DNA from: Pseudomonas frederiksbergensis
GTDB lineage: Bacteria; Pseudomonadota; Gammaproteobacteria; Pseudomonadales; Pseudomonadaceae
Assembly: GCF_900105495.1 (NCBI RefSeq)
Contig: NZ_FNTF01000002.1
Location: forward strand, 3,898,501-3,962,500
DNA: 64,000 bases
Reading direction: 5' to 3'
This document shows positions 1 to 64,000 of the stretch, one piece after another. The notes under the pieces are model-generated. The model worked only from the letters and a program-made list of their open reading frames with translations. It was not told the origin of the DNA and made no database searches. Position numbers and translations under genes: made by a program. Numbering within the stretch: position 1 is the stretch's first letter; each line of letters begins with the position of its first letter.

Positions 1-2
1 TG

Positions 3-83
3 AAAGGTGAGCTTGAGCGGATTCGCGCTTCGGGCCAGCTGTCCAGCGATGTGTTCGAGGTGGTCAGCAAAAGCCTGGCCTGA
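3..83 (+). CDS. 3' end of an unidentified gene (partial)
   Basis: Only the last 26 codons are inside the window, read in the frame that begins at base 3 and closes with TGA at 81-83. The visible tail is charged and helical and ends in FEVVSKSLA. It is too short to assign to a family. It converges on the RND permease gene, with about 68 bases between the two stop codons. Confidence 0.55.
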   Translation, partial: KGELERIRASGQLSSDVFEVVSKSLA

Positions 84-86
84 CTC

Positions 87-141
87 AGGGTTCGCTCCTG
101 CAGTGGTTCGCCTGAACCCTGCAGGAGCTCGCTCCCACAGG
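87..141. repeat. Inverted repeat between convergent genes
   Basis: CAGGGTTC near base 87 pairs with GAACCCTG near base 113, and GCTCCTGCAG pairs with CTGCAGGAGC. The two pairings are nested alternatives, and GGAGCTCGCTCCCACAGG follows, a common Pseudomonas intergenic repeat sequence. The position between two convergent stop codons suits a transcription end or a REP-type element. No clear U-tract is present. Confidence 0.45.
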
Positions 142-151
142 GTAGGTGGGG

Positions 152-3100
152 TTAGATACCCTTATGGCGCTTGCGCACGAGTTTCATCACCACCACAAAA
201 AACACTGGCACAAACAGCACAGCCAGTGTCGCCGTGATCATCCCGCCAATCACCCCGGTGCCGATGGCTTGCTGGCTCGCTGAACTGGCCCCGGTGGCAA
301 TCGCCAGCGGCACCACACCCAGAATGAACGCCAGCGACGTCATCACAATCGGTCGCAGCCGCAGGCGCGCGGCTTGCAGCGTGGCGTCGATCAGGTCGTG
401 GCCTTCGTCGTACAGGCTCTTGGCGAACTCGATGATCAGGATCGCGTTCTTCGCCGACAGCCCGATGATGGTGATCAATCCAACCTTGAAAAACACGTCA
501 TTGGGCATCCCGCGCAAAGTCACGGCCAGTACCGCGCCGAGCACGCCAAGCGGTACCACCAGCAGCACCGAGGTCGGTATCGACCAGCTCTCATACAACG
601 CGGCCAGACACAGGAACACAATCAGCAACGATAAACCGAGCAGGATCGGAGCCTGACTGCCGGATAACCGCTCCTGCAATGACAACCCGGTCCATTCCTG
701 CCCCAACCCCGCCGGTCCTTGCGCCACCAGACGCTCGATTTCCGCCATGGCTTCGCCGGTGCTGTAACCGGGCGACGGTTCACCGGAAATACTGATTGCC
801 GGGTAGCCGTTGTAGCGAGTCAATTGCGCAGGGCCCTGGGTCCACCTGGCCTGGACGAAGGCCGACAACGGCACCATTTTCCCGGCGCTGTTGCGCACGT
901 GAATCTTCAGCAGATCGGCGACCTGACTGCGCTGATCGCCTTCAGCCTGCACCACCACACGCTGCATCCGCCCCTGATTAGGGAAGTCGTTGATATAAGC
1001 CGAACCGACGGCGGTGGACAGCACGTTGCCAATGTCGGCAAAGGACACGCCCAGCGCGTTGGCCTGTTTGCGGTCGACTTCCAATTGCACCTGCGGCGCT
1101 TCGGCCAAGGCGCTTTCGCGCACGTTCATCAGGATCGGACTTTTCTCGGCGCCAGCGAGCAATTCACTACGCGCCTGCATCAGCGTGGTATGGCCGAGGC
1201 CGCCGCGGTCCTGCAAGCGGAACTCGAAACCGCTGGAAGTGCCAAGGCCATCCACCGGTGGCGGCAGTACTGCAAACGCCACGGCGTCCCTGATCTGGCT
1301 CAACGCGATGTTGGCGCGATCGGCAATGGAACTGGCCGAGTCGTCGCTACCCCGGTCAGACCAATCCTTGAGCGTGGTAAACGCCAACGCGGCGTTCTGC
1401 CCGCTACCGGAAAAACTGAAACCGAGAATCACCGTGCTGTCGCCGACGCCGGGTTCAGTGGCGTTGTGGGCTTCGATCTGCTCGACCACCTGCACCGTGC
1501 GGTTCTTGCTTGCACCCGGTGGCAGTTGAATGTCGGTGATGGTGTAACCCTGATCCTCCACCGGCAGGAACGAGGAGGGCAGGCGACTGAAGCACACGCC
1601 CAATCCGATCAGCAGCACGCCGTAGATCAACAGGTAGCGGCCTGTGCGTTTCAGTGCATAGGCAACCCAGCCCTGATAACGCTCGGTCAGTTGCTCGAAG
1701 CGCCGGTTGAACCAGCCGAAGAACCCGCGCTTCTCGTGGTGTTCGCCCTTGGCAATCGGCTTGAGCAGCGTCGCGCACAACGCCGGGGTCAAGGTCAGGG
1801 CGAGGAACGCCGAGAACAGGATCGACGTCGCCATCGACAAGGAGAACTGCCGGTAAATCACCCCGACCGAGCCCTGCATGAACGCCATCGGAATGAACAC
1901 CGCGACCAGCACCAGCGTGATGCCGATGATCGCCCCGGTGATCTGCTTCATCGCCTTGCGCGTTGCCTCTTTGGGCGACAGGCCTTCGGTGGCCATGATT
2001 CGCTCGACGTTCTCCACCACCACAATCGCGTCATCCACCAGGATGCCGATCGCCAGCACCATGCCGAACATGGTCAGCACGTTGATCGAGAACCCCAGCG
2101 CCAACATGGTCGCAAAGGTGCCCATCAGCGCCACCGGCACCACCAGGGTCGGAATCAGCGTGTAGCGGATGTTTTGCAGGAACAGGAACATCACCGCGAA
2201 CACCAGCAACATCGCCTCGCCAAGGGTGTAAACCACCTTGGTGATCGAGACTTTGACGAAGGGCGAGGTGTCGTACGGGATCTTGTATTCCACGCCAGCG
2301 GGGAAGTAGCGCGCCAGTTCGTCCATCTTCGCCCGCACCAACGTGGCAGTGCTCAAGGCATTGGCGCCCGGTGCCAACTGCACGCTGACGGCGGTCGATG
2401 GTTTGCCGTTAAGGCGGGTGGAGAACTGGTATTCCTGACTGCCGATCTCGACACGCGCCACATCTTTGATGCGCACCGTGGAGCCGTCGGGATTGGCTTT
2501 CAGGACGATGTCGGCGAATTCTTCCGGGGTCGACAACTGGCCTTTGACCAGAATGGTCGCGGTGATTTCCTGGGTGGTGCGGGTTGGCAAATCGCCGATG
2601 CTACCCGCCGACACTTGCGCGTTCTGCGCGACGATGGCGGCGTTGACGTCGGCCGGGGTCAGGTTGAAGCCGATCAGCTTCTGCGGATCGATCCAGATTC
2701 GCATGGCCCGTTCGGCACCGTACAACTGCGCCTTGCCGACGCCGTCCAGACGCTTGATCTCGTTCATCACGTTGCGTGCCAGGTAATCGCTGAGCGCCAC
2801 GTCGTCGAGCTTGCCGTCGCTGGAGGTGAGGGTGATCAGCAGCAGGAAACCGGCGGAAACTTTCTCCACCTGCAAACCCTGTTGTGTCACCGCTTGAGGC
2901 AGACGCGACTCGACCACTTTCAGGCGGTTTTGCACATCGACCTGCGCCATTTCCGGGTCAGTGCCCGGCTGGAACGTCGCGGTGATGGTGGCACTGCCGA
3001 GGCTGCTCTGGGATTCGAAATACAGCAGATGGTCAGCGCCGTTGAGTTCTTCCTCGATCAGGCTGACCACGCTTTCGTCCACGGTTTGCGCCGAAGCACC

Positions 3101-3250
3101 GGGGTACACCGCGTAGATTTCGACTTTCGGCGGCGCGACGTTGGGGTATTGCGCCACCGGCAACTGTGGAATGGCCAGGACGCCGGCCAACAGGATGAAC
3201 AGGGCAACCACCCAGGCGAACACCGGGCGATCGATAAAGAACTGCGGCAT
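152..3250 (-). CDS. RND multidrug efflux permease, AdeB/HAE1 type
   Basis: Inner-membrane proton/drug antiporter of the hydrophobe/amphiphile efflux family, 1032 residues, the usual full length. It opens with MPQFFIDRPVFAWV, the normal first transmembrane segment of HAE1 pumps. The proton-relay aspartates lie in GILVDDAIVVVENV at residues 406-407, matching AcrB D407/D408. The periplasmic porter loops and the second six-helix half are intact. As I recall the families, the sequence is closer to Acinetobacter AdeB than to MexY. It lies 15 bases downstream of its adapter gene, so the two are cotranscribed. No outer-membrane channel gene follows; the next gene is on the opposite strand. Pumping therefore probably relies on an OprM-type channel encoded elsewhere. 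Substrates cannot be read from sequence. Confidence 0.93.
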   Translation of the reverse strand: MPQFFIDRPVFAWVVALFILLAGVLAIPQLPVAQYPNVAPPKVEIYAVYPGASAQTVDESVVSLIEEELNGADHLLYFESQSSLGSATITATFQPGTDPEMAQVDVQNRLKVVESRLPQAVTQQGLQVEKVSAGFLLLITLTSSDGKLDDVALSDYLARNVMNEIKRLDGVGKAQLYGAERAMRIWIDPQKLIGFNLTPADVNAAIVAQNAQVSAGSIGDLPTRTTQEITATILVKGQLSTPEEFADIVLKANPDGSTVRIKDVARVEIGSQEYQFSTRLNGKPSTAVSVQLAPGANALSTATLVRAKMDELARYFPAGVEYKIPYDTSPFVKVSITKVVYTLGEAMLLVFAVMFLFLQNIRYTLIPTLVVPVALMGTFATMLALGFSINVLTMFGMVLAIGILVDDAIVVVENVERIMATEGLSPKEATRKAMKQITGAIIGITLVLVAVFIPMAFMQGSVGVIYRQFSLSMATSILFSAFLALTLTPALCATLLKPIAKGEHHEKRGFFGWFNRRFEQLTERYQGWVAYALKRTGRYLLIYGVLLIGLGVCFSRLPSSFLPVEDQGYTITDIQLPPGASKNRTVQVVEQIEAHNATEPGVGDSTVILGFSFSGSGQNAALAFTTLKDWSDRGSDDSASSIADRANIALSQIRDAVAFAVLPPPVDGLGTSSGFEFRLQDRGGLGHTTLMQARSELLAGAEKSPILMNVRESALAEAPQVQLEVDRKQANALGVSFADIGNVLSTAVGSAYINDFPNQGRMQRVVVQAEGDQRSQVADLLKIHVRNSAGKMVPLSAFVQARWTQGPAQLTRYNGYPAISISGEPSPGYSTGEAMAEIERLVAQGPAGLGQEWTGLSLQERLSGSQAPILLGLSLLIVFLCLAALYESWSIPTSVLLVVPLGVLGAVLAVTLRGMPNDVFFKVGLITIIGLSAKNAILIIEFAKSLYDEGHDLIDATLQAARLRLRPIVMTSLAFILGVVPLAIATGASSASQQAIGTGVIGGMITATLAVLFVPVFFVVVMKLVRKRHKGI

Positions 3251-3265
3251 AAAGAAGCGTCCTGC

Positions 3266-4423
3266 TTACTGGCCAGAAACTTGGGCAAGTGGAAGAGGGG
3301 TGTCGTCGATCTGCACTTTTTCGCCGGGACGGGCGTGCTGCAGGCCTTCGGTGACGATGCGGTCACCGGGCTTGAGACCGGCGGTGACGATCCAGCGATC
3401 GTTCTGCACGGCGCCCAGTTCGACCGGTTGCTGGCCGACTCGCTGCTCGGCATCGAGCAACAGCACTTGGGCAATACCGGCACTGTCACGCTGGATGGCC
3501 CGTTGCGGCACGCTGATGCCTTGTTGGTTGACCGCTTGCTCCAGACGCACGCGCACGAAGCTGCCCGGCAGCAAATCGAGGTCCGGGTTGGGGAATTCGC
3601 TGCGCAGAATGATCTGGCCGGTGCCGGGGTCGACGGTGATGTCGGCGAACAGCAACTTGCCGGGCAACGGATAGAGACTGCCGTCGTCCTGGATCAGCGT
3701 GGCTTTGACCTGGTCCTGACCGACCTGCTGCAAGTGGCCGGAACGGAACGCCCGGCGCAGGTCGTTGAGTTCGCGGGTCGATTGGGTGAGGTCGGCGTGA
3801 ATCGGGTTCAGTTGCTGGATCAATGCCAGCGGTGTGGTTTCGTTCTGCCCGACCAGTGCACCTTCGGTCACCAGCGCGCGACCGATGCGCCCGGAAATCG
3901 GGGCGGTGACGGTGGCGTAACCCAGGTTGAGTTTCGCCCGTTCCACGGCAGCCTGGTTCGCGGCGACGTCGGCAGCGGTTTGCCGGGCACTGGCCCGGGC
4001 GTTGTCATAGTCCTGACCGCTGATGGCATTGCCTTCGATCAACTGCGCGTAACGCTGCTCTTGCAGGCGCGCCTGGAACGCATTGGCTTGCGCCTTGCGC
4101 AGCGCCGCTTCGGCGCTGTCCAGGTCGGCCTTGAACGGCGCCGGGTCGATACGGAACAACACTTCACCTTTTTTCACATCACTGCCTTCACGGAACGCCC
4201 GTTGCAGCACCACACCGGCAACCCGAGCGCGGACTTCGGCAATGCGTGGCGCGGCAATCCGCCCGCTCAGTTCACTGGTGATCGAGAGTGGGCTGGCCTG
4301 GATGGTTTCAATGCGAACCGTGGCCAGAGGCGCCTGTTCTTCGGCAGTCGAAGCCTTGTCACAAGCGCTCAGCGTCACCGCCAGTGCAATCAGGCTGAGC
4401 CTGGCAAGCAGATTCTTTGACAT
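3266..4423 (-). CDS. RND efflux periplasmic adapter (membrane fusion protein)
   Basis: Adapter joining the RND permease to an outer-membrane channel, 385 residues. The chosen ATG gives MSKNLLARLS and a lipoprotein signal ending LSAC with the lipidated Cys at residue 21. The frame is open further upstream, but that extension has no signal sequence. The lipoyl/barrel-sandwich part (VRARVAGVV), an alpha-helical hairpin with repeated Ala/Gln/Arg, and the C-terminal beta-barrel (LPGSFVRVRLEQ) follow in the standard order. It is the first gene of a two-gene operon with the permease and is divergent from a response regulator gene. AdeRS-type systems use the same arrangement to control AdeAB. Confidence 0.93.
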   Translation of the reverse strand: MSKNLLARLSLIALAVTLSACDKASTAEEQAPLATVRIETIQASPLSITSELSGRIAAPRIAEVRARVAGVVLQRAFREGSDVKKGEVLFRIDPAPFKADLDSAEAALRKAQANAFQARLQEQRYAQLIEGNAISGQDYDNARASARQTAADVAANQAAVERAKLNLGYATVTAPISGRIGRALVTEGALVGQNETTPLALIQQLNPIHADLTQSTRELNDLRRAFRSGHLQQVGQDQVKATLIQDDGSLYPLPGKLLFADITVDPGTGQIILRSEFPNPDLDLLPGSFVRVRLEQAVNQQGISVPQRAIQRDSAGIAQVLLLDAEQRVGQQPVELGAVQNDRWIVTAGLKPGDRIVTEGLQHARPGEKVQIDDTPLPLAQVSGQ

Positions 4424-4690
4424 GTAATACCCCAATAATGACCCCCCGCATCCTACGGGGAGGCGACGAGGGTAGCGGTGAAGCTTTGTTGGTGCTGTGT
4501 GAAATTGTGTAAGGGTTTTACTCAGGCACGGCTGAGGGCGTATATCCTTCACGCCTCGATTTCTATTGCGACTGTTAGATTGCTTTCGCGAGCAGGCTCG
4601 CTCCCACAGGGGACCGCATTTCAACTGTAGGAGCGAGCCTGCTCGCGAAAGCGGTCTGTCAAACGCCACTGCACTTTCTGGAAACACCCC
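4424..4690. promoter_or_regulatory. Divergent intergenic region with a REP pair
   Basis: This 267-base stretch must hold the promoters of the efflux operon (minus) and of the two-component system (plus). Its right half holds an inverted pair: TGCTTTCGCGAGCAGGCTCG at 4581-4600 and CGAGCCTGCTCGCGAAAGC at about 4634-4652. This is a typical Pseudomonas REP/BIME-type dyad. The plus-strand promoter must lie in or beside it. No regulator site could be assigned by eye. Confidence 0.55.
4581..4653. repeat. REP-like inverted pair
   Basis: Two copies of the Pseudomonas motif built around GGAGCGAGCCTGCTCGCGAA face each other across about 20 bases. Each half is itself an imperfect palindrome, so the element can form a cruciform or long hairpin in RNA. 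It lies immediately upstream of the response regulator start, an unusual position because most such elements lie between convergent genes. Confidence 0.75.
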
Positions 4691-5392
4691 ATGCCCAACA
4701 TCCTCCTGGTCGAAGACGACACCGCGCTCTCCGAACTGATTGCCAGTTACCTGGAACGCAACGGCTATAGCGTCAGCGTGATCAGCCGTGGTGACCATGT
4801 GCGCGAACGGGCGCGGGTCAATCCGCCGGACCTGGTGATCCTTGACCTGATGCTGCCGGGGCTCGATGGCCTGCAAGTCTGCCGTTTGCTGCGCGCCGAT
4901 TCGGCCACCTTGCCGATCCTGATGCTCACCGCCCGCGACGACAGCCACGATCAGGTGCTGGGACTGGAAATGGGCGCTGACGACTACGTCACCAAACCTT
5001 GCGAACCGCGGGTGTTGCTGGCCCGGGTGCGGACGTTGTTGCGGCGCAGCAGCCTGATTGAACCGCAGACGGCCAACGACCGCATTCTGATGGGCAATCT
5101 GTGCATCGACCTGTCCGAGCGCACCGTGACCTGGCGCGAGCAATTGGTCGAACTGTCCAGCGGTGAATACAACCTGCTGGTGGTGCTCGCTCGTCATGCC
5201 GGTGAAGTGCTCAGTCGCGACCAGATCCTGCAACGCCTGCGCGGCATCGAGTTCAATGGCACCGACCGCTCGGTGGACGTGGCGATTTCCAAGCTGCGGC
5301 GCAAGTTCGACGATCACGCCGGCGAGGCGCGCAAGATCAAGACGGTGTGGGGGAAGGGGTACCTGTTCAGCCGTTCCGAGTGGGAATGCTGA
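4691..5392 (+). CDS. OmpR-family response regulator (RstA/AdeR-like)
   Basis: DNA-binding response regulator of 233 residues. The receiver domain (1-120) has the acidic pair E8/D9-D10, the phosphoacceptor D52 in LVILDLMLPG, and K102 in YVTKP. The C-terminal winged helix (about 135-230) ends in the typical VWGKGYLF. It is followed four bases after its stop by the kinase gene, so the two form an operon. Its divergence from the RND pair suggests it controls that pump, as AdeR does for AdeAB. That link is inferred from position. The similarity to RstA comes mainly from its kinase partner. Confidence 0.92.
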   Translation: MPNILLVEDDTALSELIASYLERNGYSVSVISRGDHVRERARVNPPDLVILDLMLPGLDGLQVCRLLRADSATLPILMLTARDDSHDQVLGLEMGADDYVTKPCEPRVLLARVRTLLRRSSLIEPQTANDRILMGNLCIDLSERTVTWREQLVELSSGEYNLLVVLARHAGEVLSRDQILQRLRGIEFNGTDRSVDVAISKLRRKFDDHAGEARKIKTVWGKGYLFSRSEWEC

Positions 5393-5396
5393 GTCG

Positions 5397-6698
5397 ATGT
5401 TCAGAATCCTGTTTCGCCTGTATCTGGTGACCATCGTTTCGTACAGCGCGGCGATCTATCTGGTGCCTGACGTGGTGATCAAGGTCTTCCAGGAGCGCTT
5501 TGTCACCTACAACCTCGATTATTCGCGCGGGCTGCAAACCCTCATCGTCAAACAGTTTCACGCCGTGCCCCCGGCGCAGTGGCCGGCATTGGCCGCGGAG
5601 ATGGACAAGGAATTCCAGCCGCTGCACATCGTCCTGACCGGTAACGACGACCCCGATTTCACCGCTGATGAGCGCAGGCGTTTGCAGCGTGGCGAGAACA
5701 TCGTGCGCATTGGCGACTGGGGCTGGCGCACCCTGGCGGTGGCGCCGCTGAACGAGCGGACGGTGGTGGAGATGATCGTGCCGCCGGACCCGATAGACGT
5801 CAGCCTGTTGTACTGGAGCATCAACGTGTTGATCGGCGCGACCATGCTCGCCTGCCTGTTGCTGTGGCTGCGCCCGCACTGGCGCGACCTGGAACGTCTC
5901 AAAGGGACGGCTGAACGTTTCGGCAAGGGCCATTTGAGCGAGCGCACACAGATTTCCAGAAGCTCCAACATCGGTAGCCTGGCCAACGTTTTCGACACCA
6001 TGGCTGGCGATATCGAGAACCTGCTCAACCAGCAGCGGGACCTGCTCAATGCCGTGTCTCACGAATTACGCACGCCCCTGACACGACTGGATTTCGGCCT
6101 GGCGCTGGCACTGTCCGACGATTTGCCCGCCGCCAGTCGCGAGCGTCTGCAAGGGCTGGTCGCGCACATTCGCGAACTCGATGAGCTGGTGCTGGAACTG
6201 TTGTCCTACAGCCGCCTGCAAAACCCGGCGCGGCTGCCGGAGCGGGTCGAAGTGTCGCTGGATGAATTTATCGACAGCATCCTCGGCAGCGTCGACGAAG
6301 AACTGGAATCCCCGGACATCGTTATCGATGTGCTGCTGCACGGGCAACTTGAGCGCTTCACCCTCGACCCAAGGTTGACTGCCCGCGCTATACAGAACCT
6401 GCTGCGCAATGCGATGCGCTACTGCGAAAAACGCATCCAGATTGGTGTGCAGGTGTGTGCCAAGGGGGCGGAAATCTGGGTGGACGACGATGGGATCGGT
6501 ATTCCGGATGAGGAGCGTGAGCGGATTTTCGAACCGTTCTATCGGTTGGATCGCAGTCGGGATCGGGCCACTGGCGGGTTTGGTCTGGGGCTGGCAATCA
6601 GTCGTCGGGCGTTGGAAGCTCAGGGCGGCACGCTCACCGTTGAAGCGTCGCCGCTGGGTGGGGCACGGTTTCGGTTGTGGTTGCCCACCTCAGCCTGA
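5397..6698 (+). CDS. Sensor histidine kinase, RstB-like
   Basis: Inner-membrane sensor kinase of 433 residues. The start at 5397 is chosen because it follows the regulator stop and opens a transmembrane helix (residues 5-28). A periplasmic sensor region runs to about 135, a second membrane helix covers 138-158, and then comes the RstB-like HAMP region with LRPHWRDL. The dimerisation domain carries the phosphoacceptor H222 in AVSHELRTPLTR, and the ATPase domain has N-, G1- (DDDGIGIP) and G2- (GFGLGLAI) boxes. All catalytic boxes are present. It probably phosphorylates the regulator encoded just upstream. The signal sensed is unknown. Confidence 0.92.
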   Translation: MFRILFRLYLVTIVSYSAAIYLVPDVVIKVFQERFVTYNLDYSRGLQTLIVKQFHAVPPAQWPALAAEMDKEFQPLHIVLTGNDDPDFTADERRRLQRGENIVRIGDWGWRTLAVAPLNERTVVEMIVPPDPIDVSLLYWSINVLIGATMLACLLLWLRPHWRDLERLKGTAERFGKGHLSERTQISRSSNIGSLANVFDTMAGDIENLLNQQRDLLNAVSHELRTPLTRLDFGLALALSDDLPAASRERLQGLVAHIRELDELVLELLSYSRLQNPARLPERVEVSLDEFIDSILGSVDEELESPDIVIDVLLHGQLERFTLDPRLTARAIQNLLRNAMRYCEKRIQIGVQVCAKGAEIWVDDDGIGIPDEERERIFEPFYRLDRSRDRATGGFGLGLAISRRALEAQGGTLTVEASPLGGARFRLWLPTSA

Positions 6699-6704
6699 CG
6701 CGTA

Positions 6705-7658
6705 TCAGCTCAGTACGCGAATCGGTTCTCCCGCAGACCACGCCTGAATATCCTCGATCATCTGCGAGAAAAACTGCTGATAGTTTTGTTGGCTGACATA
6801 CCCGACGTGGGGCGTGGCCAGCACAGTGTCCAGGGTTCTGAACGGATGATGAGCCGGCAAGGGTTCCTGCTCGAAGACGTCCAGCGCAGCGCCGGCCAGT
6901 CGCCGTTTTTGCAACGCCTTGATCAACGCGGCCTCATCGACGATCGGGCCACGGGCAGTGTTGACCAGCAGCGCCGAAGGTTTCATCCAGTCCAGTGCCT
7001 GGGCGTCCACCAAGCCGCGGCTACGCTCGCTGAGCACCAGATGGATCGATAGCACATCGGCCTGTTCGAACAGTTCCTGTTTGCTGACGCAGGTCACGCC
7101 GACTTCGGCTGCGCGTGCGGCGGTCAGGTTCTCGCTCCAGGCAATCACCCGCATGCCGAACACCTGGCCGAACCGGGCAACGCGAGTGCCAATGCTGCCC
7201 AGCCCCAGGATTGCCAGGGTCTTGCCATGCAGGTCGCCGCCCAGGCTTTGCTGCCATAAACCGGCTCGCAGGGCGTTGGCTTCAACCACCAGGTTGCGGG
7301 TCGCCGCCATGATCAACGCCCAGGTCAGTTCCGGCGCTGCGTGCTTGTAACTGTCGGTGCCACAGACCTGAATGCCCTGCGCAGCGGCGGCTTTCAGGTC
7401 CAGGGCGGCGTTGCGCATGCCACCGGTGACCAGCAGCTTGAGTTTCGGTAAGCGCCGCAGCAGGTCCTCATCGAACCGGGTGCGTTCGCGCATCACGCAG
7501 ATCACTTCGAACTCGCCCAGCCTTGCCGCCAGGGTGTCGTTGTCGCCAGGGTAGTCATGGATGAAACTTACCTGGCCGATGGGCTCCAGCACCGACCAGT
7601 CCACCACGTCACGGGCCACGTCCTGCCAGTCATCAATCATCGCGATCTGCACTGTCAT
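6705..7658 (-). CDS. D-2-hydroxyacid dehydrogenase (NAD-dependent)
   Basis: Cytoplasmic NAD(P)-dependent reductase of 317 residues, D-isomer 2-hydroxyacid dehydrogenase family. The Rossmann motif GLGSIG is at 152-157. The catalytic triad is R236 (NTARGP), E265 (VFEQEP) and H284 (TPHVGY). The start ATG is preceded by GAGG eight bases upstream. It begins 13 bases after the stop of the alpha/beta hydrolase gene, so the two form an operon. Its 3' end converges on the sensor kinase, with a gap of six bases. The exact substrate cannot be read from sequence. Confidence 0.9.
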   Translation of the reverse strand: MTVQIAMIDDWQDVARDVVDWSVLEPIGQVSFIHDYPGDNDTLAARLGEFEVICVMRERTRFDEDLLRRLPKLKLLVTGGMRNAALDLKAAAAQGIQVCGTDSYKHAAPELTWALIMAATRNLVVEANALRAGLWQQSLGGDLHGKTLAILGLGSIGTRVARFGQVFGMRVIAWSENLTAARAAEVGVTCVSKQELFEQADVLSIHLVLSERSRGLVDAQALDWMKPSALLVNTARGPIVDEAALIKALQKRRLAGAALDVFEQEPLPAHHPFRTLDTVLATPHVGYVSQQNYQQFFSQMIEDIQAWSAGEPIRVLS

Positions 7659-7671
7659 CGGCTTTACCTCA

Positions 7672-8697
7672 TCAATGAACGGGGTTGGTATTGTTCAGCC
7701 AAGCGAGCAGGGCCTGGTGGAATTGCGCCGGTTCTTCCATTTGCGGCGCGTGGCCCATGCCGGGGAATTCGACCAGCGTTGACCGGGGAATGAGTTTCGC
7801 CACCTGCTTGCCGAGGACGTCGTAGTGACCGAGTTTCGCCTTGACCTCGGGCGGTGCGATGTCGCTGCCGATGGCCGTGGTATCGGATGTACCGATCAGC
7901 AGCAGGGTCGGCATCTTCAGGTCCTTGAACTCGTAGTACACCGGTTGGGTGAAGATCATGTCGTAGATCAGCGCCGAATTCCACGCCACCTGCGTATGCC
8001 CCGGTCCTTTGTTCAACCCGGCGAGCATGTCTACCCAGCGATCGAATTCCGGCTTCCAGCGGCCGCCGTAATAGGTGTTGCGTTCATAGGTGCGGATGCC
8101 GTCGGCGGTGAGTTTCAGCTCGCGCTCATACCATTGATCGACCGTGCGATAGGGCACGCCGAGCGCTTTCCAGTCTTCCAGGCCGATGGGGTTGACCAGG
8201 GCCAGTTGTTCAACCTGATCGGGGTATTGCAGCGCATAGCGAGTGGCGAGCATGCCGCCGGTGGAGTGCCCGAGAACACTGGCCTTTTGAATGCCCAGGG
8301 CCTTGAGCAATTGCTGGGTGTTGGTCGCCAGTTGCTGGAAGCTGTACTGATAATGGTCGGGTTTGCTGGAGGTGCAGAAACCGATCTGGTCCGGGGCGAT
8401 GACCCGGTAACCGGCTTCACTCAGGGCCTTGATCGAACTGTCCCAGGTGGCACCGCAGAAGTTCTTGCCGTGCATCAGCACCACGCTGCGTCCGTTGGCC
8501 TTGCCGTTGGCGGCGACATCCATGTAACCCATTTGCAGGGATTTGCCCTGGGATTCAAAGGCGAAATGCTTGACCGTGTAGGGGTATTCGAAACCTTGCA
8601 GCTCCGGCCCGTATTCCGGGCCTTCGGCGTGGGCGATGACAGGCAATGCAGCGGTCAGTAGCAGGCTGGGCAGCCAGCGGAAAGGGGTGAGGGACAT
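7672..8697 (-). CDS. Exported alpha/beta hydrolase
   Basis: Serine hydrolase of 341 residues with an N-terminal signal peptide (about 1-24, cleavage after AHA). The oxyanion region is LMHGKNFCG (74-82), the nucleophile S145 is in GHSTGG, and H316 in GMGHAPQ completes the fold signature. The acid is likely the Asp in GTSDTT. The protein should act in the periplasm or outside the cell. GGAG is seven bases before the ATG. It is the first gene of an operon with a D-2-hydroxyacid dehydrogenase, which hints at hydrolysis of an ester followed by interconversion of a hydroxy acid. That pairing is inferred from position. Confidence 0.88.
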   Translation of the reverse strand: MSLTPFRWLPSLLLTAALPVIAHAEGPEYGPELQGFEYPYTVKHFAFESQGKSLQMGYMDVAANGKANGRSVVLMHGKNFCGATWDSSIKALSEAGYRVIAPDQIGFCTSSKPDHYQYSFQQLATNTQQLLKALGIQKASVLGHSTGGMLATRYALQYPDQVEQLALVNPIGLEDWKALGVPYRTVDQWYERELKLTADGIRTYERNTYYGGRWKPEFDRWVDMLAGLNKGPGHTQVAWNSALIYDMIFTQPVYYEFKDLKMPTLLLIGTSDTTAIGSDIAPPEVKAKLGHYDVLGKQVAKLIPRSTLVEFPGMGHAPQMEEPAQFHQALLAWLNNTNPVH

Positions 8698-8782
8698 GGG
8701 CGAGCTCCATTGGAAATCGGCCGATGCTGGATCGGCATGATTAGGGCGACATTAAACACAGGCAATCGCCGTGGCTAATCGT

Positions 8783-9217
8783 TCAACCCATCCAGCCCAC
8801 TGTGGCCATGGTCAACACACCATAACGGGCGCCTTTGGCGAGGGTCACGATCAGCAGGAATCGCCCCAGCGGCTCGCGCATCACGCCGGCCACCAAGGTC
8901 AGCGGATCACCGATCACAGGCACCCAGCTCAGCAGCAACGACCAATGACCGTAACGCTGATAATGCACCCGGGCTTTTTCCAGATGGCGCGGGCTGACGG
9001 GAAACCAGCGCCGATCATGAAACCGCTCGATACCGCGTCCCAGCCACCAGTTCACCAGCGACCCCAGGACATTGCCCAATGTCGCCACGGCGAGCAGCGA
9101 CCAGAGCCAATACTTGCCGCTGAGCAACAGCCCCACCAACACCGCTTCGGACTGCAAGGGCAGCAAGGTTGCCGCACCGAATGCGGCAAAGAACAGCCCG
9201 ATGTACGCACCGAACAT
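8783..9217 (-). CDS. YqaA/DedA-like small membrane protein
   Basis: Inner-membrane protein of 144 residues with about four hydrophobic segments and the SNARE-associated/DedA core (GNVLGSLVNWWLG, then SWVPVIGDPLTLVAG). It is shorter than DedA proper and matches the YqaA subfamily length. The ATG at 9217 overlaps the upstream gene's stop codon as TGATG. A TTG one codon earlier would also be possible, but the ATG fits coupling better. YqaA proteins have no settled function; the wider family includes lipid scramblases. Cotranscription with the DUF411 gene is likely. Confidence 0.85.
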   Translation of the reverse strand: MFGAYIGLFFAAFGAATLLPLQSEAVLVGLLLSGKYWLWSLLAVATLGNVLGSLVNWWLGRGIERFHDRRWFPVSPRHLEKARVHYQRYGHWSLLLSWVPVIGDPLTLVAGVMREPLGRFLLIVTLAKGARYGVLTMATVGWMG

Positions 9218-9663
9218 CAATGGGCCGGGTAGTCCGCCACCACCATGTCGGTGCCATCTTTCTTCAGGCCGATCACTTGATACGCATCACTCATGCCGTC
9301 CATTTCCATGCCGGGTGAACCCATGGGCATGCCGGGTGCGGCGACGCCCAGCAGATCGTCGCGCTTGCTCAAGGCCAGCACCTGATCGGCGGGGACATGA
9401 CCTTCAACGAATTTGCCGTTGATCAAAGCGGTATGACACGACGCCAGACGTGGAGGCACGCCGTGCTGTTGCTTGAATTCGCTCATATTGGCTTCGACGT
9501 GATCGTCGACTTTGAAGCCGTTGGCTTCCAGATGGCTGATCCATTTTTTGCAGCAACCGCAATTGGCATCGCGGTGAACCTCGATCGGGATCAGGTCGGC
9601 GGCCTGGGCCAGGGAGGAAATGAACAGGGCGCTCAGGGCGACCAGACGCAGGTGGGTTCGCAT
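9217..9663 (-). CDS. DUF411 periplasmic metal-binding protein
   Basis: Exported protein of 148 residues. The start gives a clear signal peptide (MRTHLRLVALSALF, cleavage after AQA). The mature part begins with the DUF411 signature HRDANCGCCKKW, carrying three closely spaced cysteines. A second conserved block, ASCHTALINGKFVEGHVP, and a methionine-rich tail (PGMPMGSPGMEM) follow. Cys, His and Met clusters of this kind suit soft metal binding such as copper, though the biochemistry is not established. It precedes a YqaA gene with which it shares a TGATG junction. Confidence 0.88.
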   Translation of the reverse strand: MRTHLRLVALSALFISSLAQAADLIPIEVHRDANCGCCKKWISHLEANGFKVDDHVEANMSEFKQQHGVPPRLASCHTALINGKFVEGHVPADQVLALSKRDDLLGVAAPGMPMGSPGMEMDGMSDAYQVIGLKKDGTDMVVADYPAH

Positions 9664-9975
9664 GGGGGATCTCGTCTCGAATAGCGGCCAAAAAATGCAT
9701 TTTGACCATTCTAACCAGTATCGAGGCAGGAGATTGTTTCGAAGTAATACGAGTTTCAGCCGCCGCACATTCTTTGTAGCAGCTGCCGAAGGCTGCGTCC
9801 GGCTGCGTAGCGTCGAAAAATCACACTCCCATTGGATAAGCCAATGAAACAGGGCGCTTTTCCGCTTGTATCGTAAATGTACGAGAATTGTAAAAAACCG
9901 GAATAAATAGTTGGTATGGCAAGTGGCCAGGCTGATACTCGCCCGCTCTTAACCAGATTAAACAAGGAGCTTTGT
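9664..9975. promoter_or_regulatory. Divergent intergenic region with a REP-like sequence
   Basis: This stretch holds the upstream regions of the DUF411 gene (minus) and the unknown gene at 10029 (plus). Around 9775-9815 is TAGCAGCTGCCGAAGGCTGCG, another Pseudomonas dispersed repeat type. It is followed by an AT-rich segment (about 9860-9960) that could hold the plus-strand promoter. AAGGAG at 9964-9969 is a strong ribosome binding site. Nothing else was recognised. Confidence 0.45.
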
Positions 9976-10032
9976 ATGGTCGCCTCACACGGATGTCTGT
10001 TTCAGATAGCGCAGTCGGGAGTTCGGTCATGA
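9976..10032 (+). CDS. Possible 18-codon leader ORF coupled to the next gene
   Basis: AAGGAG at 9964-9969 is six bases from the ATG at 9976, a textbook spacing. That ATG opens an 18-residue reading frame (MVASHGCLFQIAQSGVRS) ending TGA at 10030-10032. Its stop overlaps the ATG at 10029 of the unknown gene as ATGA. The strong ribosome site therefore serves this short frame rather than the main one. It may be a coupling leader. The alternative is a TTG (9972) or ATG (9993) start in the main frame. Confidence 0.4.
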   Translation: MVASHGCLFQIAQSGVRS

Positions 10033-10559
10033 CTATTGGCTATACCGGTGCCTGGACTTCCAAGGCAGGTTTGCTGGTCAAGGACACAGGCGCTGGCAAG
10101 CCTGTGACGCACAGCGCCAGGGTCAAGCAAATGCTGGCATTGGTGGGAAGCGATCCCAGTGCGCTCAACACGAAGTTGATGGATGAGCAGAAACTGCACA
10201 GAAACATCAAAGGCTTCGATCCGGAAAATGTCACCGCCAAACAACTGGGCAATCTCAGTGCGTTCTTGAAAGCCAAAGGACTGATTTCTGATATTACTTC
10301 AATGACCTTAATGAATGCCGGTGACAAGTTTGACCGGTTCGGAATACAGAAAGACCCGGATGCGAAATTCAATGCACTGGAGTATTTCGCCACTCAACTG
10401 GACACCATCCAGAACAACAGCATCAAGGGTGACAAGTACGCTGCGGGACTGATCCCGGAATACAAGAAAGCGATCTACGTACTGCAGAATTTACAAGCTT
10501 ATGGCAAGGGCAACGGCACATCAGTGCCTACCGACAAGGGCGTCAGCTCAAAGGCGTGA
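10029..10559 (+). CDS. Protein of unknown function (176 residues)
   Basis: I do not recognise this protein. From the ATG at 10029 it is 176 residues, without signal peptide or membrane segment. It is helix-prone, with Lys/Asp/Asn-rich stretches such as KQLGNLSAFLKAKGL and IPEYKKAIYVLQNLQAYG. The frame is also open upstream to a TTG at 9972 and an ATG at 9993, but neither is well spaced from the AAGGAG at 9964. The overlap ATGA with a short leader frame supports 10029. The soluble, small, low-cysteine composition would fit a secreted or effector-like protein, but nothing proves this. Confidence 0.75.
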   Translation: MTIGYTGAWTSKAGLLVKDTGAGKPVTHSARVKQMLALVGSDPSALNTKLMDEQKLHRNIKGFDPENVTAKQLGNLSAFLKAKGLISDITSMTLMNAGDKFDRFGIQKDPDAKFNALEYFATQLDTIQNNSIKGDKYAAGLIPEYKKAIYVLQNLQAYGKGNGTSVPTDKGVSSKA

Positions 10560-10567
10560 CGGTTTGT

Positions 10568-10599
10568 CCTGGCCCACTCAACTTGTCGAATGGGCCAGG
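10568..10599. terminator. Stem-loop between convergent genes
   Basis: CCTGGCCCA at 10568-10576 pairs perfectly with TGGGCCAGG at 10591-10599 around a 14-base loop. It lies between the stops of the unknown gene and the aldo/keto reductase gene. There is no good U-tract on either strand, so termination efficiency is uncertain. Confidence 0.45.
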
Positions 10600-10605
10600 T
10601 GTCGG

Positions 10606-11601
10606 TTACCGGTCAAGTAACTCCATGACTTCTTCCGGATAACGTAAACCCGCCGTGGCATTGGCCGGGAATATCGCTTCCAGTGCTTGCAAGTCTTCGC
10701 CGCTGAGCTTCACATCCAGCGCGGCCACATTTTCTTCCAGGTATTTACGCTGTTTGGTTCCGGGAATCGGGATAACGTAATCACCCTGAGCCAGCACCCA
10801 TGCGAGCGCGAGTTGGCCGGCAGTCACACCTTTGTCTGCGGCCAGGTCCTGCACTTGCCGCACCAACAACAGGTTTTTGGCGAAGTTTTCGCCTTGAAAA
10901 CGCGGGCTGAAACGCCGGTAGTCGTCTGCCGCGAAATCATCAGGGCTTTTCAGCGCTCCAGTGAGAAAGCCACGGCCCAAAGGGCTGTAAGGGACGAAGG
11001 CTATTCCCAGGCGCTGACACGCGGCCAGACAACCGTTTTCCTCCTGATCACGGCTCCATAACGAATATTCACTTTGCAGCGCACTGATCGGATGAACCTT
11101 GTGCGCGCGCTCAAGTGTTGCGACCGAGGCCTCGCTCAAACCCAGGTATCGAACCTTGCCGGCTTTCACCAGGTCGGCCATGGCACCGACGGTTTCCTCG
11201 ATGGCCACCTGCGGATCGATGCGGTGCTGGTAATACAAATCCAGAGTCTCGACACCGAGACGCTTGAGGGTGCCGTCGATAGCGGCGCGAATGTACTCCG
11301 GTCGGCCATTCACGCCCCGCGCAACCGGATTGGCCGGGTCGCGAACGATCCCGAATTTGCTGGCCAGAAACACCTGGTCTCGCTTGCCGACGATGGCTTT
11401 GCCGATCAGTTCTTCGTTGGTGTGCGGGCCGTACATGTCGGCGGTGTCGAGCAGGTTGATGCCCAATTCCAGCGCGCGATGCAGTGTGACCGTGGCTTCG
11501 CGGACGTCCACGCCAGTCGTGTAGAAATCGGTCATGCCCATGCAGCCCAGACCCATCGCGCTGACGAGTGGACCGTTTTTGCCCAGTTGACGTGTTTGCA
11601 T
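10606..11601 (-). CDS. Aldo/keto reductase (YajO/IolS-like)
   Basis: NADPH-dependent oxidoreductase with TIM-barrel fold, 331 residues. The start [10 protein letters not shown] is chosen because GGGAG lies just upstream and because this is the canonical family beginning; the longer open frame adds no family sequence. Catalytic features are D and Y in [15 protein letters not shown] in FLASKFG, and H in YYQHRIDP. The C-terminal cofactor region has [15 protein letters not shown]. It is divergent from a LysR gene at 11719, the usual arrangement for a regulator and its target. The substrate is unknown. Confidence 0.9.
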
Positions 11602-11718
11602 TGAAATCAGCTCCCTGTGAGTGAAGTCCATTGTTGATCTCGACAGAAACAAGATAAACCGGCTAAAACTGCTATCACTGTTCGTAATTTCTAAATAATC
11701 AGCCGGTAAGCAATAGCC

Positions 11719-12645
11719 ATGGACCGTTTTAATGCGATGCGCGTGTTCACTCGAATCGTCGAACTGGGCGGTTTTGCCAAAGCGGCGGATAGCCTGCAAT
11801 TGCCCCGTGCCTCCGTGACCATCCTGATCAAACAGTTGGAAGCGCATCTCGGTGTGCAACTGTTGCAACGCACGACGCGGCAGATCAGCCTGACGCTCGA
11901 CGGCGCGGCCTATTACCCTCGTTGCGTGCGGTTGCTGGCGGATCTGGAGGAAACCGAAGCGGTGTTCAGCACTGCACGCAATAACCCCAAGGGGCTGCTG
12001 CGCGTGGACATGCCGGCGGGCGTAGGGCGCTTGATAGTGATCCCGGCGTTACCGCAATTCACTGCTCGATATCCTTTGATCGAGCTGGAAATCGGCTTGA
12101 ATGACAGACCTGTCGACTTGATACGCGAAGGCGTCGATTGCGTGCTGCGGGGCGGCGACTCACTGGATGATTCACTGGTGGCGCGGCCGTTGGTCATGCT
12201 GGACCAGGTCACGTGTGCCAGCCCCGATTACTTGAAGCGATTCGGAACGCCTCAGTGTCTGGCTGACCTGGAAGGCCATCAGATGGTGGAGTACTTCTCC
12301 AGCAACAATGGCAAGCGTTATGGGCTGGAGTTCACGGTCAATGATCAGGTTCAGCTCATTGATTTGCCCAAGCAAGTTTCGGTCAACAGCGCCGATGGTT
12401 ACCTGGCCGCGTGCGAGGCGGGGTATGGTCTGGTCCAGGCCCCGTCTTACCACGTAGCGCGCCAGTTGAGCGAAGGCCGTTTATGTGAAGTCCTCAGTGC
12501 GGTGCCGACACCGGGCATGCCGCTGACCGCGCTTTACCCGCCACACCGCCAGTTGTCCCGGCGGGTGAGGGTGTTTGTCGACTGGCTGGTAGAGCTTTGC
12601 GCGCAGCCGGGCAATGACTTTTATCGAAAAGCCTCACGCGGCTGA
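11719..12645 (+). CDS. LysR-family transcriptional regulator
   Basis: Regulator of 308 residues, full family length. The N-terminal winged helix-turn-helix (about 1-60) reads [23 protein letters not shown], and the periplasmic-binding-like effector domain follows (90-295). The 117 bases between it and the divergent aldo/keto reductase gene should hold the shared operator. It most likely controls that reductase. Its last 12 bases overlap the end of the convergent GNAT gene. Confidence 0.9.
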
Positions 12646-13590
12646 GCGGGCTCTGTTCAGCGCTTCGGCGCTACTCTGCATGTTGGTGTTTTGCTGTAAA
12701 TCGTCATGCAAGCGTTGCATGTGCGGGCAATGCAGGTCGAGGTGTCGAGACTGCGCCCCTCGATGAAACAGTGCGAACCACCCCTGGGCACTGGAGGTAG
12801 GCGTCAGCCCGGTAAAGGTGAAACCAAGGGCCGCCAGATTGCGAACGTCCTGGGCAAAGTGCCGTGACAACTGAAGTTTGGCCGAGATCAGCCAGTGCCT
12901 GGGCAATTGCCGGACCTGCTCAAGCAGACGTTTGGTCAAACGCTGAATGACCATGTCGAATCTTTTATGGTGTTGCTTGAGTTGCAAGGGCAGGGAAGAC
13001 AACGGCGTCATGTCCGCATGAGTGCCGAACACAGCACACAAGTGCTGCATAAACCCTCGGCAGCTTTCAGGCCATGGGATATCGGGAAGTGGACGCGTTT
13101 GCCCTTCGACTACATGGCAACCCATCACGATGGTTTCCGGCAGCGGCTCGGCGAAGGGCGAAGGGACGTAGTCAGGTAGCAAACCCGTGCTGTGGAAGCC
13201 GATGCTTGCAGCCATGCGTTGCGTGTAGGGATGGTGTGTCACTTGTTTGATCGAGACGCTGTTGAACCCCATGGAACCTGATTGCGACAACAACTCCCGA
13301 CCCAGACGGGTCGCGATGCTCTGCCCCTGCGCGGCGGGATGTACCACGCTGAGGGCCAGTTCGGTGGTGTCCGCAGGTGTGTCATGACACAACGCGGCAT
13401 GCCCTAGAACGCGTACGTCGTCCACCGCCAGCATCGACTTCCAGCGTCCCTTGGCATTGTGCTGATCGATCATGTTCGGCAAATACACATCCGGCTGAAC
13501 GTAATGATCGCCATAGACCTCGCGAAACAACTGGCTTACGGCTCGTGCGTCGGAGGGGCGATAGGGGCGAAAAACCAAATGCGGCATCAT
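12634..13590 (-). CDS. GNAT-type acyltransferase with an extra C-terminal domain, last gene of the LuxC/LuxE-like operon
   Basis: Protein of 318 residues. Residues 1-160 form a GNAT fold with a recognisable acyl-CoA loop in LSVVHPAAQGQSIATRLG. Residues 160-318 do not match a domain I know and contain a basic segment and several His. The start ATG overlaps the stop of the upstream PaaK-like gene as ATGA, so translation is coupled. As the last gene of a set with three adenylating domains and a LuxC-like reductase, it may transfer an acyl group to the product or to a carrier. That role is inference only. Confidence 0.8.
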   Translation of the reverse strand: MMPHLVFRPYRPSDARAVSQLFREVYGDHYVQPDVYLPNMIDQHNAKGRWKSMLAVDDVRVLGHAALCHDTPADTTELALSVVHPAAQGQSIATRLGRELLSQSGSMGFNSVSIKQVTHHPYTQRMAASIGFHSTGLLPDYVPSPFAEPLPETIVMGCHVVEGQTRPLPDIPWPESCRGFMQHLCAVFGTHADMTPLSSLPLQLKQHHKRFDMVIQRLTKRLLEQVRQLPRHWLISAKLQLSRHFAQDVRNLAALGFTFTGLTPTSSAQGWFALFHRGAQSRHLDLHCPHMQRLHDDLQQNTNMQSSAEALNRARSAA

Positions 13591-14876
13591 GCGGGCTCCG
13601 ACAATGGTGCGTCATACACGCGCAGGTCCTGGACCCGCAATTGTTTGCCGGAGCGTGGGTGAAGCTTCAATGCGGTGACTGCACAAGACAACACTCGCAA
13701 TTCCAGCAGACCCTCGCGGCTCAACTCCTCGATGGCGGGATAGTGTTCAACCAACGCCTCGTACAACGCTCGGCACACCGGTACGGTGGCCATCGATAGC
13801 GTTGAGGGAACCCACTTCACACTCAAAATATCTTTGTATCCGTCATGTTCGATCAACAATTGCCATTGGTCGTTGTGGGCAATGCGCTGGACGATCTGCT
13901 GGATGTCGTCGATCAGCAGCGACAGCACGCCGACGCGCACTCGCTGGCTGTGCACGCTACGTCCCTTGAGGGCGAATTTGCGATTTGGGGCTGAGCCGGG
14001 CTCGCGCCAGCACGCGCGGTCGCCCACTGGATAACGCAGCAGTGGCATGAGCCGGCGGGTCAGACTAGTCACCACCAACAATCCGGTGCGATCGCATTCT
14101 TCGATGACTTCGCCGGTGAGTTCATCGATGATCTCCAGCAAGGTTTGTGGTTCAAACACCCGATGCTCGCCCAAGGCGCAGTCACGAGCGCTGGCCCCGA
14201 TAAGGCCGGCATCTACGCTGGCATAGCCAATGGACGCGATGCGCACGTTGGGAAATACGTCGGTGAGGATTGCTACCTGCTGGGCAAACAGGCTTTCGCC
14301 GCCATACAACAACGTCTCAACCCCGCGCAGTACTCGCCGATGCTGGTTCAGGTAGGCAGCGAATCGCAGCAGCTGTGCCGGGACGCCGACCAGCACGTTG
14401 ATCCGATGCTGATCAATCGCATCGGCCAGTGCGCCCAGCTCCGCGTGTCCAGTAAACGGAAACTCGCAGATCGATCGCCTGACGTGTACCAGGGAGTCGT
14501 GGATGAACAGAAAGCTGGCATAGAGATCTCCGGAAAAGAATAGATTGGCGACACGGTCTCCGTCATTCAGTTGTGAGGAGAAGCTTTCTCCAAATGTACT
14601 GACCAGTTCTTGCCATTCGCTATAGGTGTAAACGGACAGTTTGCCCTGGCTGGTCGATCCGCCGGTTTGAAACACCAACGCATCGTCGACCTTTGCGGTC
14701 AGGACCGGCCAATGATTCAAGTCATGGCTGTCAGACCAATAGTCCACAGCGTTGGTCAGCGGTATATCTTGCAACTTAATGCCCTGCGACGGTAAGTGTT
14801 CCAGTTGCTGGCGGTAGAAGTTTGAATGTTGTCGTATATAAGACAGCAGTTGTTCGAGTGAATAAGTCGATTTCAC
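13587..14876 (-). CDS. PaaK/LuxE-like adenylate-forming protein
   Basis: Member of the adenylate-forming superfamily, phenylacetate-CoA ligase/CoF synthetase branch, 429 residues. The phosphate-binding loop FQTGGSTSQGK is at 69-79, and YASVDAG (217-223) and RYPVGD (280-285) correspond to the later core motifs. The start is a GTG at 14876 with AGAGAG upstream; no better ATG is in frame. There are 68 bases between it and the fusion gene, and a 4-base overlap with the GNAT gene downstream. Such proteins activate a carboxylate as acyl-AMP and pass it to CoA, a carrier or a protein cysteine. Which acceptor is used here cannot be seen. Confidence 0.85.
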   Translation of the reverse strand: MKSTYSLEQLLSYIRQHSNFYRQQLEHLPSQGIKLQDIPLTNAVDYWSDSHDLNHWPVLTAKVDDALVFQTGGSTSQGKLSVYTYSEWQELVSTFGESFSSQLNDGDRVANLFFSGDLYASFLFIHDSLVHVRRSICEFPFTGHAELGALADAIDQHRINVLVGVPAQLLRFAAYLNQHRRVLRGVETLLYGGESLFAQQVAILTDVFPNVRIASIGYASVDAGLIGASARDCALGEHRVFEPQTLLEIIDELTGEVIEECDRTGLLVVTSLTRRLMPLLRYPVGDRACWREPGSAPNRKFALKGRSVHSQRVRVGVLSLLIDDIQQIVQRIAHNDQWQLLIEHDGYKDILSVKWVPSTLSMATVPVCRALYEALVEHYPAIEELSREGLLELRVLSCAVTALKLHPRSGKQLRVQDLRVYDAPLSEPA

Positions 14877-14944
14877 TGGATTCTCTCTTTTCTATCAGGC
14901 GTCTAGACAGTCGGAAAACAAGTTGTGAGTAGTTCTCGGTATTT

Positions 14945-17347
14945 TTATTTTCTTTTATCAATAACCAACGGTGTTTTGCCGCTGTGTTTATTCCGAGTGA
15001 ATGCTTGTTCCTTGCATGTTTGAACTTCAACAATTAACAGGTTGGCGTTCACGGCGTTTACCAGCGCTTGATCGTTCAATAAGGCGTGGCGGACCTGATC
15101 GGCGTCTGCATTCGACAAAACTGTCAGCCGCTCGACGCCATCAGGGCTGTGATCGAGAACTATCTGCATGGGCACGCCGACGCTATCGTGCAGAGCCGAC
15201 GGCGAAATGAATTCCGTGCCCATTCGCACCAGTTTGCCGTGGCGCTGGAGCAGTTCGAATCGGGGTGAGTCCAGCCCGCACGGACAGGCTCCGGGCATCC
15301 AGCGACCGGTGTCACCCACGTCATATCGGCGCACGGTCTGGCCTTGTCGTGCTCGTGAAGTAAACAGCAGGCGACCGACCTCATTAGCCTGAACCGGTTC
15401 ATCCTGTTCGATCTGCACGATTTCCAGATGCTGGGTATCGCACATCAAGTGAAACACCCCGTTCGCGGTGGCTGCGCACGCATGCCCCAAAGGACCGGCG
15501 TCGACGGAACCATAGATCGCCGAGCGGATCATCGAAACCCCGCAACTTTCCATGAGGCTCAGGCTGGTTTGGCCCGGGTGCTCGCCGCCGAGGAACACTT
15601 TGCTGATACCTGCGTACGCGCGAAGTCGGGCCTGCTCGCTGAAGAACAGACGATGCAAGGTGCTCGGCATGCCGATCAGCACGGTGACACGCTGGTCAAC
15701 GATCAGTTGGGCGATTTCGCTGAAGTCATCGTCCTGGGGCGCCCCCATGGGGAAATGTGTGACGCCCATCTGCTCCAGTATTTTGGTAAAGCTGAGGAAC
15801 CCCCCGTACAGGCTGCCGCCGTAAAACAGGTTCATGACCCGGTCCTGTGCAGGATCGAGGCCGGCGGCGAACAGGCCGTCTGCCGCTGCGCGCATCTGTC
15901 GTTGAAAGTCGCGATAGCTGAAGCCGGCGAGGGCGGGAGTGCCGCTGCTCCCTCCCGAGCGGAAATACAATTGCGCTGCGGCGCCCATCGGTTGGGTCGT
16001 GAAGGCGTTTTTGTCCATGATCGGCGCATCGGCAATGTCAGGGGCCGGTGGGACCGGGTCGAGCGTCGCCCGGCCCGGCAAAACATCCGCCGACAGGCTC
16101 ACCGAGAGGCGGCGACTCAAACGCGTCAACGCGTAAACGCCATCATGCGGCTCACCGGCGTAGCCATCATGAATCCCCGGGCAAGGCGCAATACGGGTGA
16201 CGCCAGCGTTGACCAGTGTTCGCACAAGTCCTGGCGTTTCTGTCGCAGAGCAAATCAGTGCGCAGCTTTGCAGGACCGTGCGCCAGGGCAAGAGCGTCTC
16301 GGCGATCAAGTGTTGCGGCACAGGCTTGAGTAGCAGCGTACGAAACAGTGGCGATGGCGCGAGCGTCTGATGGTGTTCCCAGATGATCCGCCATCCATGG
16401 CCGGCCCAGACCTGGCCGCGTTGGTTCGCAAAACAGTAATCCAGTTGCGCCATGGCCGTGCGGGTGGTGATTTCGCACGCCTCCTGGTCCGTGGGTACCA
16501 GCGCCGGCCAGCGCGAGGCACGGCGCGTGAAGGCTTCGCTCAAACGCTCGCCCAGGTCTTGCAGAATGGCCGGATCATTGCTGTCCACCAGCACCCATTG
16601 CGGGCTGGAACACGCTTGTTGATCCAGGCTGCACACTTCATCCACCAACGCATCCAGCGCCGAAGGGCTGGCCGCGTCAGGCGACAGATAAGCGAAACTG
16701 ATCCTGTGCCCCCAATCGATCCAGCGACATCCGGCGGGGATCTGCTGACGAATCGCCGTGAGTGCCTTTTCACCGCCCCAGGCTGACACGCCATCGGCCT
16801 GAGTGCAGAGTTCGGCTATCAGGGAAGTGCCCACGGGCAGTACCGCGACGAACTCGGCAAGCCTGCCGCTGGTGTCGCACTTCACAAATTCAGCCAACAA
16901 CTTTGCAGTCAAACCCGCATCGCTGGTGCTGGGGCGTAACCAGTTGATGTTACCGGCCAGCAGGCTTTCAAGAACCGCGCAGAACGCCAGCATCGGCGCA
17001 TTGCCCGGCGTCACATGCACCACCAGTCCCAAGGGGTGCCAGCTTTCAAAGTGTGGCTGCCGGTAGTCGATACGTCTCAGCGAGCGGGGTTGCGAACCCA
17101 GTTCTCGCTCAAGCTTTGTGCTCAGGTTGCTGCGCTGGCAGAACTCGCTCAGCCCCTGACATTGATCGTCGTCCAGAGGCAGGTTCAGGCTGCGAGTCTG
17201 TAACTGCGCGGCGAAACGAGCCGCGGCTTCGATGACGGTTTCGCTGTCGATCGGTGCAGAAAGCAGCCCGGGCAATTGTTTTCGAAGGCTGTCGAGGGCG
17301 CTTTGCGGGGTAACGTCGTCACGCAGTTGGCCATTGATCAGGTACAT
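14945..17347 (-). CDS. LuxC-like acyl reductase fused to an adenylate-forming domain
   Basis: An 800-residue two-domain protein. Residues about 1-425 are LuxC-like (aldehyde dehydrogenase fold, fatty acyl reductase): HPLGLVVHVTPGNAPML (104-120) is the nucleotide-binding loop and C246 in LDQQACSSPQ is at the position of the LuxC acyl-accepting cysteine. Residues about 445-800 are a PaaK/LuxE-like adenylating domain with SGGSSGTP (464-471), YGSVDAG (612-618) and RYDVGD (674-679). In luminous bacteria LuxC and LuxE are separate proteins of one complex, so the fusion makes sense biochemically: activate an acid, reduce it to the aldehyde with NADPH. The ATG at 17347 is one base after the LuxE-like stop, with GGAGGGG upstream. 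The frame continues upstream without family sequence. Confidence 0.88.
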   Translation of the reverse strand: MYLINGQLRDDVTPQSALDSLRKQLPGLLSAPIDSETVIEAAARFAAQLQTRSLNLPLDDDQCQGLSEFCQRSNLSTKLERELGSQPRSLRRIDYRQPHFESWHPLGLVVHVTPGNAPMLAFCAVLESLLAGNINWLRPSTSDAGLTAKLLAEFVKCDTSGRLAEFVAVLPVGTSLIAELCTQADGVSAWGGEKALTAIRQQIPAGCRWIDWGHRISFAYLSPDAASPSALDALVDEVCSLDQQACSSPQWVLVDSNDPAILQDLGERLSEAFTRRASRWPALVPTDQEACEITTRTAMAQLDYCFANQRGQVWAGHGWRIIWEHHQTLAPSPLFRTLLLKPVPQHLIAETLLPWRTVLQSCALICSATETPGLVRTLVNAGVTRIAPCPGIHDGYAGEPHDGVYALTRLSRRLSVSLSADVLPGRATLDPVPPAPDIADAPIMDKNAFTTQPMGAAAQLYFRSGGSSGTPALAGFSYRDFQRQMRAAADGLFAAGLDPAQDRVMNLFYGGSLYGGFLSFTKILEQMGVTHFPMGAPQDDDFSEIAQLIVDQRVTVLIGMPSTLHRLFFSEQARLRAYAGISKVFLGGEHPGQTSLSLMESCGVSMIRSAIYGSVDAGPLGHACAATANGVFHLMCDTQHLEIVQIEQDEPVQANEVGRLLFTSRARQGQTVRRYDVGDTGRWMPGACPCGLDSPRFELLQRHGKLVRMGTEFISPSALHDSVGVPMQIVLDHSPDGVERLTVLSNADADQVRHALLNDQALVNAVNANLLIVEVQTCKEQAFTRNKHSGKTPLVIDKRK

Positions 17348-17348
17348 A

Positions 17349-18479
17349 TCAAGCCCCTCCCAGCAATTCGGAAGCCGCCATCGCGCAACTGCGACTGGCG
17401 GTGGTGCCGGCACGCCCGTGCAGCTCGAACCAATCGGTGCTCAGGCCGCATCCGCAACTGGCGCCGGGGTGTAATGTCGCCAGGTCGCCCATGACCACCG
17501 CGTGAGCAGGGCTTGACGAAATGTACGGGGAGACGAATTCCAGCAAGCCGCGCTGGCCGTATGGCTGGACCGTGAAATCGGATGGGTTGCGCACGAAAAC
17601 CTTCGAATAAACGGGGGCATGAAAATGATGACGGGCACACTGGATATAGGGCACGGCATGCTCGACGGCTCCGTAACCATCGCGACAGCGGGACAGGTCG
17701 ACACCCAATTGCCGATTGATTCGGGCATACAACTCAAGCAATGGAATTTCTTGTGCTGCCTGGGTTTTCCAGCCTCCCCCCAAAAACACCAATGACTGAG
17801 CTGGAAGCTCGAGATTGGGTGCGCCGGTGTCTTCCATGTGCTGTAGCGCATGGGAAAGAAACGCAGGAAATCCAAGAATTCGCACGGGCAAGCCCTCGTC
17901 GGCAAACTCCTGCAAGGCGCGAATCACGCCAAACAGGTCGAACTCGTGACCTTTAGCCGTCCGGCGTAATCCGTAGACGAGCCGATTGACGGGCGCATAG
18001 CTGCACAGAAACTGGTCGGTGTAAGCAGTGCCCAAGGTGATGGCAGCCTCGGGCTCGTAGCTCAGGAGCAAATAATTGCAGGGGCTGTGCGGCGTATCCC
18101 AGCCGTAGTGCCGGAAAATGTGGCTCACCATCCCTTGAGCCGCCGCCATGCTGCGAGAGTCATAGCGCATGCGACTTTTCTGGCCGCTGGTGCCGGATGA
18201 GGTCAGCTCCAGCGCGCCTTCGCCGGTAGGGCCGAACAACAGGTGACGTTTGAAATAGTTGGCGAAAATCGGTGGCAATCTGGACCAGTCATCCAGTGTT
18301 TCGAGATCTTGGGCATCGAGCCCGTTGGCGTTCAGCCAGCGTTCGTAGCCAGGCGTGTGGTGACAATGAAACAAGCTGATTTCCCCCATCGCCTGATCGA
18401 ACAGGCCCTCAGGGACGGAATCCAGGCAATAGGGTTGCGTTAACGCGCAAAGCGCATCGGTGTGGGGTAAGTGGATCAT
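17349..18479 (-). CDS. LuxE-like acyl-protein synthetase
   Basis: Protein of 376 residues matching the length of LuxE. The adenylating loop SSGTSGQKS is at 94-102. A conserved glycine-rich segment FLGGGWKT lies mid-protein. A cysteine at 365 in ASRSCAMAA lies where LuxE carries its acylated residue near the C-terminus. In the lux system LuxE forms acyl-AMP, acylates this cysteine and hands the acyl group to LuxC. The gene lies directly upstream of the LuxC-like fusion (one base between stop and start) and 21 bases after the exporter gene. No luciferase genes are in the window, so light is not the expected output. Confidence 0.87.
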   Translation of the reverse strand: MIHLPHTDALCALTQPYCLDSVPEGLFDQAMGEISLFHCHHTPGYERWLNANGLDAQDLETLDDWSRLPPIFANYFKRHLLFGPTGEGALELTSSGTSGQKSRMRYDSRSMAAAQGMVSHIFRHYGWDTPHSPCNYLLLSYEPEAAITLGTAYTDQFLCSYAPVNRLVYGLRRTAKGHEFDLFGVIRALQEFADEGLPVRILGFPAFLSHALQHMEDTGAPNLELPAQSLVFLGGGWKTQAAQEIPLLELYARINRQLGVDLSRCRDGYGAVEHAVPYIQCARHHFHAPVYSKVFVRNPSDFTVQPYGQRGLLEFVSPYISSSPAHAVVMGDLATLHPGASCGCGLSTDWFELHGRAGTTASRSCAMAASELLGGA

Positions 18480-18500
18480 CAGAAGACCTGCTGTGGGGTG

Positions 18501-19742
18501 TCAGACGGCAAGCGGGATTTGAGAGCGCCGCAGAAACAGGCGCAGGGGCGCCAGGCTCAGCAGCCCAGCGATACCCGCCATCAAAGCGAAGGATTCGTGG
18601 CTGTCACCGGCACCGATGGCCGCAATAAGCGAGCCGCCGCCACCCATGACGGCGATCGAGATCATGCCGATCATGGCCGAGACCAGACCTTTGCTGTCAT
18701 CGCTGGCGAACAGCGCAAGCCGGTACAACGCGGCATTGCTCATGCCCAGTCCCACGGCGTACAGCGCCAGGCAACTGATCAGCACGACGGTCGAACCGCC
18801 ATGGATGCTGACGGCGACTAACGCGATGAGGCCGCCGCAAAACGGCCAAAGCGCGTATCGAATCAGTTGTGGCAGTTCAACGTTGGCAATCAGTCGATTG
18901 AGGATCAGATTGCCGAGAATGACGGCTGTAAATACCGGGATTTGCCACAGGCCGTAGTGCAGCGTTGATAACCCCTGGTTGTGGATCAGCAAGAGCGGCG
19001 CCAAGCCGATCCAGGCAATCAACGGCAGGCTCATCACGCCGAGCGCGACAGCGGCGCACAGGAATCGCGGGTTAGTCAGCAACGCCGCATAGCGGCGCAG
19101 GGTGCCGTGCCATTCAAAGCGTACTGCTTCCAGTCGCTGTCCGTCGTGGCGCAGGGTGCCCACGGTTTCCGGCATGAACAGATAAAGCCCGAGCCAGACC
19201 ATCACGCCGCCGATACCCAGCAGTAAAAACAGCTCCCGCCAGGACAACCATTCCAGCAGCAGACTGCCGAGCAACGGCCCCAGCAGCGGGGAGAGCAACG
19301 CAACGTTCCCCAACAGCGCCATGATCTTGACCGCGTCGGCTTCGCAGAAAACTTCTTGCAGGGCCGGGTAGCTGACCGCGATGACAAACCCCAACCCCAT
19401 GCCCTGAATCAGTCGCAAGCCATTGAACGCGGAAATGCTTTGCACCTTGAACGCGGCGGCGCAGGCCAGGGCGAATACCGCACAACCGATAAGCAACATC
19501 CGGCGGCGGCCGAAATGATCGGACAGCGGGCCAATAAGCCATTGCAGAAGAATGCCGCCGGCCAAATAAAGATTGAAGGCGTAAGGGACATGGTCGGGAC
19601 TGGCATCCAATTGATGGGTAACGGTCAACATGCCCGGCATGATCATATCGCTGGCCATATAGGTCAGCAGTTCGAAAAAAGTGATTGCAAGGCAAAAGCC
19701 CAATAGATGTCGGGAGCTGATATTGATTAAAGGCTTGTGCAT
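18501..19742 (-). CDS. MdfA-like MFS exporter, first gene of the LuxC/LuxE-like operon
   Basis: Twelve-helix major facilitator of 413 residues. YMASDMIMPGM at 28-38 is the MdfA/Cmr signature, and E24 and D32 reproduce the spacing of the two key acidic residues of MdfA (E26, D34). Motif A is GPLSDHFGRR at 71-80. Such proteins export hydrophobic or cationic compounds against protons. As the first gene of a tightly packed biosynthetic-looking operon, it more likely exports the operon product or confers self-protection than acts as a general drug pump. The ATG has only a weak upstream AGAG. Confidence 0.87.
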   Translation of the reverse strand: MHKPLINISSRHLLGFCLAITFFELLTYMASDMIMPGMLTVTHQLDASPDHVPYAFNLYLAGGILLQWLIGPLSDHFGRRRMLLIGCAVFALACAAAFKVQSISAFNGLRLIQGMGLGFVIAVSYPALQEVFCEADAVKIMALLGNVALLSPLLGPLLGSLLLEWLSWRELFLLLGIGGVMVWLGLYLFMPETVGTLRHDGQRLEAVRFEWHGTLRRYAALLTNPRFLCAAVALGVMSLPLIAWIGLAPLLLIHNQGLSTLHYGLWQIPVFTAVILGNLILNRLIANVELPQLIRYALWPFCGGLIALVAVSIHGGSTVVLISCLALYAVGLGMSNAALYRLALFASDDSKGLVSAMIGMISIAVMGGGGSLIAAIGAGDSHESFALMAGIAGLLSLAPLRLFLRRSQIPLAV

Positions 19743-19991
19743 GGCGTCTCTTTTTTGCGCGAAGTTTAATATCGGGTCTTTTGCAACGCGCCGAGATTAA
19801 TCACGGAACATGAATAGCTCCAATGAACTATTGAAACTCAAGGTTTCGATAGTTTTCGCTATGTTTCGATATTCCATTGATAGGAATAGGTAAATATGCC
19901 CGTACGAAAAATACTCGCGACAGGGCGGGCATTTATTTAGCAGTTATCGGATTGGGTATTTAGCTTACGAATGAAGGTTCAAATATCCACG
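19743..19991. promoter_or_regulatory. AT-rich control region of the LuxC/LuxE-like operon
   Basis: This 249-base region is visibly richer in A and T than its surroundings and precedes the five-gene operon. It contains three copies of a 9-base element, GTTTCGATA at 19843, TTTTCGCTA at 19853 and GTTTCGATA at 19863, each starting ten bases after the previous one. No regulator gene is adjacent. The promoter is expected between the repeats and the ATG at 19742, but no convincing -10/-35 pair was chosen. Confidence 0.5.
19843..19871. repeat. Three helically phased 9-bp direct repeats
   Basis: GTTTCGATA, TTTTCGCTA and GTTTCGATA start at 19843, 19853 and 19863. The outer copies are identical and the middle one differs at two positions. 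Ten-base spacing places all three on the same face of the helix, as expected for cooperative binding of a regulator. They lie about 100-130 bases upstream of the exporter start, compatible with an activator site. Confidence 0.5.
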
Positions 19992-20132
19992 TTATCGATG
20001 CTGGTAATACCCCGGCCCACCACGGTCGTAATGGTGATCGCCGTGGGGGAAAACGATGCAGCTGCTCAGGGCCAGGAGAGCGAGCAGGGGGAATCGGCAG
20101 TGCGATTCGACGGAACATTTCAAAATCCTCAC
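19992..20132 (-). CDS. Small lipoprotein, probably frameshifted
   Basis: The frame from a GTG at 20132 encodes 46 residues with a hydrophobic segment ending LALSSC, a lipobox, followed by a short His/Asp/Gly/Tyr-rich tail. However, the good ribosome site (GTGAGG) is spaced for an ATG at 20118, which opens MFRRIALPIP in another frame. The two frames join perfectly if one base is removed from the five-base C run (G on the plus strand, 20087-20091), giving MFRRIALPIPLLALLALSSC. Either the GTG start is used, or the gene carries an indel in a homopolymer. Confidence 0.55.
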   Translation of the reverse strand: MRILKCSVESHCRFPLLALLALSSCIVFPHGDHHYDRGGPGYYQHR

Positions 20133-20267
20133 GGGGCAATAAAGCCAAATCCAGTGATCGGCTGTAACATGAGACCCCGTTTTGTAGTGTCCTATCATCG
20201 GAGAAAGGTAGGGCTTGGCACGCGCTCTGATACAAATCGGATAATTTTTCAGGTTCAGGAACTCGCA

Positions 20268-20456
20268 ATGACTCAGTCGCAACGTTTGAAATACTCGATT
20301 CTGATCTCGCTCGTGGTGTTGGGGATCATGTTCGGACTTTCGTATCTGCAAAACGCAGGTGTCATCAGCGAGAAGCTGTTTCAGTACATCGCCATCGGCG
20401 TGGCGGTGATCGTGGTGGTGGTCAATGGCGTGATGCGCCGCAAGGTCAAACCCTGA
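20268..20456 (+). CDS. Small two-helix membrane protein
   Basis: Protein of 62 residues with two hydrophobic helices (about 9-25 and 38-55) joined by a short polar loop and a basic tail (RRKVKP). This predicts an inner-membrane hairpin with the tail inside. The start at 20268 is preceded by CAGGAACTCGC, a weak AGGA site. The upstream part of the open frame has no protein-like character. Small conserved membrane proteins of this kind are common in Pseudomonas; no function is known to me. It converges on the Fur-like gene, 19 bases away. Confidence 0.75.
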   Translation: MTQSQRLKYSILISLVVLGIMFGLSYLQNAGVISEKLFQYIAIGVAVIVVVVNGVMRRKVKP

Positions 20457-20475
20457 ACGACGCATCTTGCGCGGA

Positions 20476-20847
20476 TCACTCGCGATGAAGAATGGCTGCA
20501 GCGTGCGGATGCAGGCTGTAGCTTTTGTCCGGATTGAGCGTGATCACGCCTTCGCTGCACAAGCGTTTCAACACTTCCCGCACACTGAGAAAGGACAGGG
20601 GAATACCCAGCTCCAGCAAGTGGCTGTGCACGCCGCGCACGCCGAGGCTACGGTCGCTTTCGGCGGCAGTCAGCAAGGCGTCGATGACTTTGAGGCGGAT
20701 CAGGCTGGTTCGCAGGCCAAAGCTCTTGAGCAGCAACCTGATCCGCTCGTTGCCATTGCGCTCAATGCGTTGACCAAAAACACCGGAGCCCATGGCGGAG
20801 CCCTTTGGCGCACTGCTACCGTCCGTTGGCAGTTGCGAGTTGTACAT
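20476..20847 (-). CDS. Fur-like winged-helix regulator lacking the metal-binding domain
   Basis: Protein of 123 residues. Residues about 35-105 resemble the N-terminal winged helix of the Fur family: an R/L-rich first helix (SLIRLKVIDALLTA), GVHSHLLELGIPLSFLSVREVLKRLCSEG as helix-turn-helix, then a wing with VITL. The C-terminal Fur dimerisation domain with its HxH and metal ligands is absent; the protein ends soon after with HPHAAAILH. GGAG lies upstream of the chosen ATG. It may bind DNA without metal control. The name Fur-like is based on fold-level resemblance only. Confidence 0.65.
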   Translation of the reverse strand: MYNSQLPTDGSSAPKGSAMGSGVFGQRIERNGNERIRLLLKSFGLRTSLIRLKVIDALLTAAESDRSLGVRGVHSHLLELGIPLSFLSVREVLKRLCSEGVITLNPDKSYSLHPHAAAILHRE

Positions 20848-21146
20848 GCAAAAACTCCTTTTTCGAGCCGGCCAGGAAATGTGATGGGTGCTCTCATTCA
20901 ATAAGACGTACGAGCGGGGCAAATAATGAAGCCCCGAATGTAGAAATTTTGTCGCCATCACGTCAGCGCCCCGTGAGATGCCTGTGAAAAGCGCTTTCAT
21001 GGCCTAAATTTTTTGTCAGCGGTACTCGATATTTGCAGGTTCGTGACCTTCGATGACTAAGGGCCACCAGAAAGGTGGCCGCACAGTAACGCTGAAGTTG
21101 CTGGAGCGAGAAAAAGCAGGCCGCACCCCGCAAAAGGGGGCGGCCT
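20848..21146. other. Intergenic region between fecR and the Fur-like gene
   Basis: This 299-base stretch contains two stem-loops: GGCCACC/GGTGGCC at 21062-21080 and the fecR terminator next to 21119-21146. The remainder (20848-21060) should hold the promoter of the Fur-like gene. No gene, RNA or operator could be recognised in it. Confidence 0.4.
21112..21146 (-). terminator. Intrinsic terminator after fecR
   Basis: Directly after the fecR stop the minus strand reads AGGCCGC-CCCC-TTTTG-CGGGG-TGCGGCCT and then GCTTTTT. The stem is GC-rich with a small bulge and the U-run is good. On the plus strand the same stem is also followed by a T-run, so it may act in both directions. Confidence 0.75.
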
Positions 21147-22148
21147 TCAGCTTTTTGGGGGGTGTTGCGCAAGGGAGTTGAGGACCGGATTGCCATCCTT
21201 GTTGCGGGTCAGGTAGACCGGCAATACCTTGGGCAGGGAAGCCACCAGGTTGTCGAGCTCCTTGATGTTGTAGATGCCGCCGATGCGAATCGAGCCGGTA
21301 CTGCTGTCGGCCACCATCACCGGTTTGCTCAAGTAGCGATTGATCAATGGCAATGCATCGGTCAACGCCAGATCATCGAGCACCAGTTTTCCGCTGCGCC
21401 AGGCCAGTGAGTTGTCATTGTCGTAGGTCTGACTGATCCGCGGAGTGAAGTCGCCGCGTCTATAGCTCGCCTGCATTGCTGGTTCGAGGCGCAAACCGTC
21501 ACCCGCAACGGCGTCGTTACTGCTCACCAGCACCGAACCTTCTATCAGGTTCACGCGTACCTGATCTTCATACATCCAGACGTTGAATCTGGTTCCGGTT
21601 ACCCGAATCCTGCCTTCGGCCGCTTTGACAATGAAGGGGTGTTCAGTGTCATGGCTGACGTTGAAGAAGGCTTCGCCTTTTTTCAGCGTGATCCGACGTT
21701 GATCCTTGTAGTTGCTGAACGTCAGCTCACTGCCCAGGTTCAGTTCCACCTGACTGCCATCGCTCAGGGTGACCTGGCGGACATTGTCGTTCGCTTCGAA
21801 ATGTTGATAGGAATTGGGCAGCCAGCCCAGGTTCCAGCCGCTATAGGCCGCCAGCGGCAACGCCACGGCACAAACCGCGGCGGCGATACCGAAGGTGCGC
21901 CAAGGCGTTGCAGGTTTGGCGCGGACCATCGGGACTACGGTGGCTGGACGGGGCAGGTCCCCCGCGACATCCCAGATCTCCAGCATCGCCTCGTACTCGA
22001 ACGCGTGAAGCGGATGAGCGTCATGCCATTGCTCGAATGCCAGCCGCTCTTCAGCGGTGCAATCGTTGGCGTGCAGACGCATGCACCAATGCGCAGCGGC
22101 ATCGGTGATTGCGTCATATTGGGCTTGCGAGAGTGAGTTATCGGTCAT
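21147..22148 (-). CDS. FecR-family anti-sigma regulator without adjacent fecI
   Basis: Protein of 333 residues. The cytoplasmic N-terminal part has the DUF4880 feature AAHWCMRL and WHDAHPLHAFEYE (1-60). A single membrane helix covers about 87-105. The periplasmic FecR domain is at about 125-220 (VTLSDGSQVELN, TGTRFNVW) and a C-terminal STN-like region at about 255-325. FecR proteins transmit signals from a TonB receptor to an ECF sigma factor. Here neither a sigma factor gene nor a signalling receptor is adjacent: the upstream neighbour is the large toxin-like gene. The partner must be elsewhere, or the protein has lost its usual role. Confidence 0.9.
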   Translation of the reverse strand: MTDNSLSQAQYDAITDAAAHWCMRLHANDCTAEERLAFEQWHDAHPLHAFEYEAMLEIWDVAGDLPRPATVVPMVRAKPATPWRTFGIAAAVCAVALPLAAYSGWNLGWLPNSYQHFEANDNVRQVTLSDGSQVELNLGSELTFSNYKDQRRITLKKGEAFFNVSHDTEHPFIVKAAEGRIRVTGTRFNVWMYEDQVRVNLIEGSVLVSSNDAVAGDGLRLEPAMQASYRRGDFTPRISQTYDNDNSLAWRSGKLVLDDLALTDALPLINRYLSKPVMVADSSTGSIRIGGIYNIKELDNLVASLPKVLPVYLTRNKDGNPVLNSLAQHPPKS

Positions 22149-22246
22149 TGACCCATCCTGATTTCCCGCATTCTAACCTTGAGGGGAAGTCTGCGAGAAC
22201 AACCGTCATGGCAATTGCCCAGCAAATCGGTCGTTATTTTTCTGAT

Positions 22247-25200
22247 TCACGGGGTGCTGGTATGCAGTTGGCGCCCCATTTGGCTGATGAGCCATGAAAC
22301 GCTGTCGGCGTTACCGAGTTGCACCTTGAGTCGGACCAATGGATCTCGCTTGAAAATCTTGCGGGCGGCGCTCAGGTTTTCTCCGCCGGTCAAGGCCAAT
22401 ATATGCGCTCTTACCTGATCAGTATTTTCATATGAAGTGTTGCCCGGGTCCTCCCACACACCGGTGTCAGGATCTTCGGTCATGAACAACCGGGTAAGAG
22501 GGGTCTTGATCGAAAGTGCGGTGGCCTGCAGCGTGGTCAACGCGTCCTTGAGCTCACTGGCAGTTGCGCTGGCCTGCCCAATCAGATGGGGAAATGGTCT
22601 GCTGGAGTCGAGGTAAGCGATGTCTTCGGTTTTGCAGACGATATGCGAAAGCTCATGAATAAGGGTGACTGCTTGAGCATGGGTGTTGATAGGGAAGGAA
22701 GGCTCGGAAAGATGTGTGCGGTAGAACTCGAAACCGGTATCGAAGAACTTTTCTGCCAGATAGATTTTCCGCTTCGCATCCGTTGGAACGATGAAGCCGA
22801 ATGTTGTTGCCGCGCCATCGAGTACCCTGCCGATGGCAAAACGATTGGTTTTCGGCTTTCTGAGTGAGGGGTCCAACAAGGCCGCAAAAATGTCTCCAAA
22901 GACTTTTTCAAGCTGTTCCACATGCACGGGCTGCACTTGCGGTACTTCAATAAAATCCATGATGAGTTGATGCACGGGGGTAACGGTCTTGTCGGATGAC
23001 TTCAGCAATTGCAGATTTTGAAAGCAGTTCCAGGCATAGGTGGTTGCCAGGTCCAGCGCTTCGTCAATCTGGCGGGCCTTTTGCGGAAACAGTCGACGGA
23101 TTTCGCGCATTCCATTGGCATCGATGTTCATGCCCTCCCAAACCGAAGATACGGTGCGCCACCGATCGCTGATGCTGAAGCGGGGCGCTGGCGTTTGCCT
23201 ATCCAGAACCCATTGTTTCGATACGTTCTGACTCAGCCGGGGACCGCGATTGCTGGTGTCAGCGATGCGCCAGTGTGTGCCGCGCTTTGTGACCGGATAT
23301 ACCTTTCCTTCAACCGGTGCGTAGGTCTTATTGGTCGTCGGATGGGTATAGAGGCCCAGACTCGAATTTAATGTGAGCGAATTCAGGTCGACATCAAGGC
23401 TTTCATGACGCTTCAACTGCGTACGTTCGGGGGCTGTAATGGCGACTTCCTGCCATTTGAAGCGGGTATCGGAAGTTTCTGGTGCCGGTGTAGTGGGCGT
23501 TGAAGATGGCTTCGCTTGCGATTCCAACGACAGTCGCAACGTGGCGAGTTGTGCAATGCCGCTGATAAATTCCTTTATCGCCGCTCCCCATTTGTGCGTT
23601 TGAAGGTCTTCGGCGGACTGCTTGATGTCTCGGTAACTGCGCCACACCGTAATCGGGTAGGCAAGCTTGCCCATCAGGAACGTAAATGCCCCTTGCAGAT
23701 CTTCACCCAGCACATGCTTGATGGTTGCCCACTCAGCCTGCTTGTTGTCATCGGCCTGACAACCGAGCAATCGTGCCAGTAAAGCGGCGTTGTCATCGAA
23801 CAAGTGCCCGAACAGATTCCCCTTGATCGGGTTGGACGCCAGCGTCACCTCGGCAAGGCGGCTATTGGTGGTCTCCATCCTGTGTTCGAGCAGTATCCGA
23901 TCAGGCTGCGGCAGGTTCATGAGTACCCAGTCGAGCAGATCGCCGCGTGTCTTCAGTTCGGTCAGCAGCTGTGTTTCATTTTTATACTCTTTCACCCCGT
24001 ACCCGGGGCTATGAGGCGCGACAAGGACCTGTGGTGCGGTGCTGTCGGCCGATGAGCCAATCAGATAGACCCCTGGCACCTTGACCGGCTGTTGACGCTT
24101 GATGCCCAGGAGCTCGAGTGGACGAATGATCGCGTGGGCACCGTCGACTGCCGCGCGTGCGATAGCGTCCGGCATGTCCATGACTTGGCGTATCAGATCA
24201 AACCCCGTCTCGCTGAGGCGCTCCTGCAATTTTTCCGTGTGGGCGTAATGCATCAGCTGCCAGGGCAATTGCGTGTAAAAACGCTTCCTGCGGTCCTTGG
24301 CATTCGCCTGGGTGTCTGCAAAGGCTTCGTTCAGTGTCTTTTGTTGAAGTTCACCCAGCTTCAAGTTTCGTATCAGGTCTTTGATGTAGCTTTGGTCCAT
24401 ATCCTGGGGGATCGCGGTGTTATCGAGCGACACCAGTTTGAAATGGGTTTTGTCCAGATCCTTGAAATGGGTCAGGGCAAAATCGGTCAGGGTTTGGGTG
24501 CTGGCCGCAGACCTCGAGCGCTTGTCGATCTGTATCTGGACCTTATCTGGATCGATGTCGAACGTATCTGCCTTGAGTTGTTTTTCAAGTGCATCGTGCG
24601 CCGTGCGTGCCAGGGAGCGTATGCCAGTGAGGTAGTCCTGATCATCGGTCACGTTGTTGAGGTATTGCTGAAGCAACTCCCCGTGCAGTATCTGGTCTTG
24701 AATGGACGCCTTGGCCAGCCATGCCGGTAGTTTTTGCTGAGTGATCAGGGATTGGGCGATGTCCGTCGCGCGATCTGATCCGGTCATCGGTTGGCGCAAT
24801 GCCACCAGCATCAGGAGATTGGCCAGGGGCGTCGCGGGAAGTTTCGTGGCCAGCGCACGGATGACGCACGCCTGGTCCAGCTGGACAAAGGGCTTTTGCA
24901 CGTGATCGAGAAAATCCTCATCTATTCGCTGCAGCGGCGCCAGGGTGTAGCTCCGGCCAGCGACTCTCTCGCTGCGTCCAAGGTTCTCCAGAAAGGTGGT
25001 GCGATCATCGGTGTCCTTGAGACGTCGATCCAGCTCGGTCAGCAATGGAGGCAATGCCTTGAAAGCTTCGAATCCCGAGGCTGGCGTCCACAAAATCGCC
25101 TTGCCTGAATGCTTCGGGTCCAGGCCTCCACGTTCAGTCAGCACAAAACAACTGGCCAGTTTCAACGTGGCTGTGGCCCCGCTTGCCTTCAATGCCAAGG

Positions 25201-27052
25201 AAAATACGTCCGGCAAAAAACTGTTCAATGCTGCCCGCTGCAAGCGTACCGGGGTATCAAGCACGGTGTTGATGATCGCCTGTTCCGTGGCACTGAGGGT
25301 GCGCATGACGGCGTGCAGTTTCAATTCGCTGCGCAATGCCGTTGACAGGGTTTGAGTGAAACGCGATTGCAGGCTCCCAAGCGAGGAATTGAAGATACGC
25401 TGCACTTCGGCAATCGTTCGAGTGTTCGCGGGAATGACCGGCCGGTTGTCGAGCAGTAGCTCCAGCGGCTGCTTAACGGTGGAAAGAATGGCCAGATGCT
25501 CCTTGGCCGACTCGCCGCGAACGGCCGCTGGTTGCGCGCTCGGGCGCCGGTCTGCGTGTGTACTCCAGCGTCCTTCGGCATCGGCGGCCAGCAGTCGAGC
25601 GTCGATCAGTCCGCGGACATCCAATGCCTTGTCGAACAAGGCTCGGGGATCCTGCGTGCCTTCGCTTTCACGGTATTCGCTCAGCGCATAGGCCAGATTC
25701 TCGCGTTGCTTGCCAAGGATGTCGGTCATCAATTGTTCAAACACCGAGCCGATGATCGGTTCACCGACAATCACTTGTTCTTCCGGCTTCATTGAAAGAA
25801 ACGTAGTGCGTTCGTCCAATGACAGAAAGTTGAGCAGCGTGTCTTCATGTCCTTGGCTTTTCAACATCTGCGCGACGATTTTCCCGACAGCGGGGAGGTC
25901 GCTGGTAGCCTCGATGCCTCTCGACGGGGTGTACAGAAAATCCAACGTGTCGCTGCTGCCGATCATCAGGGTGGAGGCGAGTTCCACGAATTGCTTGAAG
26001 GGGGCGGTGACACGGACTTTTTCGGCACGAAGCGGATCGTCGATGTCAGGTTCAAGGCTGAGATTCATCAGTCGCAGGTATTGCTGCGTCGTTAGAACAC
26101 GTTGTTGGCGCTGTAGCAAAAGTTTCAGGTGAAAGGTATCGCGCAAACCCTCGGCAAAAAACTTCCCGCGTAACTGCCCATTGTTCATCGGTGTGTTCCA
26201 GAACGTCTTGAGCAGGTCTTGCAAGCGCGGGGTCAACGTTTGTGCGATCTCTTTGACTGCGCTTTCCCAGGCCTGGTTATCGGCGGCGCCGCTCACATTG
26301 TGCAGGGGGTTGGAAAAAACTCTGGTATCGCCAGTGGGCCACTGATGGGTCAGGTAGTAATGCAGCAGCGTTTCGCTCAGTGAATGCGAGGAAAGCAATT
26401 GCTGGTCATCGCTTTCGATGACAAAGCTCTTAACTCGGGTAAGGCGCTGGTCCAGTTCGGGGAACGTTTCATGCAACCCGGTCTTGAGGGTTTCGTCCAG
26501 CATCGATTGCAGCGTTGGCAACTTGAGCAACTCGCCCATCATCGCCCTGATGTTCTGAGCCTGATTGCGTTCGAGGATGAGTTCCTGGTCCTGTAGCACC
26601 GCACCTTCGATGACTTGCGTGGTAATGCCCGGCGCAGTGGCGGCAGCCAAGGCACTGCGTTGTTCAAGGGAAAGAAAGCGCAGCAGCTCACGCTTTCCAG
26701 TGGGCTGCGTCAGCCATTCCTGGAGTTTGCTTTTGAGGCTCTTGAAGTCCGCGAATTTGACCAGGCCTTTCCACGGTGTATAGAGCGTGACTTCCCCATC
26801 ATTGGGCCGGCTCATGGAAAAAGCGCCGGCCAAGGGGATGCCTGACGCGTCAGGTACGCTCAGAAGCAACCGGTCGACGTGCATGGGCTCGCTATTGGCG
26901 ATACGGGCCGCATGCGTTGCCAGATAAACAGCACTCAACCACTTCAAATCATCAAGCGTGAAGGACCGTGCCTTTTCGCGTTCACCGGGTTGTTCGGCTT
27001 TGGATGCAAGTTCTGCCTCGTCGAAAAAATACGGCAGTGGGGGAGTCATCAT
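22247..27052 (-). CDS. Giant toxin-like protein with C-terminal HExxH peptidase motif
   Basis: Very large protein of 1601 residues. The ATG at 27052 is chosen because GAGG lies seven bases upstream; the open frame before it has no such site. There is no signal peptide. The long N-terminal and central part is helical, with repeated 'FLSLDERT/FLSLEQRS' segments, and resembles the large Pseudomonas proteins annotated with the dermonecrotic-toxin/DUF6543 region. Near the C-terminus is LIHELSHIVCKTEDIAYL: HELSH at 1466-1470 with T1475, D1477 and Y1480 fits the aspzincin (M35-like) pattern HExxH...TxDxxY. A zinc peptidase effector domain is thus plausible. It is a single gene, divergent from dpkA, with no evident immunity or secretion gene beside it. 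Confidence 0.75.
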   Translation of the reverse strand: MMTPPLPYFFDEAELASKAEQPGEREKARSFTLDDLKWLSAVYLATHAARIANSEPMHVDRLLLSVPDASGIPLAGAFSMSRPNDGEVTLYTPWKGLVKFADFKSLKSKLQEWLTQPTGKRELLRFLSLEQRSALAAATAPGITTQVIEGAVLQDQELILERNQAQNIRAMMGELLKLPTLQSMLDETLKTGLHETFPELDQRLTRVKSFVIESDDQQLLSSHSLSETLLHYYLTHQWPTGDTRVFSNPLHNVSGAADNQAWESAVKEIAQTLTPRLQDLLKTFWNTPMNNGQLRGKFFAEGLRDTFHLKLLLQRQQRVLTTQQYLRLMNLSLEPDIDDPLRAEKVRVTAPFKQFVELASTLMIGSSDTLDFLYTPSRGIEATSDLPAVGKIVAQMLKSQGHEDTLLNFLSLDERTTFLSMKPEEQVIVGEPIIGSVFEQLMTDILGKQRENLAYALSEYRESEGTQDPRALFDKALDVRGLIDARLLAADAEGRWSTHADRRPSAQPAAVRGESAKEHLAILSTVKQPLELLLDNRPVIPANTRTIAEVQRIFNSSLGSLQSRFTQTLSTALRSELKLHAVMRTLSATEQAIINTVLDTPVRLQRAALNSFLPDVFSLALKASGATATLKLASCFVLTERGGLDPKHSGKAILWTPASGFEAFKALPPLLTELDRRLKDTDDRTTFLENLGRSERVAGRSYTLAPLQRIDEDFLDHVQKPFVQLDQACVIRALATKLPATPLANLLMLVALRQPMTGSDRATDIAQSLITQQKLPAWLAKASIQDQILHGELLQQYLNNVTDDQDYLTGIRSLARTAHDALEKQLKADTFDIDPDKVQIQIDKRSRSAASTQTLTDFALTHFKDLDKTHFKLVSLDNTAIPQDMDQSYIKDLIRNLKLGELQQKTLNEAFADTQANAKDRRKRFYTQLPWQLMHYAHTEKLQERLSETGFDLIRQVMDMPDAIARAAVDGAHAIIRPLELLGIKRQQPVKVPGVYLIGSSADSTAPQVLVAPHSPGYGVKEYKNETQLLTELKTRGDLLDWVLMNLPQPDRILLEHRMETTNSRLAEVTLASNPIKGNLFGHLFDDNAALLARLLGCQADDNKQAEWATIKHVLGEDLQGAFTFLMGKLAYPITVWRSYRDIKQSAEDLQTHKWGAAIKEFISGIAQLATLRLSLESQAKPSSTPTTPAPETSDTRFKWQEVAITAPERTQLKRHESLDVDLNSLTLNSSLGLYTHPTTNKTYAPVEGKVYPVTKRGTHWRIADTSNRGPRLSQNVSKQWVLDRQTPAPRFSISDRWRTVSSVWEGMNIDANGMREIRRLFPQKARQIDEALDLATTYAWNCFQNLQLLKSSDKTVTPVHQLIMDFIEVPQVQPVHVEQLEKVFGDIFAALLDPSLRKPKTNRFAIGRVLDGAATTFGFIVPTDAKRKIYLAEKFFDTGFEFYRTHLSEPSFPINTHAQAVTLIHELSHIVCKTEDIAYLDSSRPFPHLIGQASATASELKDALTTLQATALSIKTPLTRLFMTEDPDTGVWEDPGNTSYENTDQVRAHILALTGGENLSAARKIFKRDPLVRLKVQLGNADSVSWLISQMGRQLHTSTP

Positions 27053-27284
27053 GGTTTTTCCTCGATGCGCTACGACCGGCGGGTAATCGCCTGTCGTTGG
27101 ATTGAGGAAAAAACAGTACGGCCAGTGGCTGGCTCGGGTGCGGTACATATTGCTTGAACCGAACAGGCTGTCGAGACTTGACAGGACGCTGGTAGAACAG
27201 CGCTTAATCGACAACTGTTTTGGGTTGCCTTGCAACCTCGCTGCACCCTGTTGCCCGTACTCAAAAATAAAACTGGAGCTTCAG
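27053..27284. promoter_or_regulatory. Divergent promoter region of the toxin-like gene and dpkA
   Basis: The 232 bases between two divergent start codons must hold both promoters. The site CTGGAGCTTCAG serves dpkA and GAGGAAAAACC serves the toxin-like gene. No operator dyad or sigma-54 element was found by eye. Confidence 0.4.
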
Positions 27285-28325
27285 ATGACCGCAACGCCCG
27301 AAGTGGCCGTCAGTTCGAACACTCAAACGCTCGATTTCGACGCGCTCGTTGTTTTGCTCGAGCAGATTTTTCAACGCCATGGCACCTCCGCCGATGTCGC
27401 CAGGACACTGGCCCTCAACTGCGCCGGCGCCGAACGCGATGGCGCCCATAGCCATGGTGTGTTCCGCATTCCCGGTTACGTGTCGACGCTCCAGAGTGGC
27501 TGGGTCAATGGCCAGGCCGTGCCGGTGGTCGAGGACGTAGCTTCGGGCTTTGTCCGGGTCGACGCGTGCAATGGTTTCGCCCAGCCGGCCCTCGCCGCAG
27601 CACGCGGGTTGTTGGTGGAAAAAGCCCGCAGTGCCGGGATTGCGGTGCTGGCTATTCGTAACTCCCACCATTTCGCCGCCTTGTGGCCGGATGTCGAGCC
27701 CTTCGCCTATGAAGGCCTGGTCGCACTGAGCGTGGTCAACAGCATGACTTGCGTGGTGCCGCACGGTGCCGATCGTCCGCTGTTCGGGACCAACCCGATC
27801 GCTTTCGCCGCCCCTCGGGCTGACGGCGATCCGATTGTCTTCGACCTGGCGACCAGCGCCATTGCCCATGGCGATGTGCAGATCGCCGCACGCAAGGGTG
27901 AGCGTTTGCCGCCAGGCATGGGGGTGGACGGCCTCGGCCAGCCGACCCAGGACCCGAAAGCGATTCTGGAGGGCGGCGCGTTGCTGCCATTTGGCGGCCA
28001 TAAAGGTTCGGCGCTGTCGATGATGGTCGAGCTGTTGGCAGCGGCGTTGACCGGCGGCAATTTTTCCTTCGAGTTCGATTGGTCGAACCATCCGGGGGCC
28101 AAGACGCCGTGGACGGGCCAACTGTTGATCGTGATCGACCCGAGCAAGGCGGCCGGGCAGAGTTTTGCCGAGCGCAGCCAGGAATTGGTCAGGCAGATGC
28201 ACGGTGTGGGGCTCAAGCGTTTGCCAGGGGATCGACGTCACCAACAACGTGCCAAGTCCAGCACCGAAGGCATCCCGCTCGACGCTCAGACGTTGGCGAA
28301 TTTGCGGGAATTGGCCGGGCTCTGA
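27285..28325 (+). CDS. dpkA: Delta1-piperideine-2-carboxylate/pyrroline-2-carboxylate reductase
   Basis: NADPH-dependent imine reductase of 346 residues, malate/L-lactate dehydrogenase superfamily, closely matching Pseudomonas DpkA. It reduces piperideine-2-carboxylate to L-pipecolate and pyrroline-2-carboxylate to L-proline, in D-lysine and D-proline/hydroxyproline breakdown. H57 in DGAHSHGVFR is the conserved active-site His; NSHHFAALWPDVEPF and FGTNPIAFA form the cofactor and substrate pockets; LPFGGHKGSALSMMVELLA is typical. The ATG follows CTGGAGCTTCAG. It is monocistronic, ended by a strong stem-loop. Confidence in the family is high and in the exact substrate good. Confidence 0.92.
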   Translation: MTATPEVAVSSNTQTLDFDALVVLLEQIFQRHGTSADVARTLALNCAGAERDGAHSHGVFRIPGYVSTLQSGWVNGQAVPVVEDVASGFVRVDACNGFAQPALAAARGLLVEKARSAGIAVLAIRNSHHFAALWPDVEPFAYEGLVALSVVNSMTCVVPHGADRPLFGTNPIAFAAPRADGDPIVFDLATSAIAHGDVQIAARKGERLPPGMGVDGLGQPTQDPKAILEGGALLPFGGHKGSALSMMVELLAAALTGGNFSFEFDWSNHPGAKTPWTGQLLIVIDPSKAAGQSFAERSQELVRQMHGVGLKRLPGDRRHQQRAKSSTEGIPLDAQTLANLRELAGL

Positions 28326-28363
28326 GTCCGGCATACTCTCGGTCTGCATAAAAACCGGGCATG

Positions 28364-28392
28364 AAAAAGGCGAGCTGCGTGCTCGCCTTTTT
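28364..28392. terminator. Bidirectional intrinsic terminator
   Basis: AAAAAGGCGAGC and GCTCGCCTTTTT form a perfect 12-bp stem with a 5-base loop. It has T-runs on both strands and lies between the convergent dpkA and DUF883 genes, serving both. Confidence 0.9.
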
Positions 28393-28418
28393 GCGGGTAC
28401 TGATTAAAACGGGGGCGC

Positions 28419-28736
28419 TTAACGTCGACCCAGCAACAACCCGACTACCAGGCCGAAACCGGCAGAGATGGCCACGGTTTGCCACGGATGACCACCAATG
28501 TAGGTTTCAGTGGCTTCGACCGCAGGTTTGGTCCGGTCACGAACGCTGGTGACGGAGTCCCTAGCCTGCTGAAGTTTCTGGGCGATTTGCCCACGAAGTG
28601 TGTCCGCTTCCTCACCGACGAGCGAGGCGCTGCTTTTGAGCAGTTTCTCTGACTCTTCGATCAGAGCCTGAAGTTCGCTGAAGGCTTGATCCTTGATCTG
28701 TTCTTCGGCAACTTGTGCGGCGGTTTTCCGGGCCAT
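28419..28736 (-). CDS. DUF883 (ElaB/YqjD-like) membrane-anchored protein
   Basis: Protein of 105 residues. The first 75 are a charged amphipathic helix (LIEESEKLLKSSASLVGEEADTLRGQIAQ region), followed by the family's GHPWQTVAISAGFGLVVG and a C-terminal membrane helix ending GRR. ElaB and YqjD of E. coli are tail-anchored inner-membrane proteins that bind ribosomes in stationary phase and depend on RpoS; the same might hold here. It shares a bidirectional terminator with dpkA. Confidence 0.9.
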   Translation of the reverse strand: MARKTAAQVAEEQIKDQAFSELQALIEESEKLLKSSASLVGEEADTLRGQIAQKLQQARDSVTSVRDRTKPAVEATETYIGGHPWQTVAISAGFGLVVGLLLGRR

Positions 28737-28901
28737 TGAGGTACTCCTTGCAGTTAAATGGACAGTGAACAGTGGAGTGTGTCATCAGCGAAAAAGTTGC
28801 AGTGGATTTTCGCGTAGACCCAACCTTGACGAAAAATCCTGAGTCGGACATTTCTTCCTACAGTGTAAGATGTCGCCTATTTTACGCAGCAGGTAACTCC
28901 C

Positions 28902-29153
28902 ATGAGCTTCAATCTGGCCGACAAACCCCTTGCCGAGCGCGCTGCGCTGGAAGATGAGAAATCCCGTCTGTTCGATCTCTGGCAAAGCAACCTGGGCAAG
29001 TCCAAGGGTGAAGCCGCGCGGTTGTTCGGTGAACGCGCCAAGCGCAAAGGCAAATGGGCCGAGTGGGTCCGTGCCGAACTGGATGGCATGTCGCCCCCGG
29101 AATTCGCCAATATGGTGCGCAGCGAAGTCAATCGCCTGATGGCTGCCAAGTAG
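28902..29153 (+). CDS. Conserved small protein of unknown function
   Basis: Soluble, strongly charged protein of 83 residues (many K, R, E) with no signal peptide, predicted largely helical. CAGGTAACTCCC precedes the ATG. I do not recognise a domain. Blocks such as GKWAEWVRAEL and MSPPEFANMV look conserved in character. Its last 26 bases overlap the end of the convergent LysR gene. Confidence 0.7.
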   Translation: MSFNLADKPLAERAALEDEKSRLFDLWQSNLGKSKGEAARLFGERAKRKGKWAEWVRAELDGMSPPEFANMVRSEVNRLMAAK

Positions 29154-30063
29154 CGCTCGCAAAACTCGCGACAATCGCTTCGCGCACTTTCAACACCACC
29201 GGATCGAGCAGCGTACTGGTGCGCCAGCCGAGTTCGATCGGGTATCGCGGCAACGCCAGAGGGCAGGGCAGCAGTGCCAGTCCGCTGAGCGCTGCAATGC
29301 TTTGCGCCGCATGGGCCGGAATGGTCGCCACGGCCTGACTGCCCTTTAGCAAGTGCGGCAACGCGGCAAAGTGCGTGGTCGAAGCGCATACCCGCCGAGC
29401 CAGCCCCAGCGCCGCCAGCCCTTCATCGGTGATCCCGATAAAGCCGCCCGACGACACCAGAATGTGCTCGCGGGCGACGAACTCATCCAGGCTCAGGGTC
29501 TGTTGACCCTCGGCCAGGCTGAGCGGGTCCGCCAGGCACAGATAGCCGCCTTCCCCCAGTACCTGACGGCTGAGCAAGCGTTCGGCAAACCCACCGGCGG
29601 TGATCGCCAGATCGATGCTGCGTTCCATCAACGCCTGGGCGACGATCTGACTGTGGGTCTGACGAAAGATCAGCCGCAGCTTCGGCGCGACGCGGGCGAT
29701 TTCTTCAATCAGCCGTCGCCCATAAGCGATTTCGAAATCATCGGACATCCCCACGGTCACCGAGCGTCCGTCATATTGGTGGGCGGCCGGATCGACCATC
29801 GCCAGGCTCTGCCGGCATTTGTTCAGGGCATCGCTGACCACCGGTTTCAATTGATTGGCCTTGAGTGTGGGGGCGAGTCCGCGGCCGGTGCGCACGAACA
29901 ACTGATCGCCATACACCTCGCGCAATCTTCGCAATGCCGCGCTGACCGCCGATTGCGTTACGCCCAGGCGCAACGCCGCCCGGCTGGCGCTGGACTCCTC
30001 GTGGAGCGCTTCGAAAACTTTCAGCAGGTTGAGATCGACGGCGGCGATATTCATTTGGTTCAT
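29128..30063 (-). CDS. LysR-family regulator, likely of the nitrilase gene
   Basis: Regulator of about 311 residues. The helix-turn-helix is in [29 protein letters not shown] (cited in part), close to the NodD/NahR-like branch with DLNLL. The effector domain occupies about 95-300. Starts at 30063 and 30054 (both ATG) are possible; a TTG further up is less likely. It is divergent from a nitrilase gene 85 bases away, so it probably activates it in response to a nitrile or its acid. Confidence 0.88.
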
Positions 30064-30148
30064 ATCATTAAGCAGCAAACGGGGCTTTATTCATGATCCT
30101 GTGGCGCCGGAGAATGGGCAACCCCTCATTGCTTTCGGAGTTACTGCG

Positions 30149-31072
30149 ATGCCCAAGTCAATCGTTGCTGCACTGCAAATCGGCGCCTTGCCCGGTGGCA
30201 AGGCCGAGACACTGGAACAGATCCTTTCCTGGGAAAACGCGATCATCGAATCCGGCGCGGCGCTGGTGGTCATGCCCGAAGCATTGCTTGGCGGTTACCC
30301 CAAAGGCGAGGGCTTCGGCACTCAGCTGGGTTACCGCCTGCCGGAAGGGCGTGAAGCCTTCGCCCGGTACTTTGCCAACGCAATCGACGTGCCCGGCGCG
30401 GAAACCGAAGCCTTGGCCGGGCTGTCAGCGCGCACCGGCGCCAATCTGGTGATCGGTGTCATCGAACGTGCCGGCAGCACCTTGTTCTGCACGGCGTTGT
30501 ATTTCGATCCGCAGGCAGGCCTGGTCGCCAAGCACCGCAAGCTGATGCCCACCGGTACCGAACGGTTGATCTGGGGCAAAGGCGATGGTTCGACGTTGCC
30601 GGTAATCGACAGTCAGGTCGGGCGGATCGGCGCGGTGATTTGCTGGGAAAACATGATGCCGCTGCTGCGCACCGCGATGTACGCCAAGGGCGTGGAGGTC
30701 TGGTGCGCGCCAACGGTGGATGAGCGGGAAATGTGGCAGGTCAGCATGCGCCATATCGCCCATGAAGGACGCTGCTTTGTGGTCAGCGCCTGTCAGGTTC
30801 AGGATTCACCGCACGCCTTGGGCGTGGCGATCGCGAACTGGCCGGCGGACCGCCCGTTGATTGCCGGTGGCAGCGTGATCTTCGGGCCGATGGGCGACAT
30901 TCTGGCGGGGCCGCTGCGTGACAGCACCGGTTTGCTCAGCGCAGAAATCGACACCGATGACCTGATCCGCGCCCGTTACGACTACGACGTGGTCGGGCAC
31001 TACGCGCGCCCGGACGTGTTTGAGCTGACGGTGGATGAGCGCGCCAAACCCGGCGTTCGCTTCACTGCATAA
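30149..31072 (+). CDS. Nitrilase (carbon-nitrogen hydrolase)
   Basis: Cytoplasmic enzyme of 307 residues converting a nitrile to its carboxylic acid and ammonia. The triad is complete: E44 in [14 protein letters not shown]131 in [14 protein letters not shown]165 in VICWEN. The segments [17 protein letters not shown] and [13 protein letters not shown] match arylacetonitrilase-type Pseudomonas nitrilases as I recall them. It is shorter at the C-terminus than the ~350-residue arylacetonitrilases, which may affect oligomer formation. GGAG is eight bases before the ATG. A divergent LysR gene is the probable regulator. Confidence 0.92.
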
Positions 31073-31090
31073 CCTCCCACAATGGGATCT

Positions 31091-31636
31091 TCAGTGCTGC
31101 CGCAACCATTCTTCACGGGTGATTTCCCAGAGATCTCTGGGGAATCGCCCGCTGACAAAATCGTCCTCATCACTGCGGATCAAGCGCATACCGGTGCGTT
31201 CCGAGAGTTTGCGCGAGCCGAGGTTGGGCGTCGCTTTCGGTACCCGCAGCACTGACCGGGCTAGGGTCTTGAACCAGTAATCGGTGACCGCCCCACTGGC
31301 TTCGGTCATCAAGCCCTGGCCTTGCCATTTTGGCCCGAGCCACAGGCCCCGGTTGTTGTCCTGCTCATCCATCAGGCTGATGTTGCCGATCAGTTGCTCC
31401 GGCGCCGACTTCAAACGTATCGACCAGTGCCACTCTTTGCCCGCGGCAATCGCCGGCAACGCGATGTCACGCAGATAGGTCAGTGCGCCGTCGGCAGGGT
31501 ACGGCCAAGGCACCAAGGCGTTGAGATAACGCACCACTTCCCAGTGCGGGAACTGTTGCTGGATGGCTTCGGCGTCGGACAACTCCAGCGGACGCAGGAT
31601 CAGGCGTTCGGTGTACAGCGTGGGTATGGCTTCCAT
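31091..31636 (-). CDS. RimJ/RimL-type GNAT acetyltransferase
   Basis: N-acetyltransferase of 181 residues. It starts with the RimJ/L hallmark TERLILRPLELSDAEAIQQQ. The acetyl-CoA loop is GPKWQGQGLMTEA, and NLGSRKLSERTGMR is the conserved C-terminal helix. Such enzymes acetylate protein N-termini or small amines; the acceptor is unknown. AAGGAG lies 11 bases before the ATG. It is followed upstream, on the same strand, by a lipoprotein gene with 27 bases between them. Confidence 0.88.
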   Translation of the reverse strand: MEAIPTLYTERLILRPLELSDAEAIQQQFPHWEVVRYLNALVPWPYPADGALTYLRDIALPAIAAGKEWHWSIRLKSAPEQLIGNISLMDEQDNNRGLWLGPKWQGQGLMTEASGAVTDYWFKTLARSVLRVPKATPNLGSRKLSERTGMRLIRSDEDDFVSGRFPRDLWEITREEWLRQH

Positions 31637-31663
31637 GTTCTTTGTCGCTCCTTGAGTCTAGAT

Positions 31664-32137
31664 TCACCAGGTGCCGGTCGTCGAAGTTGGCAGGCTGAGT
31701 TTGCCACTGTCCATGAAACGCAGGGTGCCGAACAAGCCGCCCGCGAGTTTGCCGCGCAGGACGTAGGGCAGGTTGTCGAGGGTTTGGGTTTTGCTCAGGC
31801 CCAGGGTCTGGCGCAGCACGGAGAACGCCGAAACACTCACCGGAACGGTCAGCACGGTATCGGAAAAGCGTGCAATCGAGCCCGATTGATCGCTGACACC
31901 GGAAGCAAGTGGTTGGCCGTTGACTTCCAGGTCCAGGGCGACGCCGTTGTAATTAATGGTGGTCTCGTTGGGGTTTTGCACGCGTATTTTCACGGCAAAG
32001 CGTACTTCCATGTCCTGGCTTTGCAACGGCTCGAAGCCGACCACGTTGATGTTCAGCGGGTCGCGATTGGGCAGCAGGGCGCAGGCGCTCAGGGAAAGCA
32101 AAAGCAGGCAAAGGATAACGGTGTGGACACTGCGCAT
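31664..32137 (-). CDS. LEA14-type lipoprotein
   Basis: Lipoprotein of 157 residues with signal peptide and lipobox LSLSAC (C19). The mature part is a WHy/LEA14-like immunoglobulin-fold domain (VEVRFAVKIRVQNPNE type, residues 40-110). Periplasmic proteins of this type are linked to desiccation or stress tolerance in other organisms, but the bacterial function is not established. AAGAGAG precedes the ATG. It probably shares a transcript with the permease gene upstream (56 bases) or the GNAT gene downstream. Confidence 0.85.
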   Translation of the reverse strand: MRSVHTVILCLLLLSLSACALLPNRDPLNINVVGFEPLQSQDMEVRFAVKIRVQNPNETTINYNGVALDLEVNGQPLASGVSDQSGSIARFSDTVLTVPVSVSAFSVLRQTLGLSKTQTLDNLPYVLRGKLAGGLFGTLRFMDSGKLSLPTSTTGTW

Positions 32138-32193
32138 GAACGTGCTCTCTTAAAGAAAAGGCCGAACCGCCAGTGGCTCGGCCAGGAGCATTT

Positions 32194-33666
32194 CTAGCGG
32201 TTCAAGGGTGCGACAGCGGCAGGCGAGACGGGTTCACCCTTGGCCGGGACATCCGGGTTTTCCATGACCCGCAGGATCGAGGCTTCCGGATCGAAATCGT
32301 CTTCTTCCAGCTCGATGAACTCTTCAGGCAGGAAGATGTTGAGCACGATAGCGCACAACGCGCCGACGGTGATCGGCGATTCGAAGATGTTGTGCAGCGC
32401 CTTCGGCAACTCGCGCAACACTTCCGGCACGGCTGCGACACCCAGGCCCATGCCGAGGGAAATCGACACGATCAGCATGTTGCGTCGGTGCAGGCCGGCT
32501 TCGGCGAGGATCTTGATCCCGGCGACGGCGACGGTGCCGAACATCACCAGCTCAGCGCCACCGAGTACCGGTTTGGGCATCAGTTGCAGCACCGCGCCGA
32601 TCATCGGGAACAACCCCAGCAGCACCAACAAACCGGCAATGAAGAACGCCACGTAGCGGCTGGCCACGCCGGTTAGCTGAATCACGCCGTTGTTCTGGGC
32701 GAAGGTCACCATCGGCATGCTGTTGAACACGGCGGCCATGGCCGAGTTGAGGCCGTCGGCGAGCAGGCCGGACTTGATCCGGCGGATGTAGATCGGACCT
32801 TTGACGGGCTGGCGGGAAATCATCGAGTTGGCGGTCAAGTCACCGGCGGCTTCCAGTGGCGATACGAGGAAAATCACCGCCACTGGCACAAACGCCACCC
32901 AATCGAAGTTAAAACCGTACTTGAACGGCACCGGCACGCTCATCAAGGGGACTTCGGGCAGGCTGGCGAAATCGACGTCACCCATCAGCCAGGCCACGAG
33001 ATAGCCGAGGGTCAGGCCGATGACGATCGCACCGAGGCGCAGGAACGGCACATCGACCCGGTTCAACAGCACAATCGTTCCGAGCACCAGGGCCGCCAGG
33101 GCCAGATGACTGGCCGCGCCGAGGTCCGCCGCACCGAAGCCGCCGGCGATGTCGGTCATGGCGACTTTGATCAGCGACAAACCCATCAGCGTGATGATCG
33201 TGCCGGTCACCACCGGAGTGATCAGCATCCGCAATTTGCCGATGAACTGGCTCAACACTACTTCGATGAAGGCGGCGAAAAAGCACACACCGAAGATGGT
33301 CGACAGGATTTCGTCGGTGCCGCCGCCCCGGGCCTTGACCATGAAGCCGGCACTGAGAATCACGCTGATGAATGAGAAGCTGGTGCCTTGCAGGCACAGC
33401 AGGCCGGAACCGATCGGGCCGAAACGTCGCGCTTGAACAAACGTGCCGAGCCCCGAGACGAACAGCGCCATGCTGATCAGATACGGCACCTCGCTTTGCA
33501 GGCCGAGAGCGCCGCCCATGATCAGGGTCGGGGTGATGATGCCGACGAAACTGGCGAGCACGTGTTGCAGGGCGGCGAAGACAGTGGCGGTCAGGTGCGG
33601 GCGATCGTCGAGGCCGTAAATCAGGTCGTTATTGCGCGAGGCAGGGGCTTTTTCGGAGGCGGTCAT
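32194..33666 (-). CDS. NCS2-family xanthine/uracil permease
   Basis: Integral membrane purine or pyrimidine/proton symporter of 490 residues with about 14 hydrophobic helices. The NCS2 signature is QNNGVIQLTGVASRYV, and GDLTANSMISRQPVKG precedes it. The C-terminus carries an acidic tail (ELEEDDFDPEAS). NCS2 members move xanthine, urate, uracil or adenine; the two-gene context does not say which. The next gene to the right is 243 bases away, beyond an inverted repeat. Confidence 0.9.
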   Translation of the reverse strand: MTASEKAPASRNNDLIYGLDDRPHLTATVFAALQHVLASFVGIITPTLIMGGALGLQSEVPYLISMALFVSGLGTFVQARRFGPIGSGLLCLQGTSFSFISVILSAGFMVKARGGGTDEILSTIFGVCFFAAFIEVVLSQFIGKLRMLITPVVTGTIITLMGLSLIKVAMTDIAGGFGAADLGAASHLALAALVLGTIVLLNRVDVPFLRLGAIVIGLTLGYLVAWLMGDVDFASLPEVPLMSVPVPFKYGFNFDWVAFVPVAVIFLVSPLEAAGDLTANSMISRQPVKGPIYIRRIKSGLLADGLNSAMAAVFNSMPMVTFAQNNGVIQLTGVASRYVAFFIAGLLVLLGLFPMIGAVLQLMPKPVLGGAELVMFGTVAVAGIKILAEAGLHRRNMLIVSISLGMGLGVAAVPEVLRELPKALHNIFESPITVGALCAIVLNIFLPEEFIELEEDDFDPEASILRVMENPDVPAKGEPVSPAAVAPLNR

Positions 33667-33770
33667 GGTGAGGTGCGTGCCAGAAGGCGGGCCGGGTCAA
33701 AAATGGAGGCGCAGGATGCCAGCAGCGGGCATCAAGGGCAAACGATACAGAAGTGATATACACAGAACCC

Positions 33771-33891
33771 GTGGCGAGGGGGCTTGCCCCCGTTGGGCTG
33801 CGAAGCAGCCCCTAGCATTCCTTCAGGCAAAACTGTTTCAGCTGATCTTGCGACTGCTTCGCAGTCGAACGGGGGCAAGCCCCCTCGCCAC
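33771..33891. repeat. Long inverted repeat (REPIN-like)
   Basis: GTGGCGAGGGGGCTTGCCCC at 33771-33790 is mirrored by CGGGGGCAAGCCCCCTCGCC at 33870-33889. Inside are GGCTGCGAAGCAGCC and GACTGCTTCGCAGTC, two further short palindromes. The same design recurs at 50305-50428 and, shortened, at 39432-39465. It lies between the permease start and the end of the LysR gene. Confidence 0.85.
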
Positions 33892-33909
33892 AAAAACTGT
33901 TCTGGGGCT

Positions 33910-34803
33910 TCAGGAGAACGCCGCGAGTAGATCCTCTTCAAAGGCTTTCTGTGCATCCCCCGGCACCTGGGCGCGATGGCGGGCCAGATGGAATGCCACG
34001 TCGAAACTCATATCGCCACGGCGCACGGCCCGCAGCAGTCCTTTGTCTTCCCAGCTGCGGGCAAAGTGTTCGGGTAAATAACCGACGTGCTTGCCAGAGA
34101 GAATGAAGGCGAGGGTGCCTTCGACTTGCTCCGAGCGCGCCGAACACCTCTTCCCCTGGAAGGGCTCGTCGCTGCGCAGGAAGCGGTAAGGGTGATCGAC
34201 CCGATCGCAAGCCTGTAGCGCTTGATCGTCAGGCGCCTCATTGGTGAACAACGGATGGCCGGCGGCGCAATACAAGTGCTGGGTTTCGGTAAACAGTTCG
34301 CGGTAGTCAAAAGCACTTTGCACTTGTGAGAAATAGCCGATCGCCAGGTCCAGTCGTTGTTGCAGCAGCAAGCGTTCCATCTCGCCGGGCATGGCGCTGA
34401 TCAATTCGATACGTACCGATTCGTCCCGTTCGCGAAAACGCCGGATCGCATCGGCCACCCGTTGCAGCACGGATTGATCGAGCGCTTCGGACAGTCCCAG
34501 ACGCACCTCGCCGATCAGGCGCCCGGCCACTCCATTGGATTGATGGCGGAAGGCTTCGATGGACTCGAACAGACTGCGAGTTGCACTCAGCAGTTGTTCG
34601 CCCTTGGGCGTGATCTTGAAACCGCCCTTGCCGCGACTGCACAGGCGATAACCGAGCCGGGTTTCCAGTTTGGCCATTTGCTGGCTGATGCTCGACTGGC
34701 TTAAGCCCAACTCTCCCTGAGCCGCGCTGAAGCCGCCGCACTCCACCACGTTGACGAACAGACGCAGCAGTTGCAGATCGAGATCGTGGAGTTGGCTGAG
34801 CAT
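33910..34803 (-). CDS. LysR-family regulator of a putrescine/agmatine locus
   Basis: Regulator of 297 residues with the winged helix in LRLFVNVVECGGFSAAQGELGLSQ (cited in part) and an effector domain from about 95 on. The ATG at 34803 follows GGAG at ten bases; the frame is open upstream without such a site. It is divergent, 103 bases away, from a PotF-like binding protein and agmatinase. It therefore probably controls polyamine-related genes. Confidence 0.88.
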   Translation of the reverse strand: MLSQLHDLDLQLLRLFVNVVECGGFSAAQGELGLSQSSISQQMAKLETRLGYRLCSRGKGGFKITPKGEQLLSATRSLFESIEAFRHQSNGVAGRLIGEVRLGLSEALDQSVLQRVADAIRRFRERDESVRIELISAMPGEMERLLLQQRLDLAIGYFSQVQSAFDYRELFTETQHLYCAAGHPLFTNEAPDDQALQACDRVDHPYRFLRSDEPFQGKRCSARSEQVEGTLAFILSGKHVGYLPEHFARSWEDKGLLRAVRRGDMSFDVAFHLARHRAQVPGDAQKAFEEDLLAAFS

Positions 34804-34906
34804 CAAAACATTACTCCTGGATAAAGTCAGAATAACTAACTTGGTATTTTTCCAATGTATCCGACGACGCATTCTGCATCCACTTCATCTGGTCAGGTGT
34901 TCCGTC

Positions 34907-35998
34907 ATGGCTCCCATGTTCAAGCTGTGTTTACCCGCGCTGTTCCTCGCCATGGCTGTATCGGCCCAGGCCGAGGAAAAAGCCCTGAATCTCTACAGTT
35001 GGTCCGATTACGTAGCGCCGGAAACCTTGCAGCGTTTCGAGCAGGAAACCGGTATCCACGTGCGCTACGACACCTTTGATTCCTCGGAGGTGCTCGAAAC
35101 CAGGTTGCTCACCGGGGGCAGCGGTTATGACGTGGTCGTGCCGTCTTCCAGCGTGCTGGCCCGCGGATTGGCCGCCGGTGCCTTGAAAGAGATTCCCCAC
35201 GAAGGCCTCAAAGGTTACGCCAACCTCGATCCGGATTTGTTGGAAAAACTCGCCGCCGTCGACCCCGGCAATCGCTATGGCGTGCCCTACACCTGGGGCA
35301 CCTTGGGTCTTGGGATGAATGCCGAAGCGGTGAAACAGCGCTTGCCGAATGTGCCGCTCAATAGCCTCGATTTGCTGTTCAAGCCTGAGTACGCCAGCAA
35401 ATTGAAGGACTGCGGCATTGCCATTCTCGATTCGCCCCAGGAAGTCGTCGGCCTGGCGTTGCATTACCTGGGTAAAGATCCCTACAGCACTGACAGGGCT
35501 GATCTGACAGCCGCTGAGGCGTTACTGCTTCAGTTGCAACCGAATGTGCTGTACGTCGCGACCGGTCGACAGATCAGCGATCTGGCCAATGGTGATGTTT
35601 GCCTGGCGCTGACCTACAACGGTGACGCCAGCATGGCCGCCGACCTGGCGCGCAAGTCCAACAAACCGTTCGAAGTGGCGTACCGGATTCCGAAAGAGGG
35701 CACGCTGGTCTGGCAGGACAACCTGGCGATCCCCAAGGACGCGCCTCACCCCGAAGCGGCCCGCGCCTTTATCGAGTTCATGTTGCGCCCTGACTCCGTC
35801 GCGGCGCTGACCAACACACTGTTCTTTGCCACCGCCAACCAGGCCGCAACGCCGCTGGTGGATGAGGCGGTGCGCAGCGACCCGGACATTTACCCTCCGG
35901 CCGACGTTCGCGCTCTGCTGTACGCCGACCGCAGCATGAGCCTCAAGGACCTGCGCCAGCGCACTCGCTTGTGGACCACTTTCCGTAGCCGCCAATAA
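34907..35998 (+). CDS. PotF-like polyamine-binding periplasmic protein
   Basis: Periplasmic binding protein of 363 residues with a signal peptide (cleavage after AQA). LNLYSWSDYVAPETLQRFEQETG (cited in part) is the PotD/PotF opening; S38/D39 and VVPSSSVLARGL belong to the polyamine pocket type. W and D residues of the pocket (TYNGDASMAADLA) are kept. No ABC permease or ATPase genes are adjacent, so it must dock on a transporter encoded elsewhere or act as a sensor. It is followed 21 bases later by the agmatinase gene, which suggests agmatine or putrescine as ligand. Confidence 0.88.
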   Translation: MAPMFKLCLPALFLAMAVSAQAEEKALNLYSWSDYVAPETLQRFEQETGIHVRYDTFDSSEVLETRLLTGGSGYDVVVPSSSVLARGLAAGALKEIPHEGLKGYANLDPDLLEKLAAVDPGNRYGVPYTWGTLGLGMNAEAVKQRLPNVPLNSLDLLFKPEYASKLKDCGIAILDSPQEVVGLALHYLGKDPYSTDRADLTAAEALLLQLQPNVLYVATGRQISDLANGDVCLALTYNGDASMAADLARKSNKPFEVAYRIPKEGTLVWQDNLAIPKDAPHPEAARAFIEFMLRPDSVAALTNTLFFATANQAATPLVDEAVRSDPDIYPPADVRALLYADRSMSLKDLRQRTRLWTTFRSRQ

Positions 35999-36019
35999 GC
36001 CAATAACAAGGAGCACCTG

Positions 36020-36979
36020 ATGGACATCCCGATGCAAAACGATCAGGCCATGACCCGCGACAGCCTCTACGGCACCGCCGCAGAAAGTACCTACGCCGGT
36101 ATCACCAGTTTCATGCGCCGTCGCTACAGTCGCGACTTGCGCGGCGTCGACGTAGCGGTCAGCGGTGTCCCGTTCGACACCGCCACCAGCAACCGCCCCG
36201 GTGCGCGTTTCGGACCACGAGGCATTCGTGCCGCGTCCACCGGGATTGCCTGGGAACGCCATTGGCCGTGGGCCTTCGACCCGTTCGACCATCTGGCGGT
36301 GATCGACTACGGCGATTGCGACTTCGATTACGGCACACCGCAGTCGGTGCCGGACAGCATCGAAGCCCATGCCGAACACATTCTCAACGCCGGTAGCGCG
36401 ATGCTGACGTTCGGCGGGGATCACTTCATCACGTACCCGCTGCTCAAGGCTCATGCGCGCAAACATGGTCCGCTGTCGTTGATCCACTTCGACGCCCACA
36501 GCGACACCTGGCCGGACGAAGACGGCAAGCGCGTCGATCACGGCACGATGTTCTGGCACGCGGCCAAGGAAGGGTTGGTGGATCCGTCGCGTTCGGTGCA
36601 GATCGGTTTGCGCACCACCAATGACGATCACCAGGGCTTTCAAGTGCTGGATGCGCGGCAAGTGCATCGACGTGGCGTTGATGAGATTGTCGAGGCCATT
36701 CGGGCTCGGGTCGCTGATCACCCGGTGTACCTGACGTTCGACATCGATTGCCTCGATCCGGCTTTCGCTCCAGGCACCGGAACGCCGGTGTGCGGCGGCC
36801 TGAGCACGGTGCAGGCGCTGGAAATCCTCGGCGGCTTGCGCGGGATTAACCTGGTGGGGATGGACGTTGTGGAAGTGGCGCCGGCCTACGACAGTGCGGA
36901 CATTACCTCACTGGCGGCGGCGACGTTGGCGATGGAAATGCTGTGCCTCTATGCCGCGAAGCATAAGGTCGACCGGTAA
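36020..36979 (+). CDS. speB: Agmatinase (ureohydrolase)
   Basis: Binuclear manganese ureohydrolase of 319 residues converting agmatine to putrescine and urea. Metal ligands are H135 (GGDHF), D158/H160/D162 (FDAHSD) and D241/D243 (FDIDCLD). The C-terminal PAFAPGTGTPVCGGLS and GMDVVEVAPAYD match E. coli SpeB very closely. Guanidinobutyrase or guanidinopropionase are possible alternatives in Pseudomonas, but the identity pattern favours agmatinase. An AAGGAG site precedes the ATG. It forms an operon with the PotF-like gene. Confidence 0.88.
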   Translation: MDIPMQNDQAMTRDSLYGTAAESTYAGITSFMRRRYSRDLRGVDVAVSGVPFDTATSNRPGARFGPRGIRAASTGIAWERHWPWAFDPFDHLAVIDYGDCDFDYGTPQSVPDSIEAHAEHILNAGSAMLTFGGDHFITYPLLKAHARKHGPLSLIHFDAHSDTWPDEDGKRVDHGTMFWHAAKEGLVDPSRSVQIGLRTTNDDHQGFQVLDARQVHRRGVDEIVEAIRARVADHPVYLTFDIDCLDPAFAPGTGTPVCGGLSTVQALEILGGLRGINLVGMDVVEVAPAYDSADITSLAAATLAMEMLCLYAAKHKVDR

Positions 36980-36993
36980 AACGCGGTGAAAAC

Positions 36994-37022
36994 TGTGGGA
37001 GCGGCGGTGCGGCGCTCCCACA
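36994..37022. terminator. Stem-loop after speB
   Basis: TGTGGGAGCG (36994) and CGCTCCCACA (37013-37022) form a perfect 10-bp stem between the convergent speB and aldo/keto reductase genes. The sequence is also of the dispersed 'TGTGGGAGCG' repeat kind. The following T-run is short, so it may be both repeat and terminator. Confidence 0.6.
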
Positions 37023-37033
37023 TTTAATCTGTG

Positions 37034-38086
37034 TCAGGCCACCGGGATGATCGGCAGATCCAGGGTTTCAGCCCCGGTAAATCGCGCCATCGACCCGGCA
37101 ATGGATTCATGGGGCACGCCCATCGCCACACCACTGACCCCATCAAGCCGCGACAACTGTTCAGCACTCAATTGCACATTCAGCGCCCCCAGCGTCGCAT
37201 CCAGTTGCTCACGGGTGCGCGAGCCGAGAATCGGGATCAGCGCAGTGGTCGAGCGCTTGGCTTTTTCCCGCAGCCAGGCAATGGCCACGTGCGTCGGGCT
37301 GGTGTCCAGTTCTGCGGCGACGGCCAATAAAGTGTCGAGCAGGGCGGTTTCACGGGCGCTTTTCTCGGCGTGGATCAGCATGCCGAGTTTGGCAGCGCGG
37401 TTGTCGCCATCGTTGGTGCGGTACTTGCCGGTGAGGAACCCGCCACCCAACGGTGACCATAACGTAGCGGCCAGGCCCAAGGCTTCGGCCATCGGCAGTT
37501 GTTCACGTTCGGCGGTGCGTTCGGCGAGGCTGTATTCCACCTGAATCGCCGCAATCGGCGAGAAACCACGAATCTCGGCCAGCAAATCTGCCCGAGCGAT
37601 GCGCCACGCCGGGAAGTTCGACAGCCCGGCGTAATGAATCTTGCCGGCGCGTACCAGGTCGTCGAAACCGCGCAGGATCTCTTCCATCGGGGTCACGCCA
37701 TCGCTCATGTGGGCCCAGAACAGGTCGATGTGGTCGGTGTCGAGTCGTTTCAGGCTTTCTTCGACGGCGCGAACCATGTTCTTGCGGTTGTTGCCGGTGT
37801 GGGAAATACCCGCGGCCGGCGTGGTCCCCAGGGTGTATTTGGTGGCGATGACCAGGCGATCCCGTTCCGCTGCGATGAATTCGCCAAGCATGGCTTCCGA
37901 CTGGCCAGCCTGATAGCCGTTGGCGGTGTCGATGAAATTGCCGCCGGCCTCCAGGTAGCCATCAAAGATGCGTTTGGCTTCGTCGCGCTCGGCGCCATGA
38001 CCCCAACCGGTGCCGAAGTTACCGGCGCCCAACGCCAGTTCCGAGACCCGCAAGCCGGTTTTGCGGCCGAAGACTTTGTAATGCAT
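37034..38086 (-). CDS. Aldo/keto reductase
   Basis: NADPH-dependent oxidoreductase of 350 residues. The start MHYKVFGRKTGL has CAGGAG seven bases upstream. The catalytic set is D and Y in FIDTANGYQAGQSE, K in VIATKYTLG, and H in LFWAHMSDG. The cofactor segment is IPILGSRTREQLD. It is divergent from the YafY-type regulator at 38290, a likely controller. The substrate is unknown. Confidence 0.9.
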   Translation of the reverse strand: MHYKVFGRKTGLRVSELALGAGNFGTGWGHGAERDEAKRIFDGYLEAGGNFIDTANGYQAGQSEAMLGEFIAAERDRLVIATKYTLGTTPAAGISHTGNNRKNMVRAVEESLKRLDTDHIDLFWAHMSDGVTPMEEILRGFDDLVRAGKIHYAGLSNFPAWRIARADLLAEIRGFSPIAAIQVEYSLAERTAEREQLPMAEALGLAATLWSPLGGGFLTGKYRTNDGDNRAAKLGMLIHAEKSARETALLDTLLAVAAELDTSPTHVAIAWLREKAKRSTTALIPILGSRTREQLDATLGALNVQLSAEQLSRLDGVSGVAMGVPHESIAGSMARFTGAETLDLPIIPVA

Positions 38087-38289
38087 GGGATGACTCCTGA
38101 AGGAAAAGACGTGGGGTCGAATAGAAAAGTTTGTCGACATGCATTTAATATGATGTTGGTAATATTTTGCGTCAAGGCGCTTTTCCGTTCGCAAGAGGAT
38201 GGCCGACCACCGGTCTGACTGCTACTGCCACTTTCTGACAGGTGCCTCTGCTAAGCTCCGACAACTTTTACGGACAGAGCCTGCCGATC

Positions 38290-39006
38290 GTGTCGCGTAC
38301 CACTCGTTTACTGACCTTGTTGCAAGTACTGCGCGGCAAAAGTCGTCCGGTGACCGCGGCGACGCTTGCCGGCGAATTGCAGATTTCTGAACGTACGCTG
38401 TACCGCGACATCGCCGAACTCTCCGCCCTCGGCGCGCCAATCTACGGCGAAGCGGGGATCGGCTACGTGCTGCGCAGCGGTTTGTTTTTGCCACCGTTGA
38501 TGCTCAACGCCGATGAAACCGAAGCCATCGTGCTGGGGTTGCGCTATGTGGATCAGCGCGGTGATGAGGTGTTGAGCAAAGCGGCGGCCGATGCGCTGGC
38601 CAAGATTGCGGCGGTATTGGCGCCCGAAGCGCTGGACGCGTTACGCAACCCGACGGTGTTGCCGGGACCGCCCGGCTATGGCTTTGCACCCAACGCCGTG
38701 CCGCTGAATGTGTTTCGCCAAGCCATCCGCGATCAGGCCAAGCTCCATATCGATTACGCGGACGCCAACCAGGTGCCGAGTCAGCGGCTGATCTGGCCGC
38801 TGGCCCTGGGTTTTTTGAACGAGGTGCGAATCATCGTCGCCTGGTGTGAGTTGCGCAGCGCCTATCGGACCTTTCGCACTGACCGGATCTCGGCGGCGAA
38901 CGAGCAGGGCGAGCGTTATCCGGGGCGGCGCAGCGACCTGCTGCGCACCTGGCGCAAGCAGATGCAACTGGACGAAGCCGGGCGCTTCACTCCTGACAAG
39001 AACTGA
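38290..39006 (+). CDS. YafY-type (HTH/WYL) transcriptional regulator
   Basis: Regulator of 238 residues. The GTG at 38290 is chosen because MSRTTRLLTLLQVLR is the usual family opening. The DeoR-like helix-turn-helix (LQISERTLYRDIAEL, about 30-45) is followed by a WYL-type domain (about 140-225). WYL proteins bind small ligands or nucleic acid. It is divergent from the aldo/keto reductase gene, with 203 bases between them. Confidence 0.87.
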   Translation: MSRTTRLLTLLQVLRGKSRPVTAATLAGELQISERTLYRDIAELSALGAPIYGEAGIGYVLRSGLFLPPLMLNADETEAIVLGLRYVDQRGDEVLSKAAADALAKIAAVLAPEALDALRNPTVLPGPPGYGFAPNAVPLNVFRQAIRDQAKLHIDYADANQVPSQRLIWPLALGFLNEVRIIVAWCELRSAYRTFRTDRISAANEQGERYPGRRSDLLRTWRKQMQLDEAGRFTPDKN

Positions 39007-39058
39007 CACAGGCTTGTTTTAGCATGGCTGCAGAATCAACAAACAAGGAGCCGTAACC

Positions 39059-39400
39059 ATGTCCAATCCCGCCTCTTCACTGGCGCCCGCCATCGCCGCC
39101 TACATTGCTGCCGCCAATGCCCGCGACACCTCACGGGTTGCCAGTTTTTTCGCTGAGGATGCCAATGTGTTCGATGAAGGCCAGCACCAGGTCGGCACTC
39201 ACGCCATCGCGCAATGGATGCAAGACACCGCCCAGCGATACCAGCCACGGGTCGAAGTGCTCGACGTGCAACTGCGCACCGGCAAGGTGCTGGTGCATAA
39301 CCTGATCTCCGGAACGTTTCCCGGCAGCCCTCTGGAATTGCGCTACATGTTTCGCCTTAATGAACAGGGCAAGATCGCCCGGTTAGACATCTCCCTCTAA
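39059..39400 (+). CDS. SnoaL/NTF2-like protein
   Basis: Small cone-shaped alpha+beta protein of 113 residues, nuclear transport factor 2-like. IAAYIAAANARDTSRVASFFAEDANVFDE (cited in part) is the typical first helix pair and strand, and LRYMFRLNEQGKIARLDI the closing strands. Members may be isomerases, hydrolases or mere binding proteins. CAAGGAG lies upstream. It follows the YafY-type gene by 52 bases and may be cotranscribed with it. Confidence 0.85.
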   Translation: MSNPASSLAPAIAAYIAAANARDTSRVASFFAEDANVFDEGQHQVGTHAIAQWMQDTAQRYQPRVEVLDVQLRTGKVLVHNLISGTFPGSPLELRYMFRLNEQGKIARLDISL

Positions 39401-39431
39401 CCGATCACAACAGATCGCCTGTAGCCGCTGC

Positions 39432-39465
39432 GTTGTGGCGAGGGGATAAATCCCCTCGCCACAAC
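39432..39465. repeat. Perfect hairpin, GTTGTGGCGAGGGGA type
   Basis: GTTGTGGCGAGGGGA and TCCCCTCGCCACAAC form a perfect 15-bp stem around TAAA. It is a minimal version of the longer inverted repeats at 33771 and 50305. It lies between the SnoaL-like gene and zapE, only about 30 bases before the zapE start. Confidence 0.85.
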
Positions 39466-39496
39466 ACAGGTGCCACATGGACGTATACTGCCGCGC

Positions 39497-40615
39497 ATGA
39501 ATGTCGACTCCCCCTTAAACGCCTGGCAACACGCTATCGAACAGAAGGGCTTCGTCCAGGACGAAGCCCAGGAACATGCCGTGTGGGCGTTGCAGAAATG
39601 CTACGAAGCGCTGCAGGAAGGGCGCACGCCGGTCACTGGCGTGTACCTCTGGGGTCCGGTCGGTCGCGGCAAGACCTGGTTGATGGACCAGTTTTACCAA
39701 AGCCTGCAGGTCCCGGCGCGCCGCCAACATTTCCACCACTTCATGGGCTGGGTGCATCAGCGTTCGTTTCAGCTGACCGGCACCGCCGACCCGTTGAAGG
39801 CGTTGGCTCGCGAACTGAGCGAGGAAGTGCGGGTCCTGTGCTTTGACGAATTGTTCGTCAACGACATCGGCGACGCGATCATTCTCGGGCGTTTGTTTCA
39901 GGTGATGTTCGAACAGGGCGTGGTGGTGGTCTGCACCTCCAATCAGCCACCGGATCAGCTGTACGCCGATGGCTTCAACCGCGACCGGTTCGTGCCCGCC
40001 ATCGAAGCCATCAAGAAACATATGCAGGTGATTGCGGTGGATGGCGGCGAAGATCATCGCCTGCACCCCGGCAAAGGTTTGCAACGTTACTGGGTGGCGG
40101 CACCGGGGCAACCCAGCGCTCTGGGTGAAGTGTTCAAGGCACTGACCGTCGGCCAGTCGGTGTCCAGTGACCCGATCAAGGTCGGCTACCGCTCACTCAA
40201 TGTCGTGCAGGCCAGTCAAACCGTACTCTGGACTCGTTACGCCGATCTCTGTGAGCAGCCGTTTGCCGCCATGGATTTCATCGTCCTGTGCGACACCTTC
40301 AGCGCTATTCTTTTGAGTGAGGTGCCCAACCTCAGCGCGCAAAAGCGCGAAGGGCGCATCGCCCGAGGCACTGAAGACGGTGTCGAACGGGTGGTAGCGG
40401 GCGATCGCGAGTTGCCGCAATTGTCGGTGCATGACGACGGTGTACGGCGTTTCATCGCCCTGGTGGACGAGTGCTACGACCGCAAGGTGCCGCTGTGCCT
40501 CGAAGCGCAGGTGCCCATGGAATCGTTGTACACCGAGGGTTATCTGGAGTTTCCGTTCCGCCGCACCCTCAGCCGTTTACAGGAAATGCAGCTGCAACGT
40601 TTCGCCGAAGCTTGA
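39497..40615 (+). CDS. zapE: Cell division ATPase of the ZapE/AFG1 family
   Basis: AAA+ type ATPase of 372 residues. Walker A is WGPVGRGKTW at 52-61, Walker B LCFDELFVNDI at 114-124, and a sensor region has CTSNQPP. Its length matches E. coli ZapE (about 375), which destabilises FtsZ polymers during division. Eukaryotic relatives (AFG1/LACE1) act in mitochondria. No strong ribosome site is visible before the ATG. The DinB-like gene begins 16 bases later. Confidence 0.9.
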   Translation: MNVDSPLNAWQHAIEQKGFVQDEAQEHAVWALQKCYEALQEGRTPVTGVYLWGPVGRGKTWLMDQFYQSLQVPARRQHFHHFMGWVHQRSFQLTGTADPLKALARELSEEVRVLCFDELFVNDIGDAIILGRLFQVMFEQGVVVVCTSNQPPDQLYADGFNRDRFVPAIEAIKKHMQVIAVDGGEDHRLHPGKGLQRYWVAAPGQPSALGEVFKALTVGQSVSSDPIKVGYRSLNVVQASQTVLWTRYADLCEQPFAAMDFIVLCDTFSAILLSEVPNLSAQKREGRIARGTEDGVERVVAGDRELPQLSVHDDGVRRFIALVDECYDRKVPLCLEAQVPMESLYTEGYLEFPFRRTLSRLQEMQLQRFAEA

Positions 40616-40631
40616 ACAAGGAGCCGCGAAC

Positions 40632-41213
40632 ATGAATCAGCCTCTGTCGCACCATTTGCTGACGATGGCCTATCAGAATGCCTGGGCCAATCATCGACTC
40701 GCCAAGGCCTGGAGCCAGTTGAGCCCGACCGAGCTGATGGCGCCCCGGGTCAGCTTCTTTCCCAGTCTGCGCGCTACCCTCAACCACATCCTGACCTGCG
40801 ACTGGTTTTATGTGGATGCGCTGGAGCGGGAGTTGCGCGGCGATGACCCGCATCCTGACTGCTCTGTGTTTTTCAACCAGGACGAGCCGTTTACGCACGC
40901 CGCAGACCTCAAGCGCGAACAAGCGCTGGTGGACCGTCGACTGATTGCCTATTGCGAGCAAATGCGCGACGCAGACCTTGGCAAGATCGTGACCATCGCC
41001 CGGGACACGCCGCAACATGACAGCCGCTTGCGCCTGCTGTCGCATCTGTTCGAGCACCAGATTCATCATCGCGGGCAGGTTCACGCCATGCTCAGCGGCA
41101 CCTCGGTCAAACCACCGCAACTGGACGAGTTTTTCTGTGCCGGTGAGTCAGACTTGAGGGCTGAGGATTTTGCTGAACTGGGGTGGACCGAAGCGTTGAT
41201 CTGGGGCGCTTGA
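40632..41213 (+). CDS. DinB/YfiT-like metal-binding protein
   Basis: Four-helix bundle protein of 193 residues. The His triad typical of DinB folds appears as LNHILTCDWFY and HLFEHQIHHRGQVHAML. Family members include thiol transferases that use bacillithiol or mycothiol; the substrate here is unknown. AAGGAG lies just after the zapE stop, so the pair is cotranscribed. Confidence 0.87.
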   Translation: MNQPLSHHLLTMAYQNAWANHRLAKAWSQLSPTELMAPRVSFFPSLRATLNHILTCDWFYVDALERELRGDDPHPDCSVFFNQDEPFTHAADLKREQALVDRRLIAYCEQMRDADLGKIVTIARDTPQHDSRLRLLSHLFEHQIHHRGQVHAMLSGTSVKPPQLDEFFCAGESDLRAEDFAELGWTEALIWGA

Positions 41214-41326
41214 GTGAAAAATTAGCGCAGGGTCGGGTTGTCGACACGGCGGTGCCCGCGATATTGTCGGTCGGCCTTTCAGTTCGAAATGCGCTGGGGC
41301 AACTTAATGTGTGAACGAGGGTGGAA

Positions 41327-41818
41327 ATGGAATCCGCAGAAATTCTTGTGCTTCAGGCCAGTTACACCAATTCGGTGCATGCCGAGGCAATTGGGCTGGT
41401 GCTGAATGCTTACGCCGAAGACCCGATGGGGGGCGGCCACTCATTGCCCGCCGACTTGTTGAAGCAAATCCCGGCGGAACTGGCCAAACGTCCCCATGCG
41501 TTCAGTGTTCTGGCGTTTGTCGGTGGCGAGCCGGCCGGGTTGGTCAATTGCTTTGAAGGTTTCTCGACCTTCGCCTGTCGACCGCTGGTCAACGTGCACG
41601 ATGTGGCGGTGGTGAAGAAGTTTCGCGGCTTGGGGTTAAGCCAGAAAATGCTGCAAAAGGTCGAAGACATCGCCCGCCAGCGCGGCTGCTGCAAAATCAC
41701 GCTGGAAGTGCTGGAAGGTAATGCAGTCGCCCAGGCGTCCTATGGCAAGTTCGGTTTTGCCGCAGGCATGTTCGACCCAGCGCACGGCCGGATGCTGTTC
41801 TGGACCAAGGCGCTTTAA
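41327..41818 (+). CDS. GNAT acetyltransferase
   Basis: N-acetyltransferase of 163 residues. The acetyl-CoA loop is VVKKFRGLGLSQKML, with the preceding strand VNVHDVAV. GAGG is seven bases before the ATG at 41327; a GTG two codons earlier is less well placed. The acceptor is unknown. A strong bidirectional stem-loop ends it. Confidence 0.87.
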   Translation: MESAEILVLQASYTNSVHAEAIGLVLNAYAEDPMGGGHSLPADLLKQIPAELAKRPHAFSVLAFVGGEPAGLVNCFEGFSTFACRPLVNVHDVAVVKKFRGLGLSQKMLQKVEDIARQRGCCKITLEVLEGNAVAQASYGKFGFAAGMFDPAHGRMLFWTKAL

Positions 41819-41836
41819 GGTAATACGAGCAATGAA

Positions 41837-41862
41837 AAAGGGCGTCCATCAGGACGCCCTTT
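41837..41862. terminator. Bidirectional intrinsic terminator
   Basis: AAAGGGCGTCC and GGACGCCCTTT form a perfect 11-bp stem with a 4-base loop, flanked by A and T runs. It lies between the convergent GNAT gene and the small PtrA-like gene. Confidence 0.88.
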
Positions 41863-41866
41863 GTCG

Positions 41867-42070
41867 TTACGGTTTGTAGTGCTCTGTCACTTGCGCGGTT
41901 TGATCATTCGGAACCCTGATTTCAGCGGTGCTGGCGTGACTTTGATTCGCCGTTTGGCTCAGACGCAGACTCTCAAAGTAATACCGCATGCGTTCAGCGC
42001 CACCTTCGGCGAATACAGCGGTTGAACTGATCAGCATCAGGCCGGCGAGGATCATGGTTGTACGTTTCAT
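41867..42070 (-). CDS. Small periplasmic protein, PtrA-like N-terminal type
   Basis: Exported protein of 67 residues. The signal peptide MKRTTMILAGLMLISS ends at AVFA, followed by EGGAERMRYYFESLRLSQ. This opening (AEGGAER...) resembles the small Pseudomonas proteins annotated as PtrA N-terminal, related to a metal-inducible repressor of type III secretion in P. aeruginosa. That link is tentative. It lies downstream of the siderophore receptor gene on the same strand, 96 bases away. Confidence 0.65.
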   Translation of the reverse strand: MKRTTMILAGLMLISSTAVFAEGGAERMRYYFESLRLSQTANQSHASTAEIRVPNDQTAQVTEHYKP

Positions 42071-42166
42071 GGTATGCCCCACTACGAGTTGTCGGGTCCT
42101 TTCGTCCATGAAGCAATGTCGAAGGGACATTATCCGCCGATTCCGTCAAATGGGAATTGCCTGCGC

Positions 42167-44404
42167 CTAGAGCTTCCAGTCCAGGCTCAGGGTCACCGTA
42201 CGCGGGTCACCCCAAAACACACCGTTATAGAACCCGACGTTGTCGTAATACTTCTTGTCGAACAGGTTATCGACGTTCAGCGAGGCGGACAGGTGCTTGT
42301 CGAACTCATACCGCGACATCAGTTTGACCACGGTATAAGCCTCTTGGCGGATGTTGGTTTTTTCGGTGATCACCGCACCGTTGGCATCACGTCCCACTGG
42401 GCGACTGGCGGCGCGGAACACATCGCTTTGCCAGTTCACCGCGCCACCGACGGTCAGTGCCTGCCAGTCGCCGGGCAAACGATAGGCCGTGGAGAGCCGG
42501 AACATGTTCAGCGGCTGGTTGGTATTGGCGCGTTTCTTTTCGCCATTGGCCGCGTGGGTGTAGGTGTAGCCGGCCGTCATGTTCCAACCGGCCATGACTT
42601 CGCCCGAGACCTCGGCTTCGAAGCCCTGAACCTTGTTGCCTTTACCACCCGACTTGTAGAACTCGTCACCGGTCACCGGGTCCGGTGGCACCGAATCGTC
42701 GAGTTCGGCAACGTTGTCCTGTTTGCTCCAGAACAGCGCGGTCGCCAGGTTGAGGCGTTCTTCCAGCAGGCTGCCCTTGAGCCCCAGTTCATAGTTGCTG
42801 CCCACCACCGGCTCGAGGTATTTGCGGTTGCTGTCGCGGTTGTCTTGCGGCTTGAAAATGTCGGTGTAGCTGACGTACGCGGTGTATTCGGGGGTGAGGT
42901 CGTAGAGGAGCCCGGCGTAGGGCGTCCACATGTCGTTGTGTTCCTGGCTGCTGGCATCGACGCTGCTCAGTTGCAGGTTGTTGTCGTACTTGTTGGTCCT
43001 GGTCGACACCTTCCAGCTGCCATAACGACTGCCGAGTACGGCGTGCAGCTCATCCGTCAGACTCAGGCGAGTGGCCAGGTAACCGGCCTTCTGGCGGGTA
43101 CTGTCTTTTGAACCTGAAAGGCTGGTGACCGTGTCGGGAAACTTGGCGATATCACCCATGTACTTCCAGTCGCGGATGCTTTCGTAATCCGCCGCCCTGG
43201 GGCCGTCCACCATGTAGGGCGAATCTTCCCGGCGCTCGGCCTCGCCGTAGCCGATCATCATTTCGTGTTCCCTTCCGAATAGCGAGTAAGGGCCGGCTAT
43301 GTTGAAGTCATACGCCTTCATTTTTTGCGTACTGAGCATGTGGCTGACGTTAGCGCTCATGCCACTGCGATCAGCCTCAGGGAAACCCCCGCCGCCGTAG
43401 TAGATCTTGCCGTCGGTATCGCTCTCGCGATGGGTGTAGGCGGCCTTGGCGCGCCACCCGGCACCCAATTGGTGTTCCAGCGTGGCGAACGCGGTTTTGT
43501 CCTTGAGCGGCCAGGAACTCCACGAGGTGGCCATGTTGGTGGAGCGTCCGAGGTTGGCCTTGCCACCGTCAGCGTTCCAGTACGGCACCGTGCCCCAGGA
43601 TGTGCCCTGGACGTGTTTGTTCTGATAGTCGTAACCCACGGCCAACACAGTGTCATCGGTCAAATCGGCTTCAAGAATCCCGTAGCCGACTTCACGTTGT
43701 TGCTGGTACTTGTCGCGGAACGAATCGCTGTCGCGATAGGCCAGCACGCTGCGTCCGCGCAAGCGGCCGTCGAACGCCAGCGGGCCACCGACATCCAGAT
43801 AACTGTAGTAGTCGTCATAACTGCCACCGCTGACCCCGGTCTGGACTTGCCACTGCGATGTCGGCCGTTTACGCACCATGTTGATGGTGGCCGAAGGGTC
43901 GCCCGCGCCAGTGGTCAGGCCGGTGGCACCACGAACCACTTCGATGCGGTCGTAGATGATGGTGTCGGAATCGGACTTCATGAAGGTGAAGGTGTTCAGC
44001 ATGCCGTCGATCTGGAAATTGCTGATCGAGTAACCCCGGGACGAATAGCTGACCCGGTCCGAATCGTTGTGCTGAACCACCACGCCGGTGGTCTGGCTCA
44101 TGGCTTCGGACAGCGTGCCGAGTTTGAAGTCGTCCATTTGTTGGCGCGTGACCACGGACACCGATTGCGGCGTTTCCTTGATCGACAGGTTCAGGCGAGT
44201 GGCCGTGCTCATGGCGCCCGTGGTGTACGACTCGGTGTTTTCGGTGGTGCTGCCCAAGCCCTGGGCGGTGACATTGGTGGCGCCCAGTTCGAGGGTGCGG
44301 GCGGGTTCTTTATCTGGGCTGGTGTCAGCCAGCAAGTCGGGGCACAGGGCGACACTGCACAGGCCCAGGGTAAAGGTCATGGAACGGGTGATAGGCGCGA
44401 ACAT
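42167..44404 (-). CDS. TonB-dependent siderophore receptor (FhuE/FpvB type)
   Basis: Outer-membrane ferric-siderophore transporter of 745 residues. The ATG at 44404 follows AAGGAG at nine bases; a TTG upstream is less likely. After the signal peptide (cleavage after LLADT or near it) come a TonB-box-like LELGATNVT, the plug (IKETPQSVSVVTRQQM, RIEVVRGATGLTTGAGDPSATINMV in part), and a 22-strand barrel ending FWGDPRTVTLSLDWKL with terminal aromatic-x-Leu pattern. There is no N-terminal STN signalling domain, so it does not act with a FecIR pair. The tail motif and plug resemble FhuE/FpvA-class hydroxamate receptors. The exact siderophore cannot be named. Confidence 0.9.
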   Translation of the reverse strand: MFAPITRSMTFTLGLCSVALCPDLLADTSPDKEPARTLELGATNVTAQGLGSTTENTESYTTGAMSTATRLNLSIKETPQSVSVVTRQQMDDFKLGTLSEAMSQTTGVVVQHNDSDRVSYSSRGYSISNFQIDGMLNTFTFMKSDSDTIIYDRIEVVRGATGLTTGAGDPSATINMVRKRPTSQWQVQTGVSGGSYDDYYSYLDVGGPLAFDGRLRGRSVLAYRDSDSFRDKYQQQREVGYGILEADLTDDTVLAVGYDYQNKHVQGTSWGTVPYWNADGGKANLGRSTNMATSWSSWPLKDKTAFATLEHQLGAGWRAKAAYTHRESDTDGKIYYGGGGFPEADRSGMSANVSHMLSTQKMKAYDFNIAGPYSLFGREHEMMIGYGEAERREDSPYMVDGPRAADYESIRDWKYMGDIAKFPDTVTSLSGSKDSTRQKAGYLATRLSLTDELHAVLGSRYGSWKVSTRTNKYDNNLQLSSVDASSQEHNDMWTPYAGLLYDLTPEYTAYVSYTDIFKPQDNRDSNRKYLEPVVGSNYELGLKGSLLEERLNLATALFWSKQDNVAELDDSVPPDPVTGDEFYKSGGKGNKVQGFEAEVSGEVMAGWNMTAGYTYTHAANGEKKRANTNQPLNMFRLSTAYRLPGDWQALTVGGAVNWQSDVFRAASRPVGRDANGAVITEKTNIRQEAYTVVKLMSRYEFDKHLSASLNVDNLFDKKYYDNVGFYNGVFWGDPRTVTLSLDWKL

Positions 44405-44483
44405 CGCGACCGACTCCTTGTCTTCGAGGGAAAATTTCCGTTTGTTCAAAGACGAAGGGGAGAGGCGGGATTTAGCTATAAAC

Positions 44484-44502
44484 GAGAATAATTATTATCT
44501 TT
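44484..44502 (-). promoter_or_regulatory. Candidate Fur box upstream of the siderophore receptor
   Basis: GAGAATAATTATTATCTTT matches the 19-bp Fur consensus at about 12 of 19 positions by my alignment and lies 80 bases upstream of the receptor ATG. This is the normal place for iron-dependent repression. The surrounding 20 bases are AT-rich and would also hold the -10 region. Confidence 0.65.
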
Positions 44503-44540
44503 GCAGCGTTTCGGGCAGCGCCGCCGCGCAAAGGCACAGG

Positions 44541-44564
44541 AAAAAGGGGCCGGAACCGGCCCCT
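44541..44564 (-). terminator. Intrinsic terminator after cptA
   Basis: On the minus strand AGGGGCCGG-TT-CCGGCCCCT is followed by TTTT, directly after the cptA stop. It separates cptA from the siderophore receptor promoter. Confidence 0.85.
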
Positions 44565-44571
44565 GAAAGGA

Positions 44572-46317
44572 TTACTTCTGAACGGCTGCCGTAGCGCCTG
44601 GCAGGGCCTTGGGTTTCATCAGGCTAAAGTCGATCAATGCCTTTTGCTCGCGCTCATAAGGATTGCCGATCATCAATGGCCGTGGCTTGAAACTGTCGCT
44701 GACCAGGCTCTTGCTGCGATCCAGTTCATCGAAGCTCAGACCCGCCAGATCAGCCCAGGTATGGATCAGGTGCGAGCTGCTGTAAGGCCGCCCCAGATCA
44801 CCGGCAAAGCTCCAGTCGTGGTTTTCGCGCCATTTCGGCGAGGCCCAGGCCATGAACGGAATGGTGTACATCGGCGCCGTCGGTTTGCTTTCGTTGCGGC
44901 CAAGGGTGCTGTGACCAGGAGAATCGAAAACGTCTTCACCGTGGTCGGAAAGGTACAGCAGGAAGCCGTTCGGATCAGACTTGGCGTAGTCCTTGATCAG
45001 GCTCGAAACCACGAAGTCGTTGTACAGCACCGCGTTGTCATAGCTGTTGTACGTCGGCACCTGGTCGTCACGTACACCGTCGGGAACGCCTTTGCGGTCC
45101 TTGAACTTGTCGAAGGACGACGGATAGCGGTATTGATAGCTCATGTGCGTGCCGAGCAAATGCACGACGATCAGCTTGCGCGGCGCAGCGTCGGCCAAGG
45201 CCTTGTTGAACGGCTCGATCACGTCGCCATCGTACTGGGCGGCATTCTGGTTACGGTTGTTGTTCAGGTACACCTGCTCGTCGGCCTGCTCGGAGAAGGT
45301 CGTCAGCATGGTGTTGCGCTTGGTCATGGTCTGCTGGTTGGTGATCCAGAAGGTCTTGTAGCCTGCCTGTTTCATCATGCTGACCAGCGACGGGGTCGAC
45401 AGGTACAGGTCCGGGTTTTCTTCGTCGGCGAAGGTCAGAACCTGCTGTAACGCCTCGATGGTGTAAGGGCGTGGGGTGATGACGTTATCGAAGACCGCCA
45501 GTTGATCCTTGAGCTTGTCCAGCTCCGGGGTGGTTTCCCGAGGGTAGCCGTACAGGCTCATGCGCTGACGGTTGGTGGACTCCCCGATCACCAGCACCAG
45601 GGTCGCCGGCTGATTGGCCGCCGAATCCTTGAGATTGTGCAGGGGAGGGATCTTGCTCGCGCTATGGAGCATGTCTTGCATACCCGCCAGGGTATCGAGG
45701 TAACGGTGATAAGCCACGGCCATCTGCCAAGGCACGGCGGGCTCGATACGGGTTTCAAACTTCTCGAAACCGCTGGCAAGGCTGCCGGTACGCGCGGTTT
45801 GCTTTATCAGCGGATAACCGACCACGGCCACCACAATCGCCGTTGCAGCCACCAGTGCCCGACCGCGGGGCATGTACACCGGGCGCAAGCGAGTCCAGAG
45901 GAAGTAAGCGAAAGCGGTGTGGCCGAGGAATGCCGCCACCATCCACCAGGCAAAATACTGAGTCATGTACTCGCCGGCTTCAGAGATGTTCGACTCGAAC
46001 ATGATGAAGATGACGCTTTGGGAAAACTCCTGCTGATAGATGAAGAAGTAACCCAGGCTGGCCATTGAACAGGCCCACAGCACCACACCGATGACTGCCG
46101 CCATGACACGTGTCTGTTTGGGGAACAGCAACATCGGCGCAAGCCAGAGGGCGCTCATCACAAAGGCCTGGCGGAACCCGCTGAAACCAGAGGTGCCTGT
46201 CAGTTGGATCAGCAGTTGGGTAATGCCGGAAAAATACCAGAAGAACAGGAACAGCCAGAGAAATCCTGTCCAGTCGAAACCATTCGCAGACGTATTGCTG
46301 CGTTTAAACAAAGCCAT
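44572..46317 (-). CDS. cptA: Phosphoethanolamine transferase for LPS core
   Basis: Inner-membrane enzyme of 581 residues, length and sequence closely following E. coli CptA. Five N-terminal helices (to about 170) are followed by a periplasmic sulfatase-fold domain. The metal site includes E246 (VIGEST) and the catalytic T286 (RPYTIE); LSDHGEDVFD supplies further ligands. The enzyme moves phosphoethanolamine from phosphatidylethanolamine to a heptose of the LPS core. Related EptA proteins modify lipid A instead. GGAG precedes the ATG. It is a single gene with its own terminator. Confidence 0.9.
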   Translation of the reverse strand: MALFKRSNTSANGFDWTGFLWLFLFFWYFSGITQLLIQLTGTSGFSGFRQAFVMSALWLAPMLLFPKQTRVMAAVIGVVLWACSMASLGYFFIYQQEFSQSVIFIMFESNISEAGEYMTQYFAWWMVAAFLGHTAFAYFLWTRLRPVYMPRGRALVAATAIVVAVVGYPLIKQTARTGSLASGFEKFETRIEPAVPWQMAVAYHRYLDTLAGMQDMLHSASKIPPLHNLKDSAANQPATLVLVIGESTNRQRMSLYGYPRETTPELDKLKDQLAVFDNVITPRPYTIEALQQVLTFADEENPDLYLSTPSLVSMMKQAGYKTFWITNQQTMTKRNTMLTTFSEQADEQVYLNNNRNQNAAQYDGDVIEPFNKALADAAPRKLIVVHLLGTHMSYQYRYPSSFDKFKDRKGVPDGVRDDQVPTYNSYDNAVLYNDFVVSSLIKDYAKSDPNGFLLYLSDHGEDVFDSPGHSTLGRNESKPTAPMYTIPFMAWASPKWRENHDWSFAGDLGRPYSSSHLIHTWADLAGLSFDELDRSKSLVSDSFKPRPLMIGNPYEREQKALIDFSLMKPKALPGATAAVQK

Positions 46318-46518
46318 TCAGCGCTCCAGCCAGTCATCACTTTCATCGTCGGGACATCGACGTCACCGACGAACAGGCACCGCGCGGATACCGAGCGGCC
46401 ATAATGAGCCGGAGTATCAACAAACGGATGTGAAAACTTCGTGATGTTGCCGGGTTTGGCAAAGAGGGAATGGCAGGTCGGAAACAGCAATGGGCTGCTT
46501 CCGAATCAAACGAGGGGA

Positions 46519-46701
46519 TCAGGCGTGAGGCACACGGTGAGTGACGGGCAAAGGCTGGGCCTGATTGCTTTGTGTCAACAAGCGCAATTGCGCGAGCTCC
46601 TGCTTCAATTGGTCGCGCTCGTCTTTCAACTGGCGCAATTCATCGCGACGAATCGTGACGTAAAGGGTTTGTGCTGGCCGTGCTGCTTGTACTGTGCCCA
46701 T
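46519..46701 (-). CDS. Small coiled-coil protein of unknown function
   Basis: Protein of 60 residues with a strongly charged central coiled coil (RRDELRQLKDERDQLKQELA in part) and a polar Gln/Pro tail. AGGTGAG lies just before the ATG. There is no signal or membrane segment. I do not know a function. It is a lone gene between cptA and gnd. Confidence 0.6.
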   Translation of the reverse strand: MGTVQAARPAQTLYVTIRRDELRQLKDERDQLKQELAQLRLLTQSNQAQPLPVTHRVPHA

Positions 46702-46973
46702 TGCTCACCTCGCAAATGGCTGTCTCAACTGTAAACCTGCCCCCGACATCGGGTGCTTATTTACTATCGGCGCCGATTTTGATTTCTTTTGCCCTTGAAG
46801 GGAACTTTTTTATTTTTCATGGTCGTTGTGTCTTCGGCTCGATTACCGACGTTATCAATCTGAATCGGGCACAATGCCCGGAAACTATGTGCCAGCGCTC
46901 TGGACTAACCCTCATTAGTCACGTTGGGCTATAACCTTTGACACACTTTATTTGTAGTAAGGAGCATCAGCAC
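46702..46973. promoter_or_regulatory. Upstream region of the gnd-zwf operon
   Basis: This 272-base region lies between divergent starts and becomes AT-rich around 46760-46830, where the operon promoter is likely. I see no HexR-like palindrome or other assignable operator. AAGGAG at about 46958 is the gnd ribosome binding site. Confidence 0.4.
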
Positions 46974-47954
46974 ATGCAACTCGGGATTATTGGACTGGGC
47001 CGCATGGGCGGTAATATTGCGCGGCGCCTGATGCTCAACGGGCATACCACCGTTGTTTACGACCGCAATACCGCCTTTGTCGACACCCTGGCCGCAGAAG
47101 GCGCCGCTGGCGTCATCGACCTGCCAGCGTTGGTCGCTGGCCTGGCCAAGCCACGTGCGGTGTGGGTGATGCTGCCGGCCGGCGCACCGACCGAAGACAC
47201 CATCGACACCCTGAGCACCCTGCTCGAAGCTGGCGATACCATCATCGACGGCGGCAACACCTTCTATAAGGACGACATCCGCCGGGCGAAAACCCTCTCG
47301 CAGAAAGGCCTGCACTACGTCGACGTCGGCACCTCCGGCGGCGTCTGGGGCCTTGAGCGTGGTTACTGCATGATGATCGGTGGCGAAGCCGAGGTGGTTA
47401 AGCGCCTTGATCCGCTGTTCGACAGCCTTGCACCGGGCCTGGGTGACATCCCTCGGACCAAGGACCGCAAGTCCGAAGACGACCGTGCCGAGCGCGGTTA
47501 CATCCACGCAGGCCCGGCCGGATCTGGCCATTTCGTGAAAATGATCCACAACGGCATCGAATACGGAATGATGCAGGCCTTCGCCGAAGGCTTCGACATC
47601 CTCAAGACCAAAGCCAGCACCAACCTGCCGGAAGACCAGCGTTTCGACCTGAACGTAGGCGACATCGCCGAAGTCTGGCGTCGTGGCAGCGTTGTGTCGT
47701 CCTGGTTGCTCGACCTGACCGCCGACGCGCTGGCCAGCGACCCGAAACTCGACGGGTACTCAGGCTCGGTAGCTGACAGCGGTGAAGGTCGCTGGACCAT
47801 CGAAGCCGCCATGGAGCAATCGGTGCCCGTACCGGTGCTGTCGAACTCGCTGTTCTCCCGCTATCGGTCGCGCGGGCAAGGCACCTTTGGCGACAAGATT
47901 CTCTCGGCCCAACGTTTCGGCTTCGGTGGCCACGTGGAGACTTCGAAAAAATGA
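46974..47954 (+). CDS. gnd: 6-phosphogluconate dehydrogenase (decarboxylating), short form
   Basis: NAD(P)-dependent enzyme of 326 residues that oxidises 6-phosphogluconate to ribulose 5-phosphate and CO2. The Rossmann motif is [10 protein letters not shown] (5-14). [22 protein letters not shown] (in part) and H/K residues in [14 protein letters not shown] are the catalytic segment. It is of the short GndA/YqeC type, about 150 residues shorter than E. coli Gnd and often NAD-preferring. Its stop overlaps the zwf start as ATGA. Confidence 0.92.
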
Positions 47955-49474
47955 CCCGCTTGATCCGCAATAAATCCAAGGCAGAAGTCGCACCACCGAC
48001 CACGCTGTTTCTGTTCGGTGCCCACGGTGACCTGGTCAAGCGTCTGCTGATGCCGGCGCTGTACAACCTGAGTCGTGACGGTCTGCTTGGGGATGGACTG
48101 CGGATCATCGGCGTCGACCACAACGCCATCACCGATGAAGCCTTTGCGAAAAAACTCGAAGACTTCATTCGGGCCGAAGTGGCTGCCAAGGTCGGCAAGG
48201 GCGAGCATGCCCTTGACCCGGCCTTGTGGGCCAAGTTGGCCAAAGGCATCAGCTACGTCCAGGGCGACTTCCTGGACGACAGCACCTATCAAGCCCTGGC
48301 GGCGAAAATCGCCGACAGCGGCACCGGCAATGCCGTCTTCTACCTGGCCACTGCGCCACGTTTCTTCAGTGAGGTGGTGCGTCGTCTCGGCGCCTCCGGC
48401 TTGCTGCAAGAGTCGCCGGAAGCGTTCAGACGGGTCGTGATCGAAAAACCCTTCGGTTCCGATCTGCCAACGGCGGAAGCCTTGAACGCTTGTTTGCTCA
48501 AGGTAATGACGGAAAACCAGATCTACCGGATCGATCACTATCTGGGCAAGGAAACCGTGCAGAACATTCTGATCAGCCGGTTTTCCAACAGTCTGTTCGA
48601 AGCGTTCTGGAACAACCACTACATCGACCACGTACAAATCACCGCCGCCGAAACCGTCGGCGTGGAAACCCGTGGCAGTTTTTATGAGCACACCGGCGCC
48701 TTGCGGGACATGGTGCCCAATCACCTGTTCCAATTGCTGGCGATGGTCGCGATGGAGCCGCCGGCTGCCTTTGGCGCCGACGCAGTACGCGGCGAGAAGG
48801 CCAAGGTGGTCGGTGCGATTCGTCCTTGGTCGGTCGAGGAAGCGCTGGCCAATTCGGTACGCGGCCAATACACGCCCGGCGAAATCGACGGCAAGCCGTT
48901 GCCGGGGTATCGCCAGGAAAACAACGTGGCGCCCGACAGCAATACCGAAACCTATGTCGCGCTGAAAGTCATGATCGACAACTGGCGCTGGGGCGGCGTG
49001 CCGTTTTATCTGCGCACCGGCAAGCGCATGAGCGTGCGTGACACCGAGATTGTCATCTGCTTCAAACCGGCGCCGTATGCGCAGTTTCGCGATACCGAGG
49101 TCGATGAACTGCAACCGACCTATCTGCGAATCCAGATTCAACCCAACGAAGGCATGTGGTTCGATCTGCTGGCCAAGCGGCCTGGCCCAGCCTTGAAAAT
49201 GGCTAATATCGAACTGGGCTTTGCCTACAAGGATTTTTTCGAAATGCAGCCGTCCACCGGCTATGAAACCCTGATCTACGATTGCCTGACCGGCGATCAG
49301 ACGCTGTTCCAGCGCGCCGACAACATCGAGAATGGCTGGCGCGCGGTACAGCCGTTCCTCGACGCCTGGCAGCAGGACGCGAGCGTGCAGAGCTATGCCG
49401 CTGGCGAAGACGGCCCGCAGGCTGCAGAAGATCTGCTGACTCGCGATGGTCGCGTCTGGCACGGCCTCGGATGA
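47951..49474 (+). CDS. zwf: Glucose-6-phosphate dehydrogenase
   Basis: NAD(P)-dependent enzyme of 507 residues catalysing glucose 6-phosphate to 6-phosphogluconolactone. The cofactor loop is [12 protein letters not shown] and the active-site motif [10 protein letters not shown]. The substrate segment EKPFGSDL is intact. It is one of several zwf copies usual in Pseudomonas; this one sits with gnd rather than with pgl-eda near hexR. It overlaps gnd upstream and the HAD gene downstream, both by ATGA, so translation is tightly coupled. Confidence 0.94.
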
Positions 49475-50289
49475 GTGATACAGCGCAACCCATTCGTTTT
49501 CTGCTCAGTGACATGGACGGCACCTTGTTGCTGCCCGATCACAGCCTCAGCCAACGCACGATTGAAGCCGTCCGTTCATTGCGCGAGGCGGGCGTGTTGT
49601 TCAGCCTCGCCACCGGCCGCCCACCCAAAGCCATGTTGCAGCAGATCGAAGCCCTGGGCGTCGACTTGCCAACGGCAGCCTTCAATGGCGGCACCATCGT
49701 TAATCCGGACGGCAGTTTGCTGGTCGCACATTACTTGCCGGCCACGGCTGCGCTGACGGCATTGGCGCTGTTTGCCGACCGGCCGGACATCGAAATCTGG
49801 GTGTTCAGTGGTGGCGACTGGTTGCTCAAAGATCCGAACGGCCCAATGGTGCCTCGTGAACAGCACGGCCTGGGTTATCCGCCAGTGGTGGTCGAGAGTT
49901 TTGAGCCGTACCTGGAACGTATCGACAAGATCGTCGCCACCAGCAACAACACGCAGTTGTTGATTGAACTGGAAGCGCTGCTGCTGCCCAAAGTGGAAGG
50001 CCAGGCACAGGTTTCCCGTTCACAGCCGATTTATCTGGACGTGACCGCCATGCAAGCCAACAAGGGTGCAGCGCTGGTGACACTGGCTGAATTTCTCGGT
50101 GTACCGCTGGAGCAGACCGCGGCGCTGGGCGATGGCGGCAATGACCCGGCGATGTTTCACCGCGCAGGCTTGTCGATCGCCATGGGGCAGTCGGAAGAGG
50201 CGGTGAAGCGCCAGGCGGACGTGGTGACGGGCGCCAATACCGAAGAGGGTGCGGCCCAGGCAATCGAGCGCTACATCCTCCCTCGATAA
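49471..50289 (+). CDS. Cof-type HAD phosphatase
   Basis: HAD-superfamily hydrolase of 272 residues with a C2 cap. The nucleophile D14 and acid/base D16 are in LLSDMDGTLLL, SLATGRPP is motif II, and ALGDGGNDPAMF is motif IV. Cof proteins dephosphorylate sugar phosphates, flavin mononucleotide or pyridoxal phosphate. Its start lies inside the zwf stop (ATGA). The operon has no pgl gene. The HAD enzyme may clear a sugar phosphate made by the first two enzymes, but this is inference. Confidence 0.9.
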   Translation: MSDTAQPIRFLLSDMDGTLLLPDHSLSQRTIEAVRSLREAGVLFSLATGRPPKAMLQQIEALGVDLPTAAFNGGTIVNPDGSLLVAHYLPATAALTALALFADRPDIEIWVFSGGDWLLKDPNGPMVPREQHGLGYPPVVVESFEPYLERIDKIVATSNNTQLLIELEALLLPKVEGQAQVSRSQPIYLDVTAMQANKGAALVTLAEFLGVPLEQTAALGDGGNDPAMFHRAGLSIAMGQSEEAVKRQADVVTGANTEEGAAQAIERYILPR

Positions 50290-50304
50290 CTTATGCAAAA
50301 AACC

Positions 50305-50428
50305 TGTGGGAGCGGGCTTGTGTGGCGAGGGGGCTTGCCCCGTTGGGTCGCGGAGCGGCCCCAAAAAATGGGACTGCTGCGCAGTCCAACGGGGGCAAGC
50401 CCCCTCGCCACATAAGCCCGCTCCCATA
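50305..50428. repeat. Long nested inverted repeat (REPIN-like)
   Basis: From outside inward, GTGGGAGCGGGCTT pairs with AAGCCCGCTCCCA, TGTGGCGAGGGGGCTTGCCC with GGGCAAGCCCCCTCGCCACA, and GACTGC with GCAGTC. The whole 124-base unit can fold as one hairpin and ends in TATTTTTT. It lies between the convergent HAD and nhaB genes, so it may also end transcription on the plus strand. Confidence 0.88.
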
Positions 50429-50442
50429 TTTTTTGGTCGGTG

Positions 50443-51945
50443 TTACAACCAATAACTCACGGCATACCAGCCAAGAACACCCATCACCACGGTGTACGGC
50501 AACGCCATCCACACCATCCGCCCGTACGACAGGCGAATCAGCGGTGCGATCGCTGAAGTCAGCAAGAACAAAAACGCAGCCTGACCATTGGGTGTCGCCA
50601 CGCTCGGCAGGTTGGTGCCGGTGTTGATCGCAATCGCCAGCGTCTCGAAATGCTCTCGGCTCATGTGGCCGGAGATGAAGGCCTGTTTGACTTCGGTGAT
50701 GTAAATGGTCGCGACGAACACGTTATCGCTGATGGCCGACAGCAAGCCGTTGGCGATAAACAGCATGCCCGGTTGTTGATCCGCTGGCAGCGCCAGCACC
50801 CAATGGATCAACGGGGTGAACAGCTGCTGATCGTGAATCACCGCCACCACCGCGAAAAACACCACCAACAACGCTGTAAACGGCATGGCGTCCTTGAACG
50901 CGTTGCCGATTCGGTGCTCGTCGGTGATGCCAGTGAATGCGGTGATCAGCACAATCACCATCAAGCCGATCAGGCCGACCTCGGCAATGTGGAGCGCCAG
51001 CCCGACAATCAGAATCAGCGCTGCCAATCCCTGCACGATGAGCGCTGCACGTTGGCGCGAGGTGCGTTCGGCATCGTCTTCTGCCGCGTAGTTGGCCAGA
51101 ATCGCGCGCACGTTGTCCGGCAACAGCGTGCCGTAACCGAACCAGCGAAGTTTCTCCAGCAGGACGCAGGTCACCAGGCCCGCCACCAGGACCGGCAATG
51201 AAACCGGGGCGACTTTCAGAAAGAACTCAGAAAAGTGCCAGCCCATCTCGTGGCCGATCAGCAGGTTCTGCGGCTCACCTACCAATGTGCAAACACCGCC
51301 CAGTGCGGTACCCACGGCTCCATGCATCAGCAGGCTGCGCAGAAAGGCGCGGAATTGTTCGAGGTCGGCGTGATGGAGGGTGGGCAGGTGCTGGTCATCG
51401 CCAAACTCACTGTCCTGACGCGGATCGTTGCCTGAGGCGACGCGGTGATACACCGAGTAAAACCCGACGGCTGCACTGATGATCACGGCGGTCACGGTCA
51501 AGGCGTCAAGAAACGCCGACAGGAACGCCGAGAGGAAGCAGAACATCAATGCCAGCAGCGCCTTGGAGCGAACCCCGAGCAGCAGCCGTGAGAACAGAAA
51601 CAGCAGCAGGTCTTTCATGAAGTAGATGCCGGCCACCATGAACATCAGCAGCAGGATCACCGGGAAGTTGTGCACCAGCTCGTCGTAGAGTGCCTGGGGC
51701 GTGGTCATCTTCAGCAGCAGTGCTTCGATCACCAGCAGGCCGCCGGGCATTAACGGATAACACTTGAGCGCCATCGCCAGGGTAAAGATGAACTCCAGCA
51801 CCAGCAGCCAACCGGCCACTACCGGGCTGACGGTCCAAAACACCAATGCGTTGAGAATCAGGAAGCCGACAATGCTTGCCTTGTACCAACGGGGTGAATG
51901 CCCGAGAAAATTGTGCGCGAACGCCTGAGCCATTGAACCGGGCAT
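50443..51945 (-). CDS. nhaB: Na+/H+ antiporter NhaB
   Basis: Inner-membrane sodium/proton antiporter of 500 residues, matching P. aeruginosa NhaB along its length as I recall it. Recognisable blocks are [33 protein letters not shown], and [15 protein letters not shown] followed by [18 protein letters not shown]. The family keeps sodium low at neutral to alkaline pH. AAGGAG is six bases before the ATG at 51945. It stands alone. Confidence 0.94.
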
Positions 51946-52023
51946 CGGCTACTCCTTGTATTAAGAAGCGCGCAACTTGCCGTAAGAGCAAGGGAAGATC
52001 AAGTGCAAGAATACTGTGCGGGC

Positions 52024-53313
52024 CTATCCCAGATAGCGCGCGACAACCGCCCGATAATTGCCATCGAGTGAATAACCGCCTACGACAATGTTTCCATCGG
52101 CCTGCATGACCACTGAAGTCGCGGTATCCAGGCTGCGGCCAAGGCGGGTGCGAACCCAACCGGTGCCATTGCCGAAGCTGCGATCGAGATGCCCGTCGGG
52201 TAGATGTCGCGCCAGAATGAAATCCGCCTCGACGCCGCCGATCGTGGCTCCGACCGTCACAACGCTGCCGTCCGGCAGTGCCGTTGCGTCGGTCCACTGG
52301 CAGCCACTGTGGCCGATTTCCAGCAATTGGGCCTGGCCTCCATTGCAATGAATGTCCGGGCGCCCGTTGCTGTGTATTTTCAGTGCCAGGCAGTGCATCG
52401 GGTCGCGGCTGCTGCCAAAGCACTGCACATCACCGTTTTCGTATTGGACGATCTGGCTGACCTGAGCGCTATAGCCACGTGCCTTGAAGGTCATGAAACC
52501 ATCCACGGCGAAACAATCGTCGAGCCTGCCGTCGATGTGATAGCGGGCCAACAGACCTTCTTCAGGAAAGTTGATCGAGCCGCCCACCAGGATCCGGCCG
52601 TCTCGTTGCACTATCAGGCTGCTGAGCCAGGTGTTCATCAACAAGTGCCTGGCAATCACGAAGCCACGACCGTTGAAGGTGTTGTCCAGCGAGCCGTCGG
52701 TGTTGAGCCGTATCAGCATGCCGACATGATCGGACAGTTCGAAGTGATGATTGGCCAGCAGCAGGATCCGGCCATCCTTCTGCACGCAGACATCACAGGC
52801 TTCTGCGCCCGGTACGCCGGGGGGGAGCCAGGTGTCACGCACGCCTTGGGAAAGATCGCCCGGCAGACGCACGACGCAGCGGCCATTGTCGCCAAAACAT
52901 TGTGCCGGCCGCCCATGCTGATCAAACAGGGCGAGGGCGGGCACTGTCCGGTGAGCATTTTCGTAATGCAGGCCGGCTACCAGTATGTGCCCATCGGCCA
53001 GTACCTGGACTTTGCCGGCCATGGCTTCAAAGCCGTGTTGAAATTGCCCGATGACGCTGCCTTGGTTGCCGAACGCCAGATCCGCCGAGCCGTCCTCGAG
53101 TAAGCGAGCCAGGCCGAAGCGGCTGCCGCCTGGCGTTCCGACCTTCGCTGCGACTAACAATCTGCCGCTTGAATCAATCGCAACTCCGTTGGCCATGCTT
53201 GAAAGGCTGCCAGCGAAATACACTTGGGTTTTGCCGGACGAGGCGAAGGCTGTATCAAGTTTGCCGGCGTCACTCAGGGTTGCCGGTAATGCAAACGCGG
53301 TCTGGATTGACAT
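52024..53313 (-). CDS. Delta-60 repeat protein (beta-propeller-like)
   Basis: Protein of 429 residues made of about seven repeats of roughly 55-60 residues, each with the pattern 'L...DG(R/H)ILVAG...ARY..DG.LD..F...G'. This is the delta-60 repeat, which probably forms a beta-propeller or solenoid. Examples are GRLLVAAKVGTPGG and GNIVVGGYSLDGNY. No classical signal peptide is evident after the chosen ATG, which has AAGGAG upstream. Such proteins are usually secreted or surface proteins of unknown role. It stands alone between nhaB and an unknown small gene. Confidence 0.82.
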   Translation of the reverse strand: MSIQTAFALPATLSDAGKLDTAFASSGKTQVYFAGSLSSMANGVAIDSSGRLLVAAKVGTPGGSRFGLARLLEDGSADLAFGNQGSVIGQFQHGFEAMAGKVQVLADGHILVAGLHYENAHRTVPALALFDQHGRPAQCFGDNGRCVVRLPGDLSQGVRDTWLPPGVPGAEACDVCVQKDGRILLLANHHFELSDHVGMLIRLNTDGSLDNTFNGRGFVIARHLLMNTWLSSLIVQRDGRILVGGSINFPEEGLLARYHIDGRLDDCFAVDGFMTFKARGYSAQVSQIVQYENGDVQCFGSSRDPMHCLALKIHSNGRPDIHCNGGQAQLLEIGHSGCQWTDATALPDGSVVTVGATIGGVEADFILARHLPDGHLDRSFGNGTGWVRTRLGRSLDTATSVVMQADGNIVVGGYSLDGNYRAVVARYLG

Positions 53314-53553
53314 GCACGCAGCTCCTTGCGAGTCGTCCTGAACCGGGAGTTTGGGTGGCGACTGTATAAGGAAACATTCAATCCCTGAACGGCTGAATGC
53401 ACAACTGTCATAACTAACAGGCGGAGGGTCGCTGTGTGCCAGAACAGTGTCTTTTCGACCCACTGAGAAGCCTGCCAAGTAGTTAGGCGTGTGCGGTTTC
53501 GAAAAGTAATCGGGGGAGGGCGCGGGCTACCCTTTGGTAACCCGCAAAAACGC

Positions 53554-53823
53554 TTAGTGTGGCATTGACCACGATTGGAGTTTGTAACCCTCCTCGCTCA
53601 ATTCCGCACGTGCCGCTTCAAGCAGGCATTCAAGTTGCGCAGGATCGGTATAGGCGCTGCTTGGGATCTGCTTGCGGCCGATGCTGCGGGTATTGGTGCG
53701 GTCGATAACGGTCAGGCAGAGTTCGCCATTACCATCTTGTGGGGCCCAGGCCACGCACTGGAACGGTTGGAATGCGCGGTCGGCAATCAAAAGAGCTTCG
53801 TTGATGCGGAGCGGGGCGTTCAT
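53554..53823 (-). CDS. Small conserved protein of unknown function
   Basis: Soluble protein of 89 residues beginning MNAPLRINEALLIAD. It reads as a beta-rich first half (ELCLTVIDRTNTRSIGRKQIPSS in part) and a helical second half rich in Glu. The ATG at 53823 is chosen over an in-frame codon eight residues earlier. I do not recognise a domain. It is divergent from brfA across a 342-base region. Confidence 0.65.
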   Translation of the reverse strand: MNAPLRINEALLIADRAFQPFQCVAWAPQDGNGELCLTVIDRTNTRSIGRKQIPSSAYTDPAQLECLLEAARAELSEEGYKLQSWSMPH

Positions 53824-54165
53824 GGGGTTTTCTCTCTGTATGCCCAATCAAGTGATGTGCCGTCGGTTGGGCTTACCGTTCGGCTGGTTACTTGTACTGA
53901 TGCCCGCAACCGGGGGGCGGGTCACATACAATTAAAAGAAATATCAACTTTCTTTGATGGGTTCAAGATTTGGACAGGCGTTGAAAGCTGAATGAAAGGA
54001 ATGACTCGTTAGGTAACTAACCAAGTCGCTTCTTATAACTAATAACGCAACCGCTCTATAGTCAAACGATACAAGGTCACGTCAAATTATTGCTAACGTT
54101 ACAGCCAGATCCGCCAAACGACTGTTTTTAATAATATTTCATAAATTTGGCGCCAAGGAACAGTC
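53824..54165. promoter_or_regulatory. AT-rich control region of brfA
   Basis: This 342-base region is among the most AT-rich of the window, especially 54050-54150 (AATAATATTTCATAAATTT). It contains a dyad at 54003-54027 and the promoter of the enhancer-binding protein gene. CCAAGGAACAG precedes the brfA ATG. No gene is present. Confidence 0.5.
54003..54027. promoter_or_regulatory. Dyad-symmetric candidate operator upstream of brfA
   Basis: GACT-C-GTTAG-GTAA-CTAAC-CA-AGTC: GTTAG at 54008-54012 mirrors CTAAC at 54017-54021, with outer GACT/AGTC arms. It lies about 140 bases before the brfA start. The symmetry suits a dimeric regulator. Which one cannot be told. Confidence 0.4.
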
Positions 54166-55491
54166 ATGATCGAAGTGCCTGCCTTACGACGTCTGTTAGT
54201 AGTGGACCCTTGCGACGATTGTTATCGTCTGCTGCCGGGTTTGCGCTCTGTGGGTTGGGATGTTGACAGCTGTACCCTGGAAAATGTTGCCGAAAAAACC
54301 TGTGATGTCGGCCTGTTGCGTTTGCAACCTTTTCACCTCGAACACCCGGAAGCCGTCAAAGAGCTGATCAGCCGTAGCGGTACCGAATGGATCGCCGTCC
54401 TCAACCAGGAAGTCCTGCGCTTGCAGAATGTCGGAGACTTTGTCTGCGAATGGTTCTTCGATTTCCATACCTTGCCATTCGATGTATCCCGGGTTCAGGT
54501 GACGCTGGGCCGGGCATTCGGGATGGCACGCCTGCGTGGGCAAGGCACGGTTCACATTGATTCGCCTGAACACGAACTGCTTGGCGACAGCAAACCCATT
54601 CGCGAACTGCGCAAGTTGCTGAGCAAGCTGGCGCCCACCGAGTCTCCGGTATTGATCCGAGGTGAAAGCGGTACCGGTAAAGAACTGGTCGCACGCACGC
54701 TCCATCGACAATCCCAACGTCACAGCAAACCCTTTGTCGCGATCAATTGCGGCGCAATTCCCGAACACTTGATCCAGTCCGAATTGTTTGGCCATGAGAA
54801 GGGGGCCTTTACGGGCGCCCATCAACGCAAGATCGGGCGGATCGAAGCGGCTAACGGCGGCACGCTGTTTCTCGACGAAATCGGTGATCTGCCCCTGGAA
54901 CTGCAGGCGAACCTGTTGCGTTTCCTCCAGGAAAAGCACATCGAGCGGGTAGGCGGCAGTCAGCCGATACCCGTGGATGTACGGGTGTTGGCCGCGACCC
55001 ATGTCGATCTTGAGGCTGCGATCGAGAAGAAGCTCTTTCGCGAAGATCTGTATTACCGCCTCAATGTGTTGCAGGTCGCGACCGCGCCCCTGCGTGAGCG
55101 CAATGGCGATCTGTCGATGCTGGCCAACCACTTTTCCCATTTCTACAGCCATGAAACCGGCCGCCGTCCGCGCAGCTTCAGTGAAGACGCGTTGATTGCC
55201 ATGGGCAAGCATGACTGGCCGGGCAATGTGCGCGAGCTGGCCAACCGGGTACGTCGCGGGTTGGTACTGGCCGAAGGCCGGCAGATCGAAGCGCGAGACC
55301 TGGGCCTGATCAGCCAGCATGTCATTGCCGCGCCGATGGGCACGCTGGAAAATTACAAGCACCGGGCAGAGCGCCAGGCCCTGTGCGATGTGCTTAACCG
55401 CCACAGCGATAATCTGAGCATCGCCGCCAAGGTGCTGGGGATCTCCAGGCCTACCTTCTACCGGTTGTTGCACAAGCATCAGATACGTTGA
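54166..55491 (+). CDS. brfA: Sigma-54 enhancer-binding protein, VpsR/BrfA type
   Basis: Transcription activator of 441 residues. Residues 1-120 are a receiver-like domain of the VpsR kind that has lost the phospho-acceptor: the expected Asp near 52 lies in LLRLQPF. The AAA+ domain has Walker A GESGTGKE (166-173), the sigma-54 contact loop GAFTGA (213-218) and Walker B FLDEIG (235-240). A Fis-type helix-turn-helix ends the protein (SIAAKVLGISRPTFYRLL). The intact GAFTGA means it can remodel sigma-54 polymerase. It lies next to the fap operon, whose promoter looks sigma-54 dependent. From memory, a protein named BrfA of this type controls Fap in P. fluorescens and senses cyclic di-GMP; the identification rests on architecture and position. 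Confidence 0.85.
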   Translation: MIEVPALRRLLVVDPCDDCYRLLPGLRSVGWDVDSCTLENVAEKTCDVGLLRLQPFHLEHPEAVKELISRSGTEWIAVLNQEVLRLQNVGDFVCEWFFDFHTLPFDVSRVQVTLGRAFGMARLRGQGTVHIDSPEHELLGDSKPIRELRKLLSKLAPTESPVLIRGESGTGKELVARTLHRQSQRHSKPFVAINCGAIPEHLIQSELFGHEKGAFTGAHQRKIGRIEAANGGTLFLDEIGDLPLELQANLLRFLQEKHIERVGGSQPIPVDVRVLAATHVDLEAAIEKKLFREDLYYRLNVLQVATAPLRERNGDLSMLANHFSHFYSHETGRRPRSFSEDALIAMGKHDWPGNVRELANRVRRGLVLAEGRQIEARDLGLISQHVIAAPMGTLENYKHRAERQALCDVLNRHSDNLSIAAKVLGISRPTFYRLLHKHQIR

Positions 55492-55508
55492 GCGATTGCA
55501 GGATCAAC

Positions 55509-55538
55509 AAAAAACCCGCTGAAAAAGCGGGTTTTTTG
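55509..55538. terminator. Bidirectional intrinsic terminator between brfA and fapF
   Basis: AAAAAACCCGC and GCGGGTTTTTT form an 11-bp stem around TGAAAAA, with T-runs on both strands. It closes both the brfA and the fap transcription units. Confidence 0.92.
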
Positions 55539-55549
55539 TGGGTGCCGAA

Positions 55550-56830
55550 TCAGAAGTAATACGGGAATTTCAGGCTGAAGGAAAAGTCTGGCGAGTCGTC
55601 GGTCAGGCCGATGGCCAGGTTGGGAACGATCGTGAGGTTATCGGTTGCTGCCAGCGTCATGCCGATGTTGAAGTTGGCCGAGTTGTAATCACTGTTGGTA
55701 ATCGATTGCCAATCGCCACCGTCCGGCTTGATCTTGCTCTTGCGGGCGAACTGGTCGGTGAACGAGAACGACATGCTCATCTTCTCGTTCAAGGCGAAAG
55801 CGATGCCGGCGCCGACCTGCCAGGAATTGCCCAGTTTCACGTCACCGGGCACCTTGGAGTTGACCTGAGGGCTGATGTCGCTGAAAGAGTCTTCAATGTT
55901 GTAGGTGTAGGACAGGCTGCCAAACAGCACGGCCGGGTCGAAGGTCTTGACCAGCGAGATACCCGGGGTGATCGCCCAGACACCATTGCCGGTAGGCAGG
56001 TCTTCGGGTACTGCGAGGTTATCGTTGCCCGGGACCTCAACCAGTTTGATGCCGTAAGGGTCATCCCCGGTCGGCGCCTTGACGCGCAGTGTCATCACCG
56101 CGTCGGGCAGGTTGGCCGATTCATCCAGGAACTTGTAGGCAACGCCAACGTTAACATCGCCGATCGCCGGGTCGCGGGTAACCGTCGCGTCTGAAACCCC
56201 GTTGGCGGCGCCACCAGCGCCGCCGGAGGAATACGTGGTTTCGCGATAGACCACGGGGACGTTAATGTCGAACTGCCAGCGTTGTCCCGTGTTGTAGCGG
56301 GCGGTCAGGTCCAGGGTCCAGTTATCCGCCTTGATACGGTCGAGGTTGATGTTGCCGAGGAAGATCGAGTCCAGTGCCAGGAAGCCGTTGAGTACCAATG
56401 CACGGGTATCGTAGTGCGTGTAGGTCACGCCGGTTTCGAAACTGAATTTGCCGCCACCGAAGAAGCCGCTGGCTTCGTCGTACAGGTTGGAAACGCTTTG
56501 CGCAGGCTCCGAATCATCCTTGAGCGACTGGCCATATGAACTGCCTGTGGTTCCCGGCGCACCAGCGGCCAGCGTCTGGCCACCCTTTGGCGTTTCGGCG
56601 GGGGATTTGGTCAGGCGTTTGGGAGCAGGTGTTGCAGGTGTTTCTTCGACTTGGCGAACGCGTTGCTCGAGTACCATCAATGCGTTCTGCTGTGCTTCGT
56701 AACGCTGTTTCAACTCCATGAGTTCTTGTTTTAATAATTCGACCTGGGGGTCCGGTGCTGCGTATAGCAGTGTCGCCGGGGCCAGGCTACTCAAACAAAC
56801 GATAGCTCTGAACGTAAACGATCGGTGCAT
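55550..56830 (-). CDS. fapF: FapF, outer-membrane secretion channel of the Fap amyloid
   Basis: Outer-membrane protein of 426 residues. After the signal peptide (cleavage near LLYAA) comes a short coiled coil ([19 protein letters not shown] in part, to about residue 60). A Pro/Thr/Gly-rich linker and a beta-barrel from about 115 end in FSLKFPYYF with C-terminal Phe. FapF is a trimeric 12-stranded barrel whose coiled coil gates export of FapB, FapC and FapE. GAAGGGA precedes the ATG. It is the last gene of the fap operon, 46 bases after fapE. Confidence 0.93.
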
Positions 56831-56876
56831 GGGTTAGCCGTCCCTTCTGACTTCATCTGATGAGACTGAGCGTAGA

Positions 56877-57617
56877 TCAGAATCCCTGGGTGCGAAGACC
56901 TTTGAGCTGGTCCAGATTGCCGTTCAGCGAGCCGGCTGTCGCCACGTTGTCACGCAGCACGACATTGAGGGACGTGAGGTTTCGGACCTGGTTATCAGCG
57001 CCGAGCAAAGTCGTGTTCTGCATCAGCCCACCCTGGCCCAGGCGTTGTACCGTATTGCCCTGGTTGTTGTTGGCCACGATGTTGAGTTGCATACCCGTAC
57101 CGGTCGAAGAAACGCTCAGCGAGCCCGCGCCATTGGCGTCGGCCAGCGTCGAGCCTGCGGCTAATGCCTGACCCTGCTGTTGCGTTGTTGGCGCCTGATT
57201 AGACCTTGTGACGTTGATATCAACGTTGTTGTAGGCAGTGTTGTGGTCGCCGGCAGCACGTACGACTTGAGTGACGCCTTCGGTGGTATTGAGGCCGCCG
57301 CCGCCGGTCACGGTGCCGGTGCCTTGCGAGCTCGCTGAGCCATAACCTTTTTCATTGATTATCGACACATAGAATTGTGGCTTGATGGTCGATTGTTGAA
57401 TTTGCATCGAGGACGTTGCCCCGATCACTTCACCGTTGGCATTTTGCCAAGTACTGGTCATGACGATGCCGAAACTGATGATCCGCCCCGGCATGACATA
57501 GCGGCCGCGCAGGGATGCCAATTCGTGATCGTTGAGTTCAATGGGTTTGAGCGTTTGTGCCTGGGTCGGCAGGCTGGCGGCCAGGCAAACCACGGCCAGC
57601 CAGATCGGAGTCTTCAT
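56877..57617 (-). CDS. fapE: FapE, minor component of Fap amyloid fibres
   Basis: Exported protein of 246 residues with signal peptide (cleavage after TQA). The sequence is rich in Gly, Asn, Gln, Ser and Thr. LNIVANNNQGNTVQRLGQGG and NQVRNLTSLNVVLRDNVATA (both in part) resemble the amyloid-type repeats of FapB/FapC. FapE is found in small amounts in mature fibrils and is thought to help export or cap the fibre. GGGAG precedes the ATG. It is the fifth gene of the operon. Confidence 0.9.
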   Translation of the reverse strand: MKTPIWLAVVCLAASLPTQAQTLKPIELNDHELASLRGRYVMPGRIISFGIVMTSTWQNANGEVIGATSSMQIQQSTIKPQFYVSIINEKGYGSASSQGTGTVTGGGGLNTTEGVTQVVRAAGDHNTAYNNVDINVTRSNQAPTTQQQGQALAAGSTLADANGAGSLSVSSTGTGMQLNIVANNNQGNTVQRLGQGGLMQNTTLLGADNQVRNLTSLNVVLRDNVATAGSLNGNLDQLKGLRTQGF

Positions 57618-57651
57618 TGGAATGCTCCCGGAGCGTCGTGCTCCCTTGTTA

Positions 57652-58332
57652 TTAGAAGAAGTCGCTTTGGATGAATCCGAAGTCCATCAACTCTGCGTCT
57701 TGCACCGGGCTGAAGGTGTTGATGCGGTTCTTGGCGGTCAGGGGCAGGGGTGGGTCGAGCAGTGCATTGGTTTTGTCGTAGCCCTGGCCGATGACGGCAA
57801 AGATGATGCCGTTCCAGCCTTTTACAAAGTCTTCGACTTTGTAACGTTTATGACCGAGTACCGGATCTCCGATGTATACCCAGCCGTTATGAACCCGTTG
57901 CATGACTACAAAATGTTTGTAGCCACGGATATCCATGAGTACCACGACCGGAATTTTGATTTCGCTCAACGTTTCCGTCGCTACCCGGTAACCACGGGCC
58001 CGCATGCCGAGACTTTCCACGTAACGCTTCATGTCGAGCATGGAGAAGCCCTGGACGCGGACAAGATCCTGATCGGAGTGTGCCAACATGCCTTCGATGA
58101 TTTGTTCTTCGTCTACATCCAGCCAATAGGCCTGGCGCAATATCGTCGCCAGCGCCGCTGCGCCGCAACTGAAGTCGGTTTTCTGCTGTACCAGGTCGGA
58201 AAACTTGCGCTCACGAATGCTTTGGATCGGCTTATATACCAACCCGCCACCCGGCAGGACGGAAAGCGGCAGTTGTGCAGCCTCGATAACACTGGCCACG
58301 CAAAGCAGGAACGCCAAGGCGATAATGCGCAT
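57652..58332 (-). CDS. fapD: FapD, C39-like cysteine protease of the Fap system
   Basis: Periplasmic C39 peptidase-like protein of 226 residues with an N-terminal signal peptide (cleavage near IEAAQ). The likely triad is C56 in DFSCGAAALATIL, H140 in GYKHFVVMQ and D156 in YIGDPVLG. The oxyanion Gln is replaced or displaced (QQKTDFSC). FapD is required for Fap secretion. It follows fapC after an intrinsic terminator, which should lower expression of fapDEF relative to fapABC. Confidence 0.92.
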   Translation of the reverse strand: MRIIALAFLLCVASVIEAAQLPLSVLPGGGLVYKPIQSIRERKFSDLVQQKTDFSCGAAALATILRQAYWLDVDEEQIIEGMLAHSDQDLVRVQGFSMLDMKRYVESLGMRARGYRVATETLSEIKIPVVVLMDIRGYKHFVVMQRVHNGWVYIGDPVLGHKRYKVEDFVKGWNGIIFAVIGQGYDKTNALLDPPLPLTAKNRINTFSPVQDAELMDFGFIQSDFF

Positions 58333-58360
58333 AGCGGGATGCCTTCTGGTGGTGTTGAAA

Positions 58361-58382
58361 AAGGCCCCCGTAAGGGGGCCTC
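58361..58382 (-). terminator. Intrinsic terminator between fapC and fapD
   Basis: On the minus strand GGCCCCC-TTAC-GGGGGCC is followed by TTTTTC, just after the fapC stop. It is a classic terminator inside an operon and should let only part of the transcripts reach fapDEF. Confidence 0.88.
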
Positions 58383-58394
58383 CAGAGACAGCAG

Positions 58395-59909
58395 TTAGAA
58401 CGATTGGTTGGAGATGGCCAGCGAGTTGCTTTGCTGGTTGCCCACACCGGCAGCTACGTTGACGCCCAGGTTGCCACTGCCACCATTCACCGAACCGCTC
58501 AGGGTTGCAGTGTTGGTCACAGGGTTGGCCCAGCCAGTTGGAGTCAGCACTTGATAGGAGTAGGTGTTGCTCAAATCATATGAGCTGCTTTCACTCCAGC
58601 TTCCCGCTTTGGCGTACTCAGATTCGGACGACTTGCTGCCCGATTTATCGTACGAGGACGCGGTCGATTTCTCGAACGAAGCATCGAACGCTTTCTCGAA
58701 CGACGATTCGCGCGATTTGTCGTACGAGGATTCATGCGATTTGTCGTACGAGGAGTCACGGGAATGGTCGTACGAGGAGTCGCGTGAACGGTCGAACGAG
58801 GAATCGCGCGAACGGTCGTACGATCTGTCTACCGCTACATCAAGTGTTGCGTCAACCGATGCGCTAAGCGATGCCTCGGAACTGCTGCTGCGGGTGCGAT
58901 CGCCAAAGCCATTATTGTAGGTAGTGGACCTGGAAGCCGCCGCCTCTGCGTCCAAAGTAGCGCCCAACGAAGCGCTCAAGGATGCACTCGAAGAACCGCT
59001 AGCACTGCTGCTGTTGGAACCGCTTGCACTGCTGCTGCTGGATCCGCTAGCAGAACTGCTGTTGGAACCGCTTGCAGCGCTGCTGTTGGAACCACTTGCA
59101 GCGCTGGCGGATGAACCGCTTACATCAATGCTAAGCGAACCGCTGGCTTCGGAGCTTTTGGAACCGGCCGCAGCCCAGCTCGAAGAAGCGCTTTGACTGC
59201 CACTAGCCTCGAAGGACTTCTCGCGAGAGGCACTACCACTAGCAGTTTTGGTAACCGTAATGGTATCCACGCGGTAGGTCCGGTCAGCGGTGTTGTTCAC
59301 TATCAGGCCAGGACCGTCTTGATTGGCGGAGGCGGTGGCTCTTGCGCTACCGAGTGGAGCATTGGTATTGGCAATTGCCATGGTGTTTTTCTGTTGGTTC
59401 AGATCGCCGCCAGCAATGTTGACACCCACGTTGCCGCTGCTGCCGTCGGCGGATCCACTCATCACGGCAGAGTTGGTTACGCCGAAGTTGTCGACGCGGT
59501 TACGGTTGCTGGTTTGCCTGACGTCAGCGGTGGCAGTGGCAGTGCCGAACACGAAGCTGTTATCGATCGCGGCGTTGTCGGAGGCTGCGTTAGCGATCGC
59601 GGCGGCGTTGTCTTGCTGGTTGCCGGAACCTGCCGCCACGTTGACGCCGACGTTGCCGCTCGCGCCTGCGGCCGAACTACTCATCTCGGCTGAGTTTTCT
59701 ACCCCTTCATTCCAGATGCGGTTGCCGGTACTGCTTTGTCTGTCGTTAGCATTGGCAGTCGCGCTGATAGGGATCATTTTTGCAGGAGGGGTGTGATGGC
59801 CACCGTTGTGATGGTGACCACGCCGATCGTTTTGCCCAGCTTGTGCAGCAACAGCCAAGACCGCAGCGATTGCAAAAACCAGAGGTTTTATTGCCATCGA
59901 AGGTTTCAT
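58395..59909 (-). CDS. fapC: FapC, major functional amyloid subunit
   Basis: Exported amyloid protein of 504 residues; signal peptide cleaved after AAQA. Three imperfect amyloid repeats are visible: R1 about 58-108, R2 about 125-182, R3 about 456-500. Each ends in a 'GNVGVNVAAGxGNQQxN' block. The linker between R2 and R3 is very long (about 183-455) and serine-rich, with two arrays of 8-residue units: uncharged SGSNSSSA-like at about 264-310 and charged SYDRSRDS-like at about 363-427. No cysteine is present in the protein. FapC forms the cross-beta fibres of the biofilm matrix. GGAG is seven bases before the ATG. Confidence 0.95.
   Translation of the reverse strand: MKPSMAIKPLVFAIAAVLAVAAQAGQNDRRGHHHNGGHHTPPAKMIPISATANANDRQSSTGNRIWNEGVENSAEMSSSAAGASGNVGVNVAAGSGNQQDNAAAIANAASDNAAIDNSFVFGTATATADVRQTSNRNRVDNFGVTNSAVMSGSADGSSGNVGVNIAGGDLNQQKNTMAIANTNAPLGSARATASANQDGPGLIVNNTADRTYRVDTITVTKTASGSASREKSFEASGSQSASSSWAAAGSKSSEASGSLSIDVSGSSASAASGSNSSAASGSNSSSASGSSSSSASGSNSSSASGSSSASLSASLGATLDAEAAASRSTTYNNGFGDRTRSSSSEASLSASVDATLDVAVDRSYDRSRDSSFDRSRDSSYDHSRDSSYDKSHESSYDKSRESSFEKAFDASFEKSTASSYDKSGSKSSESEYAKAGSWSESSSYDLSNTYSYQVLTPTGWANPVTNTATLSGSVNGGSGNLGVNVAAGVGNQQSNSLAISNQSF
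58629..58823. repeat. 24-bp direct repeats inside fapC (charged array)
   Basis: Eight in-frame copies of a 24-bp unit encode S-Y/F-D/E-K/R-S-R/x-D/E-S. The plus strand shows them as repeated GTCGTACGAGGA-like blocks every 24 bases. Copies diverge most at the 58630-58680 end. Tandem arrays of this kind can gain or lose units by slippage without breaking the frame. Confidence 0.9.
58980..59120. repeat. 24-bp direct repeats inside fapC (Gly/Ser/Ala array)
   Basis: About six in-frame copies of a 24-bp unit encode SGSNSSSA-like octapeptides; the plus strand shows CTGCTGTTGGAACCGCTTGC-like blocks. The unit length equals that of the second array 150 bases away, but the encoded sequence has no charge. 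Confidence 0.88.
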
Positions 59910-59960
59910 GGTGGTTCTCCGTACTTATTTTAGGTTAAGTGTTGTACCTACCTGTTTGGG

Positions 59961-60533
59961 TCAATCCATGACCCGTACGCTCAGGGTGTTGGCCGTTCGG
60001 TTTCCCACCCCTGCGCTCTGATTCAACTGGATCACCCCACGGCTACCGGTGAAGGCCTGATCGCTGGTAGCGACCTGGCGATAGCCTGGTGCAGAGTCAG
60101 TTGGATCGGAGTTGATGATCAGCGCCACGTTCTGTTGCCTGAGGACGCTGTCGTCGATGCTTTGCGGCTGTGTGCCGATGCTTATACGCAGGGCATTGGC
60201 CTGCTGGTTGCTGGCGCCCGCGCTCTGGTTGACGCCCAGAACGCCGTTGCCCTGGCTGAAGGAGTCGCCTTGAATGCTGGATCGCGCATCGATCCTGGGG
60301 TCGACCACCGTACGCAGCCGTTGGCGAATCTGCGTGGTCGCATTGGCTCCATGGCCAGCGGCGATGGCCCGGGCGTTAGCCTGTTGCTGTAGATCGCCGG
60401 CAGCCTGGTTGACCGCGAGGTTGCCCTGGTACTGCGTGCCCGAGCCGTCGATGGTGGCGTTATTGATGACGGGAGATTGGGCGAAGGTCGATGCACTGCA
60501 AAACATGGCAATAATCAGCAGCGTACGATTCAT
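59961..60533 (-). CDS. fapB: FapB, amyloid nucleator subunit
   Basis: Exported protein of 190 residues with a signal peptide (cleavage after TFA). Three imperfect repeats are present, each with an 'xNQxAGxxNxxAN' core: GNLAVNQAAGDLQQQAN, GVLGVNQSAGASNQQAN and GVIQLNQSAGVGNRTAN. FapB is the minor fibre component thought to nucleate FapC polymerisation. The start is one base after the fapA stop, with GGGAG at nine bases, so the two are translationally coupled. Confidence 0.93.
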   Translation of the reverse strand: MNRTLLIIAMFCSASTFAQSPVINNATIDGSGTQYQGNLAVNQAAGDLQQQANARAIAAGHGANATTQIRQRLRTVVDPRIDARSSIQGDSFSQGNGVLGVNQSAGASNQQANALRISIGTQPQSIDDSVLRQQNVALIINSDPTDSAPGYRQVATSDQAFTGSRGVIQLNQSAGVGNRTANTLSVRVMD

Positions 60534-60534
60534 C

Positions 60535-60972
60535 TTAACGGTCTCCCGTTATGACTTTCAGAGCACCCAGGCCTTGCTGGACGCTTGAATTGACCATGTT
60601 GGCGATACCGTTTCCGGCATTTCCAGAGCGCCCGGCGGGGAGGTTGGAAAGCTGGGTCTGGTTGCTGATATTGCCGCCCAGGTTGTTGGTGTTTTGAGTG
60701 ACCAGGCGGGAGATGCCTGCACCACTGGCAACACCGGCAAAGTCGCCGTCGCTCAACTCATTCGTTTGACTGATGATTTGTTTGGACGGGTTGGCGTTGA
60801 CGGTGGTGGGGCTAGGATCGGGAATTATCGGAGCACGCGTTGCCATGCGCGGTTGGACATCACGTTTGATAATAATGATGCCGTTGTCAGCTTGTACGGG
60901 CATGCAGACACTTGAGCCCAGTGCGCATCCGATCAGCAGGAGGCCATAAATGCTGTTATCACGTTTCCCCAC
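60535..60972 (-). CDS. fapA: FapA, regulator/chaperone of Fap assembly
   Basis: Exported protein of 145 residues. The start is a GTG at 60972 with AAGGAA eight bases upstream; no closer ATG is in frame. After the signal peptide (near PVQA) it has a Thr/Pro/Asn-rich part and a region with amyloid-like spacing (NLGGNISNQTQLSNL, GNGIANMVNSSVQQGLG). FapA is a small periplasmic protein that affects FapB/FapC ratio in fibres and delays aggregation. It is the first gene of the operon, behind a sigma-54 type promoter. Confidence 0.9.
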   Translation of the reverse strand: MGKRDNSIYGLLLIGCALGSSVCMPVQADNGIIIIKRDVQPRMATRAPIIPDPSPTTVNANPSKQIISQTNELSDGDFAGVASGAGISRLVTQNTNNLGGNISNQTQLSNLPAGRSGNAGNGIANMVNSSVQQGLGALKVITGDR

Positions 60973-61030
60973 GGCGGCAATTCCTTCTGTAAGTGGAACG
61001 CTGGCCCTTATCAGCGTTGCGAGGGAGAGA

Positions 61031-61046
61031 GCAGAAGGTGTGCCGG
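61031..61046 (-). promoter_or_regulatory. Sigma-54 type promoter of the fap operon
   Basis: The minus strand reads CCGGCACACCTTCTGC. It keeps the invariant GG (-24, 61044-61043) and GC (-12, 61032-61031) with exactly ten bases between, and GGCAC matches the consensus. The transcript would start near 61019, about 47 bases before the fapA GTG. The downstream part (TCTGC for TTGCA) is a moderate match. Confidence 0.72.
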
Positions 61047-61136
61047 TTTTGGTTTTTCTTTTGAAAACAGTTAGTTGGCTTTATTTGTTGATAGAGTCAA
61101 AAAAGTTTGTAACGCCGCCGAGACATCGCTACGTGA

Positions 61137-61162
61137 AAATGCCGCCCAGGCTGGCGGCATTT
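61137..61162 (-). terminator. Stem-loop after the NadR-like gene
   Basis: AAATGCCGCC and GGCGGCATTT form a 10-bp stem with a 6-base loop, followed on the minus strand by CATTTTC. It should stop transcription from the NadR-like/PnuC operon before the fap promoter. Confidence 0.75.
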
Positions 61163-61303
61163 GCTCGCTAACGGCGCAGAAGGCAGGTTGTATCGGTGGC
61201 TTAACATGTTCTTGCGGGAATGCTTGAACCGCTTTAGTACGCGGGTTTGCTCGGGGGAGGGTGTTTCAGTAATGGACATTTGCGGCAGAGCGGTGGGGGG
61301 CGC

Positions 61304-61828
61304 TCAGGTGTTGAGCAAGTGCGTCACAGCCTCGAATGCTGCGTCCTTGCGTTGTTGCCAGTCACCTTGCAGCACCTGGAAAGGTTGATGGTGCAGGTCA
61401 AGCCATTGGCGGCTGGCCTGGAAAAATGCCAGACGTTCTGCCAGTTGCGGCTGGCAACGTTGTCCGTCGTCATGCCAGGCCACGGTTTCGGGACTCAACA
61501 GCAAATGCAGGTCATAGTGCCGTGCCAGCAAGGCTTGCTCGATCCACGTCGGGCAATCGCCAAACAAGGTCTGGCTCCAGAGGATGTTGCTCAGCAAGTG
61601 CGTGTCGAGAATCAGCAAATGCGGCAGCCCGGCGCGTGCCTCGTCTTCCCATTTCAGCTGTCCGCGAGCGATTTGCGCAATGTCGGCGAGGCAGGTGTCT
61701 CGTGGGTTTTGTTCGATGAACCAGCGTACATATTCGTCTACCAGAATCCCGCCGAAATGCTGTTGCAACTCGGCTGCCAGCCAACTCTTGCCGCTGGACT
61801 CGGGGCCTGTGAGTACCAGGACTTTCAT
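61304..61828 (-). CDS. NadR-like nucleoside kinase (P-loop)
   Basis: P-loop protein of 174 residues with Walker A LTGPESSGKSWLA (7-19), DEYVRWFIEQ as the lid/acidic site and LILDTHLLSNILW as Walker B. This corresponds to the ribosylnicotinamide kinase half of NadR, without its adenylyltransferase and DNA-binding domains. It should phosphorylate nicotinamide riboside to NMN in the cytoplasm, trapping what PnuC imports. The start overlaps the pnuC stop by four bases (ATGA). Confidence 0.87.
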   Translation of the reverse strand: MKVLVLTGPESSGKSWLAAELQQHFGGILVDEYVRWFIEQNPRDTCLADIAQIARGQLKWEDEARAGLPHLLILDTHLLSNILWSQTLFGDCPTWIEQALLARHYDLHLLLSPETVAWHDDGQRCQPQLAERLAFFQASRQWLDLHHQPFQVLQGDWQQRKDAAFEAVTHLLNT

Positions 61829-62388
61829 GTGCGCAGCGCCAGATCGGCCCGCCATTCCCGCCAGCCTTGCACGGCAATCACGGCGAACAGCGCGTAGAGC
61901 CCGGCAGTCAGGTACAGGCCTTTGTAGATAAACAGCCCGACGAAAATTATGTCCAGGGTGAACCACAACGGCCAGCATTGAACGCGTTTTTGCGCCATCC
62001 ATAACTGCGCCACCAGGCTGAAGCCAGTGAGTGCCGCATCGAGCCAGGGTTGTGCAGCATCGGTCCAGTTCGCCATTGCAGCGCCGAGCAACAGACTGCC
62101 GACCGCGCCAATGGCCAGACTGATAGCAACTGATTTACCGTCGAGCAGGCTGACCTGCCGACCATGTCGCGCGCCACCCGCATGTGTCCACTGCCACCAG
62201 CCATAGAGCTGCAATGCGGCATAGATCACTTGCAGGAGCATGTCCGAGTAGAGCTTTACCTCAAAAAAGATCCAGCTATAAAGCAGCACCATGACCAGAC
62301 CGATCGGCCAGCACCAAGGGTTCTGTTTGACCGTTAACCAGACGGCAATGACACCGAGGGCAGCGGCAAACAGTTCAAGCCCGGACAT
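61825..62388 (-). CDS. pnuC: Nicotinamide riboside transporter PnuC
   Basis: Inner-membrane protein of 187 residues with about seven hydrophobic helices. Conserved family blocks are WLTVKQNPWCWPIGL, LQLYGWWQWTHAG and QCWPLWFTLDIIFVGLF. PnuC allows facilitated diffusion of nicotinamide riboside, which is then trapped by phosphorylation. The partner kinase gene follows with an ATGA overlap. AAGGAACCTCC precedes the ATG. Thiamine (PnuT-like) transport is an alternative for some relatives, but the NadR-like kinase favours nicotinamide riboside. Confidence 0.9.
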   Translation of the reverse strand: MSGLELFAAALGVIAVWLTVKQNPWCWPIGLVMVLLYSWIFFEVKLYSDMLLQVIYAALQLYGWWQWTHAGGARHGRQVSLLDGKSVAISLAIGAVGSLLLGAAMANWTDAAQPWLDAALTGFSLVAQLWMAQKRVQCWPLWFTLDIIFVGLFIYKGLYLTAGLYALFAVIAVQGWREWRADLALRT

Positions 62389-62462
62389 GGAGGTTCCTTG
62401 GGGAAAGTCGAAGAGGGGGCGATTGTAACGGCAGGCGCGGCCAAGTAGAACCGGCATCCCCT

Positions 62463-62508
62463 GTAGCAGCTGACGAGCAGCGCGAGGCTGCGTTCGGCTG
62501 CGAAGCAG
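62463..62508. repeat. REP-like half facing the tandem array
   Basis: GTAGCAGCTGACGAGCAGCG followed by CGAGGCTGCGTTCGGCTGC is the reverse complement of the units at 62574-62651 with small changes. The two halves could pair over a gap of about 65 bases to form a long hairpin. Confidence 0.7.
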
Positions 62509-62573
62509 TCGTGAAATCAGACACCGCGGTGCATCAGAAAAAACTCGCAGGCAGGATTGACGACTGCTCTGCA

Positions 62574-62668
62574 GCCGAACGCAGCCTCGCGCTGCTCGAC
62601 AGCTGCTACACCGCCGAACGCAGGCTCGCGCTGCTCGACAGCTGCTACACCGCCGAACGCAGGCTCGG
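62574..62668. repeat. 39-bp tandem direct repeat
   Basis: Copies at 62574-62612 and 62613-62651 differ at one base (AGCCTCG versus AGGCTCG); a third copy of 17 bases follows to 62668. The unit is GCCGAACGCAGGCTCGCGCT followed by GCTCGACAGCTGCTACACC. The array ends six bases before the chemoreceptor stop codon. It looks like a tandem duplication of one arm of a REP-type palindrome. Confidence 0.85.
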
Positions 62669-62673
62669 CGTCG

Positions 62674-64000
62674 TTACACCCGGAACTGCTTGAGCAGCCC
62701 GTTCAATTGCTCACTCAATTCCTTCAGGTGGACGCTGGCCACGCTCGACTGTTCGGCGGCCAGCGCAGTGCTGTGGGACAAACCGGCGGCCTGGGTGACG
62801 TTCTGATTGATGTCCTCGACCACATGCGCCTGTTGCAAGGTCGCGCTGGCGATGGAGGCGTTCAACCCGTTGAGGTTGCGCAGCGCCTGGGCAATGGCAT
62901 TCAGGCTGGCGCCGGCCAGGCCGGCCTGCTCGATGGTCAACTGCGATGCACGGCTGCTGTCGCCGATCACTTTGACCGCCGCTTCGGAGTGACTTTGCAG
63001 GCGTTCGATCATCGACTGGATCTCGGCCGTGGACTTCTGGGTCCGCTGAGCGAGCAGTCGCACTTCATCGGCCACCACCGCAAAACCGCGACCTTGCTCG
63101 CCGGCGCGAGCAGCTTCGATGGCTGCGTTGAGGGCCAGCAGGTTGGTTTGCTCGGCGATGGAACGGATCACTTCGAGAACGCTGCCGATCTGCGTGCTTT
63201 CGGCGGCCAGGGTACGAATCACGTCCACTGCCTGATCGATGGTCGACGACAGTTTGTCGATCTGTTGCAGGCTGCCATCGATGTTGACCTGGCCTTGCTG
63301 CGCCTGAGACTCGGCATCGCGCATTTCACTGGCGGCGTGCTCGGCGTTTTTCGCGACGTCGTGGACGCCATACGTCACTTCATTAATGGCTGTGGCCACC
63401 AGTTCCATTTGCTGGGATTGTTGCTGGCTGCGTTGCTGGGCCTGGGCGGCGTCGTTGCCCAGTTCGCTGGAAGACTGGCCGAGGGCACTGGCAGACACTT
63501 GCAGCTCTCTGATCACCAGCCGCAGCTTGGCGGTGAAGGCGTTGAAGTGGCGTGCCAGTTGCGTGACTTCATCCTGGCCATGGGTGTCGAGGCTGCGGGT
63601 CAGGTCGCTTTCGCCGCTGGCGATGTTGGCCATGGCGTTCACGGTTTCCTGCAAGGGACGCACGATGCTGCGGGCGATCAGGATGACCAGCAGCGCCATG
63701 ATCAGCGCAATCACCAGCCCCACGAATGTGGCCTTCCAGACCTGACCATAGAACTCGGCCTGCATGTCATCGATATACACGCCGGAACCGATTATCCAAC
63801 CCCAGGGCTCGAAGAGTTTGATGTAGGACGTTTTTTCTACCGGAGCGCTCGCGCCCGGTTTCGGCCAGCGATAGTCGACGGTACCGGCCCCCTTGGACTT
63901 GGCGACGGCGACCATTTCATTAAACAGGGCAAAACCGTCCGGGTCGCGGATCGCCGAGAGGTTCTGGCCGTCGAGTTTCGGGTTGGCCGGGTGCATGATC
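62674..64000 (-). CDS. Methyl-accepting chemotaxis protein (partial, sCache type)
   Basis: The 5' part of the gene lies beyond the window; at least 442 codons are inside. The visible N-terminal part ends a single-Cache sensor ([26 protein letters not shown]). A membrane helix (about 25 residues, [19 protein letters not shown] in part), a HAMP domain and a long signalling coiled coil follow. The hairpin tip is [20 protein letters not shown] (in part) with [10 protein letters not shown], which contacts CheA/CheW. There is no C-terminal pentapeptide for CheR. sCache_2 receptors often bind C2/C3 carboxylic acids; the ligand here is unknown. Confidence 0.92.

What the first reader, a model, noticed from the sequence alone, without database searches (positions are those of the whole stretch)
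12634..19742. Luciferase-free LuxC/LuxE-like operon with three adenylating domains, a GNAT protein and an exporter
Five minus-strand genes are packed with gaps of 21, 1 and 68 bases and one 4-base overlap. They encode an MdfA-like exporter, a LuxE-like synthetase, a LuxC-like reductase fused to an adenylating domain, a further PaaK/LuxE-like protein and a GNAT protein. In lux systems LuxE activates an acid and LuxC reduces it to an aldehyde. Here luciferase (luxAB) and the LuxD transferase are missing, activation domains are multiplied, and an exporter leads the operon. The set looks like a dedicated pathway that makes and exports a reduced acyl compound, perhaps a signal or an antimicrobial. 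I know of no described system with this exact composition. The product is inference.
Basis: partly seen in the sequence, partly recalled or inferred. Interest (0 to 1): 0.8.

Follow-up and report, generated by a model that had tools for sequence, protein, structure and literature searches.

The report
A leupeptin-type protease-inhibitor operon in Pseudomonas
The five genes are a Pseudomonas version of a known bacterial gene set that builds leupeptin-like peptide aldehydes (protease inhibitors), so the arrangement is real and probably works, but it is a new member of a described kind rather than a new system.

Summary
In detail: five tightly packed minus-strand genes with the stated gaps. Its novelty claim is not. 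Exporter, LuxE-like ligase, LuxC::PaaK fusion, PaaK-like ligase and GNAT protein are the leupeptin operon (transporter + leupABCD) described in Klebsiella, Photorhabdus and Xenorhabdus. In the K. michiganensis relative of this operon the two published leupA/leupB primers match exactly, 1,235 bp apart, the published amplicon size. Window proteins are 63/55/51/34% identical to K. michiganensis LeupA/B/C/D; K. michiganensis and X. bovienii differ about as much (68/53/53/43%). Catalytic residues are kept in 50 of 50 aligned rows. In 79 of 80 fetched named loci the four biosynthetic genes occur together in one order. In Pseudomonas the operon is a 7.3-kb present/absent cassette, at one site in 31 of 34 carriers. 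Best reading: N-acylation, two ATP-driven ligations without an NRPS, reduction by the LuxE/LuxC pair to a peptide aldehyde, export. The exact Pseudomonas product is unproven; its genes form a clade beside the known producers, so an analogue is possible.

The parts
18501..19742 (-). MdfA-like MFS exporter, first gene of the operon; relative of the transporter beside leupABCD in Klebsiella
   Evidence: MFS_1; MdfA subfamily 340 bits, below cut-off 439; 50% identical to the MFS gene directly upstream of leupA in K. michiganensis L047
17349..18479 (-). leupA homologue: LuxE-like acyl-protein synthetase; putative thioester cysteine C365, E273 of the YGxVEH motif
   Evidence: 63% to K. michiganensis LeupA; aligned to the LuxE chain of 7xc6; C365 and E273 in 50 of 50 rows
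14945..17347 (-). leupB homologue: LuxC-type acyl-thioester reductase domain (C246) fused to a PaaK-like adenylating domain (K791)
   Evidence: 55% to K. michiganensis LeupB; C246, D616, K791 in 50 of 50 rows
13587..14876 (-). leupC homologue: stand-alone PaaK-like ATP-dependent ligase (K411)
   Evidence: 51% to K. michiganensis LeupC; K411 in 50 of 50 rows
12634..13590 (-). leupD homologue: GNAT N-acyltransferase with a C-terminal half of unassigned fold
   Evidence: GNAT match on residues 20-132 for the best family; 34% to K. michiganensis LeupD; conserved columns listed
12649..19991 (.). present/absent cassette: stretch missing from empty sites in leup-less Pseudomonas; holds the five genes (the last codons of leupD overlap the flank) and 249 bases upstream of the exporter
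   Evidence: flanking homology ends at 12648 and resumes at 19992 with 9 bases between in L184; 12645/19991 with 6 bases in L186; 12625/19990 with 25 bases in L188; 3 of 10 leup-less loci show the join this sharply, the other 7 do not

Best explanation
The locus is a leup operon: a non-NRPS pathway that makes and exports a leupeptin-type N-acyl peptide aldehyde, a protease inhibitor. Proposed steps: LeupD (GNAT) acylates a free amino acid (leucine in leupeptin); the two PaaK-like domains (LeupC and the C-terminal half of LeupB) adenylate carboxyl groups and form the two amide bonds; LeupA (LuxE-like) adenylates the peptide acid and takes it over on C365 as a thioester; the LuxC domain of LeupB (C246) reduces it with NAD(P)H to the aldehyde; the MFS protein exports it. 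Shown here: the genes, their orthology to leupABCD, conserved order and catalytic residues, and the present/absent cassette. Taken from papers (passages): leupeptin from the leup operon in K. oxytoca, a leupeptin-derived pyrazinone from the Photorhabdus luminescens leup cluster, and leupeptin in Xenorhabdus bovienii by separate AMP-dependent ligases and a reductase. Inferred: which ligase makes which bond, the residues used in Pseudomonas, and the export role.
For: Published primers leupA_f and leupB_r match K. michiganensis L047 with 0 mismatches, from 6924 (+) to 8158 (-), 1,235 bp, the published amplicon length. They fall in the LuxE-like and LuxC::PaaK genes of the relative of this operon. 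The published leupABCD span of 5,831 bp with a transporter beside it fits L047, where the LuxE ORF starts at 6863, GNAT ends at 12699 and the MFS gene lies directly upstream. Window to K. michiganensis 63/55/51/34% for A/B/C/D; K. michiganensis to X. bovienii 68/53/53/43% (these rows are other strains of the producing species than those in the papers). A-B-C-D in one order and on one strand in 79 of 80 loci examined. Catalytic residues in 50 of 50 rows. A paper states that leupeptin in X. bovienii SS-2004 comes from a non-NRPS pathway with separate AMP-dependent ligases and a reductase (PMC11212599 passage).
Against: No product has been shown for any Pseudomonas strain in what I could read. 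The 17 Pseudomonas rows of this type form a clade outside the branch (SH-aLRT 83) that joins the known producers, so the product is not bracketed by the tree. LeupD is only 34% identical to the Klebsiella protein. LeupA differs in the FPAFL stretch: SH in the window and P. lini, WQ in P. koreensis, WF in 10 of the 15 rows printed. The primary paper (Li et al. 2020) was not held, so the roles of single enzymes rest on citing passages and inference.
Confidence: 0.9

Rival explanations
1. Same pathway, different product: the Pseudomonas clade makes a peptide aldehyde with other residues or another N-acyl cap than leupeptin, or its real end product is a pyrazinone formed after cleavage, used as a signal. 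(This overlaps with the best explanation, so the two confidences do not add up to one.)
For: Own clade in the LeupB tree; LeupD, which would set the cap, is the most divergent of the four (34%); local LeupA differences. Known leup systems already vary: a lysine analogue in Klebsiella and a homoarginine form of the pyrazinone from Xenorhabdus and Photorhabdus; pyrazinone 3 changes iron-acquisition gene expression in K. oxytoca (PMC11480411 passages).
Against: At the positions I used as rough pocket markers the window resembles K. michiganensis: LeupA 5 of 5 and LeupC 5 of 5 identical, LeupB 3 of 5 identical with F/L and I/L exchanges. The mapping is by motif from recalled GrsA positions and is approximate.
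Confidence: 0.3
2. A lux-like fatty-acid reductase route giving a long-chain aldehyde or alcohol, without luciferase.
For: LuxC and LuxE Pfam families; both cysteines align with the LuxC/LuxE chains of 7xc6 or fall within their last aligned residues.
Against: The NCBIfam LuxC and LuxE equivalog models score 57 and 46.5 bits against cut-offs of 750 and 550; two further ligase domains and a GNAT gene travel along in 79 of 80 loci; primers and orthology identify the leup family.
Confidence: 0.03
3. A decayed or silent remnant without a product.
For: Relatives show damaged copies: leupB and leupC shortened in L070, leupA split in L099, transporter broken in L045 and truncated in the two Salmonella plasmids, leupD split in L026 and L040. 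Leupeptin production is undetectable in K. oxytoca under usual culture (PMC11480411 passage).
Against: All five window ORFs are full length and the ligases and reductase keep the catalytic residues; the close relative L066 keeps all five genes at 96-99% identity.
Confidence: 0.05

Closest known systems
leupABCD + transporter, leupeptin cluster of Klebsiella michiganensis/oxytoca (PMC8283571, PMC11480411 passages; Li et al. 2020 not read)
   Same: Same four biosynthetic genes in the same order with an MFS gene directly upstream; 63/55/51/34% identity; same catalytic residues; the paper also reports a conserved insertion position
   Different: The winged-helix-like neighbour ORF of the Pseudomonas site has no match in L047; LeupD divergent; no product shown in Pseudomonas; elicited by sialic acid in Klebsiella, regulation unknown here
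leup operon of Photorhabdus and Xenorhabdus
   Same: Same A-B-C-D genes in the same order; LeupA 64% and LeupB 53-54% identical to X. bovienii and Ph. khanii
   Different: No gene matching the window's MFS protein in the fetched flanks of 26 of 26 Xenorhabdus/Photorhabdus loci; a few flanks are short (L059, L092)
Leup-like clusters on Streptomyces linear plasmids (S. cattleya pSCAT, Streptomyces sp. BHT-5-2, NBC_00158)
   Same: LuxE, LuxC::PaaK and PaaK genes; in NBC_00158 also MFS and GNAT in one run
   Different: Order differs (PaaK, MFS, GNAT, LuxE, LuxC::PaaK in NBC_00158); LeupB about 38-42% identical; no product known to me
lux operon (LuxC, LuxE) of luminous bacteria
   Same: LuxE-to-LuxC thioester handover logic (recalled), catalytic cysteines
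   Different: No luxAB and no luxD among the five genes; extra ligase domains and GNAT; far below the LuxC/LuxE equivalog cut-offs

Membership tests
leup (leupeptin) operon | Four genes leupA-D in this order on one strand | tested here: met
leup (leupeptin) operon | Orthology to the genes that published leupA/leupB primers identify | tested here: met
   Primers placed exactly in K. michiganensis L047, 1,235 bp apart; window genes are full-length relatives of those genes
leup (leupeptin) operon | Transporter next to leupA | tested here: met
   MFS 50% identical to the L047 gene; PMC8283571 names an adjacent transporter
leup (leupeptin) operon | Intact catalytic residues in reductase and ligases | tested here: met
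   50 of 50 rows (the shortened locus L070 was not among the rows); residue roles are recalled, alignment to LuxC/LuxE; no catalytic-residue test was made for LeupD
leup (leupeptin) operon | Production of leupeptin | not testable with these tools
   Needs LC-MS; sequence does not fix the residues
lux operon | luxA, luxB (luciferase) and luxD beside luxC/luxE | tested here: not met
   The five genes carry no such domain
lux operon | LuxC/LuxE equivalog scores | tested here: not met
   57 vs 750 and 46.5 vs 550 bits
NRPS-type peptide aldehyde clusters (antipain, flavopeptin) | NRPS modules with condensation and carrier domains | tested here: not met
   No such domains in the five proteins
Anti-phage defence | Match to a PADLOC model | tested here: not met
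   0 families for 5 proteins at E 0.001

The most novel reading that the evidence does not exclude
The Pseudomonas leup clade makes a peptide aldehyde other than leupeptin (other residues or N-cap), tuned to proteases of plant- or soil-associated targets, or uses the derived pyrazinone as a signal. That would make this a widespread, unexplored family of protease inhibitors in environmental Pseudomonas.
Probability: 0.3. Interest if true: 0.5.

Novelty: new member of a known kind. Interest (0 to 1): 0.3.

Why it matters
It places a known protease-inhibitor pathway in about a quarter of the sampled genomes of the window's genus (34 of 149, the window's own included), in 31 of these 34 at one chromosomal site. 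Eight held papers cite the leupeptin work. I searched five of them by keyword (PMC11480411, PMC8283571, PMC11212599, PMC10548850, PMC9177418), only the first two with the word Pseudomonas; the passages shown name no Pseudomonas leup operon, and PMC8283571 does not contain the word. Three (PMC10028735, PMC10676414, PMC8965314) I did not open, and the original paper was not readable. These strains could be tested for small-molecule inhibition of host or competitor proteases, and the clade gives natural variants with which to study how stand-alone ligases and a LuxE/LuxC pair make peptide aldehydes without an NRPS.

Tried and rejected
Iron or siderophore link: I first took the roughly 795-aa gene beside the site in relatives for a TonB receptor and the small regulator-like ORF for a Fur relative. 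Pfam shows a penicillin amidase (1.9e-136) and no family above cut-off for the ORF, and both also occur at the site where the operon is absent, so I dropped the idea. Site neighbours as parts of the system: rejected, because the winged-helix-like ORF occurs in 126 of 149 genomes (E up to 0.001, weak matches included) and LeupB in 34 of 149 (E up to 1e-100). Recent foreign origin by composition: cassette GC 58.0% against 58.8% in the rest of the window, so no support. Regulatory RNA: no Rfam match in 7000-22500 at the gathering thresholds. Promoters and terminators in 12300-20700: 2 and 8 found, against 3.8 and 9.2 in shuffles. Early literature searches for LuxC/LuxE clusters in Pseudomonas and passages of one paper gave nothing of use. 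Structure of LeupD: not obtained.
Full report
What is there. The fusion gene most likely starts at ATG 17347, not at the listed GTG 17413: homologues align from there and a GGGAGGGG stretch precedes it. Domains: MFS, LuxE, LuxC plus an adenylating domain, AMP-binding, GNAT. The C-terminal half of the fusion and the next protein match solved PaaK-type ligases by sequence; the LuxC and LuxE parts match the LuxC-LuxE complex 7xc6.

Relatives. A search of the fusion protein found 1333 proteins at E 0.001 or better among the 8000 candidates scored; of the 120 listed, those for which a source named an organism were Pseudomonas. In 57 related genomes the fusion was found full length in 9, the window's own genome included. 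The eight others hold all five genes in the same order, with leupD split into two ORFs in one of them (L026). Beyond Pseudomonas, tblastn (E up to 1e-15) covered at least 80% of the fusion in 6 of 8 matching plasmid records: two Salmonella, two records of S. cattleya, two other Streptomyces. In Salmonella L039 the order LuxE, fusion, PaaK, GNAT is the same, after a truncated transporter. In Streptomyces sp. NBC_00158 PaaK, MFS, GNAT, LuxE and the fusion lie in one run. An even sample of 398 genomes of the phylum gave 7 with any match at E up to 1e-15 and two with a full-length fusion, one of them the window's own.

Identification. This pattern recalled the leupeptin operon, so I tested it. PMC8283571 (passages) gives leupABCD of K. 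michiganensis CAV1374 as nt 315,353-321,183 with an adjacent transporter, and primers leupA_f and leupB_r with a 1,235-bp product. A scan of named genomes with alignment A1 kept the best 80 of 391 confirmed stretches, among them K. michiganensis DSM 25444 (L047). Both primers match L047 exactly, at 6924 (+) and 8139-8158 (-): 1,235 bp. They fall in the LuxE-like and LuxC::PaaK genes, and the LuxE-to-GNAT span in L047 (6863-12699, 5,837 bases counting from the first start codon) agrees with the published 5,831 bp. So leupA is the LuxE-like gene and leupB the fusion, and by order leupC is the PaaK-like gene and leupD the GNAT gene, with the MFS gene upstream. The window proteins are 63, 55, 51 and 34% identical to K. 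michiganensis LeupA-D; K. michiganensis and X. bovienii are 68, 53, 53 and 43% identical. These rows are other strains than those used in the papers.

Co-conservation. Of the 80 named loci (selected by the fusion protein, so this asks only what travels with it), 79 hold A, B and C over at least 80% of the window protein's length and a GNAT match; all 79 have the same order and strand. The exception, L070 (Rosenbergiella), has shortened B and C. In L099 leupA is split in two, though its longer piece passes the 80% limit. A full MFS gene lies in 49 of 80 (directly upstream of leupA in 48, and 318 bases from the longer leupA piece in L099), a broken one in 1 (L045), none in 30: 26 of 26 Xenorhabdus/Photorhabdus loci, and L049, L050, L070 and L101. 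'None' means no match to the window's MFS protein within the fetched flank; a few flanks are short.

Working parts. In the aligned set of 50 rows (window, 45 of the 80 named loci chosen by hand for breadth and without L070, 4 plasmid loci) the LeupA residues S94, E273, D332, R356 and C365, LeupB C246, G465, D616, P619, D679 and K791, and LeupC G72, D222, D286 and K411 are invariant. That these are nucleophiles, adenylation motifs and the A10 lysine is general knowledge of LuxC/LuxE and ANL enzymes, recalled; the two cysteines fall within the alignments to LuxC and LuxE. The positions that I called pocket markers were placed by motif from recalled GrsA numbering and are only a rough guide. LeupD could not be modelled; its C-terminal half has no family match.

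History. In the LeupB tree (quick method, SH-aLRT support only, rooted on Streptomyces) 17 Pseudomonas rows, the window among them, form one clade (99), sister to a branch (83) that holds the enterobacteria and one betaproteobacterium on one side and Xenorhabdus, Photorhabdus and six betaproteobacteria on the other. Two other Pseudomonas (RIT623, UFMG81) sit with Pantoea, so the operon has probably moved between genera. In 149 genomes of the window's genus 34 carry LeupB, the window's own included; reading the two lists together, in 31 of these 34 it lies within a few kilobases of the winged-helix-like ORF and in 3 (G518, G524, G540) elsewhere. Ten leup-less genomes, picked from those with strong matches to that ORF, all keep it and the neighbouring 62-aa ORF, with other genes of the site. 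In three of the ten the break is sharp: flanking homology ends at window 12648 (L184), 12645 (L186) and 12625 (L188) and resumes at 19992, 19991 and 19990, with 9, 6 and 25 bases between. In L192 both flanks align, less sharply; in the other six the LysR-side flank does not align, so there the join cannot be read. The operon is thus a 7.3-kb cassette present or absent at this place; whether by gain or loss is not settled. Its GC content is ordinary, so I see no sign of recent arrival.

How it works. Passages report that leup genes give leupeptin and a lysine analogue in K. oxytoca, and pyrazinones after cleavage (PMC11480411), and that X. bovienii SS-2004 makes leupeptin by separate AMP-dependent ligases and a reductase without an NRPS (PMC11212599). 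PMC10548850 (passages) contrasts this route with NRPS-made peptide aldehydes of Streptomyces, among which it lists leupeptin. From these and the domains I infer: acylation by LeupD, two ligations by LeupC and the LeupB C-terminal domain, activation and thioester capture by LeupA, reduction by the LeupB LuxC domain, and export by the MFS protein. The division of labour between the ligases is inferred. Li et al. 2020 itself was not held.

Verdict. It is a leup operon in Pseudomonas: a new member of a known kind. Searches that could have shown a Pseudomonas leup operon in print (30 of 184 papers listed, 30 of 215 listed, 8 of 8, 1 of 1) gave none in the listings and passages that I saw, but most of those papers were not opened and the original paper may name it. 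The open point is the exact product.

Noticed in passing
L041, L042, L043 (Streptomyces linear plasmids): Leup-like clusters (LuxE, LuxC::PaaK, PaaK; in L043 also MFS, GNAT and a downstream kinase-like gene) occur in Streptomyces, where PMC10548850 (passages) lists leupeptin and its kin as NRPS products. They may be a non-NRPS source of such compounds in actinomycetes.
   Followed up: partly
L039, L040 (Salmonella enterica IncF plasmids): leup clusters on plasmids typed as conjugative; the transporter is truncated in both and leupD is split in L040.
   Followed up: partly
L050, L101 and genomes G518, G524, G540: Signs of a second Pseudomonas leup lineage. L050 and L101 nest with Pantoea in the tree and have no match to the window's MFS gene nearby; G518, G524 and G540 (56-57% identical LeupB) carry it away from the usual site, and I did not place them in the tree.
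   Followed up: partly
window 20848-21146; L021:13045-15432: Many relatives carry a penicillin amidase gene between the winged-helix-like ORF and FecR; the window has only 299 bases there, though its genome has two other family members elsewhere.
   Followed up: partly
window 22247-27235 (-): A 1662-aa protein with ToxA_N (dermonecrotic toxin N-terminal) domains beside FecR; related ORFs, whole or cut by the locus end, lie next to the site in several other Pseudomonas (34-97% identity over the aligned parts).
   Followed up: partly
window 20268-20456 (+): A 62-aa ORF that looks like a small membrane protein, conserved at the site in 8 of 8 leup-bearing unnamed loci, 10 of 10 leup-less loci and 35 of 80 named loci. 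No family search was run on it.
   Followed up: partly
L060 (Burkholderia multivorans WS-FJ9), L102, L110 (Chromobacterium), L053, L055 (Rugamonas), L054 (Iodobacter), L048 (Parachitinimonas): leup operons with an adjacent MFS gene also occur in betaproteobacteria.
   Followed up: partly
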